Positions 1 to 52,539 of a stretch of 52,539 nt of DNA are shown here, in pieces. Where the stretch lies: positions 1 through 52,539 of the IMG/VR virus record IMGVR_UViG_3300020179_000046; one strand, written 5' to 3'. The notes under the pieces are model-generated. The model saw only the letters and a list, made by a program, of their open reading frames with translations. It searched no databases and was not told the DNA's origin. Positions within the stretch are counted from its first letter, which is position 1; each line of letters opens with the position of its first letter. The stretch is from a virus. Both the position numbers and the translations under genes were made by a program.

Positions 1-1
1 C

Positions 2-58
2 TTCTGGGTCAATGTAAGCGAAGATTGCCACTGGGAAACTGAATGGGAGGTGCTATGA
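2..58 (+). CDS. 3' end of an unidentified gene cut by the window edge
   Basis: Frame 2 is open from the window edge and ends in TGA at 56-58. The visible tail is 18 residues, rich in Trp and Glu (FWVNVSEDCHWETEWEVL). The stop overlaps the ATG of the next gene in an ATGA arrangement, the same coupling used repeatedly downstream, which is why I accept so short a piece as coding. Function cannot be judged. Confidence 0.55.
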   Translation, partial: FWVNVSEDCHWETEWEVL

Positions 59-696
59 CCAAAACGAGAGGATCTTGGGTTTATAATGAAGACGGAACAA
101 TAGAACCATCTTCGCTTCATTGGAAACGAAAGTTATTTTCAACTTCATTTAGAAAGTGGGATAATAGAACTAAACAATACAAGTATGTAAAGTATGGTTC
201 TGAAGAGCATAAACAAATTCTTTCTTATAAAGGTGGTGGTAGAAGAGTTTCTGCTGCTCCAGTTCAAGTTCCAAGGTCAATTTCTGATAAATGGTATTTG
301 TCTGAAGAATGGAAATCGTGTCGCAAAGATTATCTTTGTAATTATTACAAACTCAATAAAAAAAGAGTATGTAATTGTTGTGGAAAATCTGAAGAAGAAG
401 TAAAAATGCATGTTGACCATATTTACCCAGTAAGAAGATATTGGAATATGAGATTGGAACACACAAACTTACAAAATATGTGTGAAATTTGTAATTTGCG
501 AAAAGGAAATTTTATGGATAATGCAATTGCTGAACGACGACTTATCAAAAAAGATAAAAAATGGGTTATTCTTGAAGTCAAACAAGAACCTTTTGTCTGT
601 CCTGACTGGTTGAAGGATGATACTCCATTTGACTGGAAAGTAGAAGAACCACAACCAAAAAAATTAGAAATTCTTTCTATCAAAAAAGTGGAGTAA
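55..696 (+). CDS. HNH endonuclease
   Basis: A 213-residue protein with a zinc-associated HNH nuclease centre. Cys106-x2-Cys109 is followed by H-V-D-H at 119-122, then T-N-L-Q around 137-140, and a second pair Cys143-x2-Cys146-Asn147 with Lys150. This is the usual C-C / (D)HH / N / C-C-N-K order of small phage HNH enzymes, which nick or cut DNA and often act as free-standing homing endonucleases. I chose the ATG at 55 rather than 43: GGGAGG lies just upstream and the ATG overlaps the previous stop as ATGA. The N-terminal ~80 residues are basic and may bind DNA. The gene heads a chain of tiny genes, not the structural cluster. HNH assignment is firm; homing activity is inferred. Confidence 0.85.
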   Translation: MTKTRGSWVYNEDGTIEPSSLHWKRKLFSTSFRKWDNRTKQYKYVKYGSEEHKQILSYKGGGRRVSAAPVQVPRSISDKWYLSEEWKSCRKDYLCNYYKLNKKRVCNCCGKSEEEVKMHVDHIYPVRRYWNMRLEHTNLQNMCEICNLRKGNFMDNAIAERRLIKKDKKWVILEVKQEPFVCPDWLKDDTPFDWKVEEPQPKKLEILSIKKVE

Positions 697-704
697 ACTT
701 ACCA

Positions 705-902
705 ATGACCAAAGCAGAAAAAGTAATTCTAGCATTCTGGGACTCTCATCAACAAGAAAGATCATACTGGCATCGTGATGGTGTTGCTGCTGCCTTGCGT
801 GAGGTAGTCAATCAAGTTCTTCCATACAGTCCAAATGACACATTCACTGCCTGGAAACAGGAAGTGCTAAAAATCGCTGATGAAATTGAGGCAGTACAAT
901 GA
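705..902 (+). CDS. Small protein of unknown function (65 aa)
   Basis: I do not recognise a family. The 65-residue product is soluble, probably helical, with a Trp/His patch near residues 12-23 and an acidic C-terminus (KIADEIEAVQ). That ending resembles the end of the 63-residue product at 1333-1524 (REIADEVEAL), so the two may share a fold or origin. A GGAG lies 11 bases before the ATG. Its TGA overlaps the ATG of the next gene as ATGA, implying translational coupling. Confidence 0.7.
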   Translation: MTKAEKVILAFWDSHQQERSYWHRDGVAAALREVVNQVLPYSPNDTFTAWKQEVLKIADEIEAVQ

Positions 903-1138
903 ATCTCTATATTATCAGCAATGTTCTTTGGGATGCTACTCGTGGAATGTGTGTAATTGCTGCTGAATCTATGTCTCATTGTGAAGAGATTTATGTGAAA
1001 AAGTTTGAGCATTGTGAGATGTGGTCAGGTGATGAGATTATTGACGCACAAACAGATTTTAAGGATGCAACATTTCAGGTGATTGAAAACATCAATCATC
1101 CCGCAGGTGTTATTAATTATGTTTTTGGAGGAGGTTGA
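899..1138 (+). CDS. Small protein of unknown function (79 aa)
   Basis: A 79-residue product with no family I can name. It has a predicted beta/alpha pattern: a hydrophobic start (MNLYIISNVLWD), a Cys/Met stretch (GMCVIAAESMSHCEE) and a Gly-rich end. Patterns like 'MCVIAAES..HC' occur in small phage proteins that report on an exposed loop, but this is only an impression. The start overlaps the preceding stop by ATGA; the stop is one base before the next ATG. Confidence 0.7.
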   Translation: MNLYIISNVLWDATRGMCVIAAESMSHCEEIYVKKFEHCEMWSGDEIIDAQTDFKDATFQVIENINHPAGVINYVFGGG

Positions 1139-1139
1139 A

Positions 1140-1331
1140 ATGACTGACGAACAAATTGAAATGCTCCGCCGTCTTATTCAAGATGAGATTGAAGTTGCTG
1201 GTGTTGATGGTATGGAACACGGTGTATGGGGATGGATGGATAGTCAATTAGACAAACGATGGAAACAATTTCAGGAGAGTTTCAATTCTCAAGAAGAAAC
1301 TGAATGGAATGAGACAGGAGACGGAGTTTAA
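1140..1331 (+). CDS. Small acidic protein of unknown function (63 aa)
   Basis: The 63-residue product (MTDEQIEMLRRLIQ...) is rich in Glu, Asp and Trp and likely helical. I start it at 1140 because GGAGG at 1130-1134 sits 5 bases upstream. An in-frame ATG at 1083 exists, but it would run back through the previous gene. No family is recognised. It lies one base after the preceding stop and one base before the next start, so the set is translated as one polycistron. Confidence 0.7.
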   Translation: MTDEQIEMLRRLIQDEIEVAGVDGMEHGVWGWMDSQLDKRWKQFQESFNSQEETEWNETGDGV

Positions 1332-1332
1332 A

Positions 1333-1524
1333 ATGACTACCAGAGCCCTACAAATCCTAGAATCCACAATGGAACTCACACTACGACCCAAAAGTGAAGA
1401 CCGACAGAAACTGATTGCCCGTGTAATCAACGAAGTTGCTGATCGGTTATGCACCGATTGTGGAGAACTTGAAGACCCTGTTGAGGTTTTGCGTGAAATT
1501 GCTGATGAAGTGGAGGCATTATGA
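1333..1524 (+). CDS. Small helical protein with a CxxC pair (63 aa)
   Basis: A 63-residue product, mostly helical, with a single Cys40-x2-Cys43 pair and the acidic ending REIADEVEAL, similar to the end of the product at 705-902. One CxxC is too little to call a zinc finger; dimeric metal binding or redox use is possible but unproven. The start at 1333 follows GGAG with good spacing, so the in-frame ATG at 1309 is less likely. The stop overlaps the next start as ATGA. Confidence 0.7.
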   Translation: MTTRALQILESTMELTLRPKSEDRQKLIARVINEVADRLCTDCGELEDPVEVLREIADEVEAL

Positions 1525-1697
1525 CTGACACTAAACGATTAACATTGTGGGAAATCATGCGAGACAATCTCGGATTCTCTATTGATATGTGTGATGAGAT
1601 TGTAGATGCTGTTGAGGAGTGGTTGCCACCAATTCATGATACTAATAGTTATAAGTGGAATGAGTGTATCAAAATGATGCAGGAGAAACTACGATGA
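1521..1697 (+). CDS. Small protein of unknown function (58 aa)
   Basis: A 58-residue gene with ATGA overlaps at both ends, which is the main reason for believing it. The product starts MTDTKRLTLWEIMRDNLGF and has a helical Met/Cys-containing middle and a WLPP turn. No known domain. Start and length suggest a soluble accessory protein. The tight overlap on both sides fixes the start. Confidence 0.65.
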   Translation: MTDTKRLTLWEIMRDNLGFSIDMCDEIVDAVEEWLPPIHDTNSYKWNECIKMMQEKLR

Positions 1698-1855
1698 CTG
1701 AAAACGGATTTGACGATTGGTTCTATGAAATGGAAGGTTTCGGTCTCCGTTCTGAAAGATGTGCAAGTGACTTTGATGCACAAAATTGGAATACAATGGT
1801 AGAATGGTTGAGGACTGCATATCAAATGGGGTATGAAAAAGGACAGGAGGCATAA
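1694..1855 (+). CDS. Small protein of unknown function (53 aa)
   Basis: A 53-residue product (MTENGFDDWFYEMEGFGLR...) rich in aromatic and acidic residues, ending YQMGYEKGQEA. The start overlaps the preceding stop by ATGA, so I prefer it to the in-frame ATG at 1664. The 3' end carries AGGAGG at 1845-1850, which serves as the ribosome site of the next gene. No family is recognised. Confidence 0.65.
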   Translation: MTENGFDDWFYEMEGFGLRSERCASDFDAQNWNTMVEWLRTAYQMGYEKGQEA

Positions 1856-1857
1856 CA

Positions 1858-2019
1858 GTGACTGAGAAGGACAAAATTTTTCGTAATGTCTGGTGTTGTG
1901 CCTATCAACGAAGATATAATGCTATGGTTAAGAAAAACTGGGAGTTATATTATCGTGAACATGAAACAATATTGATGTGTCTTAGCATAGCAAAATGGAC
2001 AACATTCAGTACAAACTGA
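1858..2019 (+). CDS. Small GTG-start protein of unknown function (53 aa)
   Basis: Starts with GTG at 1858, seven bases after a perfect AGGAGG (1845-1850), which decides the start. The 53-residue product is basic and Cys/Tyr-rich (WCCAYQRRYNAMVKKNWEL). No domain is recognised. It is the last gene of the chained run; the next gene follows after a 78-base AT-rich gap with promoter-like elements. Confidence 0.65.
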   Translation: MTEKDKIFRNVWCCAYQRRYNAMVKKNWELYYREHETILMCLSIAKWTTFSTN

Positions 2020-2046
2020 ACAATTGCAATTTATATCATAAAATTT

Positions 2047-2075
2047 TTGTATAAATTAAAACTTTGATATATACT
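2047..2075 (+). promoter_or_regulatory. Candidate promoter before the AbrB-like gene
   Basis: TTGTAT (2047-2052), 17 bases, then TATACT (2070-2075): a good -10, a half-matching -35. The stretch also contains TATAAATT (2050-2057), one base from the T4 late box. Either could drive the 2098 gene and perhaps the 1115-residue gene after it. The AT-rich sequence makes chance matches easy, so confidence is low. Confidence 0.35.
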
Positions 2076-2097
2076 GCAGTTATATTCATGAACACAC

Positions 2098-2277
2098 ATG
2101 TCAAGCTTTGATTATTCAACAGAAGTTACACAAGACGAAATTACAGGACAATATTACATTTCAATTCCATATGATCTGATAGAAGAGCTTGGATGGGAAG
2201 AGGGGGATATTGTGGAGTGGGAATATCACGATTACAATGAAGAGCCTGGTTTAAGACTACATAGAGTAGGCGAATAA
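2098..2277 (+). CDS. AbrB/MazE-like small protein (59 aa)
   Basis: A 59-residue acidic product. The core G-Q-Y-Y-I-S-I-P-Y-D-L-I followed by L-G-W-x-E-G-D-I-V-E-W (residues 18-41) matches the swapped-hairpin AbrB/SpoVT/MazE pattern (G..ti.IP..l...LGw..GD.v). Family members are small DNA-binding regulators or antitoxins acting as dimers. Here the protein is unusually acidic and lacks the usual basic N-terminal patch, so DNA binding is doubtful; an adapter role is possible. It stands alone after a promoter-like gap and is followed 22 bases later by a large structural gene. No toxin partner is visible next to it. Confidence 0.6.
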   Translation: MSSFDYSTEVTQDEITGQYYISIPYDLIEELGWEEGDIVEWEYHDYNEEPGLRLHRVGE

Positions 2278-2299
2278 AATTGAAATTCCATTCTGAATT

Positions 2300-5200
2300 A
2301 TGGCAAAGAAAAAAAAGATAAAAACAGATAACATGAAACCGCGTGCTGCGGTTAATATGGAAAAAACAATTTCAACTGTTAATCCAAACCCCCCTAATCC
2401 TAATAATAATCCACCAATTACAATTTCTGGCATTATTAAAAATGTTTATAATGAAGTTGGTGTTCCAGCCTATAGTACTTTATATGGAACAGATTCAAAT
2501 GGCATCCCCTTGAGGGCGATTACTAACGCACAAGAAGATCCTTTAATGATGCGTTATGAATATCCAACTGTATATGGCAGCAATGATTTTGATGTATCAG
2601 CTGGTGATGAAGTATATGGTGATAACATTTTAAATAGAGATTATTATTTTCAACAAGATACCAAATCAATTAACAACGGCAAAATAGTTATTCGTAGATT
2701 TGAAAAAAAAGGTAAACCATATATTACATATGATGAAGAATATTTCAATCATATTTTTAATTGGCCAACATCACATACATTACGATCTCGCAAACTTGGC
2801 GGATTTATTAAAGAAATAATTACTACTACTATAACAACCCCAGGAGCCCCTGGCGCCACTCCAACTGCACCAGTCCCACCGACAATCAGTTCATCTAGTG
2901 TTACAAACATATATCCAGTTGCGGCAACACTTAATGGACAGTTTAACTTACAAAAAGTTCAAAGTAGTCTGTATTATATTAATGATGATTGGACATATAC
3001 TGAAATTCCATTAAATGCAGATGGTACAGTTAATAGCGAAACGGTTACAGACAGAATTGGTAAACCAGTTTTGTATCATGGAGGAACAGATAATAATAGT
3101 ATCTTTTTTAATTACGTTGTAGACACTACAAATATAAATGAAGTTGCAACAAGTAATCTAGTAGCCATTGGTGATACAGTAAATGGTGCAACTATAACTA
3201 ATATTGTCAATTATTTGGTTGATACTGCACTTAAAAGAACTGCCTCTAGATATCCAAAAAAAGGTGAAGTAAATATAGATATTACACAGACCCAATTTTT
3301 AGCATTAGATTCTAGTTATACAGTAGCAGATTTTAATAATACAAAAGCTTGGTTAAAATTAAATGAAGTAGATGGTATTACTAAGGGTAATACCATCTCT
3401 GGAAAAGGAATTCAGTCTAACACCTATGTTACTGGTGTAGATGAATCAAGAAATAAAATTTATATTTCAAAAACTTTATCTGATAAAAAAGTAAAATTAA
3501 TTAGAGTATTTGATGATGCAATCAATAAAGTAAATAAAAGCACTTTATGTTATGCAGAAATTTCTGGAACATCTGTAAACTTTAGTGCAGATACTGATTA
3601 TAGTGTCACTAGAAATAATGCGTCAACTGGTATTACTATACGTGTAAGGGCAGGAAAAGGCGTTAAGAATAGATCTGCAATCACTGGTGTATATTTTAGT
3701 AAAAATAAAAAAGAACTTGAGTATGTACCAATTTTTTATTCGGCTGATTCAAATTGTCAAAAAAATACATTAACAGATAATAACGGCACATATACACTCG
3801 GTACAGTAATTTGGAATGATAACACCAGACTTGAGAATAAGTATTTGATGACCAATCCAAGTGCTGGAATTGCATATTCAATTTCATCATTTTATCTCTC
3901 ATTTACAAATGCACCGATTGATAAAGAAACTCTTGAACGAATGATAGATTCATATAATCAAAATACTAGTGTATTGGACTTATATAATAAAATTAACGAG
4001 TATGTAAAAACAGTAATTGGTAGTAGACGTGCTGCAGGTGTTTTTGATGATATCTGTAGGGATGAAATTTTTGTAGAGTACTTTCAAGCATATAATCCAC
4101 TTATTGAAGTTAACACCTTTACGAGCAATATTGGTCAAATAAACTCTGCTGTCGGAGATGACTGTGTAACAAAGTTACCTGCATTTGAATCATATTCAAT
4201 TGATGAATCGAAACAAAAAATTGAATCTATAATTAATAATTCTGTACAAAACTCTATTATTTTGCCAGATGAGTATTATAAAAAATTAGTATCTAATAAA
4301 GATTCTTTAATGAATAGACTTACTGATGCATCAAAATTAGTACAAGATTCTACTCCAAAACAAACAAAAATCAATAACCTTCCACCTAGTATTGAGGGAG
4401 AAGATAGTTCTGGAGTTCGATGGTTGACTGAAAACTTTAGAGATCTCCCTCCTGCAATGGATAGAGTCAAATTTTTTGTTAATGATATTTCTCTCGCATC
4501 AGATAAAGATTTAGATCCTACTCTGAATTTAGATCCGGCAACAACAGTCAATCAACCAAAAATTATTATACGTTCCAGACCATGTTGGACTTGGGGTGGA
4601 GAAAACTCAATTCCAGTTGGTATTAATGGATATACGCCGTTTATTGCTACTATTGGATTAAATGTTGATGTAGATAGTAATAACCATGTAAATAGTATTA
4701 CTACCTTTCCTGGTAGTATTAATAAACAAAATGAAACGATTATTTCAGGCAATCAAACGATCACAATATCTAGATCTTGGATTGAGCCAACACCAAAAAC
4801 AGCTAATGACAATATTATTTTTGGGGAAAAGAAAAAAACTTATCAACAAGGTGGATATATCAAGGCGACAAATTGGACTCTTCCTCCAGAACTAAGAGAT
4901 TTAGATCATAAAGAACGTACTGAAGATAGTGATATAGAAAATCCAACTGTATCAATTTATCCAAAGCAAGTTTGGATGCCAAATATAAATTATCAAATAG
5001 ATTATCATAAAATGTTTTCATTTAGAACAGAAGAACTTTCTGAACTTTTAGGTGAAACTATTACTAGTTTTGGCAATCCATACTTAGATAATCCAGTTAG
5101 AGCAAAATTAACTAAGACTCTAGAACCAGGAGATACTACAATTCATGTAAAATCTACAGCGGGTTTTGTTTCTTCTGGATATTTAATTATTCCAAAATAC

Positions 5201-5647
5201 ATAAAAAAATTATATACAAATGAAACTGGAAATATTAATAAAAATTTTACTTATTGCGGAGAAGAAATAATTTATTACAAATCAAAAACAGATACCAGTT
5301 TTAATACTTGTGAACGTCAATTATTTGGCACTACCGATAACTTTAATATTACAGTTCCATCGTATTCTTTAGAAGCCAATGTAATGTATAAAATTGTCAC
5401 TTTAGGGGACACTAATTGGCAATCTGTTGGAGCCGGAAAAAGCCCATCAGTTGGAACTATTTTTACAGCATCTGGTTCTATTACTGGAACTGGATTAGCT
5501 GAGGTACTGGGTTCTACTACGGAAGAAGTTCCAGAGGTAAAGTTGGTTTCTGGTGTTAAATCTCCAAGTAAAATTCCTATAATGACAAGTTATGAATATG
5601 GTTTTAGTATATCTCAACATTGGGTATTTACTTTAAAGGGGAACTAA
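2300..5647 (+). CDS. Large virion structural protein upstream of PAAR
   Basis: 1115 residues, not identified by family. It starts with a Lys-rich end, an Asn/Pro-rich linker (about 28-40) and a second Pro-rich linker (about 179-198). Three modules recur in phage structural proteins: a V-D-G-I-x-x-G-N-x-I-S-G segment (about 350-395), a T-I-H-V...E-E-I-I-Y-Y-K-S...C-E-R segment (about 943-1020), and a Y-K-I-V-T-L-G-D-T-N-W-Q-S-V-G-A type segment (about 1028-1075). Its stop abuts the start of the PAAR gene. By position it could correspond to the spike/hub protein gp5 that carries the PAAR tip in T4, but I see no lysozyme or clear OB-fold signature. A baseplate or tail-associated role is inferred from context. 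Confidence 0.8.
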   Translation: MAKKKKIKTDNMKPRAAVNMEKTISTVNPNPPNPNNNPPITISGIIKNVYNEVGVPAYSTLYGTDSNGIPLRAITNAQEDPLMMRYEYPTVYGSNDFDVSAGDEVYGDNILNRDYYFQQDTKSINNGKIVIRRFEKKGKPYITYDEEYFNHIFNWPTSHTLRSRKLGGFIKEIITTTITTPGAPGATPTAPVPPTISSSSVTNIYPVAATLNGQFNLQKVQSSLYYINDDWTYTEIPLNADGTVNSETVTDRIGKPVLYHGGTDNNSIFFNYVVDTTNINEVATSNLVAIGDTVNGATITNIVNYLVDTALKRTASRYPKKGEVNIDITQTQFLALDSSYTVADFNNTKAWLKLNEVDGITKGNTISGKGIQSNTYVTGVDESRNKIYISKTLSDKKVKLIRVFDDAINKVNKSTLCYAEISGTSVNFSADTDYSVTRNNASTGITIRVRAGKGVKNRSAITGVYFSKNKKELEYVPIFYSADSNCQKNTLTDNNGTYTLGTVIWNDNTRLENKYLMTNPSAGIAYSISSFYLSFTNAPIDKETLERMIDSYNQNTSVLDLYNKINEYVKTVIGSRRAAGVFDDICRDEIFVEYFQAYNPLIEVNTFTSNIGQINSAVGDDCVTKLPAFESYSIDESKQKIESIINNSVQNSIILPDEYYKKLVSNKDSLMNRLTDASKLVQDSTPKQTKINNLPPSIEGEDSSGVRWLTENFRDLPPAMDRVKFFVNDISLASDKDLDPTLNLDPATTVNQPKIIIRSRPCWTWGGENSIPVGINGYTPFIATIGLNVDVDSNNHVNSITTFPGSINKQNETIISGNQTITISRSWIEPTPKTANDNIIFGEKKKTYQQGGYIKATNWTLPPELRDLDHKERTEDSDIENPTVSIYPKQVWMPNINYQIDYHKMFSFRTEELSELLGETITSFGNPYLDNPVRAKLTKTLEPGDTTIHVKSTAGFVSSGYLIIPKYIKKLYTNETGNINKNFTYCGEEIIYYKSKTDTSFNTCERQLFGTTDNFNITVPSYSLEANVMYKIVTLGDTNWQSVGAGKSPSVGTIFTASGSITGTGLAEVLGSTTEEVPEVKLVSGVKSPSKIPIMTSYEYGFSISQHWVFTLKGN

Positions 5648-5923
5648 ATGGGAACACCTATACACAGACTAGGAGATATCAATACAGCTGGTGCTCCAAT
5701 CCTTTTTGCAAAAGCAATTACAGTTGTTTCTGCAGGAGCTCCAGTTGCAACCACAGGAGATCCAGTTGCTGGACATGGCCTCCCACCCCATTCATCGCCT
5801 GTAACGGGTCCAGGCAGTCCTATAGTACTCGCTCAAGGAGTTCCTGTAAATAGACAGGGCGATGTAGATACTTGCGGTCATTTACGAGCAACCGGCAATC
5901 CCACAGTTTTGATAGGACCTTGA
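5648..5923 (+). CDS. PAAR-domain spike tip protein (gp5.4-like)
   Basis: A 91-residue PAAR protein. The fold shows as repeated Gly/Pro/Val strands (PIHRLGD, VATTGDPVAGHG, VNRQGDVDTCGH). The likely metal site at the cone apex uses His43, His48, Cys76 and His78. PAAR proteins cap the membrane-piercing spike of contractile tails; T4 gp5.4 is the reference. The ATG follows the previous stop directly with AGGGGA upstream, one of the stronger ribosome sites here. The TGA lies inside the -35 box of the next transcription unit. Assignment is firm; the partner spike protein is presumed to be the upstream gene. Confidence 0.92.
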   Translation: MGTPIHRLGDINTAGAPILFAKAITVVSAGAPVATTGDPVAGHGLPPHSSPVTGPGSPIVLAQGVPVNRQGDVDTCGHLRATGNPTVLIGP

Positions 5924-5948
5924 CATATATGGTTATTTTTGTTATAGT
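5920..5948 (+). promoter_or_regulatory. Near-consensus sigma70 promoter
   Basis: TTGACA (5920-5925), a 17-base spacer, then TATAGT (5943-5948). This is a perfect -35 with a 5/6 -10 at optimal spacing, overlapping the PAAR stop codon. Transcription would start near 5955, about 16 bases before the ATG at 5971. It is the best host-type promoter in the window. Confidence 0.8.
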
Positions 5949-5970
5949 ATAGATTCATTGAGTTAACCAT

Positions 5971-6117
5971 ATGGCAAAAGTAGGAAGTTTTAATAAGACC
6001 AGTTATGTTCCTGGCAGTCCAAAAAAGACTCGTCAAGGTCGTAGTCAACATACTCACTTGGGTGCTTCTTCCCGAAATGGACGTAAAAAACGTTATCGTG
6101 GCCAAGGTAAAGGTTAA
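5971..6117 (+). CDS. Very basic 48-aa protein, own transcription unit
   Basis: A 48-residue product (MAKVGSFNKTSYVPGSPKK...) with 13 Lys/Arg, 2 His and no Asp or Glu. The C-terminal half (GRKKRYRGQGKG) looks like a nucleic-acid or ribosome-binding tail. It is unstructured or nearly so, and no family is recognised. It sits alone between a near-consensus sigma70 promoter and a textbook terminator. It is thus expressed independently of the late tail genes on either side and could be made early by unmodified host RNA polymerase. There is no clear Shine-Dalgarno site. Options are a host RNA polymerase/ribosome modifier or a DNA-condensing protein; which is right cannot be told from sequence. Confidence 0.8.
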   Translation: MAKVGSFNKTSYVPGSPKKTRQGRSQHTHLGASSRNGRKKRYRGQGKG

Positions 6118-6125
6118 ATTGTTCG

Positions 6126-6148
6126 CCCTCCGCAAGGAGGGTTTTTTT
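6126..6148 (+). terminator. Intrinsic terminator after the 48-aa gene
   Basis: A six-base-pair all-but-one GC stem (CCCTCC / GGAGGG) closed by a GCAA tetraloop and followed by seven T. This is a classic Rho-independent terminator, 8 bases after the stop. It would also stop late transcripts arriving from the PAAR gene unless they are antiterminated. Confidence 0.93.
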
Positions 6149-6162
6149 ATGAGGAAAAATGG

Positions 6163-6170
6163 CATAAATA
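6163..6170 (+). promoter_or_regulatory. Late promoter box CATAAATA
   Basis: One mismatch from the T4 late consensus TATAAATA, 15 bases after the terminator T-run and 61 bases before the next gene. It would restart late transcription for the 6232 gene, gp25, gp6 and the giant gene. Confidence 0.6.
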
Positions 6171-6178
6171 ACACTATG

Positions 6179-6218
6179 AGGAGATAGAAACCTCCTAAAA
6201 AGTTCTGGTAAACCAGAA
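6179..6218 (+). promoter_or_regulatory. Two small hairpins in the leader of the 6232 gene
   Basis: AGGAG (6179-6183) can pair with CTCCT (6192-6196), and TTCTGG (6203-6208) pairs perfectly with CCAGAA (6213-6218) around a TAAA loop. Both lie in the presumed 5' leader, 14-50 bases before the ATG at 6232. They could affect mRNA stability or translation. No T-run follows, so they are not terminators. Confidence 0.4.
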
Positions 6219-6231
6219 TTTAGAGCATTTT

Positions 6232-6426
6232 ATGGCTACTTTTCATGTCCCAGATCATGATTATGATTATATGAAGCAAAAATTTGGTACTTGTGTGTTA
6301 ATTAGTGACCCTGCTTCAGAAAAATATTTAAATATGTCCAAAAAAACTCCGGCAACAAACAGAATGGAAAGGTGGTGCGGCGGAAAAAATGGATTTGATG
6401 ATTATGTAGAACGTTTTGACACTTAA
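6232..6426 (+). CDS. Small protein of unknown function (64 aa)
   Basis: A 64-residue product (MATFHVPDHDYDYMKQKFG...) with an aromatic/acidic N-terminus, a basic middle and a W-C-G-G-K-N-G-F-D-D-Y motif near the end. I do not recognise the family. It is the first gene after the late promoter box and directly precedes gp25, so it is likely a late virion or assembly protein. No Shine-Dalgarno site is evident; a hairpin lies 13 bases upstream. Confidence 0.7.
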   Translation: MATFHVPDHDYDYMKQKFGTCVLISDPASEKYLNMSKKTPATNRMERWCGGKNGFDDYVERFDT

Positions 6427-6444
6427 TTTTCAAATATCACTGCA

Positions 6445-6885
6445 ATGATAGGATCAACTTCAATAAAAAAATCATTAACATCTGAATTTCTTGGAAAAAT
6501 TTCAAGATCTTTTAAAGATATTAGCTTTAATTTTACAAGAAATCCTATCACAAATGATGTTGTGATATTAAAAAATGAAGAAGCGATCAAACAGTCTGTA
6601 AAAAACTTAGTATTAACTCAAATAAATGAAAGGCCGTTTAGACCTATTTTAGGTACAAACACCACAACTATGTTATTTGAGTTGGGCCCAGAGATTGCTG
6701 CTAACTCGTTGATTCAAGAAATTGAAGATGTATTAATTGAAAACGAACCTAGAATAGGTTTAGAAAAAATTGATGTTGAAGCAATAGATGATCAATATAA
6801 ATTTGAAGTAACAATTGAGTATTTAATAGTTGGACTTCCTCCAGAAGTTCAAACCCTATCCTTTATTCTCGTTCGAGAAAGTTAA
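6445..6885 (+). CDS. 25: Baseplate wedge protein gp25
   Basis: 146 residues, close to T4 gp25 (132). The gp25/VgrG-associated wedge pattern is clear: N-x-R-P-F-R-P-x-x-G (about 52-61) and the conserved E-N-E-P-R-I glutamate-proline-arginine motif (about 108-113), followed by the typical final beta strands. Gp25 joins gp6 dimers at the inner baseplate and starts sheath polymerisation by handshaking with the first gp18 ring. It lies just upstream of gp6 as in other T4-like phages. The ATG lacks a visible Shine-Dalgarno site. Confidence is high. Confidence 0.93.
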   Translation: MIGSTSIKKSLTSEFLGKISRSFKDISFNFTRNPITNDVVILKNEEAIKQSVKNLVLTQINERPFRPILGTNTTTMLFELGPEIAANSLIQEIEDVLIENEPRIGLEKIDVEAIDDQYKFEVTIEYLIVGLPPEVQTLSFILVRES

Positions 6886-6890
6886 TTTAG

Positions 6891-9008
6891 ATGGAATTAC
6901 CAATAGTTTCTGCCCTAGAATTTGAACAGATAAGAAGTTCAATCAAAAATTATATTAAAACAAAGACAGATTTTAAAGATTATGACTTTGAGGGGTCTAA
7001 CCTGTCTATGTTGATTGATATATTAACATATAATACAATGTATACTTCATACAATGTAAATATGTCTGTAAATGAGTTAAATCTCGATACAGCTGTTCTA
7101 AGAGACAATATTGTTTCCATTGCAAAAAGATTGGGGTATAATCCAAATTCTTATACCTCAGCAAAAATTGAAGTTAACTGTACAGTCGTCAATGATAATA
7201 ATTTTGATTCTATAAAAATAAAACCAGGTGTTTTATTTGTAGCATCTGCAAACGGAAAAAATTATAAATTTGTAGTTAGAGATACTGTAGAACTAGACAG
7301 CAGAGGAAAATCTAGTGTAACTTTTGAAAACTTAGAACTTATAGAAGGCACAGATTTTTCAATTACATATACTGTAGATACATCAAACGAACATCAAAGA
7401 TTTTTTGTTCCTAATAGTTTTGTTGATTCGGATACAATTAGAGCATTTGTTATAGCAGATCCATCAACAAATATTGAGGAAGAATATGAAAGGAAAAATA
7501 CCATAGTTGATGTAACTGCAGAAAGTAAAATTTTCTTTGTGGAAGAAGTTCAAGACCAAAAATATGAAATTATTTTTGGAGATGATACATTTGGCAGAAA
7601 ACTTAAAAATGGGGAGGTAATTAGACTCCAGTACATTGTTTCTGGTGGTTCTCAAGCAAATGGTATAAAAATATTTGATTTTGTTGGTCAAATATATGGA
7701 ACAAGATTCTCTCCAACCCCAATTGAAAATTTAATTATGCTTTCAAATATTTCATATAAAATAAATTCGGAGTTTTCTGACGGAGGTTCTGAATTTGAAA
7801 GCATTAGATCAATAAAATATGCCGCTCCAAGATATTATGCATCACAGGAAAGAGCAGTTACATTGACGGACTATGACACTATCATAAGACAAATATACTC
7901 AAATGCAGACTTAATTAATGTTGTAGGTGGAGAATCTTTATCACCACCAAGATTTGGCCAAGTTTTTATTTACATAAAACCCGTTGTTGGCGAAAATGTA
8001 AGTTTTGGTCAGAAGCAAAAAATTAAAAATGAACTTAAAAAATACAAAGTTGGTTCAATTACTACTCAGATAATTGATAAAGATAATGCAGATGTTCATC
8101 TAACCATTAAAATTCATTATGATTCAACAAAAACTAGAAAAACTATATCTGAGCTTCAATCTTTAATAAGTAATGTTATATTACTCTATGCAAAAGAAAA
8201 AGAGTTTGATAAATTTGGTGGACTATATTCAAATTCAGAATTAATTTGTAAAATTAAAGATATTGATAAATCAATACAGTTTGTAACAATTTTAGTATAT
8301 TTACAAAAAACTGTTGAGGTATTTTCAAATCAAGAACACAAATATTTTGTGGACTTTTTCACTAAATTAAAAACAAAAACTATATCAGAATATTATGTAA
8401 TTTCGGAACCTTTTTGTGCAGTAGGATATTCTACTCCAGTTTATCTTGCAGCAGTTGGAAATTGTGATTACACGGGAGATTTAAATCTATATTCACTAGA
8501 TCGTAGATTAATAACTCCTAAAGTTGGAAAAGTAAATCCACAGACAGGAGAAATTGAATTTACAATGAATATGTGTCAAACTACTCCAATAAATATTGCA
8601 GTTATACCAGATGTGATTGAAATTCGGTTTGGGCCCGCAACAACTCCTACATTAATTCTTGATAATATTGAGTTGACGGATAAAGATTATGAGGAAACAT
8701 TAAATCCAGACAATAATACATTACCAATAGATAGAATACTACTAACACCAGCTCACGGCGATAAAAGAGCTACAAATATTGGAATTGGAACTGATTTAAT
8801 TGTTATTGATAGAAATGGCAATCCATATGTAATTCCAAAACCTATCTCAACTAGCCCTGGTGGAGCTACGCCAATTAGATTACCATCTCCAACATTACCA
8901 CCAATTAATCCTCAAGATCCTGATGACCCAACTGGCGGCACTGATCCCAATGATATTACAGATATTGATAACTTTATTCCAGAAACAGATCCTACGGCTT
9001 GCTCATGA
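6891..9008 (+). CDS. 6: Baseplate wedge protein gp6
   Basis: 705 residues against 660 in T4. The N-terminal region has the conserved D-Y-D-F-E-G-S-N-L-S-M-L-I-D-I-L pattern (about 28-43) seen in gp6 and related baseplate J-type wedge proteins. The middle carries the TDYDTIIRQ segment typical of the family. The last ~60 residues are Pro/Asp-rich and probably a flexible tail absent from T4. Gp6 forms the dimer ring that holds the wedges together around the hub and triggers sheath contraction. The gene follows gp25 by 5 bases, has no clear ribosome site, and its TGA overlaps the next ATG. Confidence 0.9.
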   Translation: MELPIVSALEFEQIRSSIKNYIKTKTDFKDYDFEGSNLSMLIDILTYNTMYTSYNVNMSVNELNLDTAVLRDNIVSIAKRLGYNPNSYTSAKIEVNCTVVNDNNFDSIKIKPGVLFVASANGKNYKFVVRDTVELDSRGKSSVTFENLELIEGTDFSITYTVDTSNEHQRFFVPNSFVDSDTIRAFVIADPSTNIEEEYERKNTIVDVTAESKIFFVEEVQDQKYEIIFGDDTFGRKLKNGEVIRLQYIVSGGSQANGIKIFDFVGQIYGTRFSPTPIENLIMLSNISYKINSEFSDGGSEFESIRSIKYAAPRYYASQERAVTLTDYDTIIRQIYSNADLINVVGGESLSPPRFGQVFIYIKPVVGENVSFGQKQKIKNELKKYKVGSITTQIIDKDNADVHLTIKIHYDSTKTRKTISELQSLISNVILLYAKEKEFDKFGGLYSNSELICKIKDIDKSIQFVTILVYLQKTVEVFSNQEHKYFVDFFTKLKTKTISEYYVISEPFCAVGYSTPVYLAAVGNCDYTGDLNLYSLDRRLITPKVGKVNPQTGEIEFTMNMCQTTPINIAVIPDVIEIRFGPATTPTLILDNIELTDKDYEETLNPDNNTLPIDRILLTPAHGDKRATNIGIGTDLIVIDRNGNPYVIPKPISTSPGGATPIRLPSPTLPPINPQDPDDPTGGTDPNDITDIDNFIPETDPTACS

Positions 9009-12000
9009 GATACTTAGAAGAAAAAAAATCAAATATCTCAATTCTTATTGAGAATCAATTTCCAAGCTTTGTTCAGCAGAACAATCCACAATTTCTTAAA
9101 TTTTTATCATCATATTATGAATCTCTGGAAACTAAGTATCAACCACTTGATATTGCATCAAATTTAATTGATTATTACAATATCTCCTACTACAAACCAA
9201 ATACTTTAATTAAAGAAACAAAATTAACTTCTATTTTATTAGCAAATTCGACTATAATTCCGGCAGAAGATACTACAGGATTTCCTATAGAAAACGGATA
9301 TATTAAAATTGATGATGAAATTATTTTTTACAAATCTATCACTGCAAACTCATTTGTTGATTGTGTAAGAGGAACTTCTGCTTTAATATTAGAAAATATT
9401 CCTAAATCAGAAGTTGTACTAACAAAAAGTAATTCAGAGGAACATGAATTAGGATCTGCAATTAAAAATATTGCATATGATTATTCATCGGAATTTTTTA
9501 AAAGAATTAAATCTGAATTAGCACCATTAATTACAGAAAATGTAGTAGAAGAATTAGATTTTGCACAATTTTTAAAAAATATTAAATCTTTTTATTCGGC
9601 CAAAGGTAGTCTAAATGGTCATAGAATTATATTTAAAATTCTTTTTAATGACAAAAAATATAATATTCTTTTAAAACCACGAGGATCCGGCGCAAAATTA
9701 AAAATTAATAATTATAATAAATATATTCCTAAGAATCCACCGCCTCAAATTGTTAATGGTGGAAGTAACTATGATTTTAGAAAAGATCCTAATACTAATG
9801 AATTTCTTAATTCTCCCATAATTGATATTTTGGGAAGTGGCACGGGAGCTGTAAATAATAATGGACTTAGACCAAATAAAACAGCAATTGTAAAAGTAAC
9901 TGGAATTAATACTAATGGAACAATTACATCAGTTGAAGTAGTTGACCAAGGAGAAGAATATATTGGTCCAATAAGATCCAAAGTTCGTCCAAGATCTTTT
10001 TATCAAGATCAAAAAGTATATAATAATACTGGTACTGGATATGGAAAAGTAGAATTTTGGGATGGTTTTAAAAATGAACTTATTTTGTATGATGTAGTAG
10101 GATTTTTTAAATCTGATGATGAAATTATAGGAATTGATGGAGAATCTCCAAGAGCGTTTATATCTAGAGCTTTTATTGGCACCACTTCTATTAGAAGTGG
10201 TGTGGAAACAATTCCAGAAGTACAAAATATTGAGTTTCCTAGAGAATATACATTTAGAACTTCAGACTCACAACACATTGAGAAGAAAATTCTCAAATGC
10301 AAATTAATGCGTGGTAAAGATATTATAACCAAAGGCAAACTACCTCAGACATTGACTTTAAGACAAGATAAGGATATTTTGTTTGGAGTTGAGGGCACTG
10401 ATTTAGAAGTTGATAATATCATTTCACTCAGAGATAATACATATGAATTTGAAGTTTCAGCAAATACAAATTTATCAAAACTATATTTACCACCATCTAC
10501 AGAAATTACCATAAACTCTTCTTATTCTGGATCTAATTTTATTGTTACTGTAGATGATGCAAGTAGATTTCCAGTTACAAATGGTATCTTATATGTAAAT
10601 GGAGTATTAATTGAATATGCTCATAGATCAATAGATCAATTTTTTGATTGCAATTATTATTTTGGTACTAACTTATCTGTGGGAATTGGAGATGAGGTAA
10701 TATCTTGGGGTAGAAAAAAATATACTATAAAGTGGAATATTAATGAAACTATTAATCAGGGTGAATTTAGATATTATAAAGATAATCTGTATAAAGCAAC
10801 TTCTTCTGGTATTACTAGTTCTATTAATGGACCTACGCACACATCTGGTGTAAAAAGAGATGGTAGGTATGCCGATGGAAATCCAAATCCAGTAAAATGG
10901 CAATATATTGGTAAAAATACTCTTAAACACACTTTATATGATATAGTAACCGATACAGAATTTGAATTTATTGCTGTTCCTGGAAATATTGTAATTGTTG
11001 ATGGCGGATCGTTACATACACAACAACAATATGAATTTGCTAATGTAGATTCTCCCAATCAACAGATGTATAATTTTACATCTAAAGAAATTTCTGACAG
11101 ACTTGGTGTTGTTCTATCAGGAAATTATAATAGAGGATATAACACAGTTACAGATTCAAGATTGCCGTCATTTGGTTCATTGTCAGGATTTAATTCTTCT
11201 CACGATTTTGAAGACTACATTTATGTTGCAACTAGTGCTATTCCTAGATGGTGGAATGAAATTGTTGATCTAACTCAAGTAACTTTAAATTCTGAAGATC
11301 TAAAAAAAGTATCTTTTACAAATCAAAAATTAATTACTAGATATCGAAAAAGCACCTTAGTTAATGAAACTAGAGTTGGTACTGATTTATATCCAACTAA
11401 AAAATCTATCGCTGTCAATGCGGATGCAATTCAAGTAAATTCCTATAAAGGAAATACCATAAACTATGGCAAAATTAATAACTTCACTATTGCAAAGAAC
11501 GGTGATTATAAAGTAGTTTTTAGAAAACTCCCCAACTCTTCATTTGTATTTGATTTTTCTAAATTTCCATCATTTACAATAAAGTCTAAAGGTCTTTCTG
11601 ATTCTAGTGTAAACGGACTTGTGAGAATATCTTCTAACTTACATAGTATTAATTTCAATGCATTGGCCGAAAAATGGAAAAATACTGGATATTTAACTGG
11701 GTTTACAACAAAACCAGTGATTGAAATAATTAATAACAACCCAACAAAATCTGCAGTTATATCTAAAACTAATTTAAATTTTAATACAAATACATTTACA
11801 ATAACATATTCTAGTTCATCAAATCTTGAATTCAAAACAGCGGACAAAGTTACATACTTTACTCCACTTAGCACCACAAATCCAATAATTCAATTAACAA
11901 ATATAATACCAACATTAGTTGATCAATCTGAGTATTATCTATTTGTTGTATCGACATCTTCGGGAGTATACCCAAAAACAGTCACATATTCTATACACAA

Positions 12001-15000
12001 AACAAAAAGTGAAGCAATTCTTGGATCTAATAAAATTCAATTAAGTGTACAAAATCCTTTACCTGATTTTAATTTTTCTTTACTTGGAGAGAGTTTAAAT
12101 CCAATTGATTTTAAATCTGCAGAATTAGATTTAAGTTATAATGAAGATACGAAACAACTTGATAATATTATTATTAGAGATTCTGGTAGTGGTTATGTAG
12201 AAGCACCAACTATTAGAATTGTTGGCGGCGGCAAATCTAGTCTTCCTCAAGATGCAATTATTATTCCATATGAAATTGATGGTGTTGAAATTATTGAAAT
12301 GAGGGGTCCTCTAGTATCATATACAAATTATGATAAAAATAATTCTTATGAAATTGATTCTTTGATCAGTGACAATAACTCTTATGAAATTACTCCAGAG
12401 ATTGTTGTTGATGCAGGATCTGATGCTGAAGCGGTTGCTTATGTTTCAAACGGCAAAATTAATTCAGTAATTCCAACTAATGGTGGCAAAAATTATTTTA
12501 CTGTGCCAACCGTGCGATTAACAGGGTCTGGTGGATCTGGTACGGATGCAGTTGTACATGCAAAAATTAATAATGGCAATATTACGGATTTTGTTATTGT
12601 CAATCCCGGCAGAGATTATATAATTCCAATCACTGTAGAGATTATCCCTGCAGGATCTGGAGCAGTTGTTACTGCAAGATTAAATGAATGGACATTTAAC
12701 TTAGTTCAAAGATTAGAAACTATTGGTAGAATTGATAGTTTTGGTGGATATGTGTACAATAAATCTGATTATAAAATAACTTCTTCATCCGATCTATATA
12801 ATCCATCTAAATTTGTTCATATAATTCCCGACAATGACTTAGCACCTGGAATTACTAATGCACAATACTTATTACTAAAATCTTCTAAAAAATTATTAGC
12901 AAAATATACTTTAGAACAAAGAAGTGGTTTATTATCAAAAATTTACCCAAATGTTAATTTTACCTATCAAACCTCTCAAGGAATAACTGATTTACTGAAT
13001 ACTACAGTACATTCTCCAGTAATAGCTGTTGCATATGATGGTGTTCCTGTCTATGGCAACAGAGGATATTCTATTAGATATGATGCCAGCAGTACAGTAA
13101 CTGAGATTCCATCCAGATATAAATTAAAGTATAGCACAATTAATTCTACTGGCAGCATTTCAATAGTTGTGAATGGGACAACTTACTATGTAAACAGACC
13201 AGGTGGACCACTTATTTCACAATATCCAATCGGTAGTTTTATTGAAGACTATGTATTTGAAGCAGGTGACTCTCATAGCTTAGACAAATACAATGGAAGA
13301 TTCTGCGTAACACCAGAATTTCCTGATGGAAGATATTGTTATTTTACGACGACCAGTTCTTTTGATGCGGTGACAAATGGTATTATTCAACAATCAAATG
13401 TAAACTTTAATGGATTTCCATATTTTGTAGGAAATGGTTTTGCATCCATTCCAGACACTTATACAAATAACTTTTGCAGAACAAACGATAAAATTCCAAA
13501 AGCATTTACTAGATCAGTAGATGTAGCAATTCCAAGATCTGACCAACTATATTTTCCTGGACTGCCATCAAACAAAAGATATCCAAAAGAAGATGTAAGT
13601 AATGATAAAACAATTTCTGGATCTTCTTCTTTAACTCCAGGTTCCGTTGATAGTGTAATCATCGAATATCCAGGTAAAAATTACAAAGTTGGTGATAAGT
13701 TAGTTGTAGATAATACTCTTTCCTTTGGTTCTGGGTTTGGAGGATTTGTTTCTAAAATTCATGGTAAAGAAATTTCTACCTTTATTATTGATAATGGAAA
13801 AATAACAGTATTTACCAGTCAACCTTCTGAATTGTCTATTAATGATTTTGTATATTTTGATTATACAACTCCATCAAATCCAGTAGTTATTAATTTTCAC
13901 GATTCTAATTTCTTACCAATTAGTAGCAAACTTATTGAGTCTCAATCAATTTCTGCTCAACTTAGTAGCACAAATTATTCAAACAAAAGATTTTATTCAT
14001 TGTCGTTGAATAAAAAATTTAAGTATAAGTTCAATATACCAAATTTACCATATTCATTTACTTATGATATTGATAAATTAAATGAGTACTTTGTAATTGA
14101 AGAAAATAACAATTCTGATCCTGCAGCTATAATTTTTGATGCATCTAAGTTGCCAACTACTTTGTATTTGCATATTGGAAATTATATTTACGAAATTACT
14201 ACATCAATTCAATTTTCATCACAATATAGAGTTAGTTCAATCAATGTTGCAAGTAAATCATTTACATGTAATATTTTTGAGGATGTATCTACGTTTGAAA
14301 CTAGTAATATTAAATATATAACTAATTCTATTAATCCAAACGGATCTATTGCTGAAATTTCTGTATCAAATGGCGGTTATAATTACAGAAATTTGCCTAG
14401 TGTTACAGTTGATTCTAAAACTGGTTCTGGTGCAATTGTTCAATTAGATTCAACTACAATAGGTAAAATTAGAAACATTAAGTATTTAACTGCAGGCGGA
14501 GGGTTCACATCCAACTTAAATGTTAATTATTACCTAAATTTACCATCAACTGCAAAAATTATTAATAATTTTGAAATTTATGAAGTTGAAGTTATTGCTG
14601 GAGGAAATTATTACAAGGACAAACTTGAATTATTAGTTGATGGAAAATCTAATCTTGCTAAATTTAAAATAAATGTTCAAATAGGTGTAATTACTAGTAT
14701 TGAAATTCTTGATGGCGGTTCTAATTTTGAAACTGTTCCAGAATTACAACTCGTTAGTACTACTGGAGTTGGTGCAATTCTCAAAGCAAAAATTAGGAGA
14801 AAGAAACTTTTTTCTGGCGAATTTCTTACTGCAAAAGAAAATTCAATATTGTTCCCAGTTAAAGAAATTAGAGCTAAAACTTTGTCATTCAATGAATTAA
14901 ATTCTACATTTGAATTTGAACAAAATATTGGTGAGTTTAAAAATGGAGATCTTCTGTACACATCTGATGGTAAAAAATATGGTAGGATTACTAAAATTCG

Positions 15001-18000
15001 TAGGTCCGTAGCATATGCTAAAGTTAATCCCTATATTAACTTAGAATCATCAAAACTTGATATCACTGGGAATACAAGTGAATCTTTACAAAAAATTACA
15101 GATAATATAGTTTATCAAAATTGGTCTTATATCCTTTCTTCTTCTAGAGACACTAAAGACTGGAGAGATCAGATTACGGTAAATACACATCCAGCCGGAC
15201 ATAAGTTATTTGGTAAAAAAATAATTGATAGAAGAAAATCTTTCTTTGATAATCCAGATGATGTATTTAAAACTAATGTAATTTTTACTGCTAATTTAAT
15301 AAATAAAATTCTGTTAAAAGTAAAATTAACCCCGTGTAAAGATCAAGTTATTTCCATTATAAATCCAGGAAATTTTTCTATTGGTGATTACGTATTTGGA
15401 TCTATATCAGAATCTATTGGTAGAATTGAAGAAATAACAGAATATTCATTAAAATTATCTCTACTTTCAGATACTAGATTTAAAATTGGTGAATTTATTA
15501 TAAAAGTTCCAGCCTCATTCTCATTTGGCATAGAATCTGCAACTTCAAAATCGTTTGTATTCTGGAATGGCATTATGCAGCAACCAGAATATAGTTATGA
15601 ATCCGCATTTAAATATGTAAATAATCTTGGACAACCTTTGACTGTGCCTGTTGTTGATGTATTGATTCCAAAATTTGATTTATTACCAAGTGATGAATTA
15701 CTACATTACAAAGTATCGTCTGCTCTTACAGTATATGATTCGTATACATTAGATCCTAATGATGATATATATTTCCCTTCACTTAAGAAAAAATCTGTTT
15801 CTGTATCGGGTAATTTTTTAAACCAAACTATCATATCTGTTGGAGGTGCAGTTCAGAACCCATCAGATTTTCAAGTAAATGTTAATGAAAAATATATAAA
15901 ATTAAATGATAAACCAAATTCTACCGCAACAGTATTTGCGATTGGCGGCGAAAATTTACACAGACTAATTTTTACTGGTCCTACTTCAGGAACCAAATTT
16001 CAACTTAATCATATTCCAACATCTAATTGTCAATTATTAATATTCTATTCTGGTATTGAACAATCACATCTGCTAACAGATTATTCTGTATCTGGTAATG
16101 AAGTTGTTTTTTCAACAGCTGTTGAGAAAACAAATATTTTTGGTTGGATAAATATTGAACCTGTTGAATGTTTGCAAATAAATGTAAATGATTTATTAAA
16201 AAATAAAATTACTGGTACTTGGAATTGTGATACCAAAAACTTTACTGAGTCTATACATTCTAGTGCAGTAAAAACTCCATCATCTTTATATGAGATTAGG
16301 AAAGAATATTTAGATGGTACTATTTTTCCAGATCCAGACAACACCACGTTGTATGGGTTTGACACCAAATTTACATATACTACACCAGAGTACTCAAGAA
16401 GTTTTGTTGAAGTACTTGATACAATTCAATTTACTGGAGTTGACAAGTCATTCAAACTCACAAGAATCGATGGCAATTCATACACACCAGTTAGAGGTGA
16501 AGGTTCATTAATGGTTTATGTTGATAATGTAGTAGTAGATCCAGATGAGTACTCTGTTACTGGTGACACTATTCTTTTCAACTTAGCATATGCATCAAGT
16601 TCTAAGTGTACAATTATTGATTTTAATAGTACTTATCGTGCTGATTCTATTGGACTTGGCGGCGCTAATCTTGATAGATTAAATGTACAACACAACGGTA
16701 TTAGAAAAAGATTTAATCTCTCCGATAGAGGTGTTCCCCAATATACGAAGAATGTTGGAGATGTATTTGCAATTAGAAATGGTATTCTTCAAAGACCAGA
16801 TCAAAGACATCAAACTATTTCTACCAATAAAATTACATTCAACGATGCTCCAGAATTTATTGATACTACTGACCTAGTTTATTTTAACAGACAGTTATTA
16901 CCATTACCAACTAAGAACGTAGTTCTTGATGATTTCTATTGTTTTGATGGAGTTAGAAAAGACTTCCCTTTAACTTTGGATGGTATTAATTTCTATCCTA
17001 TTAATGTATACAATCTATTTGTTGTTAGAAATGGTGTTTATCAAAAACCTGGAATTGATTTTAGATTAGGCACTCCACTTGATATTAGAGAAGTGCCTGG
17101 TTTAGATAGTTATGAATTAGATGGATCTCATTTGGTGTTTGATTCGGCCCCAGAAAAAACAGATGAAATTATTGTCTTCTATTCATATGATGGATTAAAT
17201 CAAAATCTTAAGTTAGATCCATTCAGATATTTTAATGGTGTACAAAAAACTTTCTCTCTAACTAAAAATTATATTTCAACAACTCCAACATCATCAGATC
17301 ATATTCAGGTCTACAGGAACGGTGTCTATCAGTATTCTGGGTTGGATTATATTGTGGAAACTACGAATGGTGGTCCTAGAATTACGTTTACTACTGCTCC
17401 ACTAGAAACTGATGATATTTTTGTTACTGAGTATAATACATCTACTCGTTTTGTAAATAAAACAATAGATTTTGTTCAAATAAATTCCAATACCATCAAA
17501 AATCAATCAAATGAGTCACTAACAACTTCCGATGTAATTTTAATTTATAAGTCTGGCATTTTAATTACAGATGGTTGGTTGATTGATTATACAAATCAAG
17601 TCATCAATTTTGATGAATCATTTACAATTGACAATAAAACAAGAATATTTGTAGTTAAAAACTGTGAAGGTCAACTTGACAAATTCTTCAAATTTGATGG
17701 TGTTGAGACTACTTTTCCAATCACAAAGAATGTAGTTTCAAAAACTCCACATTCGGAAAATCATATTCAGGTTTACAGGAATGGTGTTTATCAGTATTCT
17801 GGCGTAGATTACAGTGTTTTTTCCACAAATGGTGGTCCTAGAATTACGTTTACTAGTGCTCCTTTGGCATCTGATAACATCTTTATCACTAATTTCCACA
17901 GCACGTCTCACTTTACTGATGCTACATCTGGATTTACACAAATTTCATCAACGAAATTCCAGTATACATCTTCAATTGGTGCGGTCTTCTTATTAATTTT

Positions 18001-21000
18001 TAAAGATGGTATAATTCAACTTGAGGACTCATATACAGTAAGTAACAATACTATTACATTTAGTGAACCAGTAGTATCTCCCAACATTAGAATTTATTTT
18101 ATTGGTAATCAAGTCAAAAAACTTGACAACTTCTATATCATGAATGGAGTTAATAAAGTATTCCCGCTATCTTATTTCTCTGAGTCAATCACTACAGATA
18201 ATATTTTAGTTTACAGAAACGGTGTTTATCAATATCCCATATTAGACTATAACGTATCCTTCAATACGTATGGCAACAAATTAATTAGCTTTATTACTGC
18301 TCCTAATGAGACTGAAAATATTTTTATTGTAGAGGCAACAAATACAACCAACTTTGAAGACATTACAAATAATTTTGTTCAGGATAACTCAACAACCTTA
18401 GGTAATATTACAACTCTAAATCAATCTAAAATTTTACTAGTTTATAATCAAGGAATTTTACAAAATTCAAATTCATATTCATATAATTACATCACAAACA
18501 AGTTACAATTTACTGAAACATTTGCATTAAATTCGTCAGTCAGAATTTATGCAGTTAAAAAAATTGTATCTTCCCCAACAACTGTTCCAACTGGAATTCT
18601 TGATAATGTATATAAAGTTGATGGAACAACAACAACTTTTCCACTAACAATAAATAATTCCTCATTCACAGTATCAGCTGAACAAGGAATCGGTTGGCCA
18701 AAAGCTCAAGTTATTAGAAACGGTGTATTCCAAACTCAAGGGTATTATACAACCAACACCAACGGTGGTCCAAGAATTATTTTTGATGATGCCCCCATCC
18801 AATCTGAAGATATTTTTGTAACTGCATTTGCAGCAAATCAATTTGTTGAATTGATATCCAATCCTACCACTGGATTAACTGAGACTAGTTCAACCGTAAT
18901 TACATACAACGGAACCAGAAATCTTTCTGCCGGTGTAGTTTTAATTTTTAGAGAAGGTATTCTTCAAAAACGTGGTACATACACTCAAATTGGAAATGTA
19001 TTTACTTTCAGTGAATCGATAACTCTTGCAAATACTAAATTCTATCACTTAGAAAATACTACTGTAATCGATTCTCCATATTTTAAAAATGGTGTAACTA
19101 ATACTTTCCCATTAACTAAAAATAACCAATCTATATCTTCTTCAACTGTAAATGAAACTTTAGTCTACAGAAATGGTGTCTATCAGTACTATGGTGTTGA
19201 TTATGTAATTACAGCTGCAAATGGCGGGCCTAGAATTACATTCACCACATCACCCCAGTCAACCGAACCAGTATTTATTCATAATTTTACTAATCAAACT
19301 GGATTTAAGAATTTAACACCACAATTTACGGTAATCACTCCAACAACATATCAGTACAGTGGAATTATTACTAGCGAACCACTATTGGTATTCGTTGGTG
19401 GTATTATGCAAGTTCGTGATTCTTGGTCATTTAATTTAAGCACCAAGACAATTACATTTACAGAAATTCCAAATGGAACTGTAAATATTTTCCAGATCCA
19501 AAATTGTCCAATTCTTGTAAATCAAATTGTAACATCTGCAAAACAAACTAGATATCAATTGAAAAATGGAAGAAAAAATCACTTCCCGGCATCTGCAGAA
19601 TCATTATTTGTATGTGTTGATGGAATTGTTCAACAACCAAATGTTTCTTACGCCGTTGTTGGTTCCGAGTTAGTATTCATTAATGATATATTAACTACAG
19701 GAGTTCCACTAATAGTGATTGATGCGTCTGCTGCTGGGTTGAGATGTTTAGACGATATTGAAACAGCATGGGAGATTGGAGATAAAAAGTATCTCAGAAC
19801 ACTCCAAAACTACCAGAGTGTCAATGATTCACAAATATTGTTAACAATTAATGGAATTGTTCAAGATCCTAACTTCTATTCCGTTAACAATTATGTAATG
19901 ACTATTTTTGATCAACCAGAGAATCCATGGAGCGTCATTGAAATTTTCAATGCAACTCAATCTGGATTTGTAAGACTTGATAATCTCGGTTCAATGAGAT
20001 CTATCACGAATAAGTATAAAGAAATGGTGATGTTTGATAACTATTGGACTATTTCTTCATCTGCAACTTCATTGGTAGTGAATGCTGATGGAGTAGTTCA
20101 AAATCCAAAAATAAGTTATGAGACAAATGGAACTCTGATTAGATTTAATTCACCAACAATAAATCTAGACAATGTTGAAGTTATTAACGTGACGAGTGGT
20201 TCTCTAAGAATCCTTGATAAGTTGTCTGATCTTTCTAATGAATATGTTGATTCTCAAGGTCTAATTCACACGGAGTTTGTGATTAGAAATAGCTACACTG
20301 AACTTACCACATCAACTGGGGCCCTAGTTGTTTATGGATCTATTGTACAAAAACCAGGAGTTGATTATGTAATTCACAACAATCCACTTAAGACATTTAA
20401 AATTATTACCGAATATGGTGTAGATCTAAGTCAATTAAAGATTTATGACGTATCTAAGACTTCATACGAATTGATTGATAATCTAGATTCATTAATTTAT
20501 TCATCTGGTGATAATTACACTCTTAGAATTACAAATAAGTATCAAACAATTTCTGGATTGTATGCTGAAAATACTTTAGTTCAAATAAACGGTATCGTAC
20601 AGAATGTTTCATCGTACAATATTATTAATTCTACAATAACATTAATTGGTTTAAACTATAAAACGGCCAAAGTTTATAATTTATCTGGTGCAAATTTGAG
20701 ACTGATTGATAATCTATCAGAAGATTTTTCAACCCCAACATTTAAATTGACTCAAAATTATAGTACATTTACTCCAAGCAATCTGGTAGATATCTTTTTA
20801 CTCAGAGATTCTGTATTGCAAAATCCAACTGAAGATTATATTGCAGGATCTGGATATATTACATTTACATCAAATATTCAAAAATCTACAGATATATTCA
20901 TTTTATATACACACAACTCACAAGAGATCATTCCAATATTGGCCATTCCATATACAATCTGTACTACGGAAGATACCTATACTCTTCCATATGCAATTCC

Positions 21001-23875
21001 AGAATCTGATAAAACTAAGTTAATTTTATACTTAAATGGTGTACCAAATTTTTACGGAAAAGACTTCTTAATTAATGGAACAACTTTATCATTCCTTGGT
21101 GGTGCTTTCATTGATGAAAATACTGTCGCATTTATTATTAAATATACAAATATTACTTATATTGATAATTTAAAAAATTGTCCAGATGGAATTGAGACTA
21201 AATTCAAACTACTTTACAAGGGTAAAAATGTCCTTGCACAGTCTTCTGCTGATATTCTTACCAGCAGAAATGGAATTGTTCAAAAACCAAACGTAGATTA
21301 TACTGTTAGTATCGTAACAATCGGTGGAAACTCAATTGCAAAATATGTTACATTTGTAACCCCACTTGATAAGATACACAACACATTTTTTGTTAGAATG
21401 TATCAAAATATTTCTGCAACTCTAACTCAAATTTCTGCAACTCAATATCAAGTTACAAGTCCAGTGCTTGATTTTAATAATTTGTATGTTTTTGCAAATG
21501 GAAACTGGATGCTTCCTACTAAAGATTATACACTTAGTGCTAGTATAATTACACTTCAAGTTCCTGCAGTTGATGTATTTGCTATTGAATTTACTGGTGT
21601 AGTTAAGCTTCTTGATGAAATTCATACTCCTTATGATTCAATAAGAAATAGATTTAATCTATTTTTAACTGAGGAAAATTTTGTTCCCTTAGGAACAATA
21701 GAGTACAACACTATTGCAGATGAAACTAGTATTTTAGTAGTTAAAAATGGTAAGGTTCTGGATCCAAAAATTGACTATATCCTATCTGGAGATATTAGGT
21801 CACAGATTGTATTCCAAACTGCACCAATATTTTCCGATATTATCATGATCAAGTCGGTTGGATCTTTCAAGAAACTTAATACTATAACATCTGGATTTAC
21901 TGGAACTGTAAAGAAATATGATTTGAAAACTCTACCAGGCAGTTCTTCTTTATATAATGGAATTATGCAAAGAAATGGAATTCTCATAACTTCTCTATCG
22001 AATGAAGTTAAGACTAGAAATAATGGTATTATTCAGTTAGCTAATAATCCATTCCAGACTCAACAAGTTCCTAGCGAAGACTATTATCCGAATGCTGAAA
22101 TTGAAAGACCAAGAGATCATGAAAACCAAATTTTAATTATCAAAGATGGTTATATTCAAAGTCCTGTATATGATTACTATATCGACAACAATAAACTAGT
22201 ATTTAATAATCCAGTTACAAATACAACATCTAAAATTGTAATAATGGACTTTAGAGGAACTGTCGAAGATGTTCATGTTGACAATAGATTATATCAACTG
22301 AACGTTGGTGACAAAGTTAGCCTTGACTGTGCAATTGATGAAGAAAGAACTTTTACAATTAATAGAACTGTTACTAAAATTATTTCCCCAACTGTTCTGA
22401 AGACAACAACAGAAACTCAAAATATATTTGCAAACTTTAGTGCTTCTGTTGTATACAATGGTGGAAAGGTAACTGATTTTGTAGTTAGTGGCGGTGGAAC
22501 TGGATATTCATATCCCTCTATTTTGAGAACTAAGGGATCTGGTTATGGTGCTAAAGGAGTTGCACAAATTGACATATATGGCGGCGGAAGAATAAAGAAT
22601 GGATATATAGATATCCAATATCCTGGATACAACATATATGTGCCACAGGAAGTTTTTCCGACAGTATATGCATTTACATATAGAAACACTCAACTCACAT
22701 CTTCAAATTTCACAAAAGCAACTGCTTTAACAGCAAATATTTCTGATACAGCTGATGTAATTCCAGTAATTAAAACTAGTATTTTTAAAACTAATCCATT
22801 ACAAATTCAAATTACTTCTCCGACTGGATCTGGCGCATCATTTATTCCTTTTGTAATAAATGGTTACTTGAGAAAGTTACAGATTGTCAATGGTGGTATC
22901 GGGTATGATGAAAGATATATTCAAGTTAATGTAATTGGTGGTGGAGGTTCTGGAGCTGTTCTGGAACCAGTTTTAGACGCACTAGGTAGAATTACTAATA
23001 TGATTATTAGAAATCCTGGTATCGGTTACGATAGTTTCCGTGCATTTATAAATTCGGAAGCAATTGAATATACTACTAAAACTAATACTGAATTACTTGG
23101 TGTAACTAGAAACGTACTAAATTATGGATTGAATCCAAATGAATTCCCTCTAGTTAAAAATGAACTGTTTATCACAGTTCATTCTGAACATAACTTACAG
23201 GTGTTTAGAAATGGAGTTCATCAGATTCCAGGTATAGATTTTTATACAGTTCCAATTCATTCTGGGTGTGATAAAATTTATTTTACAACTCCAGTTGAAC
23301 TTGGTAGTGCTGATAATGTTTTTATTACACACTTTGATACGCCAAGTAACTTTACAAATATTTCTTCATCATTCACTCAAGTAAATTCAACTACAATACA
23401 ATACAATGGAACATTATCGTATCAATATCTATTGATGTTTATTGATGGTGTGGTGCAGTTACAGGATGCATGGAGTTTTAATTCCAATACAAATAGAATT
23501 ATATTTGATCAACCTGTTGACATTTCTTCTCAATCAGTTCTAATTTACAGAATTTCTTCTCCAGTTAATGTATTAAATACTTTTGCGATGACTTTATCCA
23601 ATACATATACATTATCGTCTTCAGTTTCTTCGGCAGAATCTATAATGGTGATTATTGATGGTGTTGTACAACAACCATATGTTTCTTATACAACATCTGG
23701 TTCTACAATTAATTTTGCAAATGTTACACCTGGAAGTGATGTTCATATAATTAATTTTGCATCTGCAAATTATAGATTGCTTGATGATATTAAAGTATCT
23801 CGCTGGATTAATACCAGCACATGTGCCATTGGACACAAACAAACAGATAGAGTATATTCTGGAACATATCTTTAA
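9005..23875 (+). CDS. Giant baseplate/fibre-like structural protein (4956 aa), in the place of gp7
   Basis: At 4956 residues it occupies 28 percent of the window and lies between gp6 and gp8, where T4 has gp7 (1032 residues). Only the first ~200 residues (N-x-Q-F-P-S-F-V-Q, Y-Y-E-S-L-E) look like a wedge-attachment domain. The rest is beta-rich. It holds Gly-rich G-x-G-Y repeats (residues about 1055-1230, 1775-1930 and 4480-4685) and an array of about 30 domains marked by V-Y-R-N-G-V-Y-Q-like signatures (about 2180-4910). I start it at the ATG at 9005 (ATGA overlap with gp6) rather than the TTG two codons earlier. There are no signal peptide or membrane segments. The likely role is wedge attachment plus an extended host-contact or stabilising arm; the gp7 equivalence is positional only. 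Confidence 0.85.
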   Translation: MRYLEEKKSNISILIENQFPSFVQQNNPQFLKFLSSYYESLETKYQPLDIASNLIDYYNISYYKPNTLIKETKLTSILLANSTIIPAEDTTGFPIENGYIKIDDEIIFYKSITANSFVDCVRGTSALILENIPKSEVVLTKSNSEEHELGSAIKNIAYDYSSEFFKRIKSELAPLITENVVEELDFAQFLKNIKSFYSAKGSLNGHRIIFKILFNDKKYNILLKPRGSGAKLKINNYNKYIPKNPPPQIVNGGSNYDFRKDPNTNEFLNSPIIDILGSGTGAVNNNGLRPNKTAIVKVTGINTNGTITSVEVVDQGEEYIGPIRSKVRPRSFYQDQKVYNNTGTGYGKVEFWDGFKNELILYDVVGFFKSDDEIIGIDGESPRAFISRAFIGTTSIRSGVETIPEVQNIEFPREYTFRTSDSQHIEKKILKCKLMRGKDIITKGKLPQTLTLRQDKDILFGVEGTDLEVDNIISLRDNTYEFEVSANTNLSKLYLPPSTEITINSSYSGSNFIVTVDDASRFPVTNGILYVNGVLIEYAHRSIDQFFDCNYYFGTNLSVGIGDEVISWGRKKYTIKWNINETINQGEFRYYKDNLYKATSSGITSSINGPTHTSGVKRDGRYADGNPNPVKWQYIGKNTLKHTLYDIVTDTEFEFIAVPGNIVIVDGGSLHTQQQYEFANVDSPNQQMYNFTSKEISDRLGVVLSGNYNRGYNTVTDSRLPSFGSLSGFNSSHDFEDYIYVATSAIPRWWNEIVDLTQVTLNSEDLKKVSFTNQKLITRYRKSTLVNETRVGTDLYPTKKSIAVNADAIQVNSYKGNTINYGKINNFTIAKNGDYKVVFRKLPNSSFVFDFSKFPSFTIKSKGLSDSSVNGLVRISSNLHSINFNALAEKWKNTGYLTGFTTKPVIEIINNNPTKSAVISKTNLNFNTNTFTITYSSSSNLEFKTADKVTYFTPLSTTNPIIQLTNIIPTLVDQSEYYLFVVSTSSGVYPKTVTYSIHKTKSEAILGSNKIQLSVQNPLPDFNFSLLGESLNPIDFKSAELDLSYNEDTKQLDNIIIRDSGSGYVEAPTIRIVGGGKSSLPQDAIIIPYEIDGVEIIEMRGPLVSYTNYDKNNSYEIDSLISDNNSYEITPEIVVDAGSDAEAVAYVSNGKINSVIPTNGGKNYFTVPTVRLTGSGGSGTDAVVHAKINNGNITDFVIVNPGRDYIIPITVEIIPAGSGAVVTARLNEWTFNLVQRLETIGRIDSFGGYVYNKSDYKITSSSDLYNPSKFVHIIPDNDLAPGITNAQYLLLKSSKKLLAKYTLEQRSGLLSKIYPNVNFTYQTSQGITDLLNTTVHSPVIAVAYDGVPVYGNRGYSIRYDASSTVTEIPSRYKLKYSTINSTGSISIVVNGTTYYVNRPGGPLISQYPIGSFIEDYVFEAGDSHSLDKYNGRFCVTPEFPDGRYCYFTTTSSFDAVTNGIIQQSNVNFNGFPYFVGNGFASIPDTYTNNFCRTNDKIPKAFTRSVDVAIPRSDQLYFPGLPSNKRYPKEDVSNDKTISGSSSLTPGSVDSVIIEYPGKNYKVGDKLVVDNTLSFGSGFGGFVSKIHGKEISTFIIDNGKITVFTSQPSELSINDFVYFDYTTPSNPVVINFHDSNFLPISSKLIESQSISAQLSSTNYSNKRFYSLSLNKKFKYKFNIPNLPYSFTYDIDKLNEYFVIEENNNSDPAAIIFDASKLPTTLYLHIGNYIYEITTSIQFSSQYRVSSINVASKSFTCNIFEDVSTFETSNIKYITNSINPNGSIAEISVSNGGYNYRNLPSVTVDSKTGSGAIVQLDSTTIGKIRNIKYLTAGGGFTSNLNVNYYLNLPSTAKIINNFEIYEVEVIAGGNYYKDKLELLVDGKSNLAKFKINVQIGVITSIEILDGGSNFETVPELQLVSTTGVGAILKAKIRRKKLFSGEFLTAKENSILFPVKEIRAKTLSFNELNSTFEFEQNIGEFKNGDLLYTSDGKKYGRITKIRRSVAYAKVNPYINLESSKLDITGNTSESLQKITDNIVYQNWSYILSSSRDTKDWRDQITVNTHPAGHKLFGKKIIDRRKSFFDNPDDVFKTNVIFTANLINKILLKVKLTPCKDQVISIINPGNFSIGDYVFGSISESIGRIEEITEYSLKLSLLSDTRFKIGEFIIKVPASFSFGIESATSKSFVFWNGIMQQPEYSYESAFKYVNNLGQPLTVPVVDVLIPKFDLLPSDELLHYKVSSALTVYDSYTLDPNDDIYFPSLKKKSVSVSGNFLNQTIISVGGAVQNPSDFQVNVNEKYIKLNDKPNSTATVFAIGGENLHRLIFTGPTSGTKFQLNHIPTSNCQLLIFYSGIEQSHLLTDYSVSGNEVVFSTAVEKTNIFGWINIEPVECLQINVNDLLKNKITGTWNCDTKNFTESIHSSAVKTPSSLYEIRKEYLDGTIFPDPDNTTLYGFDTKFTYTTPEYSRSFVEVLDTIQFTGVDKSFKLTRIDGNSYTPVRGEGSLMVYVDNVVVDPDEYSVTGDTILFNLAYASSSKCTIIDFNSTYRADSIGLGGANLDRLNVQHNGIRKRFNLSDRGVPQYTKNVGDVFAIRNGILQRPDQRHQTISTNKITFNDAPEFIDTTDLVYFNRQLLPLPTKNVVLDDFYCFDGVRKDFPLTLDGINFYPINVYNLFVVRNGVYQKPGIDFRLGTPLDIREVPGLDSYELDGSHLVFDSAPEKTDEIIVFYSYDGLNQNLKLDPFRYFNGVQKTFSLTKNYISTTPTSSDHIQVYRNGVYQYSGLDYIVETTNGGPRITFTTAPLETDDIFVTEYNTSTRFVNKTIDFVQINSNTIKNQSNESLTTSDVILIYKSGILITDGWLIDYTNQVINFDESFTIDNKTRIFVVKNCEGQLDKFFKFDGVETTFPITKNVVSKTPHSENHIQVYRNGVYQYSGVDYSVFSTNGGPRITFTSAPLASDNIFITNFHSTSHFTDATSGFTQISSTKFQYTSSIGAVFLLIFKDGIIQLEDSYTVSNNTITFSEPVVSPNIRIYFIGNQVKKLDNFYIMNGVNKVFPLSYFSESITTDNILVYRNGVYQYPILDYNVSFNTYGNKLISFITAPNETENIFIVEATNTTNFEDITNNFVQDNSTTLGNITTLNQSKILLVYNQGILQNSNSYSYNYITNKLQFTETFALNSSVRIYAVKKIVSSPTTVPTGILDNVYKVDGTTTTFPLTINNSSFTVSAEQGIGWPKAQVIRNGVFQTQGYYTTNTNGGPRIIFDDAPIQSEDIFVTAFAANQFVELISNPTTGLTETSSTVITYNGTRNLSAGVVLIFREGILQKRGTYTQIGNVFTFSESITLANTKFYHLENTTVIDSPYFKNGVTNTFPLTKNNQSISSSTVNETLVYRNGVYQYYGVDYVITAANGGPRITFTTSPQSTEPVFIHNFTNQTGFKNLTPQFTVITPTTYQYSGIITSEPLLVFVGGIMQVRDSWSFNLSTKTITFTEIPNGTVNIFQIQNCPILVNQIVTSAKQTRYQLKNGRKNHFPASAESLFVCVDGIVQQPNVSYAVVGSELVFINDILTTGVPLIVIDASAAGLRCLDDIETAWEIGDKKYLRTLQNYQSVNDSQILLTINGIVQDPNFYSVNNYVMTIFDQPENPWSVIEIFNATQSGFVRLDNLGSMRSITNKYKEMVMFDNYWTISSSATSLVVNADGVVQNPKISYETNGTLIRFNSPTINLDNVEVINVTSGSLRILDKLSDLSNEYVDSQGLIHTEFVIRNSYTELTTSTGALVVYGSIVQKPGVDYVIHNNPLKTFKIITEYGVDLSQLKIYDVSKTSYELIDNLDSLIYSSGDNYTLRITNKYQTISGLYAENTLVQINGIVQNVSSYNIINSTITLIGLNYKTAKVYNLSGANLRLIDNLSEDFSTPTFKLTQNYSTFTPSNLVDIFLLRDSVLQNPTEDYIAGSGYITFTSNIQKSTDIFILYTHNSQEIIPILAIPYTICTTEDTYTLPYAIPESDKTKLILYLNGVPNFYGKDFLINGTTLSFLGGAFIDENTVAFIIKYTNITYIDNLKNCPDGIETKFKLLYKGKNVLAQSSADILTSRNGIVQKPNVDYTVSIVTIGGNSIAKYVTFVTPLDKIHNTFFVRMYQNISATLTQISATQYQVTSPVLDFNNLYVFANGNWMLPTKDYTLSASIITLQVPAVDVFAIEFTGVVKLLDEIHTPYDSIRNRFNLFLTEENFVPLGTIEYNTIADETSILVVKNGKVLDPKIDYILSGDIRSQIVFQTAPIFSDIIMIKSVGSFKKLNTITSGFTGTVKKYDLKTLPGSSSLYNGIMQRNGILITSLSNEVKTRNNGIIQLANNPFQTQQVPSEDYYPNAEIERPRDHENQILIIKDGYIQSPVYDYYIDNNKLVFNNPVTNTTSKIVIMDFRGTVEDVHVDNRLYQLNVGDKVSLDCAIDEERTFTINRTVTKIISPTVLKTTTETQNIFANFSASVVYNGGKVTDFVVSGGGTGYSYPSILRTKGSGYGAKGVAQIDIYGGGRIKNGYIDIQYPGYNIYVPQEVFPTVYAFTYRNTQLTSSNFTKATALTANISDTADVIPVIKTSIFKTNPLQIQITSPTGSGASFIPFVINGYLRKLQIVNGGIGYDERYIQVNVIGGGGSGAVLEPVLDALGRITNMIIRNPGIGYDSFRAFINSEAIEYTTKTNTELLGVTRNVLNYGLNPNEFPLVKNELFITVHSEHNLQVFRNGVHQIPGIDFYTVPIHSGCDKIYFTTPVELGSADNVFITHFDTPSNFTNISSSFTQVNSTTIQYNGTLSYQYLLMFIDGVVQLQDAWSFNSNTNRIIFDQPVDISSQSVLIYRISSPVNVLNTFAMTLSNTYTLSSSVSSAESIMVIIDGVVQQPYVSYTTSGSTINFANVTPGSDVHIINFASANYRLLDDIKVSRWINTSTCAIGHKQTDRVYSGTYL
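12170..12690 (+). repeat. Gly-rich G-x-G-Y beta repeats in the giant protein, first block
   Basis: Three protein-level repeats of about 45-60 residues follow the pattern I-x-D-x-G-S-G-Y-x-x-x-P-T-I-x-I, then an Ala/Val strand and N-G-x-I/V-x-x-V. Further blocks lie near 14330-14800 and 22440-23060, and the same unit appears in gp14 and, weakly, gp8. DNA identity between copies is low, so they are old. Confidence 0.7.
15550..23740 (+). repeat. Array of about 30 R-N-G-V-x-Q beta domains in the giant protein
   Basis: By eye, about 30 copies of a domain whose core is (V/I)-x-x-(R/K/D)-(N/D/S)-G-(V/I)-x-Q-x-x-x-x-(D/S)-Y, followed by I-T-F-x-x-A-P and a D-x-I-F-(V/I) strand. Spacing is usually 70-150 residues. 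Such units are common in phage fibre and baseplate proteins. Divergence is uneven: copies between 17213 and 19530 are closest, and the outer copies are eroded. Confidence 0.75.
17213..19530 (+). repeat. Five tandem super-units of 447-477 bp
   Basis: Units begin at 17213, 17675, 18122, 18599 and 19067, each opening with (L/I)-D-x-x-Y/F-x-x-x-G-V/T and containing one R-N-G-V-Y-Q domain plus one K-D-G-I-x-Q-like domain. The first two units are exactly 462 bp apart and share a 25-base identical stretch (17369 and 17831), a sign of recent duplication. Confidence 0.75.
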
Positions 23876-23881
23876 TAAATA
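23874..23881 (+). promoter_or_regulatory. Late promoter box AATAAATA before gp8
   Basis: AATAAATA, one mismatch from the T4 late consensus, overlapping the last two bases of the giant gene's stop codon and 27 bases before the gp8 ATG. Confidence 0.65.
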
Positions 23882-23908
23882 ACTGTACAAATAACAAAAT
23901 AGAGAATA

Positions 23909-25453
23909 ATGCCTTCACTAGTTGCTGATAATTTCAGAGTATTTGCTGCTGAACAGTTTATTGAATCTCTAGAGGAGCCATATGACTCTTCAAACAATGC
24001 CGTAGCTGATAATACACCTGCTGCATATAATTATAGAAGTAAAATTTATCTTTTTGTGGGTAGATCTCAACCGTGGCCTATTGAAAAATATACTGGACAA
24101 ACTAGCGTAACCGAATTTGAACCGCCAGATCCATATGATTCATTCAATGATATGAATGAGATATATGACGATATGATTGCTGTAAAAAGAATTACTAGTA
24201 GTGATGTATCTAAAGTTATAAGAAAAAGAATTTGGAAATCTAATGTTATTTACGACATGTATAAAAATGATTATACTCCAAAAAATTTATCGGTAAATGG
24301 TCAATCTAAATTATACGATGCACAATTTTATGTAATGAATAGTAATTATCAAGTGTATAAATGCATCTTTAATGGTCAAAGTCCAACATATCCAGCTGGC
24401 AGACCGTCTATAGTAGAACCAACTGGTAATGCAACTTCAATTATAGAATCTTCAGATGGGTATCGTTGGAAATATATGTATACTATTAATATTTCAGATT
24501 ATATTAACTTTGTATCTAGTGATTTTATCCCAATTAAAAATGATCCAACCGTAATATCTGCAGCAGTTGATGGTGCAATTCTACAAACATTGATTAAAAA
24601 TAAAGGAACTGGACTTAATCCAGGCACTTATTATGCCCCTGTTGTTGGAGACGGAAGTGAAAATGCCGTGGTACGAATTATTGTACCAACTGGAAATGAT
24701 TACATTGAAAATGCTGATATGCAAATTGTTGGTAAGGGATATACTTATGGCAAAATTTTATTGACAGAAGTATACGCTACTGCTGCGGCAGCTGTAACCC
24801 GCACTGGCACTTCTTTATCATTAGGCACTGTGGCAGATGTTGAAGCAATTATTTCTCCCCCAGGCGGACATGGATTTAATTCTTCACTCGAATTAGGTGG
24901 ATATAGAGTTATGGTTCACAAAAGTCTGGATTTCTTAGATGGAGATGGTGATATACCAGTTGATTGTCAATTTAGAAGTTTTGGACTTGTATCAGATCCC
25001 ACAACTCCAAATAACATTGATTTAACCGCAACTACCGCTACTGCATGTCATGCAATTAAGTTTCCGGCGGCTACAACTACAAATTTTGAACCAGGAGAAA
25101 TTATCACTCAAAATGTAACTGGTGCAAAAGGTAGAGTGATTCATTGGGATAGTGTAACTAAAGTGCTTCGTTATTATCAAAATGAATACATAAATTCACT
25201 TCAATCTGGTAAAAATCAATATAAATTAATTCCTTTTAGCGGACAGAACTCAGTCACTGGATCTACGAGTGGGACTACTTTGACTCCAGATATATCAATT
25301 AATACTGGATTTTTTGGTATTCATTTTGTTGCGGGATATGCAAGTCCAGAAATTAAGAAACATAGTGGTAAAGTAATATACGTAGAAAATAGAAAAGCAG
25401 TTAATAGATCTAATGATCAGATTGAGGACATCAAACTAGTCATTGAATTTTAA
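23909..25453 (+). CDS. 8: Baseplate wedge protein gp8
   Basis: 514 residues compared with 334 in T4 gp8. The N-terminal part carries the gp8 pattern: M-P-S-L-V-A-D-N-F-R-V-F, then Y-R-S-K-I-Y-L-F-V-G-R-S-Q-P-W-P (about 43-58) and S-S-D-G-Y-R-W-K-Y-M-Y-T-I (about 180-192). The extra length lies in the C-terminal half, which holds a Gly-rich K-G-T-G-L / K-G-Y repeat and an F-E-P-G-E-I-I-T-Q-x-V-T-G-A-K-G module (about 391-406) also found in neighbouring structural proteins. Gp8 dimers join wedge arms outside gp6. The gene has its own late box and a weak GAG ribosome site. Confidence 0.85.
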   Translation: MPSLVADNFRVFAAEQFIESLEEPYDSSNNAVADNTPAAYNYRSKIYLFVGRSQPWPIEKYTGQTSVTEFEPPDPYDSFNDMNEIYDDMIAVKRITSSDVSKVIRKRIWKSNVIYDMYKNDYTPKNLSVNGQSKLYDAQFYVMNSNYQVYKCIFNGQSPTYPAGRPSIVEPTGNATSIIESSDGYRWKYMYTINISDYINFVSSDFIPIKNDPTVISAAVDGAILQTLIKNKGTGLNPGTYYAPVVGDGSENAVVRIIVPTGNDYIENADMQIVGKGYTYGKILLTEVYATAAAAVTRTGTSLSLGTVADVEAIISPPGGHGFNSSLELGGYRVMVHKSLDFLDGDGDIPVDCQFRSFGLVSDPTTPNNIDLTATTATACHAIKFPAATTTNFEPGEIITQNVTGAKGRVIHWDSVTKVLRYYQNEYINSLQSGKNQYKLIPFSGQNSVTGSTSGTTLTPDISINTGFFGIHFVAGYASPEIKKHSGKVIYVENRKAVNRSNDQIEDIKLVIEF

Positions 25454-25461
25454 AATAAATA
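25454..25461 (+). promoter_or_regulatory. Late promoter box AATAAATA before the DUF4815-like gene
   Basis: AATAAATA immediately after the gp8 stop codon and 32 bases before the next ATG. Confidence 0.65.
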
Positions 25462-25493
25462 ATCAAAAGAACTCCCTGAACAAGGTTTAATAA

Positions 25494-28400
25494 ATGCAGG
25501 ACACCAATCTTAAAGTATCTCCATATTTTGACGATTTTGATCGATCAAAAAATTATCATAAAGTATTGTTTAAACCAGGATACTCGGTTCAAACTAGAGA
25601 GTTAAACAACTTACAATCAACTTTACAAAATCAAGTTGAAAGATTTGGTCAACACATCTTTAAAGATGGATCTGTAGTTATTCCTGGAAATATTGGATAT
25701 AACTTACAATATACTGCTGTACTTGTTCAAAATTTAATTAATGGAATACGAGTTGAAGAATATAGATCCTCTTTAGTTGGAACTACAATAAAAGGATCGT
25801 CTTCTGGAGTTAAGGCAGAAATTATTGATACGATTAGCGAAGAAGATTCAGAAAAAAATATTATTACTTTGTATGTAAAATACACTGCTGGCGGATTCTT
25901 TGAAGATGATATACAATTAAATAAATTTAAAAATAATGAAATTCTCATAAGAGAATCTGATGGTATTCCCATTGCAGTTACTACTGTACAAAATGCAACC
26001 GCATATACTGGGTCTGTAGCTTATATTAATTCGGGTGTATATTTTATTAAAGGATTTTTTGTAGAAGTTCCTACACAGAGAATTATTTTAGATCAATATA
26101 CAAATCAACCATCATACAAAGTGGGGTTAGTTGTAAATGAAAGTATTGTTACTTCAGAAGATGATGAGAGTTTATTTGATAATGCTTTAGGATCAACTAA
26201 TTACTCTGCTCCAGGAGCAGACAGACTTAAAATAAGTACTGAACTGACTAAACAAAATTTATTATTAACTGATGATTCAAATTTTATCGAACTTCTTCGT
26301 CTTGAAGAGGGTTCTGCAGTTAAACTTGTAGAATTTTCTGCATATAGTGAGTTAGAAAAAAATTTAGCTAGAAGAACATTTGATGAATCTGGTAATTATA
26401 CTCTGGATCAGTATTCAATTAAAATCAGAGAAGCTTTATTTGATGGAGAAAATAATGGTGTATATTTTACGAATCAACTAATACCAGATGGAAGAACAAT
26501 TTTGGATAGAGATCCTACGGAAGATGAAGATACTTCAATAAACGGAAATGATTACTATGCTTTGGAAATTTCAGAAGGAAAAGCATATGTAAAAGGATTT
26601 GAAGTAATAAACACCAAAAAACAATATATATTGGCAGAAAAACCTAGAAAATCATCATCACTTAATAATCAAGGTATTTTTCTAAATATTGGTCAATATT
26701 TTAATCTTGATCCAAATCAAACAATTTCTGGATCTGTAAACTTTAATAGTCCATTGATACTAAAAGATGTTGATAATCAAATAGTAGGAGAAGCAAAAGC
26801 TCTTGGATTAACATTTGGATATAAATTATATATCACTGATCTTACTGTATATACTACTTTAACTCTTTCTACATCATCACATTCATTGCAATCTGGAGAT
26901 TTTATTACTGGATCAACTAGTGGAGCTACTGGTGTTGTAGAATCTTTTTCGGGACAGAATGTAATATTAAGGCAGGTAACAGGTTCATTTTTACCATCGG
27001 AAGCAATTCAATCAAGTAGAGTTGATTATACATCACCAGTCACTATATCAACAATTAATGTACCAAAATTAGAAAATGTTAGAAAGATTCAAAGAATAAG
27101 CGGATCTAACACAGTATTTACATCATTTGTAAAATTAGATCCTGTACCTATTAGTGGATCTTCTTTTTCAGTTAATGGAACTACATTCACTGGAACAGGT
27201 ACTAAGTTTAACTCTGAAGTATTTGCAAAATCTAAACTAAGAATTGGAAGTTCTGATGTTGAAGTCTCTACCGTAACTAACGCAAGTACAATTGTTTTAA
27301 CATCTCCAACAAATTTGACAAATGGAATATATTATAATGTTTCAAAATTGACATGTAAACTGTATTCATCAAATAATGGTCTTTCTATAAAAACATCTTC
27401 ATATCCAGTAAAATCAACCACAGATTTTAGTTATGATATATCTAAGACAGAACAATATACAGTACTTAATGGTGGATTTACAATTTCAAGACCATTAACA
27501 GAATCTATTGAAGCAAGTACTGTAATTGTAACTTCTGCAACTGCATTACTAACTCCAGTAATAACTCAAACTAGTGGAAATGTAGTTTCTGTATCTGGAT
27601 TAGATCCTCAAAACGGCTCTGTGGTAAATGTTTTTTATAAATTAAGATTATCAAATGCTTCGCCTAGAAAAAAAATCTCTGTTCCTTATCAAAAATTAAT
27701 AGTAGATTTATTTAAGAATTCGAACAATACCAAATATGGAACTAGATTAATTGATAGGGAGTGGTCTTTAAAATTTCCAGATGTATATAAAATTCATGCA
27801 ATTCATGAAGCAACATCTGCTCAAATACAAGCAGTAGACATGTTTGATAGTATTGTTCTGAACAATTCTGATAAAATTGTGGTTGGTGATGTAATTGTTG
27901 CTGGAAATATTAGAGCAAGAATTATTGAAATTTCTTCTACAAATTTAAAAATAAAATACTTAAGTGATGATAAATTTGTACAAGGATCAAATTTAGCAAT
28001 TAAAGTAGAAGTTTCGACAAATGCTAGTATAATTGGACGTTTTGTAAAACAATCAACATATGGTGCATATAAAGATATTTCTTCTAACTTTAGTTTAGTA
28101 AAAAACGACACTGAAGATTTTTATAGAGTTTCTAAATTAGTCAGAAAATTAAATAAACCATATCCAGTAAATAAAATTATTGTAGTTTTTGATTATCTTA
28201 AACACGAAGACTTATCTAATGATTTTTATGTGGCTGATTCTTTTACTAATTTAGAGTATTCTGAAGTACCAACTTCATATAATGGAGTTTCGTATAGTGA
28301 TCTCGTAGATTTTAGGTATTATATCGCACCATCAACTGGATCAAATGGAGGTTCTGGCACTCTATCAGATCCATATAGAGAAACTCAATCTGCGTTTGAT

Positions 28401-31400
28401 TTTAAATTAAATCAAATTCAATCATCAACAAAATTTGCATATCCGCAAAAGTTAGTTACATTAGATTATGATTTTTACTTAGGGCGTATTGACAAAGTTT
28501 ATCTAAATGAAACTGGATATGCGTCAATAATTAAGGGTGCAGATTCTATTAATCCAAAATTACCATTAACTAATGATACTGGATTATTGTTAGGAACTAT
28601 CAGTCTACCTCCATATCTTAAAAAAGTATCCGATGCTTCTATTAAATTAGAAAATACTAAAGGTTATACAATGAAAGATATTGGTCTACTTGATGAAAGA
28701 TTAACAAATGTAGAAACTTATACTTCTTTAAATTTACTAGAAATTAATACAAATACCTTGAATATTTTAGATGATGAAGGAAAAAATAGATTTAAGAATG
28801 GTTTTATCGTAGATAAATTTAATACAGTAACTATTGCTGATATAACAAACCCAGACTATAGTATTTCTATAGATACCAATAATTATTTAGCTAGACCATA
28901 TCCATATGTAAATAATGTTGATTTTGTATATAGCAATACTGAAGGTGCAACTAAAAAAACTGGAGATCTAATTACTTTACCATATACAGATGTTGTGTAT
29001 ATAAGTCAATCTTTTGCATCTAGAGTAGAAAATATTAATCCATTTGAAATTGTTAATTGGGTTGGAAATATTACTTTAACTCCAAAAAAAGATGTTTGGT
29101 ATGATACTGTTCGAACTATGGGCGAAACACAAACTATTGATCTAGAGGGACCAATTAGATTTTTATTTGATCAAAGTGGTGCTGCAGGTGATCAATGGGG
29201 TTCTTGGACTACTACTCGTTCAGAGCGTACAAATGGTGGTACAAATAATTTTCAATCAAGAACTGGAGTTAATAATAGGATCGATGTTACGGAACAGACG
29301 ATTAACACGGGGGATACAATTAATAGTATTGTAGATTTAAGATTTGTCAGATCTTCTATTATTGATTTATTAGGAACTTCTTTAAAACCAAATACAAATT
29401 TTAATTTTTATATTAATGAGATAAATGCAACAGAATTTTTATATCCCAAAATAATCACTAACATTAGTGGAGTTAATAAAAAATTTATTGTTGGAGAGAC
29501 TGTAGAACTTTTTCCTCTTCCGCCATTGCTATTTGACATTCCTGCTGACTCATTTCAGGTGTTGCCAACAGATTTTAATACAATAACTGCAACAGTTGTT
29601 GATCCATATAATTTTACATCAAATAAAGATCTAATTGGTAATAATTTTGCATTAAATCAAACTAGTCAAACTATCGAATATTCACAAAATACTACAATAT
29701 TAGCAATTGATAAAATTAGTACTACAAATCTTAATTTGATAAATCCAACGTTACTAGGACAAAGATTTAGTATTCGTGGTATGACATCTGGCGCGATAGG
29801 TACAACACAAGTACCTCAAAAAGTGATATCTAATGAAATTGGAACAATTCATGCTTTTGTTACTATTCCTCCACAAAAATTTGAAACTGGAATATTAACC
29901 TTTACAATTTCAGATAAACCAGGTGATATTTTTGCTATTGGATATACATCTTCCAGTGCTTCAACTTCATATTTGACTGAAGGCACCCAAGTAAATGTGA
30001 CATCAAATATCGTTTCTGTCTCTGTACCAGAAGTAGTTACTACACCAATTTCTCAAAATAGAACGGTATTTGTTGCAGATCCCGTTCAGGCCCCTGGCGG
30101 TAGGGATCCATTAGCTCAATCATTCTTTATAGACACTGAAGGTGGAATATTTGCAACATCTATTGATTTGTATTTCTATACCAAAGATAATATAGTTCCA
30201 ATTTCTGTGGATATTAGAACTGTAGAAAATGGTTATCCTACATCTACAGTAGTTCCATATAGTAGTGTGACAGTAAATGCATCAGATGTAAAAATTTCAT
30301 CTGATGCATCTATACCAACAACATTTACATTTCCAAGTCCTGTATATTTATCAGATAAAACAGATTATTGTTTTGTAGTTAAGGCAGTTTCTCAAAATTA
30401 TTATATATGGGTTTCTAGATTAGGTGAAATCGATGTAACTAACAATAATGCTATTGACAAACAACCATACATTGGAGTTCTCTTTAAGTCTGCTAATCAA
30501 TCTACTTGGACTCCTGATCAATATGAAGATATTAAATTTACTCTTAATAGAGCTAAATTTACTACCAATACAACAGTACCAGCAGTATTGTATAATAAAC
30601 CAATTCCCCCAGTAAAACTACAACCAGAATCGTTACGATTTAATCAAGACTCTACTACAATTACTGTATTTCAACCAAATCATGGTATGCACGGCACACA
30701 AAATTATGTAATTCTTAATGATGTAGTGTCCGATCAACCTAATTCACTTCTTGGTGCAACTATTTCAAATACTGCATTAACATTAACATTGAACGATTTA
30801 AGAAATCAATCTATCAATTACAATTCATTCACTACTTGGACAAAAGTTAATAATGCACCTATCTCTTCAACGAATCCAGGATACATTAAAATTAACAATG
30901 AAATTATTGCATACTCAGAGATAACTAGTGACAATGTTTTTACTGTACAACAAAGAGGAGCTTTGGGAACTATTGCTGCACAACACTTAAGCGGGTCAAT
31001 AGTTAAATGTTATAATTTAAATGGAATGAATCTTGATAGTATTAATACTACTCACAAAATTTTAAATGTATTAAATATTGACGAATATCAAATTGTAAAT
31101 CAAAATAAAGCAAACTTTACTATTTCTGGCGGCGGCCCAAATGCATATGCAACTAGAAATATTCCATATGAAATTCTTAATCCACAAATTAATATTTTAA
31201 CTTTACCAGATACAGACTCCACTTTAGTATTGGATTCAATAACTGGAACTAGCATTGGCAATACATCACAGGTTTCTTTCTTACTTAAGGATGGTGAAAC
31301 TATATCAAATAAAACAGAAAATGAACTTTCATCACCAAGACTTGTTGCCTCAGATATAAATGCAAAAAAATATTTAAATGGCGTAAAAGGAAGCATGAAA

Positions 31401-31895
31401 CTAATGATTAATATGTCAACAACAAAAGATACAATAAGTCCAGTACTGGATTTGATTGGATCTTCTATCATCACAATTTCAAATAGAATTAATAAAGAAC
31501 TTACTGATAGTGGAAATATTGATATTAGTTCTGAATTACTACCTATAGGTGGATTGCATCCCGCATATATTACAAAAAAAGTTACTTTAGAAAAATCTGC
31601 TTCTTCTGTAAGAGTTTTATTTGATGCTATTAGAAGACAAGGAGTTGATATTAAAGTCTTTGTTAAGATTAAAGGAGACTCTGCCTTGGGTAGTTTTGGT
31701 GATATGAACTATACTGAAATACCTGTCGAATCATATCCAGTTTCTCAAACTGAAAATGAATACAGATCGTTTGAATATGAAATTCGTGGATTGCAAGAAT
31801 TTAAAGAATGGAGTATTAAAGTTATTATGATCGGTAATGATCAAAGTAATATTCCAAAAATTAAAAACTTTAGAGCAATTGCTCTTGCTATTTAA
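25494..31895 (+). CDS. DUF4815-like baseplate/fibre structural protein (2133 aa)
   Basis: The N-terminus (Y-F-D-D-F-D-R-S-K-N-Y-H-K-V-L-F-K-P-G-Y, then R-E-L-N-N-L-Q-S-x-L-Q-N-Q-V-E-R-F-G) is the signature of DUF4815, a domain of myovirus structural proteins. Near residues 1530-1710 is a second recurrent domain: D-P-L-A-Q-S-F-F-I-D, I-R-T-V-E-N-G-Y-P, then Q-P-Y-I-G-V-L-F-K-S-A-N-Q-S. It is followed by an N-H-G-M-H module (about 1728) and an I-N-N-E-I-I-A-Y-S...Q-R-G module (about 1800-1835). The gene follows gp8, where T4 has gp9-gp11, so a short-fibre connector or outer-baseplate role is likely. There are no membrane segments. The ribosome site is weak (AAGG). DUF4815 is assigned from memory of its pattern. 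Confidence 0.85.
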   Translation: MQDTNLKVSPYFDDFDRSKNYHKVLFKPGYSVQTRELNNLQSTLQNQVERFGQHIFKDGSVVIPGNIGYNLQYTAVLVQNLINGIRVEEYRSSLVGTTIKGSSSGVKAEIIDTISEEDSEKNIITLYVKYTAGGFFEDDIQLNKFKNNEILIRESDGIPIAVTTVQNATAYTGSVAYINSGVYFIKGFFVEVPTQRIILDQYTNQPSYKVGLVVNESIVTSEDDESLFDNALGSTNYSAPGADRLKISTELTKQNLLLTDDSNFIELLRLEEGSAVKLVEFSAYSELEKNLARRTFDESGNYTLDQYSIKIREALFDGENNGVYFTNQLIPDGRTILDRDPTEDEDTSINGNDYYALEISEGKAYVKGFEVINTKKQYILAEKPRKSSSLNNQGIFLNIGQYFNLDPNQTISGSVNFNSPLILKDVDNQIVGEAKALGLTFGYKLYITDLTVYTTLTLSTSSHSLQSGDFITGSTSGATGVVESFSGQNVILRQVTGSFLPSEAIQSSRVDYTSPVTISTINVPKLENVRKIQRISGSNTVFTSFVKLDPVPISGSSFSVNGTTFTGTGTKFNSEVFAKSKLRIGSSDVEVSTVTNASTIVLTSPTNLTNGIYYNVSKLTCKLYSSNNGLSIKTSSYPVKSTTDFSYDISKTEQYTVLNGGFTISRPLTESIEASTVIVTSATALLTPVITQTSGNVVSVSGLDPQNGSVVNVFYKLRLSNASPRKKISVPYQKLIVDLFKNSNNTKYGTRLIDREWSLKFPDVYKIHAIHEATSAQIQAVDMFDSIVLNNSDKIVVGDVIVAGNIRARIIEISSTNLKIKYLSDDKFVQGSNLAIKVEVSTNASIIGRFVKQSTYGAYKDISSNFSLVKNDTEDFYRVSKLVRKLNKPYPVNKIIVVFDYLKHEDLSNDFYVADSFTNLEYSEVPTSYNGVSYSDLVDFRYYIAPSTGSNGGSGTLSDPYRETQSAFDFKLNQIQSSTKFAYPQKLVTLDYDFYLGRIDKVYLNETGYASIIKGADSINPKLPLTNDTGLLLGTISLPPYLKKVSDASIKLENTKGYTMKDIGLLDERLTNVETYTSLNLLEINTNTLNILDDEGKNRFKNGFIVDKFNTVTIADITNPDYSISIDTNNYLARPYPYVNNVDFVYSNTEGATKKTGDLITLPYTDVVYISQSFASRVENINPFEIVNWVGNITLTPKKDVWYDTVRTMGETQTIDLEGPIRFLFDQSGAAGDQWGSWTTTRSERTNGGTNNFQSRTGVNNRIDVTEQTINTGDTINSIVDLRFVRSSIIDLLGTSLKPNTNFNFYINEINATEFLYPKIITNISGVNKKFIVGETVELFPLPPLLFDIPADSFQVLPTDFNTITATVVDPYNFTSNKDLIGNNFALNQTSQTIEYSQNTTILAIDKISTTNLNLINPTLLGQRFSIRGMTSGAIGTTQVPQKVISNEIGTIHAFVTIPPQKFETGILTFTISDKPGDIFAIGYTSSSASTSYLTEGTQVNVTSNIVSVSVPEVVTTPISQNRTVFVADPVQAPGGRDPLAQSFFIDTEGGIFATSIDLYFYTKDNIVPISVDIRTVENGYPTSTVVPYSSVTVNASDVKISSDASIPTTFTFPSPVYLSDKTDYCFVVKAVSQNYYIWVSRLGEIDVTNNNAIDKQPYIGVLFKSANQSTWTPDQYEDIKFTLNRAKFTTNTTVPAVLYNKPIPPVKLQPESLRFNQDSTTITVFQPNHGMHGTQNYVILNDVVSDQPNSLLGATISNTALTLTLNDLRNQSINYNSFTTWTKVNNAPISSTNPGYIKINNEIIAYSEITSDNVFTVQQRGALGTIAAQHLSGSIVKCYNLNGMNLDSINTTHKILNVLNIDEYQIVNQNKANFTISGGGPNAYATRNIPYEILNPQINILTLPDTDSTLVLDSITGTSIGNTSQVSFLLKDGETISNKTENELSSPRLVASDINAKKYLNGVKGSMKLMINMSTTKDTISPVLDLIGSSIITISNRINKELTDSGNIDISSELLPIGGLHPAYITKKVTLEKSASSVRVLFDAIRRQGVDIKVFVKIKGDSALGSFGDMNYTEIPVESYPVSQTENEYRSFEYEIRGLQEFKEWSIKVIMIGNDQSNIPKIKNFRAIALAI

Positions 31896-31896
31896 T

Positions 31897-32118
31897 ATGG
31901 ATAAATTGAACGTTGATGGCCATCCAGATCTATATCGAGATTTAAAAAGTGGAGCAATCATAAACAACAATCCCAGTGATTACGAATCATATCTAAAATC
32001 TTATCAGGCCCGTAAATCTGAAAAAGAAAGAGTTGCAAATATTGAAACAAATTTAAATGAGTTAAAAGATGAAATAAATGAGATAAAAAAATTATTACAA
32101 CAATTAGCCTTTAAGTAA
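31897..32118 (+). CDS. Small coiled-coil protein (73 aa)
   Basis: 73 residues. The C-terminal half (IETNLNELKDEINEIKKLLQ) is a clear heptad coiled coil with Leu/Ile at a and d positions; the N-terminal half is polar. The ATG is one base after the previous stop. I reject the in-frame ATG at 31837 because it would overlap the upstream gene by 20 codons. Probably a small oligomeric structural or chaperone protein working with the preceding large protein. Family not recognised. Confidence 0.75.
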   Translation: MDKLNVDGHPDLYRDLKSGAIINNNPSDYESYLKSYQARKSEKERVANIETNLNELKDEINEIKKLLQQLAFK

Positions 32119-32131
32119 GATTACTAACTAA

Positions 32132-32139
32132 TATAAATA
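32132..32139 (+). promoter_or_regulatory. Late promoter box TATAAATA
   Basis: An exact match to the T4 late consensus, in a 41-base gap, 20 bases before the ATG at 32160. Confidence 0.75.
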
Positions 32140-32159
32140 AAAATAAGTGGTAAACTCTT

Positions 32160-32486
32160 ATGGCAGCAGTACACAATCTGTATATTGATCAAGGATCAGA
32201 CTTTTCCGCACAAATTGGAATCTATGACGATTCTAATGTGTATTGGAACTTGACTGGTTATACTGCAGCTGCCAAAATTAAAAAATCATATTATAGTTCA
32301 ACATCTGTTGATTTTACTGTTTCCGTTAACGGAAACGGAACTGTTTCTTTGTCTTTGCCTTCTTCATCTACGTCCAATATGGAACAGGGAAGATATTTGT
32401 ATGATGTAATAATTGTTTCAAACGGTGGGGTGAAAACAAGAGTTATTGAGGGTATAGTCACAATCAACCCAGGAGTAACAAAATGA
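32160..32486 (+). CDS. Beta-rich small virion protein (108 aa)
   Basis: 108 residues that look like a single beta-sandwich domain. It begins L-Y-I-D-Q-G-S-D-F-S-A-Q-I-G-I-Y, has a T-G-Y-T-A-A-A-K-I-K-K-S-Y strand, and ends E-G-I-V-T-I-N-P-G. The order (bound 'D-x-x-G' start, 'Y-x-A-x-x-x-I-R/K', then 'G-x-Y-x-Y-D-V' strand) resembles the N-terminal domains of baseplate upper proteins such as BppU, which attach receptor-binding proteins. This is only a fold-level similarity. The gene is coupled by ATGA to the next and follows an exact late promoter box. Confidence 0.75.
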   Translation: MAAVHNLYIDQGSDFSAQIGIYDDSNVYWNLTGYTAAAKIKKSYYSSTSVDFTVSVNGNGTVSLSLPSSSTSNMEQGRYLYDVIIVSNGGVKTRVIEGIVTINPGVTK

Positions 32487-32689
32487 ACACCAAAGTAACA
32501 GTATCTAGAGTACCCCAAGTCATCACTGTAAATACAGCTGGCGGCGGTAGGCTTTCAGGATTGACTGACGTAAATATGACAGGTGCATCAGATGGAGCTC
32601 TGCTTCAATATGATGCTGCAAGTGGATCTTGGATAGCACAAAATATTTTAGAAAAATCTGGTTTACAAATTAATTGCGGTAATTTCTAA
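32483..32689 (+). CDS. Small fibre-associated protein (68 aa)
   Basis: 68 residues. Start ATG overlaps the preceding stop (ATGA). It contains L-S-G-L-T-D-V-N-M-T-G-A-S-D-G-A-L-L-Q-Y-D followed by W-I-A-Q, the 'L-s-d-L-t-D-V...G..L.Y......W' tag often seen in phage tail-fibre proteins where it forms a short repeat unit. Here the tag is essentially the whole protein. It sits between a beta-rich small protein and a repeat fibre, so a fibre adapter role is plausible but not shown. Confidence 0.7.
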   Translation: MNTKVTVSRVPQVITVNTAGGGRLSGLTDVNMTGASDGALLQYDAASGSWIAQNILEKSGLQINCGNF

Positions 32690-32707
32690 TCACACAGGTA
32701 AAAAGAC

Positions 32708-35700
32708 ATGGCATCAATCTTAAAGATTAAAAGATCCAGTACCAACCCAACAGCAACCCCGGCTGGATTGGGTCAGGGTGAGCTTGCTTACGGGGAAGGC
32801 ACTAGTACTTATACAGATGCTCAAGGTGCAAACGTTACCTCTTTTGGTAAACTGTTTGTGGGTAGAGGACCTGAAACTGCTGGTGTCTCAGCAAATATTG
32901 ATATCATAGGTGGCAAGTATTTTACAGATCTTCTAGATCATGGACATGGAACAATTGTTTCAAACTCTGCAGCAATTGTAGACTCATCTAAAAAGGTTAA
33001 TGAATGGAATGTTGATAACATCACCCTAGATGGCAATACAATTTCCACCACAAATTCAAATGGTAATTTGACCATTGACACAAATGGAACTGGAGATGTG
33101 GTAATTTCTGGTTCTAGTACACTTGGTGATAATTTATTCAAAATTAATGACGGATCTGTCGATAGATTCATCGTTGATAGTTTTTCTGGCGCGGTTGATA
33201 TTACATCCCCAACTCTAAGTGCTTCAGATACTTTACTTAATATCTCATCCACCTGGAACAATGGCGGTTCAACTTTCTACGGTATTGATCTTGACGTAAT
33301 CAATACTGCATCGGCAGCAAGCTCAAGACTTCTTAACTTATCTGTTGGCGGTTCAGATAAATTTAATGTAGATGTTTCCGGCAATGTTTATTTAACTGGA
33401 AATATTTCATATGCAACCGCAGTAAACTCTAGCATTCAAGATAATACTGCAGGTGCCTTTGTAGTAAAAGAAGGTTCAAATAAGTATATTGATATTGATA
33501 CTACAAATAATGCAGAACTGTTAACTCTTGGTAATTCGTTAGCAACAGTCAATATTGTTATTGAAGATAACACACCAACTGCTTTTGCTATTAAAGAAGG
33601 ATCTCAAAATTATGTTGAGGTTGATACAAATAATGCACAACAAAAAATAACAATTGGTAATGATAATACCAGACTAGATAATAAAATTATTTCAGGATCT
33701 GATGCGTTCATTGTACGAGAAGGATCAAACAAATATATTGATATTGATACTGGCGTTGGATCAGAATTAATTACATTCAGTACTGGTAATGTTGACATTG
33801 ATAATGATTTAAACATTGATGGTGGTGATTTAACTACTAATCAATCTACATTTAACTTACTAAACACAAATGCTACCACAGTTAACTTTGCTGGATCAGC
33901 AACTACTGTAGAGATCGGGTCTGCTACTGGTACTACTAATGTTAATAATAATTTAGTAGTAGACCTAGATTTACAAGTAAAGGGTGGTGATTTAACTACT
34001 AATCAATCTACATTTAACTTACTAAACACAAATGCTGCTACAGTTAACTTTGCTGGATCAGCAACTACTATTGAGATTGGGTCTGCTACTGGTACTACTA
34101 ATGTTAATAATAACCTTGATGTAGATGGAGACCTTAATATTGACGGCGGGGATCTTACTGTTTCTAACATTACTTTTAACCTTGCAAATGCTAATGCTAC
34201 TACAGTTAATGCTTTTGGTGCAGCAACTGCTATTGAGATTGGTGCCGCTAGTGGCACTACCAATATCAACAACAATCTAGATGTAGATGGTGATGTAAAT
34301 ATTGATGGTGGAGCTCTTACTGTTTCTACTGCTACGTTTAACCTTGCAAATGCAAATGCTACCACAGTTAACTTTGCTGGATCAGCAACTACTGTAGAGA
34401 TTGGGTCTGCTAGTGGTACTACTAACATCAATAATAACCTTGATGTAGATGGAGACGTTAATATTGACGGCGGAGATCTTACTGTTTCTACTGCTACATT
34501 TAACCTTGTAAATACAACCGCTACTACAGTTAATGCTTTTGGTGCAGCTGGAACAATTAATTTTGGATCCGCAGGAAGTGGTACTACTAGGTTTAGAAAT
34601 AATACTTTAGTTGGTACTGAATCAACACAATATCTTTTTGATACTGTTGCTACTACAGTTAACTTTGCTGGGGCAGCAACTACTGTAGAGATTGGTGCCG
34701 CTAGTGGTACAACTAACATCAATAATAACCTTGAGGTAGACCTAGATTTACAAGTAAAGGGTGGTGATTTAACTACTAATCAATCTACATTTAATTTACT
34801 TAACACAACCGCTACCACAGTTAACTTTGCTGGGGCCGCAACTACTGTAGAGATTGGTGCCGCTAGTGGCACTACCAATATCAACAACGATCTAGATGTA
34901 GATGGAGACGTTAATATTGATGGTGGAGATCTTACTGTTTCTACTGCTACATTTAACCTTGTAAATACAAATGCTACCACAGTTAACTTTGCTGGGGCAG
35001 CAACTACTCTAAACATTGGTAGTTCTTCAACCGAAGTTGACTTTGGAGATTTGAGAATTGTAGGTTCTACAATTTATAGTGACAATTCAGGTGCTCAAAC
35101 AATCACAATTGACCCATATCCTGCCGGCGGTGATGGTGCTGGTAATGTTGTAGTTAGAGGTAACTTACAAGTTTCTGGTACTACAACAACGGTCAATTCT
35201 ACACAGATGACTGTTAATGATCCTATATTTACACTTGGAGATAGTATTAGTGAAAAAACTGTTGTTTCTGCTGCAGCAAGTGGACAGTCAGTAGTTATTC
35301 TTGATGATGTAGACGGGTTGAATGTTGGTGATATTGTTTCTGGTAATGCATCGATTCCAAACGGAACAACTATTACCAACATTAATGTAGGTGCTAATAC
35401 TATTACTCTTAGTGCAAACCTATCTGCTGGTATCGCAGCAAGTACAAATACATCACCAAAAATTCTAACCTTTACGCAAGGTGCAGATGATAATAAGGAT
35501 CGTGGTATTGAATTTAAATATTTCAACAGTGGTCTAAAAACTGGATTTTTTGGTTATGATGAATCTGGTACATCGGAGGGAGCTACCACCACATATTATT
35601 TCACATATATTCCAGATGCAACAAATACTTCTCAGGTATTTACTGGAACTGTTGGTAGTGCATATTTTAATACTACTAAACTAGATATTGGTATTCACAA

Positions 35701-35848
35701 AGGTGTTCCATATTTCGATCAATATAAAAGACTTACTTCAACAGATGCAGCAGGAACAGCTGATATAACAACTTCAAACCAAATTTTGACTGTAACTGCT
35801 GCGGGTGTTCCTGTGTGGACTACTACAATTGATGGCGGTACTTATTGA
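32708..35848 (+). CDS. Tail-fibre-like protein with 54-residue repeats (1046 aa)
   Basis: The N-terminus (ILKIKRSSTNPTATP, then G-Q-G-E-L-A-Y and G-K-L-F-V-G-R-G) is the usual attachment head of such cyanophage fibres. Residues about 255-355 hold three copies of a V-K-E-G-S-N-K-Y-I-D-I-D-T unit. Residues 372-790 hold seven 54-residue repeats of the N-A-T-T-V-N-F-A-G-x-A-T-T-V-E-I-G type. The C-terminal part has V-S-G-T-T-T-T-V-N-S-T-Q-M-T-V, a V-D-G-L-N-V-G-D-I-V-S-G module, and F-K-Y-F-N-S-G-L-K-T-G-F-F-G-Y-D, seen in fibre ends. The likely role is a trimeric beta fibre for host contact. The ribosome site is AGG with poor spacing. Confidence 0.85.
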   Translation: MASILKIKRSSTNPTATPAGLGQGELAYGEGTSTYTDAQGANVTSFGKLFVGRGPETAGVSANIDIIGGKYFTDLLDHGHGTIVSNSAAIVDSSKKVNEWNVDNITLDGNTISTTNSNGNLTIDTNGTGDVVISGSSTLGDNLFKINDGSVDRFIVDSFSGAVDITSPTLSASDTLLNISSTWNNGGSTFYGIDLDVINTASAASSRLLNLSVGGSDKFNVDVSGNVYLTGNISYATAVNSSIQDNTAGAFVVKEGSNKYIDIDTTNNAELLTLGNSLATVNIVIEDNTPTAFAIKEGSQNYVEVDTNNAQQKITIGNDNTRLDNKIISGSDAFIVREGSNKYIDIDTGVGSELITFSTGNVDIDNDLNIDGGDLTTNQSTFNLLNTNATTVNFAGSATTVEIGSATGTTNVNNNLVVDLDLQVKGGDLTTNQSTFNLLNTNAATVNFAGSATTIEIGSATGTTNVNNNLDVDGDLNIDGGDLTVSNITFNLANANATTVNAFGAATAIEIGAASGTTNINNNLDVDGDVNIDGGALTVSTATFNLANANATTVNFAGSATTVEIGSASGTTNINNNLDVDGDVNIDGGDLTVSTATFNLVNTTATTVNAFGAAGTINFGSAGSGTTRFRNNTLVGTESTQYLFDTVATTVNFAGAATTVEIGAASGTTNINNNLEVDLDLQVKGGDLTTNQSTFNLLNTTATTVNFAGAATTVEIGAASGTTNINNDLDVDGDVNIDGGDLTVSTATFNLVNTNATTVNFAGAATTLNIGSSSTEVDFGDLRIVGSTIYSDNSGAQTITIDPYPAGGDGAGNVVVRGNLQVSGTTTTVNSTQMTVNDPIFTLGDSISEKTVVSAAASGQSVVILDDVDGLNVGDIVSGNASIPNGTTITNINVGANTITLSANLSAGIAASTNTSPKILTFTQGADDNKDRGIEFKYFNSGLKTGFFGYDESGTSEGATTTYYFTYIPDATNTSQVFTGTVGSAYFNTTKLDIGIHKGVPYFDQYKRLTSTDAAGTADITTSNQILTVTAAGVPVWTTTIDGGTY
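33821..35083 (+). repeat. Seven in-frame 162-bp tandem repeats
   Basis: Repeat units begin at 33821, 33983, 34145, 34307, 34469, 34760 and 34922. All intervals are exactly 162 bp except 34469 to 34760 (291 bp), where a divergent unit carries an extra 129 bp. Long stretches between the first two units are nearly identical at DNA level. The reading frame is kept throughout, so copy number can change without frameshift. Confidence 0.9.
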
Positions 35849-35854
35849 TAAATA
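35847..35854 (+). promoter_or_regulatory. Late promoter box GATAAATA
   Basis: One mismatch from TATAAATA, overlapping the fibre gene's stop codon and 18 bases before the ATG at 35873. It would serve the neck genes gp13-gp16. Confidence 0.6.
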
Positions 35855-35872
35855 ATTAAAAATGAGGTAATT

Positions 35873-36094
35873 ATGAATCCTGATGAAGCCAACACTTTAA
35901 TGCAAGTGATGAGTAGCAAAATTAATCAACTTACCCAACAAAATATTATGTTAGAGTCTAAAGTGATGTATTTAAACTCTGTCATACAACAACTACAGAG
36001 TTCTCCCGAAAAGATACCCGATAGTGAAACATTTAATGAAACTTCACCAGTAAAGCAAAATAATGGCAAAACCAAGCAGCAGGTCGCAACTTAA
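35873..36094 (+). CDS. Small coiled-coil protein overlapping gp13 (73 aa)
   Basis: 73 residues. The N-terminal half (SSKINQLTQQNIMLESKVMY) is a predicted coiled coil; the C-terminal half is polar and Lys-rich. A GAGG lies 6 bases before the ATG. Its last 32 bases overlap the start of gp13 in another frame, the longest overlap in this window. Function unknown; position suggests a neck or fibre chaperone. Confidence 0.75.
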   Translation: MNPDEANTLMQVMSSKINQLTQQNIMLESKVMYLNSVIQQLQSSPEKIPDSETFNETSPVKQNNGKTKQQVAT

Positions 36095-36884
36095 AGAATA
36101 CTGCTTACGAAAGTTAGGTAAGCCAGTAATTGAAATTAATGTTGACGATGATCAAATTGAAGATTTAATTGATGATACCATTCAACTCTACAATGAGAGG
36201 GTTTATAATGGGGTTGAAAGGGTTATGTTAAAGTATAAATTTACTAATGAAGATATTGAAAATGGCAGAAAAAGAAATACTTCAACCACAGTAACAGATC
36301 AAAATACTGCTACGCCGCCAAGAACTCTTCAATTTGAAGAAGGTAGAGGGTATTTTACTTTACCAGATCATGTTATTGGTGTTGAAAATATAATGCCTAT
36401 TTCTAATACATACGTAAATAGTATGTTCGGTTTTAGATATCAATTTTTCTTAAATGATTTTTATAATTTTTATGCGTATGATATTTTAAATCTAACTATG
36501 ACTATGACATACTTAGAAACATTAGAATTTCTTTTAGAAGGTAAAAAAATAATAAGATATAATAAAGTTCAAAATAAAATATATGTTGATGTTGATTGGC
36601 AAAGAGTGGCTGCAAACGACTATCTAGTTATTGAATGTTACAGAGCACTAGATCCAGTCACATGGCCAAAAATTTACAATGAAATTTTTATAAAAAAATA
36701 TCTCACATCGTCTATAAAGAAACAGTGGGGTCAAAATTTAATGAAATTTCAGGGTATAAAATTACCTGGTGGAGTAGAGTTTAATGGTAGACAATTGTAT
36801 GATGACGCGGTTCAAGAGTTGGATAAACTAACAGAAGAAATGTCTTCTACATATGAACTTCCACCATTAGACTGCGTAGGTTGA
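36063..36884 (+). CDS. 13: Neck protein gp13 (head completion)
   Basis: 273 residues against 309 in T4. The N-terminal D-x-x-I-E-D-L-I-D-D-T-I-Q-L-Y-N-E (about 29-45) and the aromatic F-G-F-R-Y-Q-F-F-L-N-D-F-Y (about 121-133) are family features, as is V-I-E-C-Y-R-A near residue 188. Gp13 forms the connector ring below the portal with gp14 and closes the filled head before tail joining. It directly precedes gp14, as in T4. The start lies inside the previous gene and has only a weak ribosome site, suggesting coupling. Confidence 0.88.
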   Translation: MAKPSSRSQLKEYCLRKLGKPVIEINVDDDQIEDLIDDTIQLYNERVYNGVERVMLKYKFTNEDIENGRKRNTSTTVTDQNTATPPRTLQFEEGRGYFTLPDHVIGVENIMPISNTYVNSMFGFRYQFFLNDFYNFYAYDILNLTMTMTYLETLEFLLEGKKIIRYNKVQNKIYVDVDWQRVAANDYLVIECYRALDPVTWPKIYNEIFIKKYLTSSIKKQWGQNLMKFQGIKLPGGVEFNGRQLYDDAVQELDKLTEEMSSTYELPPLDCVG

Positions 36885-36885
36885 T

Positions 36886-38217
36886 ATGGCTAAAAATGTT
36901 TATTTTTCAAATGGTACACTTTCAGAACAAAGACTATATGAGAATTTAATCATAGAGTCTTTACAGATTTATGGACATGATGTATATTACTTACCCAGAG
37001 AAATAGTAAAAAAAGATAGAATTTTTAGAGAAGACATACTTTCAAAATTTGATGAAAATTATTTAATTGAAATGTATCTATCAAGTTTCGAAGGTTTCGA
37101 AGGCGATGGAACTTTACTATCAAAGTTTGGCGTAAGAATTTCTGATGAAGCAACGTTTATAATTTCAAAGAGAAGATGGGAAGATCTTGTTTCGTCTTCA
37201 AATAATTTAGTATCGTCAAAACGACCCAATGAAGGAGATCTATTATATTTTCCTCTCACTCAACAATTTTTTCAAATCAAGTTTGTTGAACACGAAAAAC
37301 CATTTAGACAACTTGATGCTATTCAAACATATCAACTCATTGTAGAAACAATGGAGTTTTCTGATGAAAGGATTGAGACTGGAATTAAAGAAATCGACGA
37401 TATTACCAAAGACTCTGGATATTCAGTTGTGTTTAAACTCATCGATGGTATTAAATCTGTATATCTAACAAATGCTGGAACTGGCTATGGAAGAAATACT
37501 ACTGTAACATTTGGGCCACCAGGAACTGGGTCAAAAGCATCCGTTAGTGTCTCAACAACCAATGGTTCTATTAGTTCAATTAATTTGACAGAACCAGGGG
37601 TTGGTTATTCTACCGCACCACTTGTATCATTTATTGGTTCTGGTTCTAATGCATCAGCAATTACAACGGTTGCAAATAAAAAATCATTCAAAAATGGAGA
37701 ACTTGTATTTGGTTCATCCAAATCTGCAGATGCAGCTGCAACAATAACTTCTGGATCTGTGACTAACATTAAAGTTTTAAAACTTGGAGAGGAATATAAA
37801 ACAGTTCCAACTGTAACTATATCATCACCGGCAACTGGAGTAAAAGCAACTGCAACAGCTGTTCTTACTAATGGAAAAGTAACTTCCATAAATATTACGA
37901 ATCCAGGTTCTGGTTATACTACAGCACCAACTATTACAATACAAAGATCTCCATCCGAACCAAAAGGTAAAGTTACGAGATATGATGGTACTAATAAAGA
38001 ACTAGAATTAATTAATATTGTAGGAACTTTCGTTGATAATGATACGTTAGTTGGTGAAGAAACTGGTGCTGAATGGACTATTACCTCATTCAGTACTATA
38101 GAAAAAGAAAATGATCCTGGTGCTGAAAATGAATGGTTTGAGTTATCTGGTGATAAAATTATTGACTGGACTGCAAAAAATCCATTTGGTGAATATGGAA
38201 ATATGGGAGTATTCTGA
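36886..38217 (+). CDS. 14: Neck protein gp14 with an inserted repeat domain
   Basis: 443 residues against 256 in T4. The first ~185 residues are gp14-like (Q-R-L-Y-E-N-L-I-I-E-S-L-Q-I-Y-G, then D-V-Y-Y-L-P-R) and the last ~30 return to it (W-T-A-K-N-P-F-G-E-Y-G). Between them, residues about 190-355 carry Gly-rich repeats of the G-T-G-Y / G-V-G-Y / G-S-G-Y type, also found in the giant baseplate protein, then an E-E-T-G-A-E-W-T module. Gp14 sits below gp13 and binds the tail. The insertion likely decorates the neck exterior. The stop overlaps the gp15 ATG by one base (TGATG). Confidence 0.88.
   Translation: MAKNVYFSNGTLSEQRLYENLIIESLQIYGHDVYYLPREIVKKDRIFREDILSKFDENYLIEMYLSSFEGFEGDGTLLSKFGVRISDEATFIISKRRWEDLVSSSNNLVSSKRPNEGDLLYFPLTQQFFQIKFVEHEKPFRQLDAIQTYQLIVETMEFSDERIETGIKEIDDITKDSGYSVVFKLIDGIKSVYLTNAGTGYGRNTTVTFGPPGTGSKASVSVSTTNGSISSINLTEPGVGYSTAPLVSFIGSGSNASAITTVANKKSFKNGELVFGSSKSADAAATITSGSVTNIKVLKLGEEYKTVPTVTISSPATGVKATATAVLTNGKVTSINITNPGSGYTTAPTITIQRSPSEPKGKVTRYDGTNKELELINIVGTFVDNDTLVGEETGAEWTITSFSTIEKENDPGAENEWFELSGDKIIDWTAKNPFGEYGNMGVF
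37455..37950 (+). repeat. G-x-G-Y repeats inserted in gp14
   Basis: About four units of roughly 40 residues, each with (N/E)-x-G-x-G-Y-x-x-x-P, a T-I/V-T strand, an Ala-rich strand and N-G-x-(I/V)-x-S-I-N. The third is eroded (G-E-E-Y). This accounts for most of the length difference from T4 gp14. Confidence 0.75.
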
Positions 38218-39284
38218 TGTTAGGTAAACATTTTTATCACGAAATTATTCGTAAAACTATTGTTGGGTTTGGAACCCTCTTTAATAATATTGAATTAAGG
38301 CGCGTTGATGCCAATGGAAATATTGTTCAAACTATTAAAGTGCCTCTTTCCTATGGACCAAGAGAAAAGTTTCTTGCAAGAATTGAAGCAGAACCGCAAT
38401 TAGATGGAAGATCTGAGATTCAAATTCAATTGCCAAGAATTGCATTTGAAATGAAAGGAATTAATTATGATTCTACTAGAAAGTTAGCACCAATTAATAT
38501 TTGCAAAACTCCAAAGTCTGGTGATACCAAAGAAGTATATACTCAATATACTCCAGTGCCGTACAACCTAGATTTTGAACTTAATATTATTAGTAAAAAT
38601 AATGATGATTCTGTTCAAATTTTAGAACAAATTCTTCCATACTTTCAACCAATGTTTAATATTACTATTAATCTTATTGATCAAACAAAAGAAATTAAAG
38701 ACATACCAATTATATTACAAAATGTAAGTATTCAAGATGATTATGAAGGAGATTTTAGAAGAAGGAGATCTTTAATTCATACTTTAAATTTTGTAGCAAA
38801 AACTTATCTATATGGCCCAGTTGTATCTCAAGATGTGATTAAAACAGTTAATGTTGATATTGGTACGGCAATTAACACTGGTTCTAGATATGTAAGATAT
38901 AGTGCAACTCCAAAAGCACTAGAAGATTATACTAATGATGGTACTGACATTTCATTCACGGAAGTCAATGTAAATAGCAACACAATTACTTTGCCCAATC
39001 ATGGATTTATTACTGGTGATTTTGTAACGTATAGAGTTACCAATCAAACTGGATCCCCTATCGGTGGATTGGAATCTGGCAGTGAATACTATATTGTTAA
39101 AATTGATAATAATAATTTTAGAGTTGCAACAACGAAGTATAATTCTCAACGTGATATTAATATAAATTTAACTTCGCAGGGAACAGGTCCTCACAAATTC
39201 TCAGTAATTACTACTCTAGATGATCAATTTGTAGAACCAGATGATAATTTTGGTTTCAATGAATCTTGGACAACATTATTATGA
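38217..39284 (+). CDS. 15: Tail completion / sheath stabiliser gp15
   Basis: 355 residues against 272 in T4. The gp15 core is clear: F-Y-H-E-I-I-R-K, L-F-N-N-I-E-L-R-R near residue 22, V-P-L-S-Y-G-P-R-E-K-F around 42-52, E-Q-I-L-P-Y-F-Q-P-M-F-N near 137-148, and R-R-R-S-L-I-H-T-L-N-F. Gp15 forms the hexameric ring capping the tail tube and sheath that docks to the neck. Residues about 244-330 are an extra N-H-G-F-I-T-G-D-F-V-T-Y module found in other phage structural proteins. A GGGAG lies upstream; the stop overlaps the gp16 start. Confidence 0.9.
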   Translation: MLGKHFYHEIIRKTIVGFGTLFNNIELRRVDANGNIVQTIKVPLSYGPREKFLARIEAEPQLDGRSEIQIQLPRIAFEMKGINYDSTRKLAPINICKTPKSGDTKEVYTQYTPVPYNLDFELNIISKNNDDSVQILEQILPYFQPMFNITINLIDQTKEIKDIPIILQNVSIQDDYEGDFRRRRSLIHTLNFVAKTYLYGPVVSQDVIKTVNVDIGTAINTGSRYVRYSATPKALEDYTNDGTDISFTEVNVNSNTITLPNHGFITGDFVTYRVTNQTGSPIGGLESGSEYYIVKIDNNNFRVATTKYNSQRDININLTSQGTGPHKFSVITTLDDQFVEPDDNFGFNESWTTLL

Positions 39285-39697
39285 TAGATCCTTTTGAAAA
39301 TTTAAACAAAGAATTCAATGTCGAATGTGAAATTATGAAAGCTGAAGAGACTGTAAGAGAAATTAAATTAGTAAAAAGTGATAATCAGGTAAAAGATGAT
39401 CATGAGTATGCAAGAGGCAATCTTTATAACTTAATTGAAAAAGGACAGGAAGCAATCAATGATATTCTTGATGTTGCAAAACAAACAAATCATCCAAGAG
39501 CATATGAAGTAGCTGGCAATTTAATTAAAAATGTTGCCGATATTACTGACAAACTTTTAGAATCTCAAAAAAAACTTAAAGAAATTAATGAAGATAGTCA
39601 TACTAAAGGTCCAAACGTTGTCAATAACTCTTTGTTTGTTGGATCAACCTCAGATCTTCAAAAAATGATTAAACAAATAAATAGTCAAGAGAAATAA
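39281..39697 (+). CDS. 16: Terminase small subunit gp16
   Basis: 138 residues from the ATG at 39281, which overlaps the gp15 stop as ATGA; an in-frame ATG at 39266 would add five residues. The centre (Y-A-R-G-N-L-Y-N-L-I, then H-P-R-A-Y-E-V) and the conserved end N-N-S-L-F-V-G-S-T-S-D-L match T4 gp16 (N-x-T-V-F-M-G-S-x-x-E-L). Gp16 forms rings that regulate the gp17 packaging motor and choose DNA. Unlike T4, gp17 does not follow directly: five accessory genes intervene. Confidence 0.88.
   Translation: MIDPFENLNKEFNVECEIMKAEETVREIKLVKSDNQVKDDHEYARGNLYNLIEKGQEAINDILDVAKQTNHPRAYEVAGNLIKNVADITDKLLESQKKLKEINEDSHTKGPNVVNNSLFVGSTSDLQKMIKQINSQEK
39676..39683 (+). promoter_or_regulatory. Possible late promoter box AATAAATA inside gp16
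   Basis: AATAAATA in the last codons of gp16, 38 bases before the ATG at 39722. Being in coding AT-rich DNA it could be chance, but spacing fits the other late boxes. Confidence 0.4.
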
Positions 39698-39721
39698 AAA
39701 AAATAAAAAGGTTATCAACTT

Positions 39722-41173
39722 ATGAAACAAAAGATTAACGAAGATGTAAATAAATCTTTTGAACAATTTATGGCAGAGGCTGCTGCTTGTACAAAAAAAT
39801 CTAGCAAAAACTTTAAAGGTGAACTAGTTGATGAACTCAAGGAAAAACTTGGACTGTGGGACCGTATCCATGCTAAAAGAAAGCGTGGAGAAAGTCCAGC
39901 CAAACCAGGTGAAAAGGATTATCCAAAAACTTTGAACGTTGAAGGACTTGATATGAAGACCTTCAAATCAAATCGTGCAAAGGCAGTAACTAAAGCTGCT
40001 ACGAAGGATGCTCGTGACAGAGGGCACGAAGGACACGAATGGCACAATACTGGAAGAACTTATAGTCCAGATGAAGCAAAGTCTCGTCGTGCAAATATGT
40101 CCGATGATGATAGAGCAGCAAGACACCGTGTTGCTGTAGATCCTGATGATGATCGTGATGAGAATACATACTCAGCAGATAAGACTAAGAATCCTAAGAA
40201 ACTTCGCAAACAAAAAGCGATGGGGGAAGAGTATGATGAAATGTTTGACATCTATGAAGCAGAAGGTTCATATGGAAAAACTCCAGAATCAACAAAAAGA
40301 TGGAATAAGGCAACACTCTCCAGAATGCACAAACCTGCAAGTGGGTATCCAAACAGAGGTGATAAGAAAAAGGAAGTTGCAAAGTATTCAAAGCACAATC
40401 AAAGAACTATGAGTCTTCAACACGATGCAAGTCGTGGTCCTGGTAAAAAATCTTCCAGAGGTGTTGGTGGAAGACAAGGACTCAAAATGACTCAACAGGA
40501 TAGAGATGATGCGAGAGGGCAAGCAGAATATGGACATACTGGATACGATCCAAGTTTTGATGGTCCACCAAGTTCCCCTGGTTCAAAACCAAAAGGTAAG
40601 AAACTTGAGAGGCAAAAGAAAACTGGTGTAAGTGCTGAAAGTTTTGATATTTACGACATCATTCTCTCACACTTACTTGATGAAGGCAAAGTGGAACTAA
40701 AGCAAAGAAACAAAAATGAAATGCAACGCAAGGCAGGCAACCTTGGTCGTGAAGTAGTTTCAACTCCCAATACCAAGAAAAATGCAGCAAAGAGAGGCGC
40801 TGCTATGGATAGAATGAAAAAACTTGTAAGTGTGATTGCTCGTGATGATGAGGAAAAGAGATTTAAAACAATTGGACAATCACCTCTACATAACTCTTAC
40901 GAAACAGAAGGTGATCAACTTGATGAAGTTGCAGCATGGCAACGTAGTGAAGGTAAGAATAAATCTGGTGGTCTTAACGAAAAAGGACGTAAATCTTATG
41001 AAAGAGACAATCCTGGAAGCGACCTTAAGGCACCTTCAAAGAAGGTTGGAAATCCCCGCAGGAAGAGCTTCTGTGCCAGAATGAGAGGCATGAAATCAAA
41101 ACTAACTTCTGCAAAAACTGCAAGAGATCCAGATTCAAGAATCAATAAATCACTTAGAGCTTGGAACTGCTAA
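39722..41173 (+). CDS. Basic protein with a T4 internal-protein-like leader and DUF6321-like end
   Basis: 483 residues, very rich in Lys/Arg and low in hydrophobic residues. The start contains S-F-E-Q-F-M-A-E-A (12-20), close to the capsid-targeting peptide of T4 internal proteins (Y-Q-E-F-I-A-E-A), which gp21 cleaves after Glu. Further (I/L)-x-E sites lie at I-Y-E 177-179, L-D-E 319-321 and L-D-E 400-402. Two copies of a K-K-L-x-x-Q-K...F-D-I-Y unit (159-178, 293-311) show internal duplication. The last ~70 residues (S-G-G-L-N-E-K-G-R, then R-R-K-S-F-C-A-R-M) match the pattern I know as DUF6321. A capsid-packaged, DNA-associated protein is the favoured reading. The exact function is unknown. 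Confidence 0.75.
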   Translation: MKQKINEDVNKSFEQFMAEAAACTKKSSKNFKGELVDELKEKLGLWDRIHAKRKRGESPAKPGEKDYPKTLNVEGLDMKTFKSNRAKAVTKAATKDARDRGHEGHEWHNTGRTYSPDEAKSRRANMSDDDRAARHRVAVDPDDDRDENTYSADKTKNPKKLRKQKAMGEEYDEMFDIYEAEGSYGKTPESTKRWNKATLSRMHKPASGYPNRGDKKKEVAKYSKHNQRTMSLQHDASRGPGKKSSRGVGGRQGLKMTQQDRDDARGQAEYGHTGYDPSFDGPPSSPGSKPKGKKLERQKKTGVSAESFDIYDIILSHLLDEGKVELKQRNKNEMQRKAGNLGREVVSTPNTKKNAAKRGAAMDRMKKLVSVIARDDEEKRFKTIGQSPLHNSYETEGDQLDEVAAWQRSEGKNKSGGLNEKGRKSYERDNPGSDLKAPSKKVGNPRRKSFCARMRGMKSKLTSAKTARDPDSRINKSLRAWNC

Positions 41174-41430
41174 TGTCATACATCAGACGCAACACATCAA
41201 ATACTCAAGTAAATCCACAGCCAACATATTCCACAATCACTTTGTATTCAGGAAGTGAAGGGTGGTCTACACGTACATATAAAGTGTGGACTGGAAATTA
41301 TGTTGCAAGAAATTCTGACAACACAACCAGGACACCAGGAGTTTACCAGAAAAGAAATGTGAATAATCAATCAATATCTCCAGGAACCTATCAAAGATAT
41401 GATGTAAATAATACTGCAATAAATAATTGA
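41173..41430 (+). CDS. Small protein of unknown function (85 aa)
   Basis: 85 residues from the ATG at 41173, sharing one base with the preceding stop (TAATG). Thr/Asn/Tyr-rich and probably beta. The end carries two copies of a P-G-(V/T)-Y-Q-(K/R)-x-x-V-N-N unit (about residues 55-80). It has no acidic bias, no membrane segment and no known family. Its coupling to the internal-protein candidate suggests a shared late role. Confidence 0.65.
   Translation: MSYIRRNTSNTQVNPQPTYSTITLYSGSEGWSTRTYKVWTGNYVARNSDNTTRTPGVYQKRNVNNQSISPGTYQRYDVNNTAINN
41418..41425 (+). promoter_or_regulatory. Possible late promoter box AATAAATA
   Basis: AATAAATA overlapping the end of the 41173 gene, 51 bases before the ATG at 41477. 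Spacing is similar to the gp23 promoter; chance cannot be excluded. Confidence 0.4.
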
Positions 41431-41476
41431 TCAAAGTAATCTATATCATCTCACTGTTGTTTGTAGATAAACACAT

Positions 41477-41674
41477 ATGAACACAAAAATCTGTCCTAAA
41501 TGCGGGGCATGCTGGATTAATGATCAGCACCATTGGACTGGCACAAATAAAAAAGGAGATGAAACTGAATTAGCAAATCTAGTTTGTGATAAATTTAAAT
41601 ATGATACCTGTATTAATCCATCAAAAGGTACAACAAAAGGAACTGGGTGGGAGGATAGACTAAGTAAATTATAA
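41477..41674 (+). CDS. Small zinc-ribbon-like protein (65 aa)
   Basis: 65 residues with Cys6-x2-Cys9 and a second pair Cys37 / Cys45, plus His18-His19 and an extra Cys12. The order (I-C-P-K-C-G, H-H-W-T-G, L-V-C, C-I-N-P) suggests a small zinc-binding fold. It has no nuclease motif. It may be a nucleic-acid or protein adapter. It stands as a separate unit between late boxes. Confidence 0.7.
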   Translation: MNTKICPKCGACWINDQHHWTGTNKKGDETELANLVCDKFKYDTCINPSKGTTKGTGWEDRLSKL

Positions 41675-41677
41675 ATA
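41670..41677 (+). promoter_or_regulatory. Late promoter box TATAAATA
   Basis: Exact T4 late consensus, overlapping the previous stop codon and 24 bases before the ATG at 41702. Confidence 0.7.
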
Positions 41678-41701
41678 ATTTGCTACCAATTTTTACGAAA
41701 A

Positions 41702-41818
41702 ATGGCAAAGTCCGCAAATAAGGGCAAAAAAGGATCAACTGGAGGTCAAAAAAACTCCAAGCAAAATCAAGGGAATGCTACGGCAAACAAGGCAAAGAAC
41801 GGGGGCAAGAAAAAATGA
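41702..41818 (+). CDS. Lys-rich 38-aa peptide
   Basis: 38 residues (MAKSANKGKKGSTGG...), 11 Lys and no Asp or Glu, otherwise Gly/Asn/Ser/Gln: an unstructured histone-tail-like peptide. An exact late promoter box sits upstream, and the stop overlaps the next ATG as ATGA, which supports it being real despite the low complexity. A DNA-condensing or packaged role is the simplest guess. Confidence 0.65.
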   Translation: MAKSANKGKKGSTGGQKNSKQNQGNATANKAKNGGKKK

Positions 41819-42027
41819 TTCCTCTAGTTTTAGCATCCGTTTTTACAGCTACTCCCATGGGACCAGGACAAGTTCCTCATTTCATGAGAACGTGTGACAG
41901 AATACGTATTCACGATGCTAAGACAGGAACTAATTGGATCTTATGTATCAACGGTGTTTATCAGTTTCCTAAAAACGGAAAACCCCAAGACAGAAGTTTG
42001 CCACAACATAAACAACAATTGATTTAA
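41815..42027 (+). CDS. Small protein with a hydrophobic start (70 aa)
   Basis: 70 residues. The first ~13 (MIPLVLASVFTAT) are hydrophobic, like a short signal or membrane-association sequence, but lack the usual positive N-region. The rest is basic with two Cys (C27, C44) that could form a disulphide if exported. ATGA coupling to the Lys-rich gene. Family not recognised. Confidence 0.65.
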   Translation: MIPLVLASVFTATPMGPGQVPHFMRTCDRIRIHDAKTGTNWILCINGVYQFPKNGKPQDRSLPQHKQQLI

Positions 42028-42033
42028 TTTTAC

Positions 42034-42045
42034 TTCAGTACTGAA
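42034..42045. other. 12-bp perfect palindrome before gp17
   Basis: TTCAGT followed directly by its reverse complement ACTGAA, 18 bases before the gp17 ATG, then a run of A. Could be a protein-binding site or a small stem in the leader. Nothing else supports a function. Confidence 0.3.
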
Positions 42046-42063
42046 AAAATTTAAGAAACACAA

Positions 42064-43740
42064 ATGAATGATAACACAGTATATCTTGGCAACCCCAATT
42101 TAAAAAAAGCTAATACTCAAATTGAATTTACCCAAGATCAAATAGAAGAATTTGTAAAGTGTACTAAGGATCCTGTTTACTTTGCAAAAAATTATATTAA
42201 AATTGTTTCTCTTGATGAAGGTTTAGTACCTTTTAACATGTATGATTTTCAAGAGGATATGGTACGTAGTTTTCATACCAATAGATTTAATATTGCAAAA
42301 CTACCAAGACAAACTGGCAAATCTACTACTGTAGTTTCATACCTGCTTCATTATATTATATTTAATCAAAATGTAAATATTGGTATTCTAGCAAATAAAG
42401 CATCCACTTCTAGAGAACTACTTTCTCGTTTACAACTTGCATACGAAAATCTACCTAAATGGATGCAACATGGCATTCTTTCTTGGAACAAGGGTAATGT
42501 AGAACTAGAAAATGGATCTAAAATTCTTGCAGCATCAACTTCTAGTTCTGCTGTACGAGGAATGTCATTCAATATTATTTTTTTAGATGAATTTGCATTC
42601 GTCCCAACTCATATTGCGGAACAATTCTTTTCATCTGTTTATCCTACTATTTCATCTGGTAAATCTACAAAAGTTATTATTATTTCAACCCCAAATGGGA
42701 TGAACATGTTCTACAAGCTCTGGCATGACGCTGAGAGGGGTAAGAACGAATATATAACCACAGAAGTACACTGGAGTCAAGTTCCAGGTAGAGACGCTGC
42801 CTGGAAGGCGCAGACAATTGCTAACACATCTAAACGACAGTTTGAACAAGAGTTTGAATGTAATTTTTTAGGATCTGTAGACACATTAGTTTCGGCAGCA
42901 AAGTTGAGGACTATGGTATATGAAGATCCTATTGAAAAAAGAAACGGTCTTGATATCTATGAACCGCCGCAAAAAGATCATGAGTATGTAATTACAGTAG
43001 ACGTTTCAAGAGGAACTAATAATGATTATTCTGCATTTATCGTTTATGATATTACAACTATTCCATATAAGATAGTCGGAAAATATAAAAATAATACGAT
43101 AAAACCTTTATTATTTCCAAATATTATTGATACTATTGCTCGTAATTATAACAAGGCATATGTACTAGTGGAGGTTAATGATATTGGTGGGCAGGTCGCA
43201 GATATTCTACAATTTGATTTGGAGTATGAAAATATTTTAATGTGTGCTATGCGAGGCAGAGCTGGTCAAATTGTTGGACAAGGATTTTCTCATAAATCAC
43301 AATTGGGTCTTAAAATGACCAGTACAGTTAAAAAGACTGGTTGTTCAAACCTGAAAGCATTGATTGAAGATGATAAATTAATCATTCCAGATTATGATAT
43401 TATTGCAGAACTTACAACGTTTATCCAAAAACATAATTCTTTTGAGGCAGAAGAAGGATGTAATGATGACCTTGCAATGTGTCTTGTTATATTTTCTTGG
43501 TTGGCAGTTCAACCGTATTTTAAAGAACTGACTTCAGATGATATTAGAAAAAGAATATTTGAAGATCAGAGAGAATCTATTGAAGAAGACATGGCTCCAT
43601 TTGGATTTATTTTAAATGGACTTACTGATGAAGAAACATTTATAGATAATAAAGGTGATATTTGGCAGAATGCATCTAAAGAAGATCAATTTAGATTAGA
43701 TGAATATGGAGATATGCAATATATGTGGGAATATAGGTAA
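42064..43740 (+). CDS. 17: Terminase large subunit gp17
   Basis: 558 residues against 610 in T4; ATPase and nuclease of the DNA-packaging motor at the portal. ATPase: Walker A R-Q-T-G-K-S-T at 82-88, Walker B I-I-F-L-D-E at 171-176 with catalytic Glu176, coupling motif S-T-P-N-G at 208-212. RNase H-like nuclease: Asp313 in V-D-V-S-R-G, and D-D-L-A-M-C at 468-473 providing the final acid pair. The reading frame is intact, with no intron or intein. The start has no strong ribosome site and is 36 bases after the preceding gene. The stop overlaps the next ATG by one base. Confidence 0.96.
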   Translation: MNDNTVYLGNPNLKKANTQIEFTQDQIEEFVKCTKDPVYFAKNYIKIVSLDEGLVPFNMYDFQEDMVRSFHTNRFNIAKLPRQTGKSTTVVSYLLHYIIFNQNVNIGILANKASTSRELLSRLQLAYENLPKWMQHGILSWNKGNVELENGSKILAASTSSSAVRGMSFNIIFLDEFAFVPTHIAEQFFSSVYPTISSGKSTKVIIISTPNGMNMFYKLWHDAERGKNEYITTEVHWSQVPGRDAAWKAQTIANTSKRQFEQEFECNFLGSVDTLVSAAKLRTMVYEDPIEKRNGLDIYEPPQKDHEYVITVDVSRGTNNDYSAFIVYDITTIPYKIVGKYKNNTIKPLLFPNIIDTIARNYNKAYVLVEVNDIGGQVADILQFDLEYENILMCAMRGRAGQIVGQGFSHKSQLGLKMTSTVKKTGCSNLKALIEDDKLIIPDYDIIAELTTFIQKHNSFEAEEGCNDDLAMCLVIFSWLAVQPYFKELTSDDIRKRIFEDQRESIEEDMAPFGFILNGLTDEETFIDNKGDIWQNASKEDQFRLDEYGDMQYMWEYR

Positions 43741-43970
43741 TGGATATTTCAGATTATTTTTCTTTAGAACACTTAATTTTTTCCCGTAGAAAATGTAGAT
43801 CGTGTGGAAAAGAAAAAGATCTTATAGAAGATTTTTATCTTACCAGAAAAAATAGAGGGGCATTCCCATCAGCATATTCATATGAGTGTAAAAGCTGTAC
43901 AATTAAACGAATTTCTACAAGTAGAGTAAAGAGTAAAACTTTAACTATATGGGAATATCCAGACTGGTAG
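43740..43970 (+). CDS. Small zinc-finger protein, possibly an endonuclease remnant (76 aa)
   Basis: 76 residues with Cys19-x2-Cys22 and Cys50-x2-Cys53 around D-F-Y-L-T-R-K-N-R-G. This C-C...F-Y...C-K-S-C finger is typical of the N-terminus of phage HNH and GIY-YIG homing enzymes, but no nuclease domain follows. It overlaps the gp17 stop by one base and sits between gp17 and gp18. It may be a truncated homing enzyme or a stand-alone DNA-binding protein. Confidence 0.7.
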   Translation: MDISDYFSLEHLIFSRRKCRSCGKEKDLIEDFYLTRKNRGAFPSAYSYECKSCTIKRISTSRVKSKTLTIWEYPDW

Positions 43971-43998
43971 TGTTCATGGGCAGTTTCCCCACTTAAAA

Positions 43999-44016
43999 AA
44001 TAAATATAAATAAATA
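43999..44016 (+). promoter_or_regulatory. Three overlapping late promoter boxes before gp18
   Basis: AATAAATA (43999-44006), TATAAATA (44005-44012) and AATAAATA (44009-44016) overlap, 33-51 bases before gp18. A TGAGA-AAAA-TCTCA hairpin (44021-44034) and an AGAGG ribosome site follow. The triple box fits strong late expression of sheath and tube. Confidence 0.7.
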
Positions 44017-44049
44017 GTTTTGAGAAAAATCTCATAGAGGTAATAAAAA

Positions 44050-46683
44050 ATGGCTTTAGCTTCACCTGGAGTACTTATTAAAGAAGTTGATTTTACAGCA
44101 ACCGTTCAAGTTGCTGATCAAAATATTGGTGTTGTTGCTATTGATGCTGAGAAGGGTCCTACTGATACTCTCACATATATATCTAGTGAAAGAGAATTGG
44201 TTGATTTATTTGGTTTGCCAAACGACTATAATTATGAATCATGGTTTGCTGCAAGCACCATTATTCAATATGGAGGAGTGGCTGCTATAATTAGACCAAC
44301 TGGCGGTAACGTAAATCTTGGTTTAAATAACGCTAATATTCGTAAAAATGGTACTGTAAGAAACAATCTTCTTATTAAAAACAAAGAACATTTTCAATCA
44401 CTTGAAGATGGTCAAAAATCATTTTTATTCACATCAAGAACAGCAGGCGAAAAATTTAATAATGGAATAAAAGTTGTAGTAGTTGATCATGGTGCAGATC
44501 AAATCATAACTCTTTCTGGTGCAACTTCAAATTATTTACAAATTACTGTTGCTTCAGACTCATTCGCAATTAACGATTTTGTAAAAATTGAAAACGAATA
44601 TTTTAAAATTACATCGGCTGCAACAGCTGTTACACTCGGAAACAGCACTGTATATAGATATGCTGTTCAAAATGCTCAAATTGGATCAACTCAAGCAGTT
44701 CATGCAGTTGGGGCAACAGTACTCAAGTGGACTTTTGCTGAAAATGCTCTTGCAGCAAAATCTCTTGCTGAACCAAACGCTACTGACGAAATTGAGTTAA
44801 CTGAATTAACTATTACTCTTAACAATGTAACTGGTCTTGCAGCAAATGATCATCTAAGAATTAGAAGAGTTCCTACTGGTGGCACAACAGTTATAACCGA
44901 AGAATTCGTAAAAATTGTAAGTGTTGATGGTGACACTAATACAGTTCTTGTTACAAGGGGTCAACTAGGAACATCTGCAATTGCATTTGATGATGATCAA
45001 GCTGGAGATGAAACTGGAGCTCCAACGATTACAGTTAAGAAATTTGATTTTGCACAAGCCTCCCCTACAGTAACTACGACTCTCAGTGTTGCAATTCCAA
45101 CAGTAACTTTTTCTGGTGCTGTATCTGGACTTACGGTAGGTGATTTAATTAAAACCACTGTAGGTGGATCAGTTAGATATGGAAACATTTATAGAATTGA
45201 CGGTGCAAATTTCTATATAACTCTCTGGGATACTTCAAAGAGATTTGCTGCTGGACAAACTTTAGTTAATGATGCAAACGTTACTTTATCAACAGTTGCA
45301 AGTGTTGTTGAAGATGATGTATATGCAACTCTAGAGTATGCACCAAATAGAAGATGGTTATCTCTTGCTCCACAACCAGGAACATCAGTTGCTACTTTGT
45401 CTAAAGGAGGGCGTTTTGATGAATTCCATATTGCAATTCTTGATAGTACTGGAGCAATAAGTGGAACTCCACATACTGTCCTTGAAACTTTAACTTATGT
45501 CTCAAAGGCATCTGATGGTAGAAGTTCCGATGGAGACTCAACTTTCTTCAAAAAAGTAATTGAAAGTAATTCAACTAATATTTTTTGTGGTGACGATGAT
45601 TTAGTAACCAAACTTACTGAAACTGTTGCATTTAAATACGTTGACTCCGCCGGAGTTGTTCAAACTGGTGACGGAGATATTGGCGAAACAAGTCAAAATC
45701 AAGTATTTAGAATGTTCAAAAATTCTGATGGAACTCCTGTTTTTGGATTTGTGTTGAGTGGTGGTACAAATTATAATTATGCCACGGCGGCAAGTCAACT
45801 ATCAGTAACAAATGCTCTTTCAACGTCTTATGACCTTGTAAGAGATCCAGAAACTTTTGGTGATATTGATTTCTTAGTTCCAGGTAAAGTTACTGAACTT
45901 GGTGCAGTAAAATTAATTGATATTGCAGAATCAAGAAGAGATTGTATTGCTTGCATTTCACCAAGAAGAATAGATGTTATTAATACAGAGTCTACAACTG
46001 TAAAAACTGATGCAATTGTTGGATTTTTCAAAACTTTACCAAGTTCATCATTTGCAATTTTTGATTCTGGGTATAAGTACATATATGATAAGTATAATGA
46101 TAAATATCGTTATGTTCCTTGTGGTGCTGACGTTGCTGGACTTTGCATTTCTACTACAATTAATGCAGAAACTTGGTTCTCTCCAGCTGGTTATAACAGA
46201 GGAAATCTACGTAATGCACAAAAACTTACATATTCACCAAAACAAGCAGAGAGAGATCGTCTTTATGTGAATAGAATCAATCCAATAGTTTCTTTCCCAG
46301 GTCAGGGTATTGTTTTATTTGGTGACAAAACTGCTCTTGCTTCTCCTAGTGCATTTGATAGAATTAATGTTCGTAGATTGTTTATTGAACTAGAGAAAAA
46401 TATTGCAACTTTTTCAAAATTTCAACTATTTGAAATTAATGATGAAATTACCAGAAGTGGTTTTAAAGCAGCAGTTGAACCATACCTCAGAGGTGTTCAA
46501 GGTAGAAGAGGTATTTATGACTTCTTAGTTGTTTGCGATTCTTCAAATAATCCCCCTGATGTAATTGATCGTAATGAGTTTAAGGCTGAAATTTACATTA
46601 AACCAGCAAGAAGTATCAACTTCATTACAATCACCTTTGTCGCAACGAGAACAGGTGTTTCTTTCAATGAACTAATTAATTAA
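44050..46683 (+). CDS. 18: Tail sheath protein gp18
   Basis: 877 residues against 659 in T4. The N-terminus (A-S-P-G-V-L-I-K-E-V-D, residues 4-14) and the C-terminal domain (G-R-R-G-I-Y-D-F-L-V-V-C-D, then F-K-A-E-I-Y-I-K-P-A-R-S-I-N-F) are the conserved sheath core that interlocks neighbouring subunits. The extra length is mostly in the middle, with two beta modules at about 155-220 and 250-310, the second with E-F-V-K-I-V-S...T-R-G-Q-L-G-T. Those lie where T4 gp18 has surface-exposed domains. It contracts to drive the tube through the envelope. It has an AGAGG ribosome site and three late boxes. Confidence 0.95.
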   Translation: MALASPGVLIKEVDFTATVQVADQNIGVVAIDAEKGPTDTLTYISSERELVDLFGLPNDYNYESWFAASTIIQYGGVAAIIRPTGGNVNLGLNNANIRKNGTVRNNLLIKNKEHFQSLEDGQKSFLFTSRTAGEKFNNGIKVVVVDHGADQIITLSGATSNYLQITVASDSFAINDFVKIENEYFKITSAATAVTLGNSTVYRYAVQNAQIGSTQAVHAVGATVLKWTFAENALAAKSLAEPNATDEIELTELTITLNNVTGLAANDHLRIRRVPTGGTTVITEEFVKIVSVDGDTNTVLVTRGQLGTSAIAFDDDQAGDETGAPTITVKKFDFAQASPTVTTTLSVAIPTVTFSGAVSGLTVGDLIKTTVGGSVRYGNIYRIDGANFYITLWDTSKRFAAGQTLVNDANVTLSTVASVVEDDVYATLEYAPNRRWLSLAPQPGTSVATLSKGGRFDEFHIAILDSTGAISGTPHTVLETLTYVSKASDGRSSDGDSTFFKKVIESNSTNIFCGDDDLVTKLTETVAFKYVDSAGVVQTGDGDIGETSQNQVFRMFKNSDGTPVFGFVLSGGTNYNYATAASQLSVTNALSTSYDLVRDPETFGDIDFLVPGKVTELGAVKLIDIAESRRDCIACISPRRIDVINTESTTVKTDAIVGFFKTLPSSSFAIFDSGYKYIYDKYNDKYRYVPCGADVAGLCISTTINAETWFSPAGYNRGNLRNAQKLTYSPKQAERDRLYVNRINPIVSFPGQGIVLFGDKTALASPSAFDRINVRRLFIELEKNIATFSKFQLFEINDEITRSGFKAAVEPYLRGVQGRRGIYDFLVVCDSSNNPPDVIDRNEFKAEIYIKPARSINFITITFVATRTGVSFNELIN

Positions 46684-46718
46684 TTTATTTCGTTAACAAA
46701 ATCTAGGAGAAAACTAAA

Positions 46719-47369
46719 ATGGCTAGAGGTATTTCAGAATTTAAATCTCGTCTTGCTAAAGGTGGGGCAAGGCCTAATCTATTCATGTGTAGATTAAATT
46801 TTCCAACCACTCTGTCCAATATTGTTGATATTACTGCTGTTGATTCCGCTACTGATCTAACTGGTCAAGCTGAATTTCTTGTAAAGACCGCTCAACTACC
46901 AGCGTCTACCGTTGGTGTTATTGACGTTCCTTTCCGTGGAAGAATGCTAAAGGTTGCCGGAGACAGAACCTTTGAACCATGGTCTGTTACTGTTATTAAT
47001 GATGGTGCTTTCAGACTCCGCAAGGCGTTTGAAACCTGGTCAAGAGGTGTTAACGCTCTAACCGAGAACGTTTCACAACTTGGATATGGTTCTGGAGATC
47101 CAATTTCATATTGTGTTGACATGTCTGTGTTTCAACTCAGTAGAGATAACCAGACGCCAAGTAAAACACCAACTAATATGAATACTCTTGGTGAAGATGG
47201 TATGGAAGTTGTACGTGCATACAAATTTTTTGATGCATGGCCTTCTTCATTGTCTGCAATTGATCTTTCATACGAATCAAATGATCAGGTTGAAGAATTT
47301 ACTGTAGAGTTTCAATATAATTATTATGAAGTAACTCAACCAACTCTTGACACAGCAGTAGGATCATAA
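46719..47369 (+). CDS. 19: Tail tube protein gp19
   Basis: 216 residues against 163 in T4. The start (R-G-I-S-E-F-K-S-R-L), the V-P-F-R-G-R-M-L-K-V-A-G-D-R strand pair (about 70-83) and W-S-V-T-V-I-N-D match the gp19 beta-barrel tube family. Gp19 hexamers stack to form the DNA channel inside the sheath. AGGAG lies 9 bases before the ATG. No late box is seen between gp18 and gp19, so it is probably read on the gp18 transcript. Confidence 0.93.
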   Translation: MARGISEFKSRLAKGGARPNLFMCRLNFPTTLSNIVDITAVDSATDLTGQAEFLVKTAQLPASTVGVIDVPFRGRMLKVAGDRTFEPWSVTVINDGAFRLRKAFETWSRGVNALTENVSQLGYGSGDPISYCVDMSVFQLSRDNQTPSKTPTNMNTLGEDGMEVVRAYKFFDAWPSSLSAIDLSYESNDQVEEFTVEFQYNYYEVTQPTLDTAVGS

Positions 47370-47375
47370 TAAATA
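47368..47375 (+). promoter_or_regulatory. Late promoter box AATAAATA before gp20
   Basis: Overlaps the last two bases of the gp19 stop codon, 26 bases before the gp20 ATG. Confidence 0.65.
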
Positions 47376-47401
47376 GTATTTGATATAATCACGCTTATAC
47401 T

Positions 47402-49024
47402 ATGTCTCAACTATTTGGATTCTCAATTGAGGAGCGTAAGAAAAAAGAAAAACTGATTTCTCCAGCTCCTCCAAATAACGATGATGGCACCTCCGTAGTT
47501 GCGGCTGGTGCCTATTTTGGTCAATATATTGATATTGATGGTATTCCTAAAAACAATAATGAATTTGAATTAATTCGTAAATATAGGGAAATTGCCTTGC
47601 ATCCAGAGTGTGATAATGCTATTGATGATATTATTAACGAATCCATTAGTAGTGATTTAGATTTTTGTCCCGTTAAAATTGAGTTATCTAATTTAGAAGT
47701 TAGTGATAAAATTAAAAAAATAATTAGAGAAGAATTTAATTATATTATACGACTGATTGATTTTGATAGAAAATCTCATGAGATTTTCCGTCGTTGGTAT
47801 ATTGATGGAAGACTATACTATCATAAGTTAATTGATTTCGATAACCCAAAAGAAGGTATTAAAGAGTTAAGATTTATTGATGCTCTTAAAATTCGTAAGG
47901 TAAGAGAAGTTATACGAAATAAAGATAATCAAATTGTTCTTAATGGCACTGCAAGATTTGATTACGGAGATACTTTAGAATATTATCTTTATTTCCCTGC
48001 CGGATATAAAGCAGATCAAAATAAAGGAATTAGAATTACAAATGATGCAATTACATTTGTATCATCTGGTTTAATGGACCATAATCATAATATGGTCATT
48101 AGTCATTTGCATAAGGCAATCAAGTCTGTAAACCAGTTGAGGATGATTGAAGATTCTTTGGTTATCTACAGACTATCAAGAGCACCAGAACGTAGAATTT
48201 TTTATATTGATGTTGGTAACTTGCCCAAGATGAAGGCGGAACAATACCTTAGAGAGGTTATGTCTCGTTACCGCAACAAACTTGTATACGACTCCGCAAC
48301 AGGTGAAATTCGTGATGACCGCAAACACATGAGCATGCTTGAAGATTTCTGGTTACCTCGTCGTGAGGGTGGTAGAGGAACGGAAATTACTACTCTCCCA
48401 GGCGGCCAGAATTTAGGCGAACTAGAGGATGTTAAATACTTCCAAAAGAAACTTTACAAGTCTCTCAATATTCCTCTGTCAAGATTGGAACAAGAAAGTT
48501 CATTCACTATCGGTAGATCTAATGAGATTACTAGAGATGAACTTAAGTTTGCCAAATTTGTTGGTCGTCTTCGTAAGAAATTTAGCGATCTTTTCTTAGA
48601 TTTATTACGCACACAATTAATTCTAAAAGGTGTCTTTACTCCAGAAGATTGGAATAACATGAAAGAGAATGTTCAATTTGATTATATTTTTGACAATCAT
48701 TTTGCAGAACTCAAAAATAATGAATTACTTACAGAACGTTTAAATTCTGTAAATCTTGTAGAACCATATGTTGGCAAATACTTCTCCGCAGAGTATGTAA
48801 GAAAGCAAGTTCTTCAATTTACGGATGAAGAATGTGAAGATATTGATTTGCAAATTAAAAAAGAAATTGAATTAGGTATTATTGCAGATCCAAGTGCAAT
48901 GATGGATCCTGCAATGGGTGGAGCACCAGCTGAGGGTCAACCTCCTCCAGCTGCTGGCGGCGATTTAGATACCGCCTTTGCAAGCGCAATTTCCTCATCA
49001 GATTATTCTAAAGGAAATATTTAA
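47402..49024 (+). CDS. 20: Portal protein gp20
   Basis: 540 residues against 524 in T4. Portal hallmarks include Y-I-D-I-D-G-I-P-K (about 41-49), E-C-D-N-A-I-D-D-I-I-N-E (about 72-83), F-R-R-W-Y-I-D-G-R-L-Y-Y-H, R-A-P-E-R-R-I-F-Y-I-D-V-G-N-L-P (about 261-276), and D-F-W-L-P-R-R-E-G-G-R-G-T-E. The last ~40 residues are Ala/Pro-rich. The dodecamer forms the unique vertex where prohead assembly starts and gp17 docks. It is the common marker gene for cyanomyovirus diversity. No ribosome site is visible, in contrast to gp18, 19, 22 and 23. Confidence 0.96.
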   Translation: MSQLFGFSIEERKKKEKLISPAPPNNDDGTSVVAAGAYFGQYIDIDGIPKNNNEFELIRKYREIALHPECDNAIDDIINESISSDLDFCPVKIELSNLEVSDKIKKIIREEFNYIIRLIDFDRKSHEIFRRWYIDGRLYYHKLIDFDNPKEGIKELRFIDALKIRKVREVIRNKDNQIVLNGTARFDYGDTLEYYLYFPAGYKADQNKGIRITNDAITFVSSGLMDHNHNMVISHLHKAIKSVNQLRMIEDSLVIYRLSRAPERRIFYIDVGNLPKMKAEQYLREVMSRYRNKLVYDSATGEIRDDRKHMSMLEDFWLPRREGGRGTEITTLPGGQNLGELEDVKYFQKKLYKSLNIPLSRLEQESSFTIGRSNEITRDELKFAKFVGRLRKKFSDLFLDLLRTQLILKGVFTPEDWNNMKENVQFDYIFDNHFAELKNNELLTERLNSVNLVEPYVGKYFSAEYVRKQVLQFTDEECEDIDLQIKKEIELGIIADPSAMMDPAMGGAPAEGQPPPAAGGDLDTAFASAISSSDYSKGNI

Positions 49025-49030
49025 TAAATA
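49023..49030 (+). promoter_or_regulatory. Late promoter box AATAAATA before gp67
   Basis: Overlaps the last two bases of the gp20 stop codon, 24 bases before the ATG at 49055. Confidence 0.65.
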
Positions 49031-49054
49031 ATTATTGTATAACTGGAGTATATT

Positions 49055-49279
49055 ATGACATCTATATCTAGAGAAATTGTTGACGCAATTCTTGATCGAG
49101 ATAATGTAAATGCAAACGAAAAAATTTATAATGCACTCTATGGAAAGAGTTCGGAAGAACTTCTTACTAGAAAAGCAACAATTGCAAAACATTTCTTTAA
49201 TCCTGATTTTGACGGAAATGAACCTGATAATAATGTAGAAGTTGAAGACACCGAAGACACCGAAGAAACCGAAGAGTAA
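49055..49279 (+). CDS. 67: Prohead core protein gp67-like
   Basis: 74 residues. The N-terminal half (I-V-D-A-I-L-D-R-D-N-V-N-A-N-E-K-I-Y-N-A-L, then R-K-A-T-I-A-K-H-F-F) parallels T4 gp67 (I-x-x-x-D-L-V-A-A-R-K-L-F-A-E-A-M, K-I-A-I-A-R-N-F-L), and the C-terminal ~20 residues are almost all Asp/Glu/Thr, like the acidic tail of gp67. Position between gp20 and gp21 is also that of T4 gene 67. Gp67 is a minor scaffold core protein digested by gp21. GGAG lies 7 bases before the ATG. Confidence 0.75.
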   Translation: MTSISREIVDAILDRDNVNANEKIYNALYGKSSEELLTRKATIAKHFFNPDFDGNEPDNNVEVEDTEDTEETEE

Positions 49280-49284
49280 ATCCA

Positions 49285-49935
49285 ATGAAACTAATATCAG
49301 AAGAAATTATAGATATTCAATTTATTGCCGAAGAAAAAAATGGCAATAGATCTTACTTTATTGAAGGAGTATTTTTACAATCCGATATTAGAAATCGTAA
49401 CGGAAGAATGTATCCCTTTGATACTTTAAATAGAGAGGTATCAAAGTATAATGAAAATTATATTCAACGGGGTAGAGCTTTAGGTGAGTTGGGTCATCCA
49501 GATGGTCCAACAATTAATTTAGATAGAGTTTCACATAAGATTATTTCCTTAACATCTGAAGGTAAAAACTTTATTGGTAAGGCAAAAATTCTTGAGACTC
49601 CAATGGGCAAGATCGCAAAGAACTTGTTAGATGAAGGTGTAAAACTTGGAGTTTCTTCAAGGGGCCTTGGATCAATTGAGAGAAGAGGTGATACCAATAT
49701 CGTTAAAGACGATTTTATGCTTTCCACGGCAGCAGACATTGTTGCGGATCCTTCCGCTCCAGATGCTTTCGTAGAAGGAATTATGGAAAATAGAGAATGG
49801 ATTTGGAACAACGGTTGTTGGAAAGAGTCTTCTCTAGAAGGAGCAAAACAATATTTGGATGGATCATCATCCAATGAACTACTAGATAGAAAACTTAAAG
49901 TTTTTGAGACTTTCTTACGTAATATAAAATTTTAA
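49285..49935 (+). CDS. 21: Prohead protease gp21
   Basis: 216 residues against 212 in T4. Catalytic elements of the phage prohead serine protease fold are visible: G-E-L-G-H-P with His71 and G-V-S-S-R-G with the nucleophile Ser124 or Ser125, preceded by the N-G-R-M-Y-P turn (40-44). It degrades the scaffold and trims gp23 after (L/I)-x-E sites. An F-I-A-E sequence at residues 13-16 may be a self-cleavage site. It lies between gp67 and gp22 as in T4 (gp68 not seen). The ribosome site is AAGAG. Confidence 0.92.
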   Translation: MKLISEEIIDIQFIAEEKNGNRSYFIEGVFLQSDIRNRNGRMYPFDTLNREVSKYNENYIQRGRALGELGHPDGPTINLDRVSHKIISLTSEGKNFIGKAKILETPMGKIAKNLLDEGVKLGVSSRGLGSIERRGDTNIVKDDFMLSTAADIVADPSAPDAFVEGIMENREWIWNNGCWKESSLEGAKQYLDGSSSNELLDRKLKVFETFLRNIKF

Positions 49936-49941
49936 TAAATA
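49934..49941 (+). promoter_or_regulatory. Late promoter box AATAAATA before gp22
   Basis: Overlaps the last two bases of the gp21 stop codon, 36 bases before the gp22 ATG. Confidence 0.65.
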
Positions 49942-49977
49942 CTAGTAGAAAATACAATTTTCTTTAGAGGGGAACCC

Positions 49978-51099
49978 ATGTCCAATAATACATTTGAAAT
50001 TTTAAGTGAGGAACCAGTAACCGCAGGAGCAAAACCTGCGGAGAAAATGCCTCGTATTGTTAATACAAATCCAGGTCAGTCAGGATCGGCGGAAGATCTT
50101 GGTGGTCCATTAACAAAACCATCACCAGATACGGAACCAACTCCTGGTAAATCTGTTTCTTCAAAAGCTAAACAGCTTTCAAATAGAATTACTCAAGGTG
50201 CTGGTAGTGCCGATGGAATGCCAACTCTTCAAGGATCAACTCCTGGTCAACCAGGGACTGCTCCAAGTTCATCTTCTGGTGGAGATGCTATGCCAAGACT
50301 AAAAGGTTCAACTCCAGGTCAATCTGGGGTTAAGGAAGAAGAAGAACTAGATTCAGAAGAAGTTCTTGCAGAAGATTCTGGAGAACTAGAAATTGATGTA
50401 ACTGAAGATGTAGATGCACTTTTACGTGGCGAAGATCTCTCAGAGAATTTTAAATTTAAGGCAGCAACAATTTTTGAAGCTGCAGTAAAATCAAAAGTAA
50501 TTGAAGAATTAGAAAAATTTGAAAAACTATATGATAAGAGACTTCAAGAGGAAGTTGAAGAGATTAAAGAATCTCTAGAAACCCGTGTTGAAGCTCATCT
50601 TGATTACGTATCTGAGCAATGGCTAGTTGAAAATCAACTTGCTGTTGATAACGGACTACGTAGTGAGTTGGCCGAAGAGTTCATTCTTGGTATCAAGAAT
50701 GTATTCGAATCATGTTATGTCGATATCCCTGAGGATAAGTACGATGTTCTCGGAGAAATGTCCGAGAGACTAGATCAAATGGAAGAGAAACTCAACGAAC
50801 AAATCGAAGTAAATGTTGAGCTAAATTCGGCAATCGGAGAATTTATTAAAGATGGAATTATTGCAGAAGTATCCGAAGGCCTTGCTCAGACACAAAAAGA
50901 AAAACTCACTTCTCTAGCAGAAGGTGTTGAGTTCATTAGTGAAGAATCTTATCGTGAAAAAATCGAAACAATCAAGGAAAGCTATTTTCCTAAGTCTCAA
51001 ACTTCTTATACAGAAGATCTAATTGAGCAAACTCAGACCATGCAAGTAGAAGGACCAATGGCAGCATATGCGGCCGCAATTTCTAAGTGGTCTAAATAA
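49978..51099 (+). CDS. 22: Prohead scaffold protein gp22
   Basis: 373 residues against 269 in T4. Residues ~155-340 are the helical, highly charged scaffold core with coiled-coil stretches (R-L-Q-E-E-V-E-E-I-K-E-S-L). The N-terminal 120 residues are an extension rich in Pro/Gly/Ser with three copies of an M-P-x-(I/L)-x-x-(S/T)-x-P-G-Q-x-G unit (24-36, 81-93, 105-117), then an acidic stretch. Gp21-type sites are frequent (L-A-E, I-F-E). It forms the inner core that shapes the prohead and is then degraded. AGAGGGG before the ATG is a strong ribosome site, as expected for an abundant protein. Confidence 0.9.
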   Translation: MSNNTFEILSEEPVTAGAKPAEKMPRIVNTNPGQSGSAEDLGGPLTKPSPDTEPTPGKSVSSKAKQLSNRITQGAGSADGMPTLQGSTPGQPGTAPSSSSGGDAMPRLKGSTPGQSGVKEEEELDSEEVLAEDSGELEIDVTEDVDALLRGEDLSENFKFKAATIFEAAVKSKVIEELEKFEKLYDKRLQEEVEEIKESLETRVEAHLDYVSEQWLVENQLAVDNGLRSELAEEFILGIKNVFESCYVDIPEDKYDVLGEMSERLDQMEEKLNEQIEVNVELNSAIGEFIKDGIIAEVSEGLAQTQKEKLTSLAEGVEFISEESYREKIETIKESYFPKSQTSYTEDLIEQTQTMQVEGPMAAYAAAISKWSK

Positions 51100-51106
51100 T
51101 AGATTC

Positions 51107-51114
51107 TATAAATA
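51107..51114 (+). promoter_or_regulatory. Late promoter box TATAAATA before gp23
   Basis: Exact T4 late consensus, 7 bases after the gp22 stop and 48 bases before the gp23 ATG, giving gp23 its own strong late start. Confidence 0.8.
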
Positions 51115-51146
51115 ATCATAGATTCCTAACAATTAACCAACACTAA

Positions 51147-51159
51147 TAGGAGTTTCCTA
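51147..51159 (+). promoter_or_regulatory. Hairpin holding the gp23 ribosome site
   Basis: TAGGA (51147-51151) pairs perfectly with TCCTA (51155-51159) around a GTT loop. The stem contains the AGGAG Shine-Dalgarno sequence (51148-51152) 10 bases before the ATG, so the site would be partly hidden when folded. The stem is short and may be only marginally stable. Confidence 0.5.
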
Positions 51160-51162
51160 CCT

Positions 51163-52539
51163 ATGTACAACGCAGAACACCTTCAAGAGAAGTGGGCTCC
51201 AATTCTAGAGCACACAGGTCTTGATTCAATCAAAGATTCACACCGTAAAGCAGTTACGGCTATCCTTCTAGAAAACCAAGAGCGTTTCCTACGTGAAGAG
51301 CGTGGAATGCTTACAGAAGCGCCTTCTTCACCAACCATGTCGGCTGGTACAGGTGGTTTCACAGGTTCGGGTGCTAACCCTCCTGTTGCAGGTTTTGATC
51401 CAGTTCTAATTTCACTCATCAGACGTTCAATGCCAAAACTAATGGCATATGACATCTGTGGTGTTCAACCAATGAGTGCTCCAACAGGTCTAATTTTCGC
51501 AATGCGTTCACATCGTGGTACTGATCGTGATGGTAACGGCGCTACTCCAAACGTATTTGATAACGAGACCTTCTTTAATGAAGTTCCATCTGGATTCTCT
51601 GCTGCAGGCGGTGCTTACAGTGCTGTAGCTGGTGAAACCGCAACAAACCCTGCTGTGCTTAACGCTGCAGGTGCATATTCTGCAGGTCCTGGTGGTATGA
51701 ACACCACTGCACTTGAGCAACTAGGTTCTGATCCTGCTGCTGCATTCCGCGAGATGTCATTCAGCATTGAAAAAGTTGCTGTTGAAGCAAAGGGTCGTGC
51801 TCTAAAAGCTGAGTACTCACTAGAACTCGCTCAAGACCTCAAGGCAGTTCATGGTCTTGATGCTGAGACTGAACTTGCAAACATCCTTTCTGCAGAAGTT
51901 CTTGCAGAAATCAACCGTGAAGTAGTTCGTACCATCTACGTAACTGCAAAGCCTGGTGCTCAGAACAACGTTGCAAACGCTGGTACGTTTGACCTTGACG
52001 TTGATTCAAACGGTCGTTGGATGGCAGAGAAGTTCAAGGGTCTCATTTATCAAATTGAGAGAGACGCTAACGCAATCGGTCACGAGACTCGTAGAGGGAA
52101 GGGTAACTTCCTCGTCTGTTCTGCAGACGTTGCAAGTGCTCTCGCAATGGCAGGTGTAATGGATTACACCCCAGCACTCAATGGTAACAACGCTCTCGCA
52201 GGTGTTGATGATACCGAGTCAACTCTAGTTGGTACTCTAAACGGTCGTATCAAGGTTTATGTTGATCCATATTCCGCGAACATCTCTAACGAGCACTATT
52301 ATGTAATGGGTTACAAGGGTACTTCTGCATATGATGCAGGTCTCTTCTACTGCCCATACGTTCCTCTCCAAATGGTTCGTTCCATTGGTCAGGACACCTT
52401 CCAACCAAAGATTGGATTCAAGACACGTTACGGAATGGTTGCAAACCCATTCTCACGTGGCACCACTCAGTCTTCTTCTGCAATTGTTGCAAACAGCAAC
52501 GTATACTACAGAAGAACCAGAGTTATCAACCTCATGTGA
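51163..52539 (+). CDS. 23: Major capsid protein gp23
   Basis: 458 residues against 521 in T4. The start (Y-N-A-E-H-L-Q-E-K-W-A-P-I-L) and the HK97-fold core are typical: P-V-L-I-S-L-I-R-R-S-M-P-K-L near 86-97, Y-D-I-C-G-V-Q-P-M, F-S-I-E-K-V-A-V-E-A-K-G-R-A-L-K-A-E-Y-S, and the end G-F-K-T-R-Y-G-M-V-A-N-P-F. Gp21 should remove the first 52 residues after L50-T51-E52. The cleavage site precedes a Ser/Gly-rich stretch, as in T4. Codon use is visibly more C-rich than in the baseplate genes, consistent with high expression. The gene ends exactly at the window edge. Confidence 0.97.
   Translation: MYNAEHLQEKWAPILEHTGLDSIKDSHRKAVTAILLENQERFLREERGMLTEAPSSPTMSAGTGGFTGSGANPPVAGFDPVLISLIRRSMPKLMAYDICGVQPMSAPTGLIFAMRSHRGTDRDGNGATPNVFDNETFFNEVPSGFSAAGGAYSAVAGETATNPAVLNAAGAYSAGPGGMNTTALEQLGSDPAAAFREMSFSIEKVAVEAKGRALKAEYSLELAQDLKAVHGLDAETELANILSAEVLAEINREVVRTIYVTAKPGAQNNVANAGTFDLDVDSNGRWMAEKFKGLIYQIERDANAIGHETRRGKGNFLVCSADVASALAMAGVMDYTPALNGNNALAGVDDTESTLVGTLNGRIKVYVDPYSANISNEHYYVMGYKGTSAYDAGLFYCPYVPLQMVRSIGQDTFQPKIGFKTRYGMVANPFSRGTTQSSSAIVANSNVYYRRTRVINLM

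Follow-up and report, generated by a model that had tools for sequence, protein, structure and literature searches.

The window analysed here, i.e. the whole 52,539-nucleotide stretch of the virus record IMGVR_UViG_3300020179_000046, represents part of the genome of a T4-like cyanophage, in which baseplate, neck, terminase, sheath, portal and scaffold genes were recognized by Pfam and PHROG profile matches. The junction of interest, all parts of which lie on the plus strand, begins with a PAAR-motif gene (5648–5923; Pfam PF05488 above cut-off, phrog_281), which encodes the tip of the baseplate spike and is followed by a gene for a basic protein of 48 amino acids (5971–6117), a small gene of the PHROG 1414 / T4-GC 825 family encoding 64 amino acids (6232–6426), and the genes for the baseplate wedge proteins gp25 (6445–6885; PF04965, phrog_261) and gp6 (6891–9008; PF21379, phrog_219). 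An earlier, sequence-only reading of this DNA had placed the basic gene between PAAR and gp25, which holds for the slot and not for direct adjacency to gp25, as the PHROG 1414 gene intervenes. The same junction carries a predicted promoter of host type, a predicted intrinsic terminator, a T4-type late promoter box and a predicted H-type pseudoknot.

Upstream of the PAAR gene, positions 2300–5647 hold an open reading frame of 1115 amino acids, which is without a Pfam match, is not confidently matched by any PHROG profile, occupies the slot of the baseplate wedge subunit annotated before PAAR in other cyanophages, and contains an FTASG..GTG segment near residue 1055. Downstream of gp6, one open reading frame of 4958 amino acids spans 8999–23875, where S-RIM8 likewise has a giant virion structural protein. 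A megablast search of window positions 1–25000 against phage records returned no match, so the comparisons were made with proteins and short motifs. Relatives were gathered via protein similarity and later motif scans, the “group II” copies, which have a distinct sequence and distinct neighbours, were excluded, and the remainder was thinned to 107 representatives for the promoter count. The group II copies (L026–L080) encode another version of the basic protein (RTLLSATSRN) and lack an extended −10 promoter; their pseudoknot gene is found several hundred bases beyond the basic gene, with other genes between the two.

The 48-residue basic protein

The 48 codons at 5971–6117 contain 13 Lys/Arg and no Asp or Glu, just as the sequence-only reading had it. 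The lack of acidic residues is not a feature of the family as a whole, since Glu is found in many homologues. The product matches PHROG 516 over nearly its full length (E 9.5e-19; residues 6–47 to profile positions 7–48 of 48), and the family is annotated as T4-GC 394 in S-SSM5 and S-PM2. Its invariant part reads K-x-T-x-QG...T...A-x-S...K-x-x-RGQG. No match was found in Pfam, NCBIfam or the PDB; a resemblance to ribosomal proteins was considered and dropped for want of any Pfam or PDB match. AlphaFold predicts a disordered chain (pLDDT 65, pTM 0.19), and this model, as well as that of the PHROG 1414 protein (pLDDT 62), was too uncertain for a structure search. From its composition, the protein would likely act as a disordered cationic peptide that binds nucleic acids.

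The search for this protein in related phages at the same position, as proposed along with the earlier reading, found PHROG 516 in the PAAR–gp25 slot of S-RIM8, S-SSM5, S-IOM18, S-RIM4, S-H35, Syn9 and others. The homologue query returned 441 cyanophage records, compared with about 460 cyanophage records (among 981 in total) when the gp25 of the window was used as the query. As the gene is thus about as frequent as gp25 and keeps the same slot, it is regarded as a near-core gene of the cyanomyoviruses rather than a moron, which one would expect to be absent from otherwise syntenic relatives, and the moron-type cassette of the sequence-only reading is not supported.

Promoter and terminator of the basic gene

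The predicted sigma70-type promoter upstream of the basic gene spans 5920–5948 and consists of a −35 hexamer TTGACA (5920–5925), within which the PAAR stop codon (5921–5923) is located, and, after a 17-nt spacing, a −10 hexamer TATAGT (5943–5948), preceded by the TG of an extended −10 element (5940–5941), which together give 11 of 12 consensus matches and a predicted transcript start at ~5955. Its score alone is not significant, as 3 sites with at least 11 of 12 matches occur on the plus strand of the window vs 1.4 expected, so that its significance comes from comparative evidence. Among relatives with a gap of 25–70 nt upstream of the basic gene, TGnTATAnT is found within 80 nt of the ATG in 25/39, compared with 2/150 control genes of similar gap, and shuffling predicts 1.4 occurrences among all 107 representatives. 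The element occurs in 1/27 relatives with a gap of at most 10 nt and in 0/29 with a gap above 70 nt, and in all matches but one its end lies 21–27 nt from the ATG. In L205/L206 and L207, which are the distinct relatives closest to the window, the −35 hexamer TTGACA, its 17-nt distance from the −10 and a −10 of the form TATnnT (TATACT in L205, TATTAT in L207) are retained, even though their spacers are identical to that of the window at only 7/17 and 10/17 positions, respectively. At the same place upstream of the basic gene, a promoter is also carried by S-PM2 and S-RIM32 (both TGCTATAAT) and by S-CREM1 (TGGTATACT).

The promoter that the sequence-only reading had proposed is on this comparative basis regarded as real and lineage-dependent, and the data support the view that in a large share of the relatives the basic gene is served by a host-type promoter; early timing of the gene would follow from the promoter type only. 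In Syn9, S-SSM5, S-RIM4 and others, the basic gene abuts PAAR at 2–4 nt and has no promoter, and it must therefore be read together with PAAR. Another subgroup (L010, L012, L035 and others) has TTGACA-17-TACAAT within the end of the PAAR coding region, possibly a different promoter solution for the same gene.

The predicted terminator downstream of the basic gene (6125–6148) was found as previously described, with a GC-rich 7-bp stem (6125–6142), a GCAA loop and a T7 run (6142–6148); within the first 14 kb, no other terminator-like site scores as high, and it is kept in L204–L207. Across 131 representatives, 35 have a terminator within 60 nt after the basic gene, and none is expected by shuffling. 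Of the 25 representatives in the 25–70 nt class that bear the promoter, just 4 also have the terminator. The notion of a self-contained, insulated unit thus applies mainly to the lineage of the window. In family, size and neighbours (PAAR before, gp25 after), the gene of the window is like other T4-GC 394 / PHROG 516 genes, and it differs from most of them in having both a promoter and a terminator of its own instead of one or neither.

The late box and the pseudoknot leader

A T4-type late promoter box, CATAAATA, occupies 6163–6170 and begins 14 nt past the T run, with a predicted start at ~6176–6178, in agreement with the earlier proposal that late transcription would be restarted shortly after the terminator. 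It is a TATAAATA-like box at a gene boundary, as expected of gp55-dependent late promoters, and similar boxes lie at the ends of many genes. Within the structural cluster of the window, ATAAATA late boxes start on the last base of a stop codon at 23875, 35848, 47369, 49024 and 49935, and in L013, L016 and L019 the stop codon of the basic gene is itself overlapped by a late box, one hexamer ending one unit and starting the next.

Directly downstream, 6179–6206 can be folded into an H-type pseudoknot, which would lie in the 5′ UTR of the late transcript. In the window, stem 1 pairs 6179–6183 with 6192–6196, stem 2 pairs 6186–6187 and 6189–6191 with the GUUCU at 6202–6206, leaving 6188 bulged, and an A-rich linker spans 6197–6201, the sequence being AGGAG-AUAGAAAC-CUCCU-AAAAA-GUUCU. 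In general form, the element measures 28–29 nt and comprises a GGG/CCC stem, the loop AUAGNAAC, the A-rich linker and GUUCU, which is complementary to AG-N-AAC of the loop. Stem 1 covaries, with GC, AU, CG and UA at its variable pairs and pairing kept. Across 83 distinct cores, 25 of which were obtained by scanning for stem 2 variants, 96.4% of the cells are paired, with 70 double-change cells vs 18.5 in shuffled data and a covariation score of 0.266 vs 0.083 when shuffled and 0.02–0.11 when slid. Stem 2 is less secure, as three of its pairs are invariant and the outer A-U pair is also A.C in 38 distinct elements (G.U in 39), so that support for this nearly invariant stem is thin; one pair is found as G-C, G-U or A-U. 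A covariation of the outer pair (GG/CC), which at first appeared strong, was withdrawn since G.U forms are common. In S-CRM01, which carries a variant form of the knot, AG to GA and CU to UC have changed together in stem 2, and in S-P4 and ACG-2014a only the bulged base has been lost from it. The bases of the loop and linker are conserved beyond what pairing needs.

The motif occurs in hundreds of cyanophages, nearly always 21–30 nt before the PHROG 1414 gene, which is essentially the sole family 3′ of it, ahead of gp25. It was present in 78/83 of the sequences first examined. Among upstream regions picked solely for the protein encoded downstream, 34/48 have it, and several of those that lack it are truncated or mis-started. 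The matches of motif-only IMG/VR scans were almost all located 21–30 nt upstream of a PHROG 1414-like gene. Cultured phages with the knot include Syn9, S-SZBM1, S-IOM18, S-RIM4, S-H35, S-P4, ACG-2014a, DSL-LC03 and S-CREM1; S-PM2 and S-RIM32 lack it despite having the PHROG 1414 gene. Most of the matches that fell into bins of bacteria or archaea are on cyanophage contigs binned with other organisms, and two look like chance. Four contigs (L420, L423, L425 and L426, binned as Lokiarchaeota, Flavobacteriales, Woesearchaeota and Sphingobacteriales, respectively) bear the cyanophage pseudoknot with its gene and are therefore probably mis-binned phage DNA.

Of 244 leaders, 114 have a TAAATA box no more than 60 nt upstream, and the box is 7–10 nt 5′ of GATAG in 95 of those 114. 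With the geometry of T4 late promoters, transcripts from a box so spaced would have their 5′ end at stem 1. The knot is also found without a late box, abutting upstream genes.

In the window, stem 2 is mutually exclusive with a competing 9-bp hairpin, AAGUUCUGG-UAAA-CCAGAAUUU (6200–6221), which shows compensatory changes in L205 and L207. When the minimum-energy fold without the knot was computed for 285 leaders, the 3′ half of the knot (GUUCU or stem 1) remained free in only 9 vs 98 expected, and 187 of the 285 fell into the class with a paired Shine-Dalgarno sequence. For 14 leaders, compared with 0.8 expected, a downstream arm that pairs with the 3′ strand of stem 1 is itself followed by a U-run adjacent to the AUG, an arrangement that may represent a terminator or else capture of the Shine-Dalgarno sequence. 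Nearest-neighbour estimates give −0.3 to −3 kcal/mol for stem 2 alone vs −7 to −18 for the competing hairpins. As the latter are more stable on paper, the hairpin would be expected by default and the knot once something stabilizes it; the knot may thus need help to form. In the class to which the window belongs, the competing hairpin leaves the Shine-Dalgarno sequence mostly free, which makes the reading as a switch weakest there and the direction of control uncertain. On grounds of pairing, the leader combines a conserved core with a mutually exclusive expression structure, as would be expected of a riboswitch.

No covariance model of Rfam 15 matched the window or ten relatives at the gathering level, weak unrelated matches alone were obtained at a permissive threshold, and the exact motif strings occur in none of the papers searchable without subscription. 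The knotted leader, being absent from Rfam and from these papers, appears to be previously undescribed and looks like a translation switch. The preQ1-I riboswitch is also a small H-type pseudoknot with an A-rich third loop that controls a Shine-Dalgarno sequence; the cyanophage knot differs from it in its loop sequences, in having no Rfam match, and in that its locus gives no hint of queuosine genes. The operator of T4 gene 32, likewise an H-type pseudoknot in the 5′ leader of a phage mRNA upstream of the start codon, was described in 2010 as perhaps the sole viral pseudoknot in translational autoregulation (PMC3014915). That pseudoknot, however, lies 67 nt upstream, before unstructured A+U-rich RNA, whereas the cyanophage knot is 21–30 nt from the AUG, shares bases with a competing hairpin and precedes a different gene. 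In T4 gene 25, a simple hairpin sits between the Shine-Dalgarno sequence and the AUG, forming a split ribosome-binding site that was reported to be absent in distant T4-like phages (PMC3014915); RNA structure near gene 25 is common to both cases, but the cyanophage structure is a pseudoknot before the upstream small gene. The structured leaders already known from cyanophages, i.e. wcaG, manA, PhotoRC-II and glnA (PMC2864571, PMC9964418), are in Rfam, and none matches the motif. The Rfam scan by the authors of S-CREM1 listed only abiF, wcaG, manA and glnA, though this phage carries the knot.

Proposed model and alternatives

The model to which a probability of roughly 0.6 is assigned is that of a junction with two promoters, within the baseplate cluster of a T4-like cyanophage, at which the second unit begins with the knotted leader. 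In the first unit, host RNA polymerase would use the sigma70-type extended −10 promoter to make a short mRNA for the 48-residue protein, stopping at the hairpin and T7; late read-through from PAAR could also yield the protein, and the peptide would be made before or alongside the structural proteins. A gp55-type late promoter would then restart transcription, producing an RNA that begins almost exactly at the pseudoknot, which would form the conserved leader of a PHROG 1414–gp25–gp6 unit. The 3′ part of the knot (GUUCU or the 3′ strand of stem 1) may instead pair downstream, which in most relatives would hide the Shine-Dalgarno sequence, so that translation of the small protein would be promoted when the knot forms and opposed by the hairpin. 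The stabilizer of the knot would act in trans; a phage protein is the most likely candidate, and the PHROG 1414 product could itself be that protein. The knotted leader is considered the stronger finding, the promoter with its gene being real and moderately interesting.

As regards the basic gene, the sequence-only reading saw in it a moron-type cassette with a possible host-takeover protein. An inserted, self-transcribed gene whose early product would bind a host target does fit the host-type promoter, the terminator and the small basic product; the presence of the gene in the same slot of nearly all cyanomyoviruses and the many copies without promoter or terminator render this reading very improbable, and as an insertion the moron appears largely refuted. 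An incidental or weak sigma70-like sequence next to a structural gene that is made solely late, together with the tail genes, would be in keeping with the tail-cluster slot, with the many relatives in which the gene abuts PAAR, and with the near-chance score in the window, but it is a doubtful explanation of the strong, position-fixed enrichment of the extended −10 element wherever the gap allows and of the hexamers conserved across diverged spacers.

As regards the leader, the knot could be a static element that stabilizes the 5′ end of the late mRNA or sets ribosome access, with neither ligand nor switching, as would agree with the late box spacing, which places the transcript start at stem 1, and with the RNA structures that assist gene 25 translation in T4 (PMC3014915). 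Such a role appears unlikely, though less so than the alternatives for the basic gene, as loop and linker are conserved beyond the need of pairing, the alternative hairpin is maintained across classes, and the knot also occurs in leaders that lack a late box. The H-type fold, the A-rich third loop, the invariant core and the exclusive hairpins, which pair the Shine-Dalgarno sequence or precede a U-run, would also suit a riboswitch that binds a metabolite, yet the knot precedes a single gene family that heads a structural operon rather than metabolic genes, so that autogenous control by a protein fits better and a metabolite ligand is improbable. Being tied to one gene family, the knot is more readily explained by control through a phage protein, perhaps the product of that gene. 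A broader proposal, put forward tentatively and held to be less probable than its negation, is that the 28–29 nt core GGG-AU-AGNAAC-CCC-A-rich-GUUCU defines a new class of ligand- or protein-sensing RNA, which at the start of the late mRNA would control the small gene and gp25–gp6 in many cyanomyoviruses by opposing the knot to Shine-Dalgarno-occluding or terminator-like hairpins.

T4-like cyanophages are abundant ocean viruses, whose gene control has mostly been inferred from T4. The promoter indicates that host polymerase, even when unmodified, can have access to a gene within a late tail cluster, a caution against deducing the timing of expression from map position. An RNA switch before the baseplate genes would, if true, represent a new layer of control in virion assembly, which could be tested in model phages such as Syn9.
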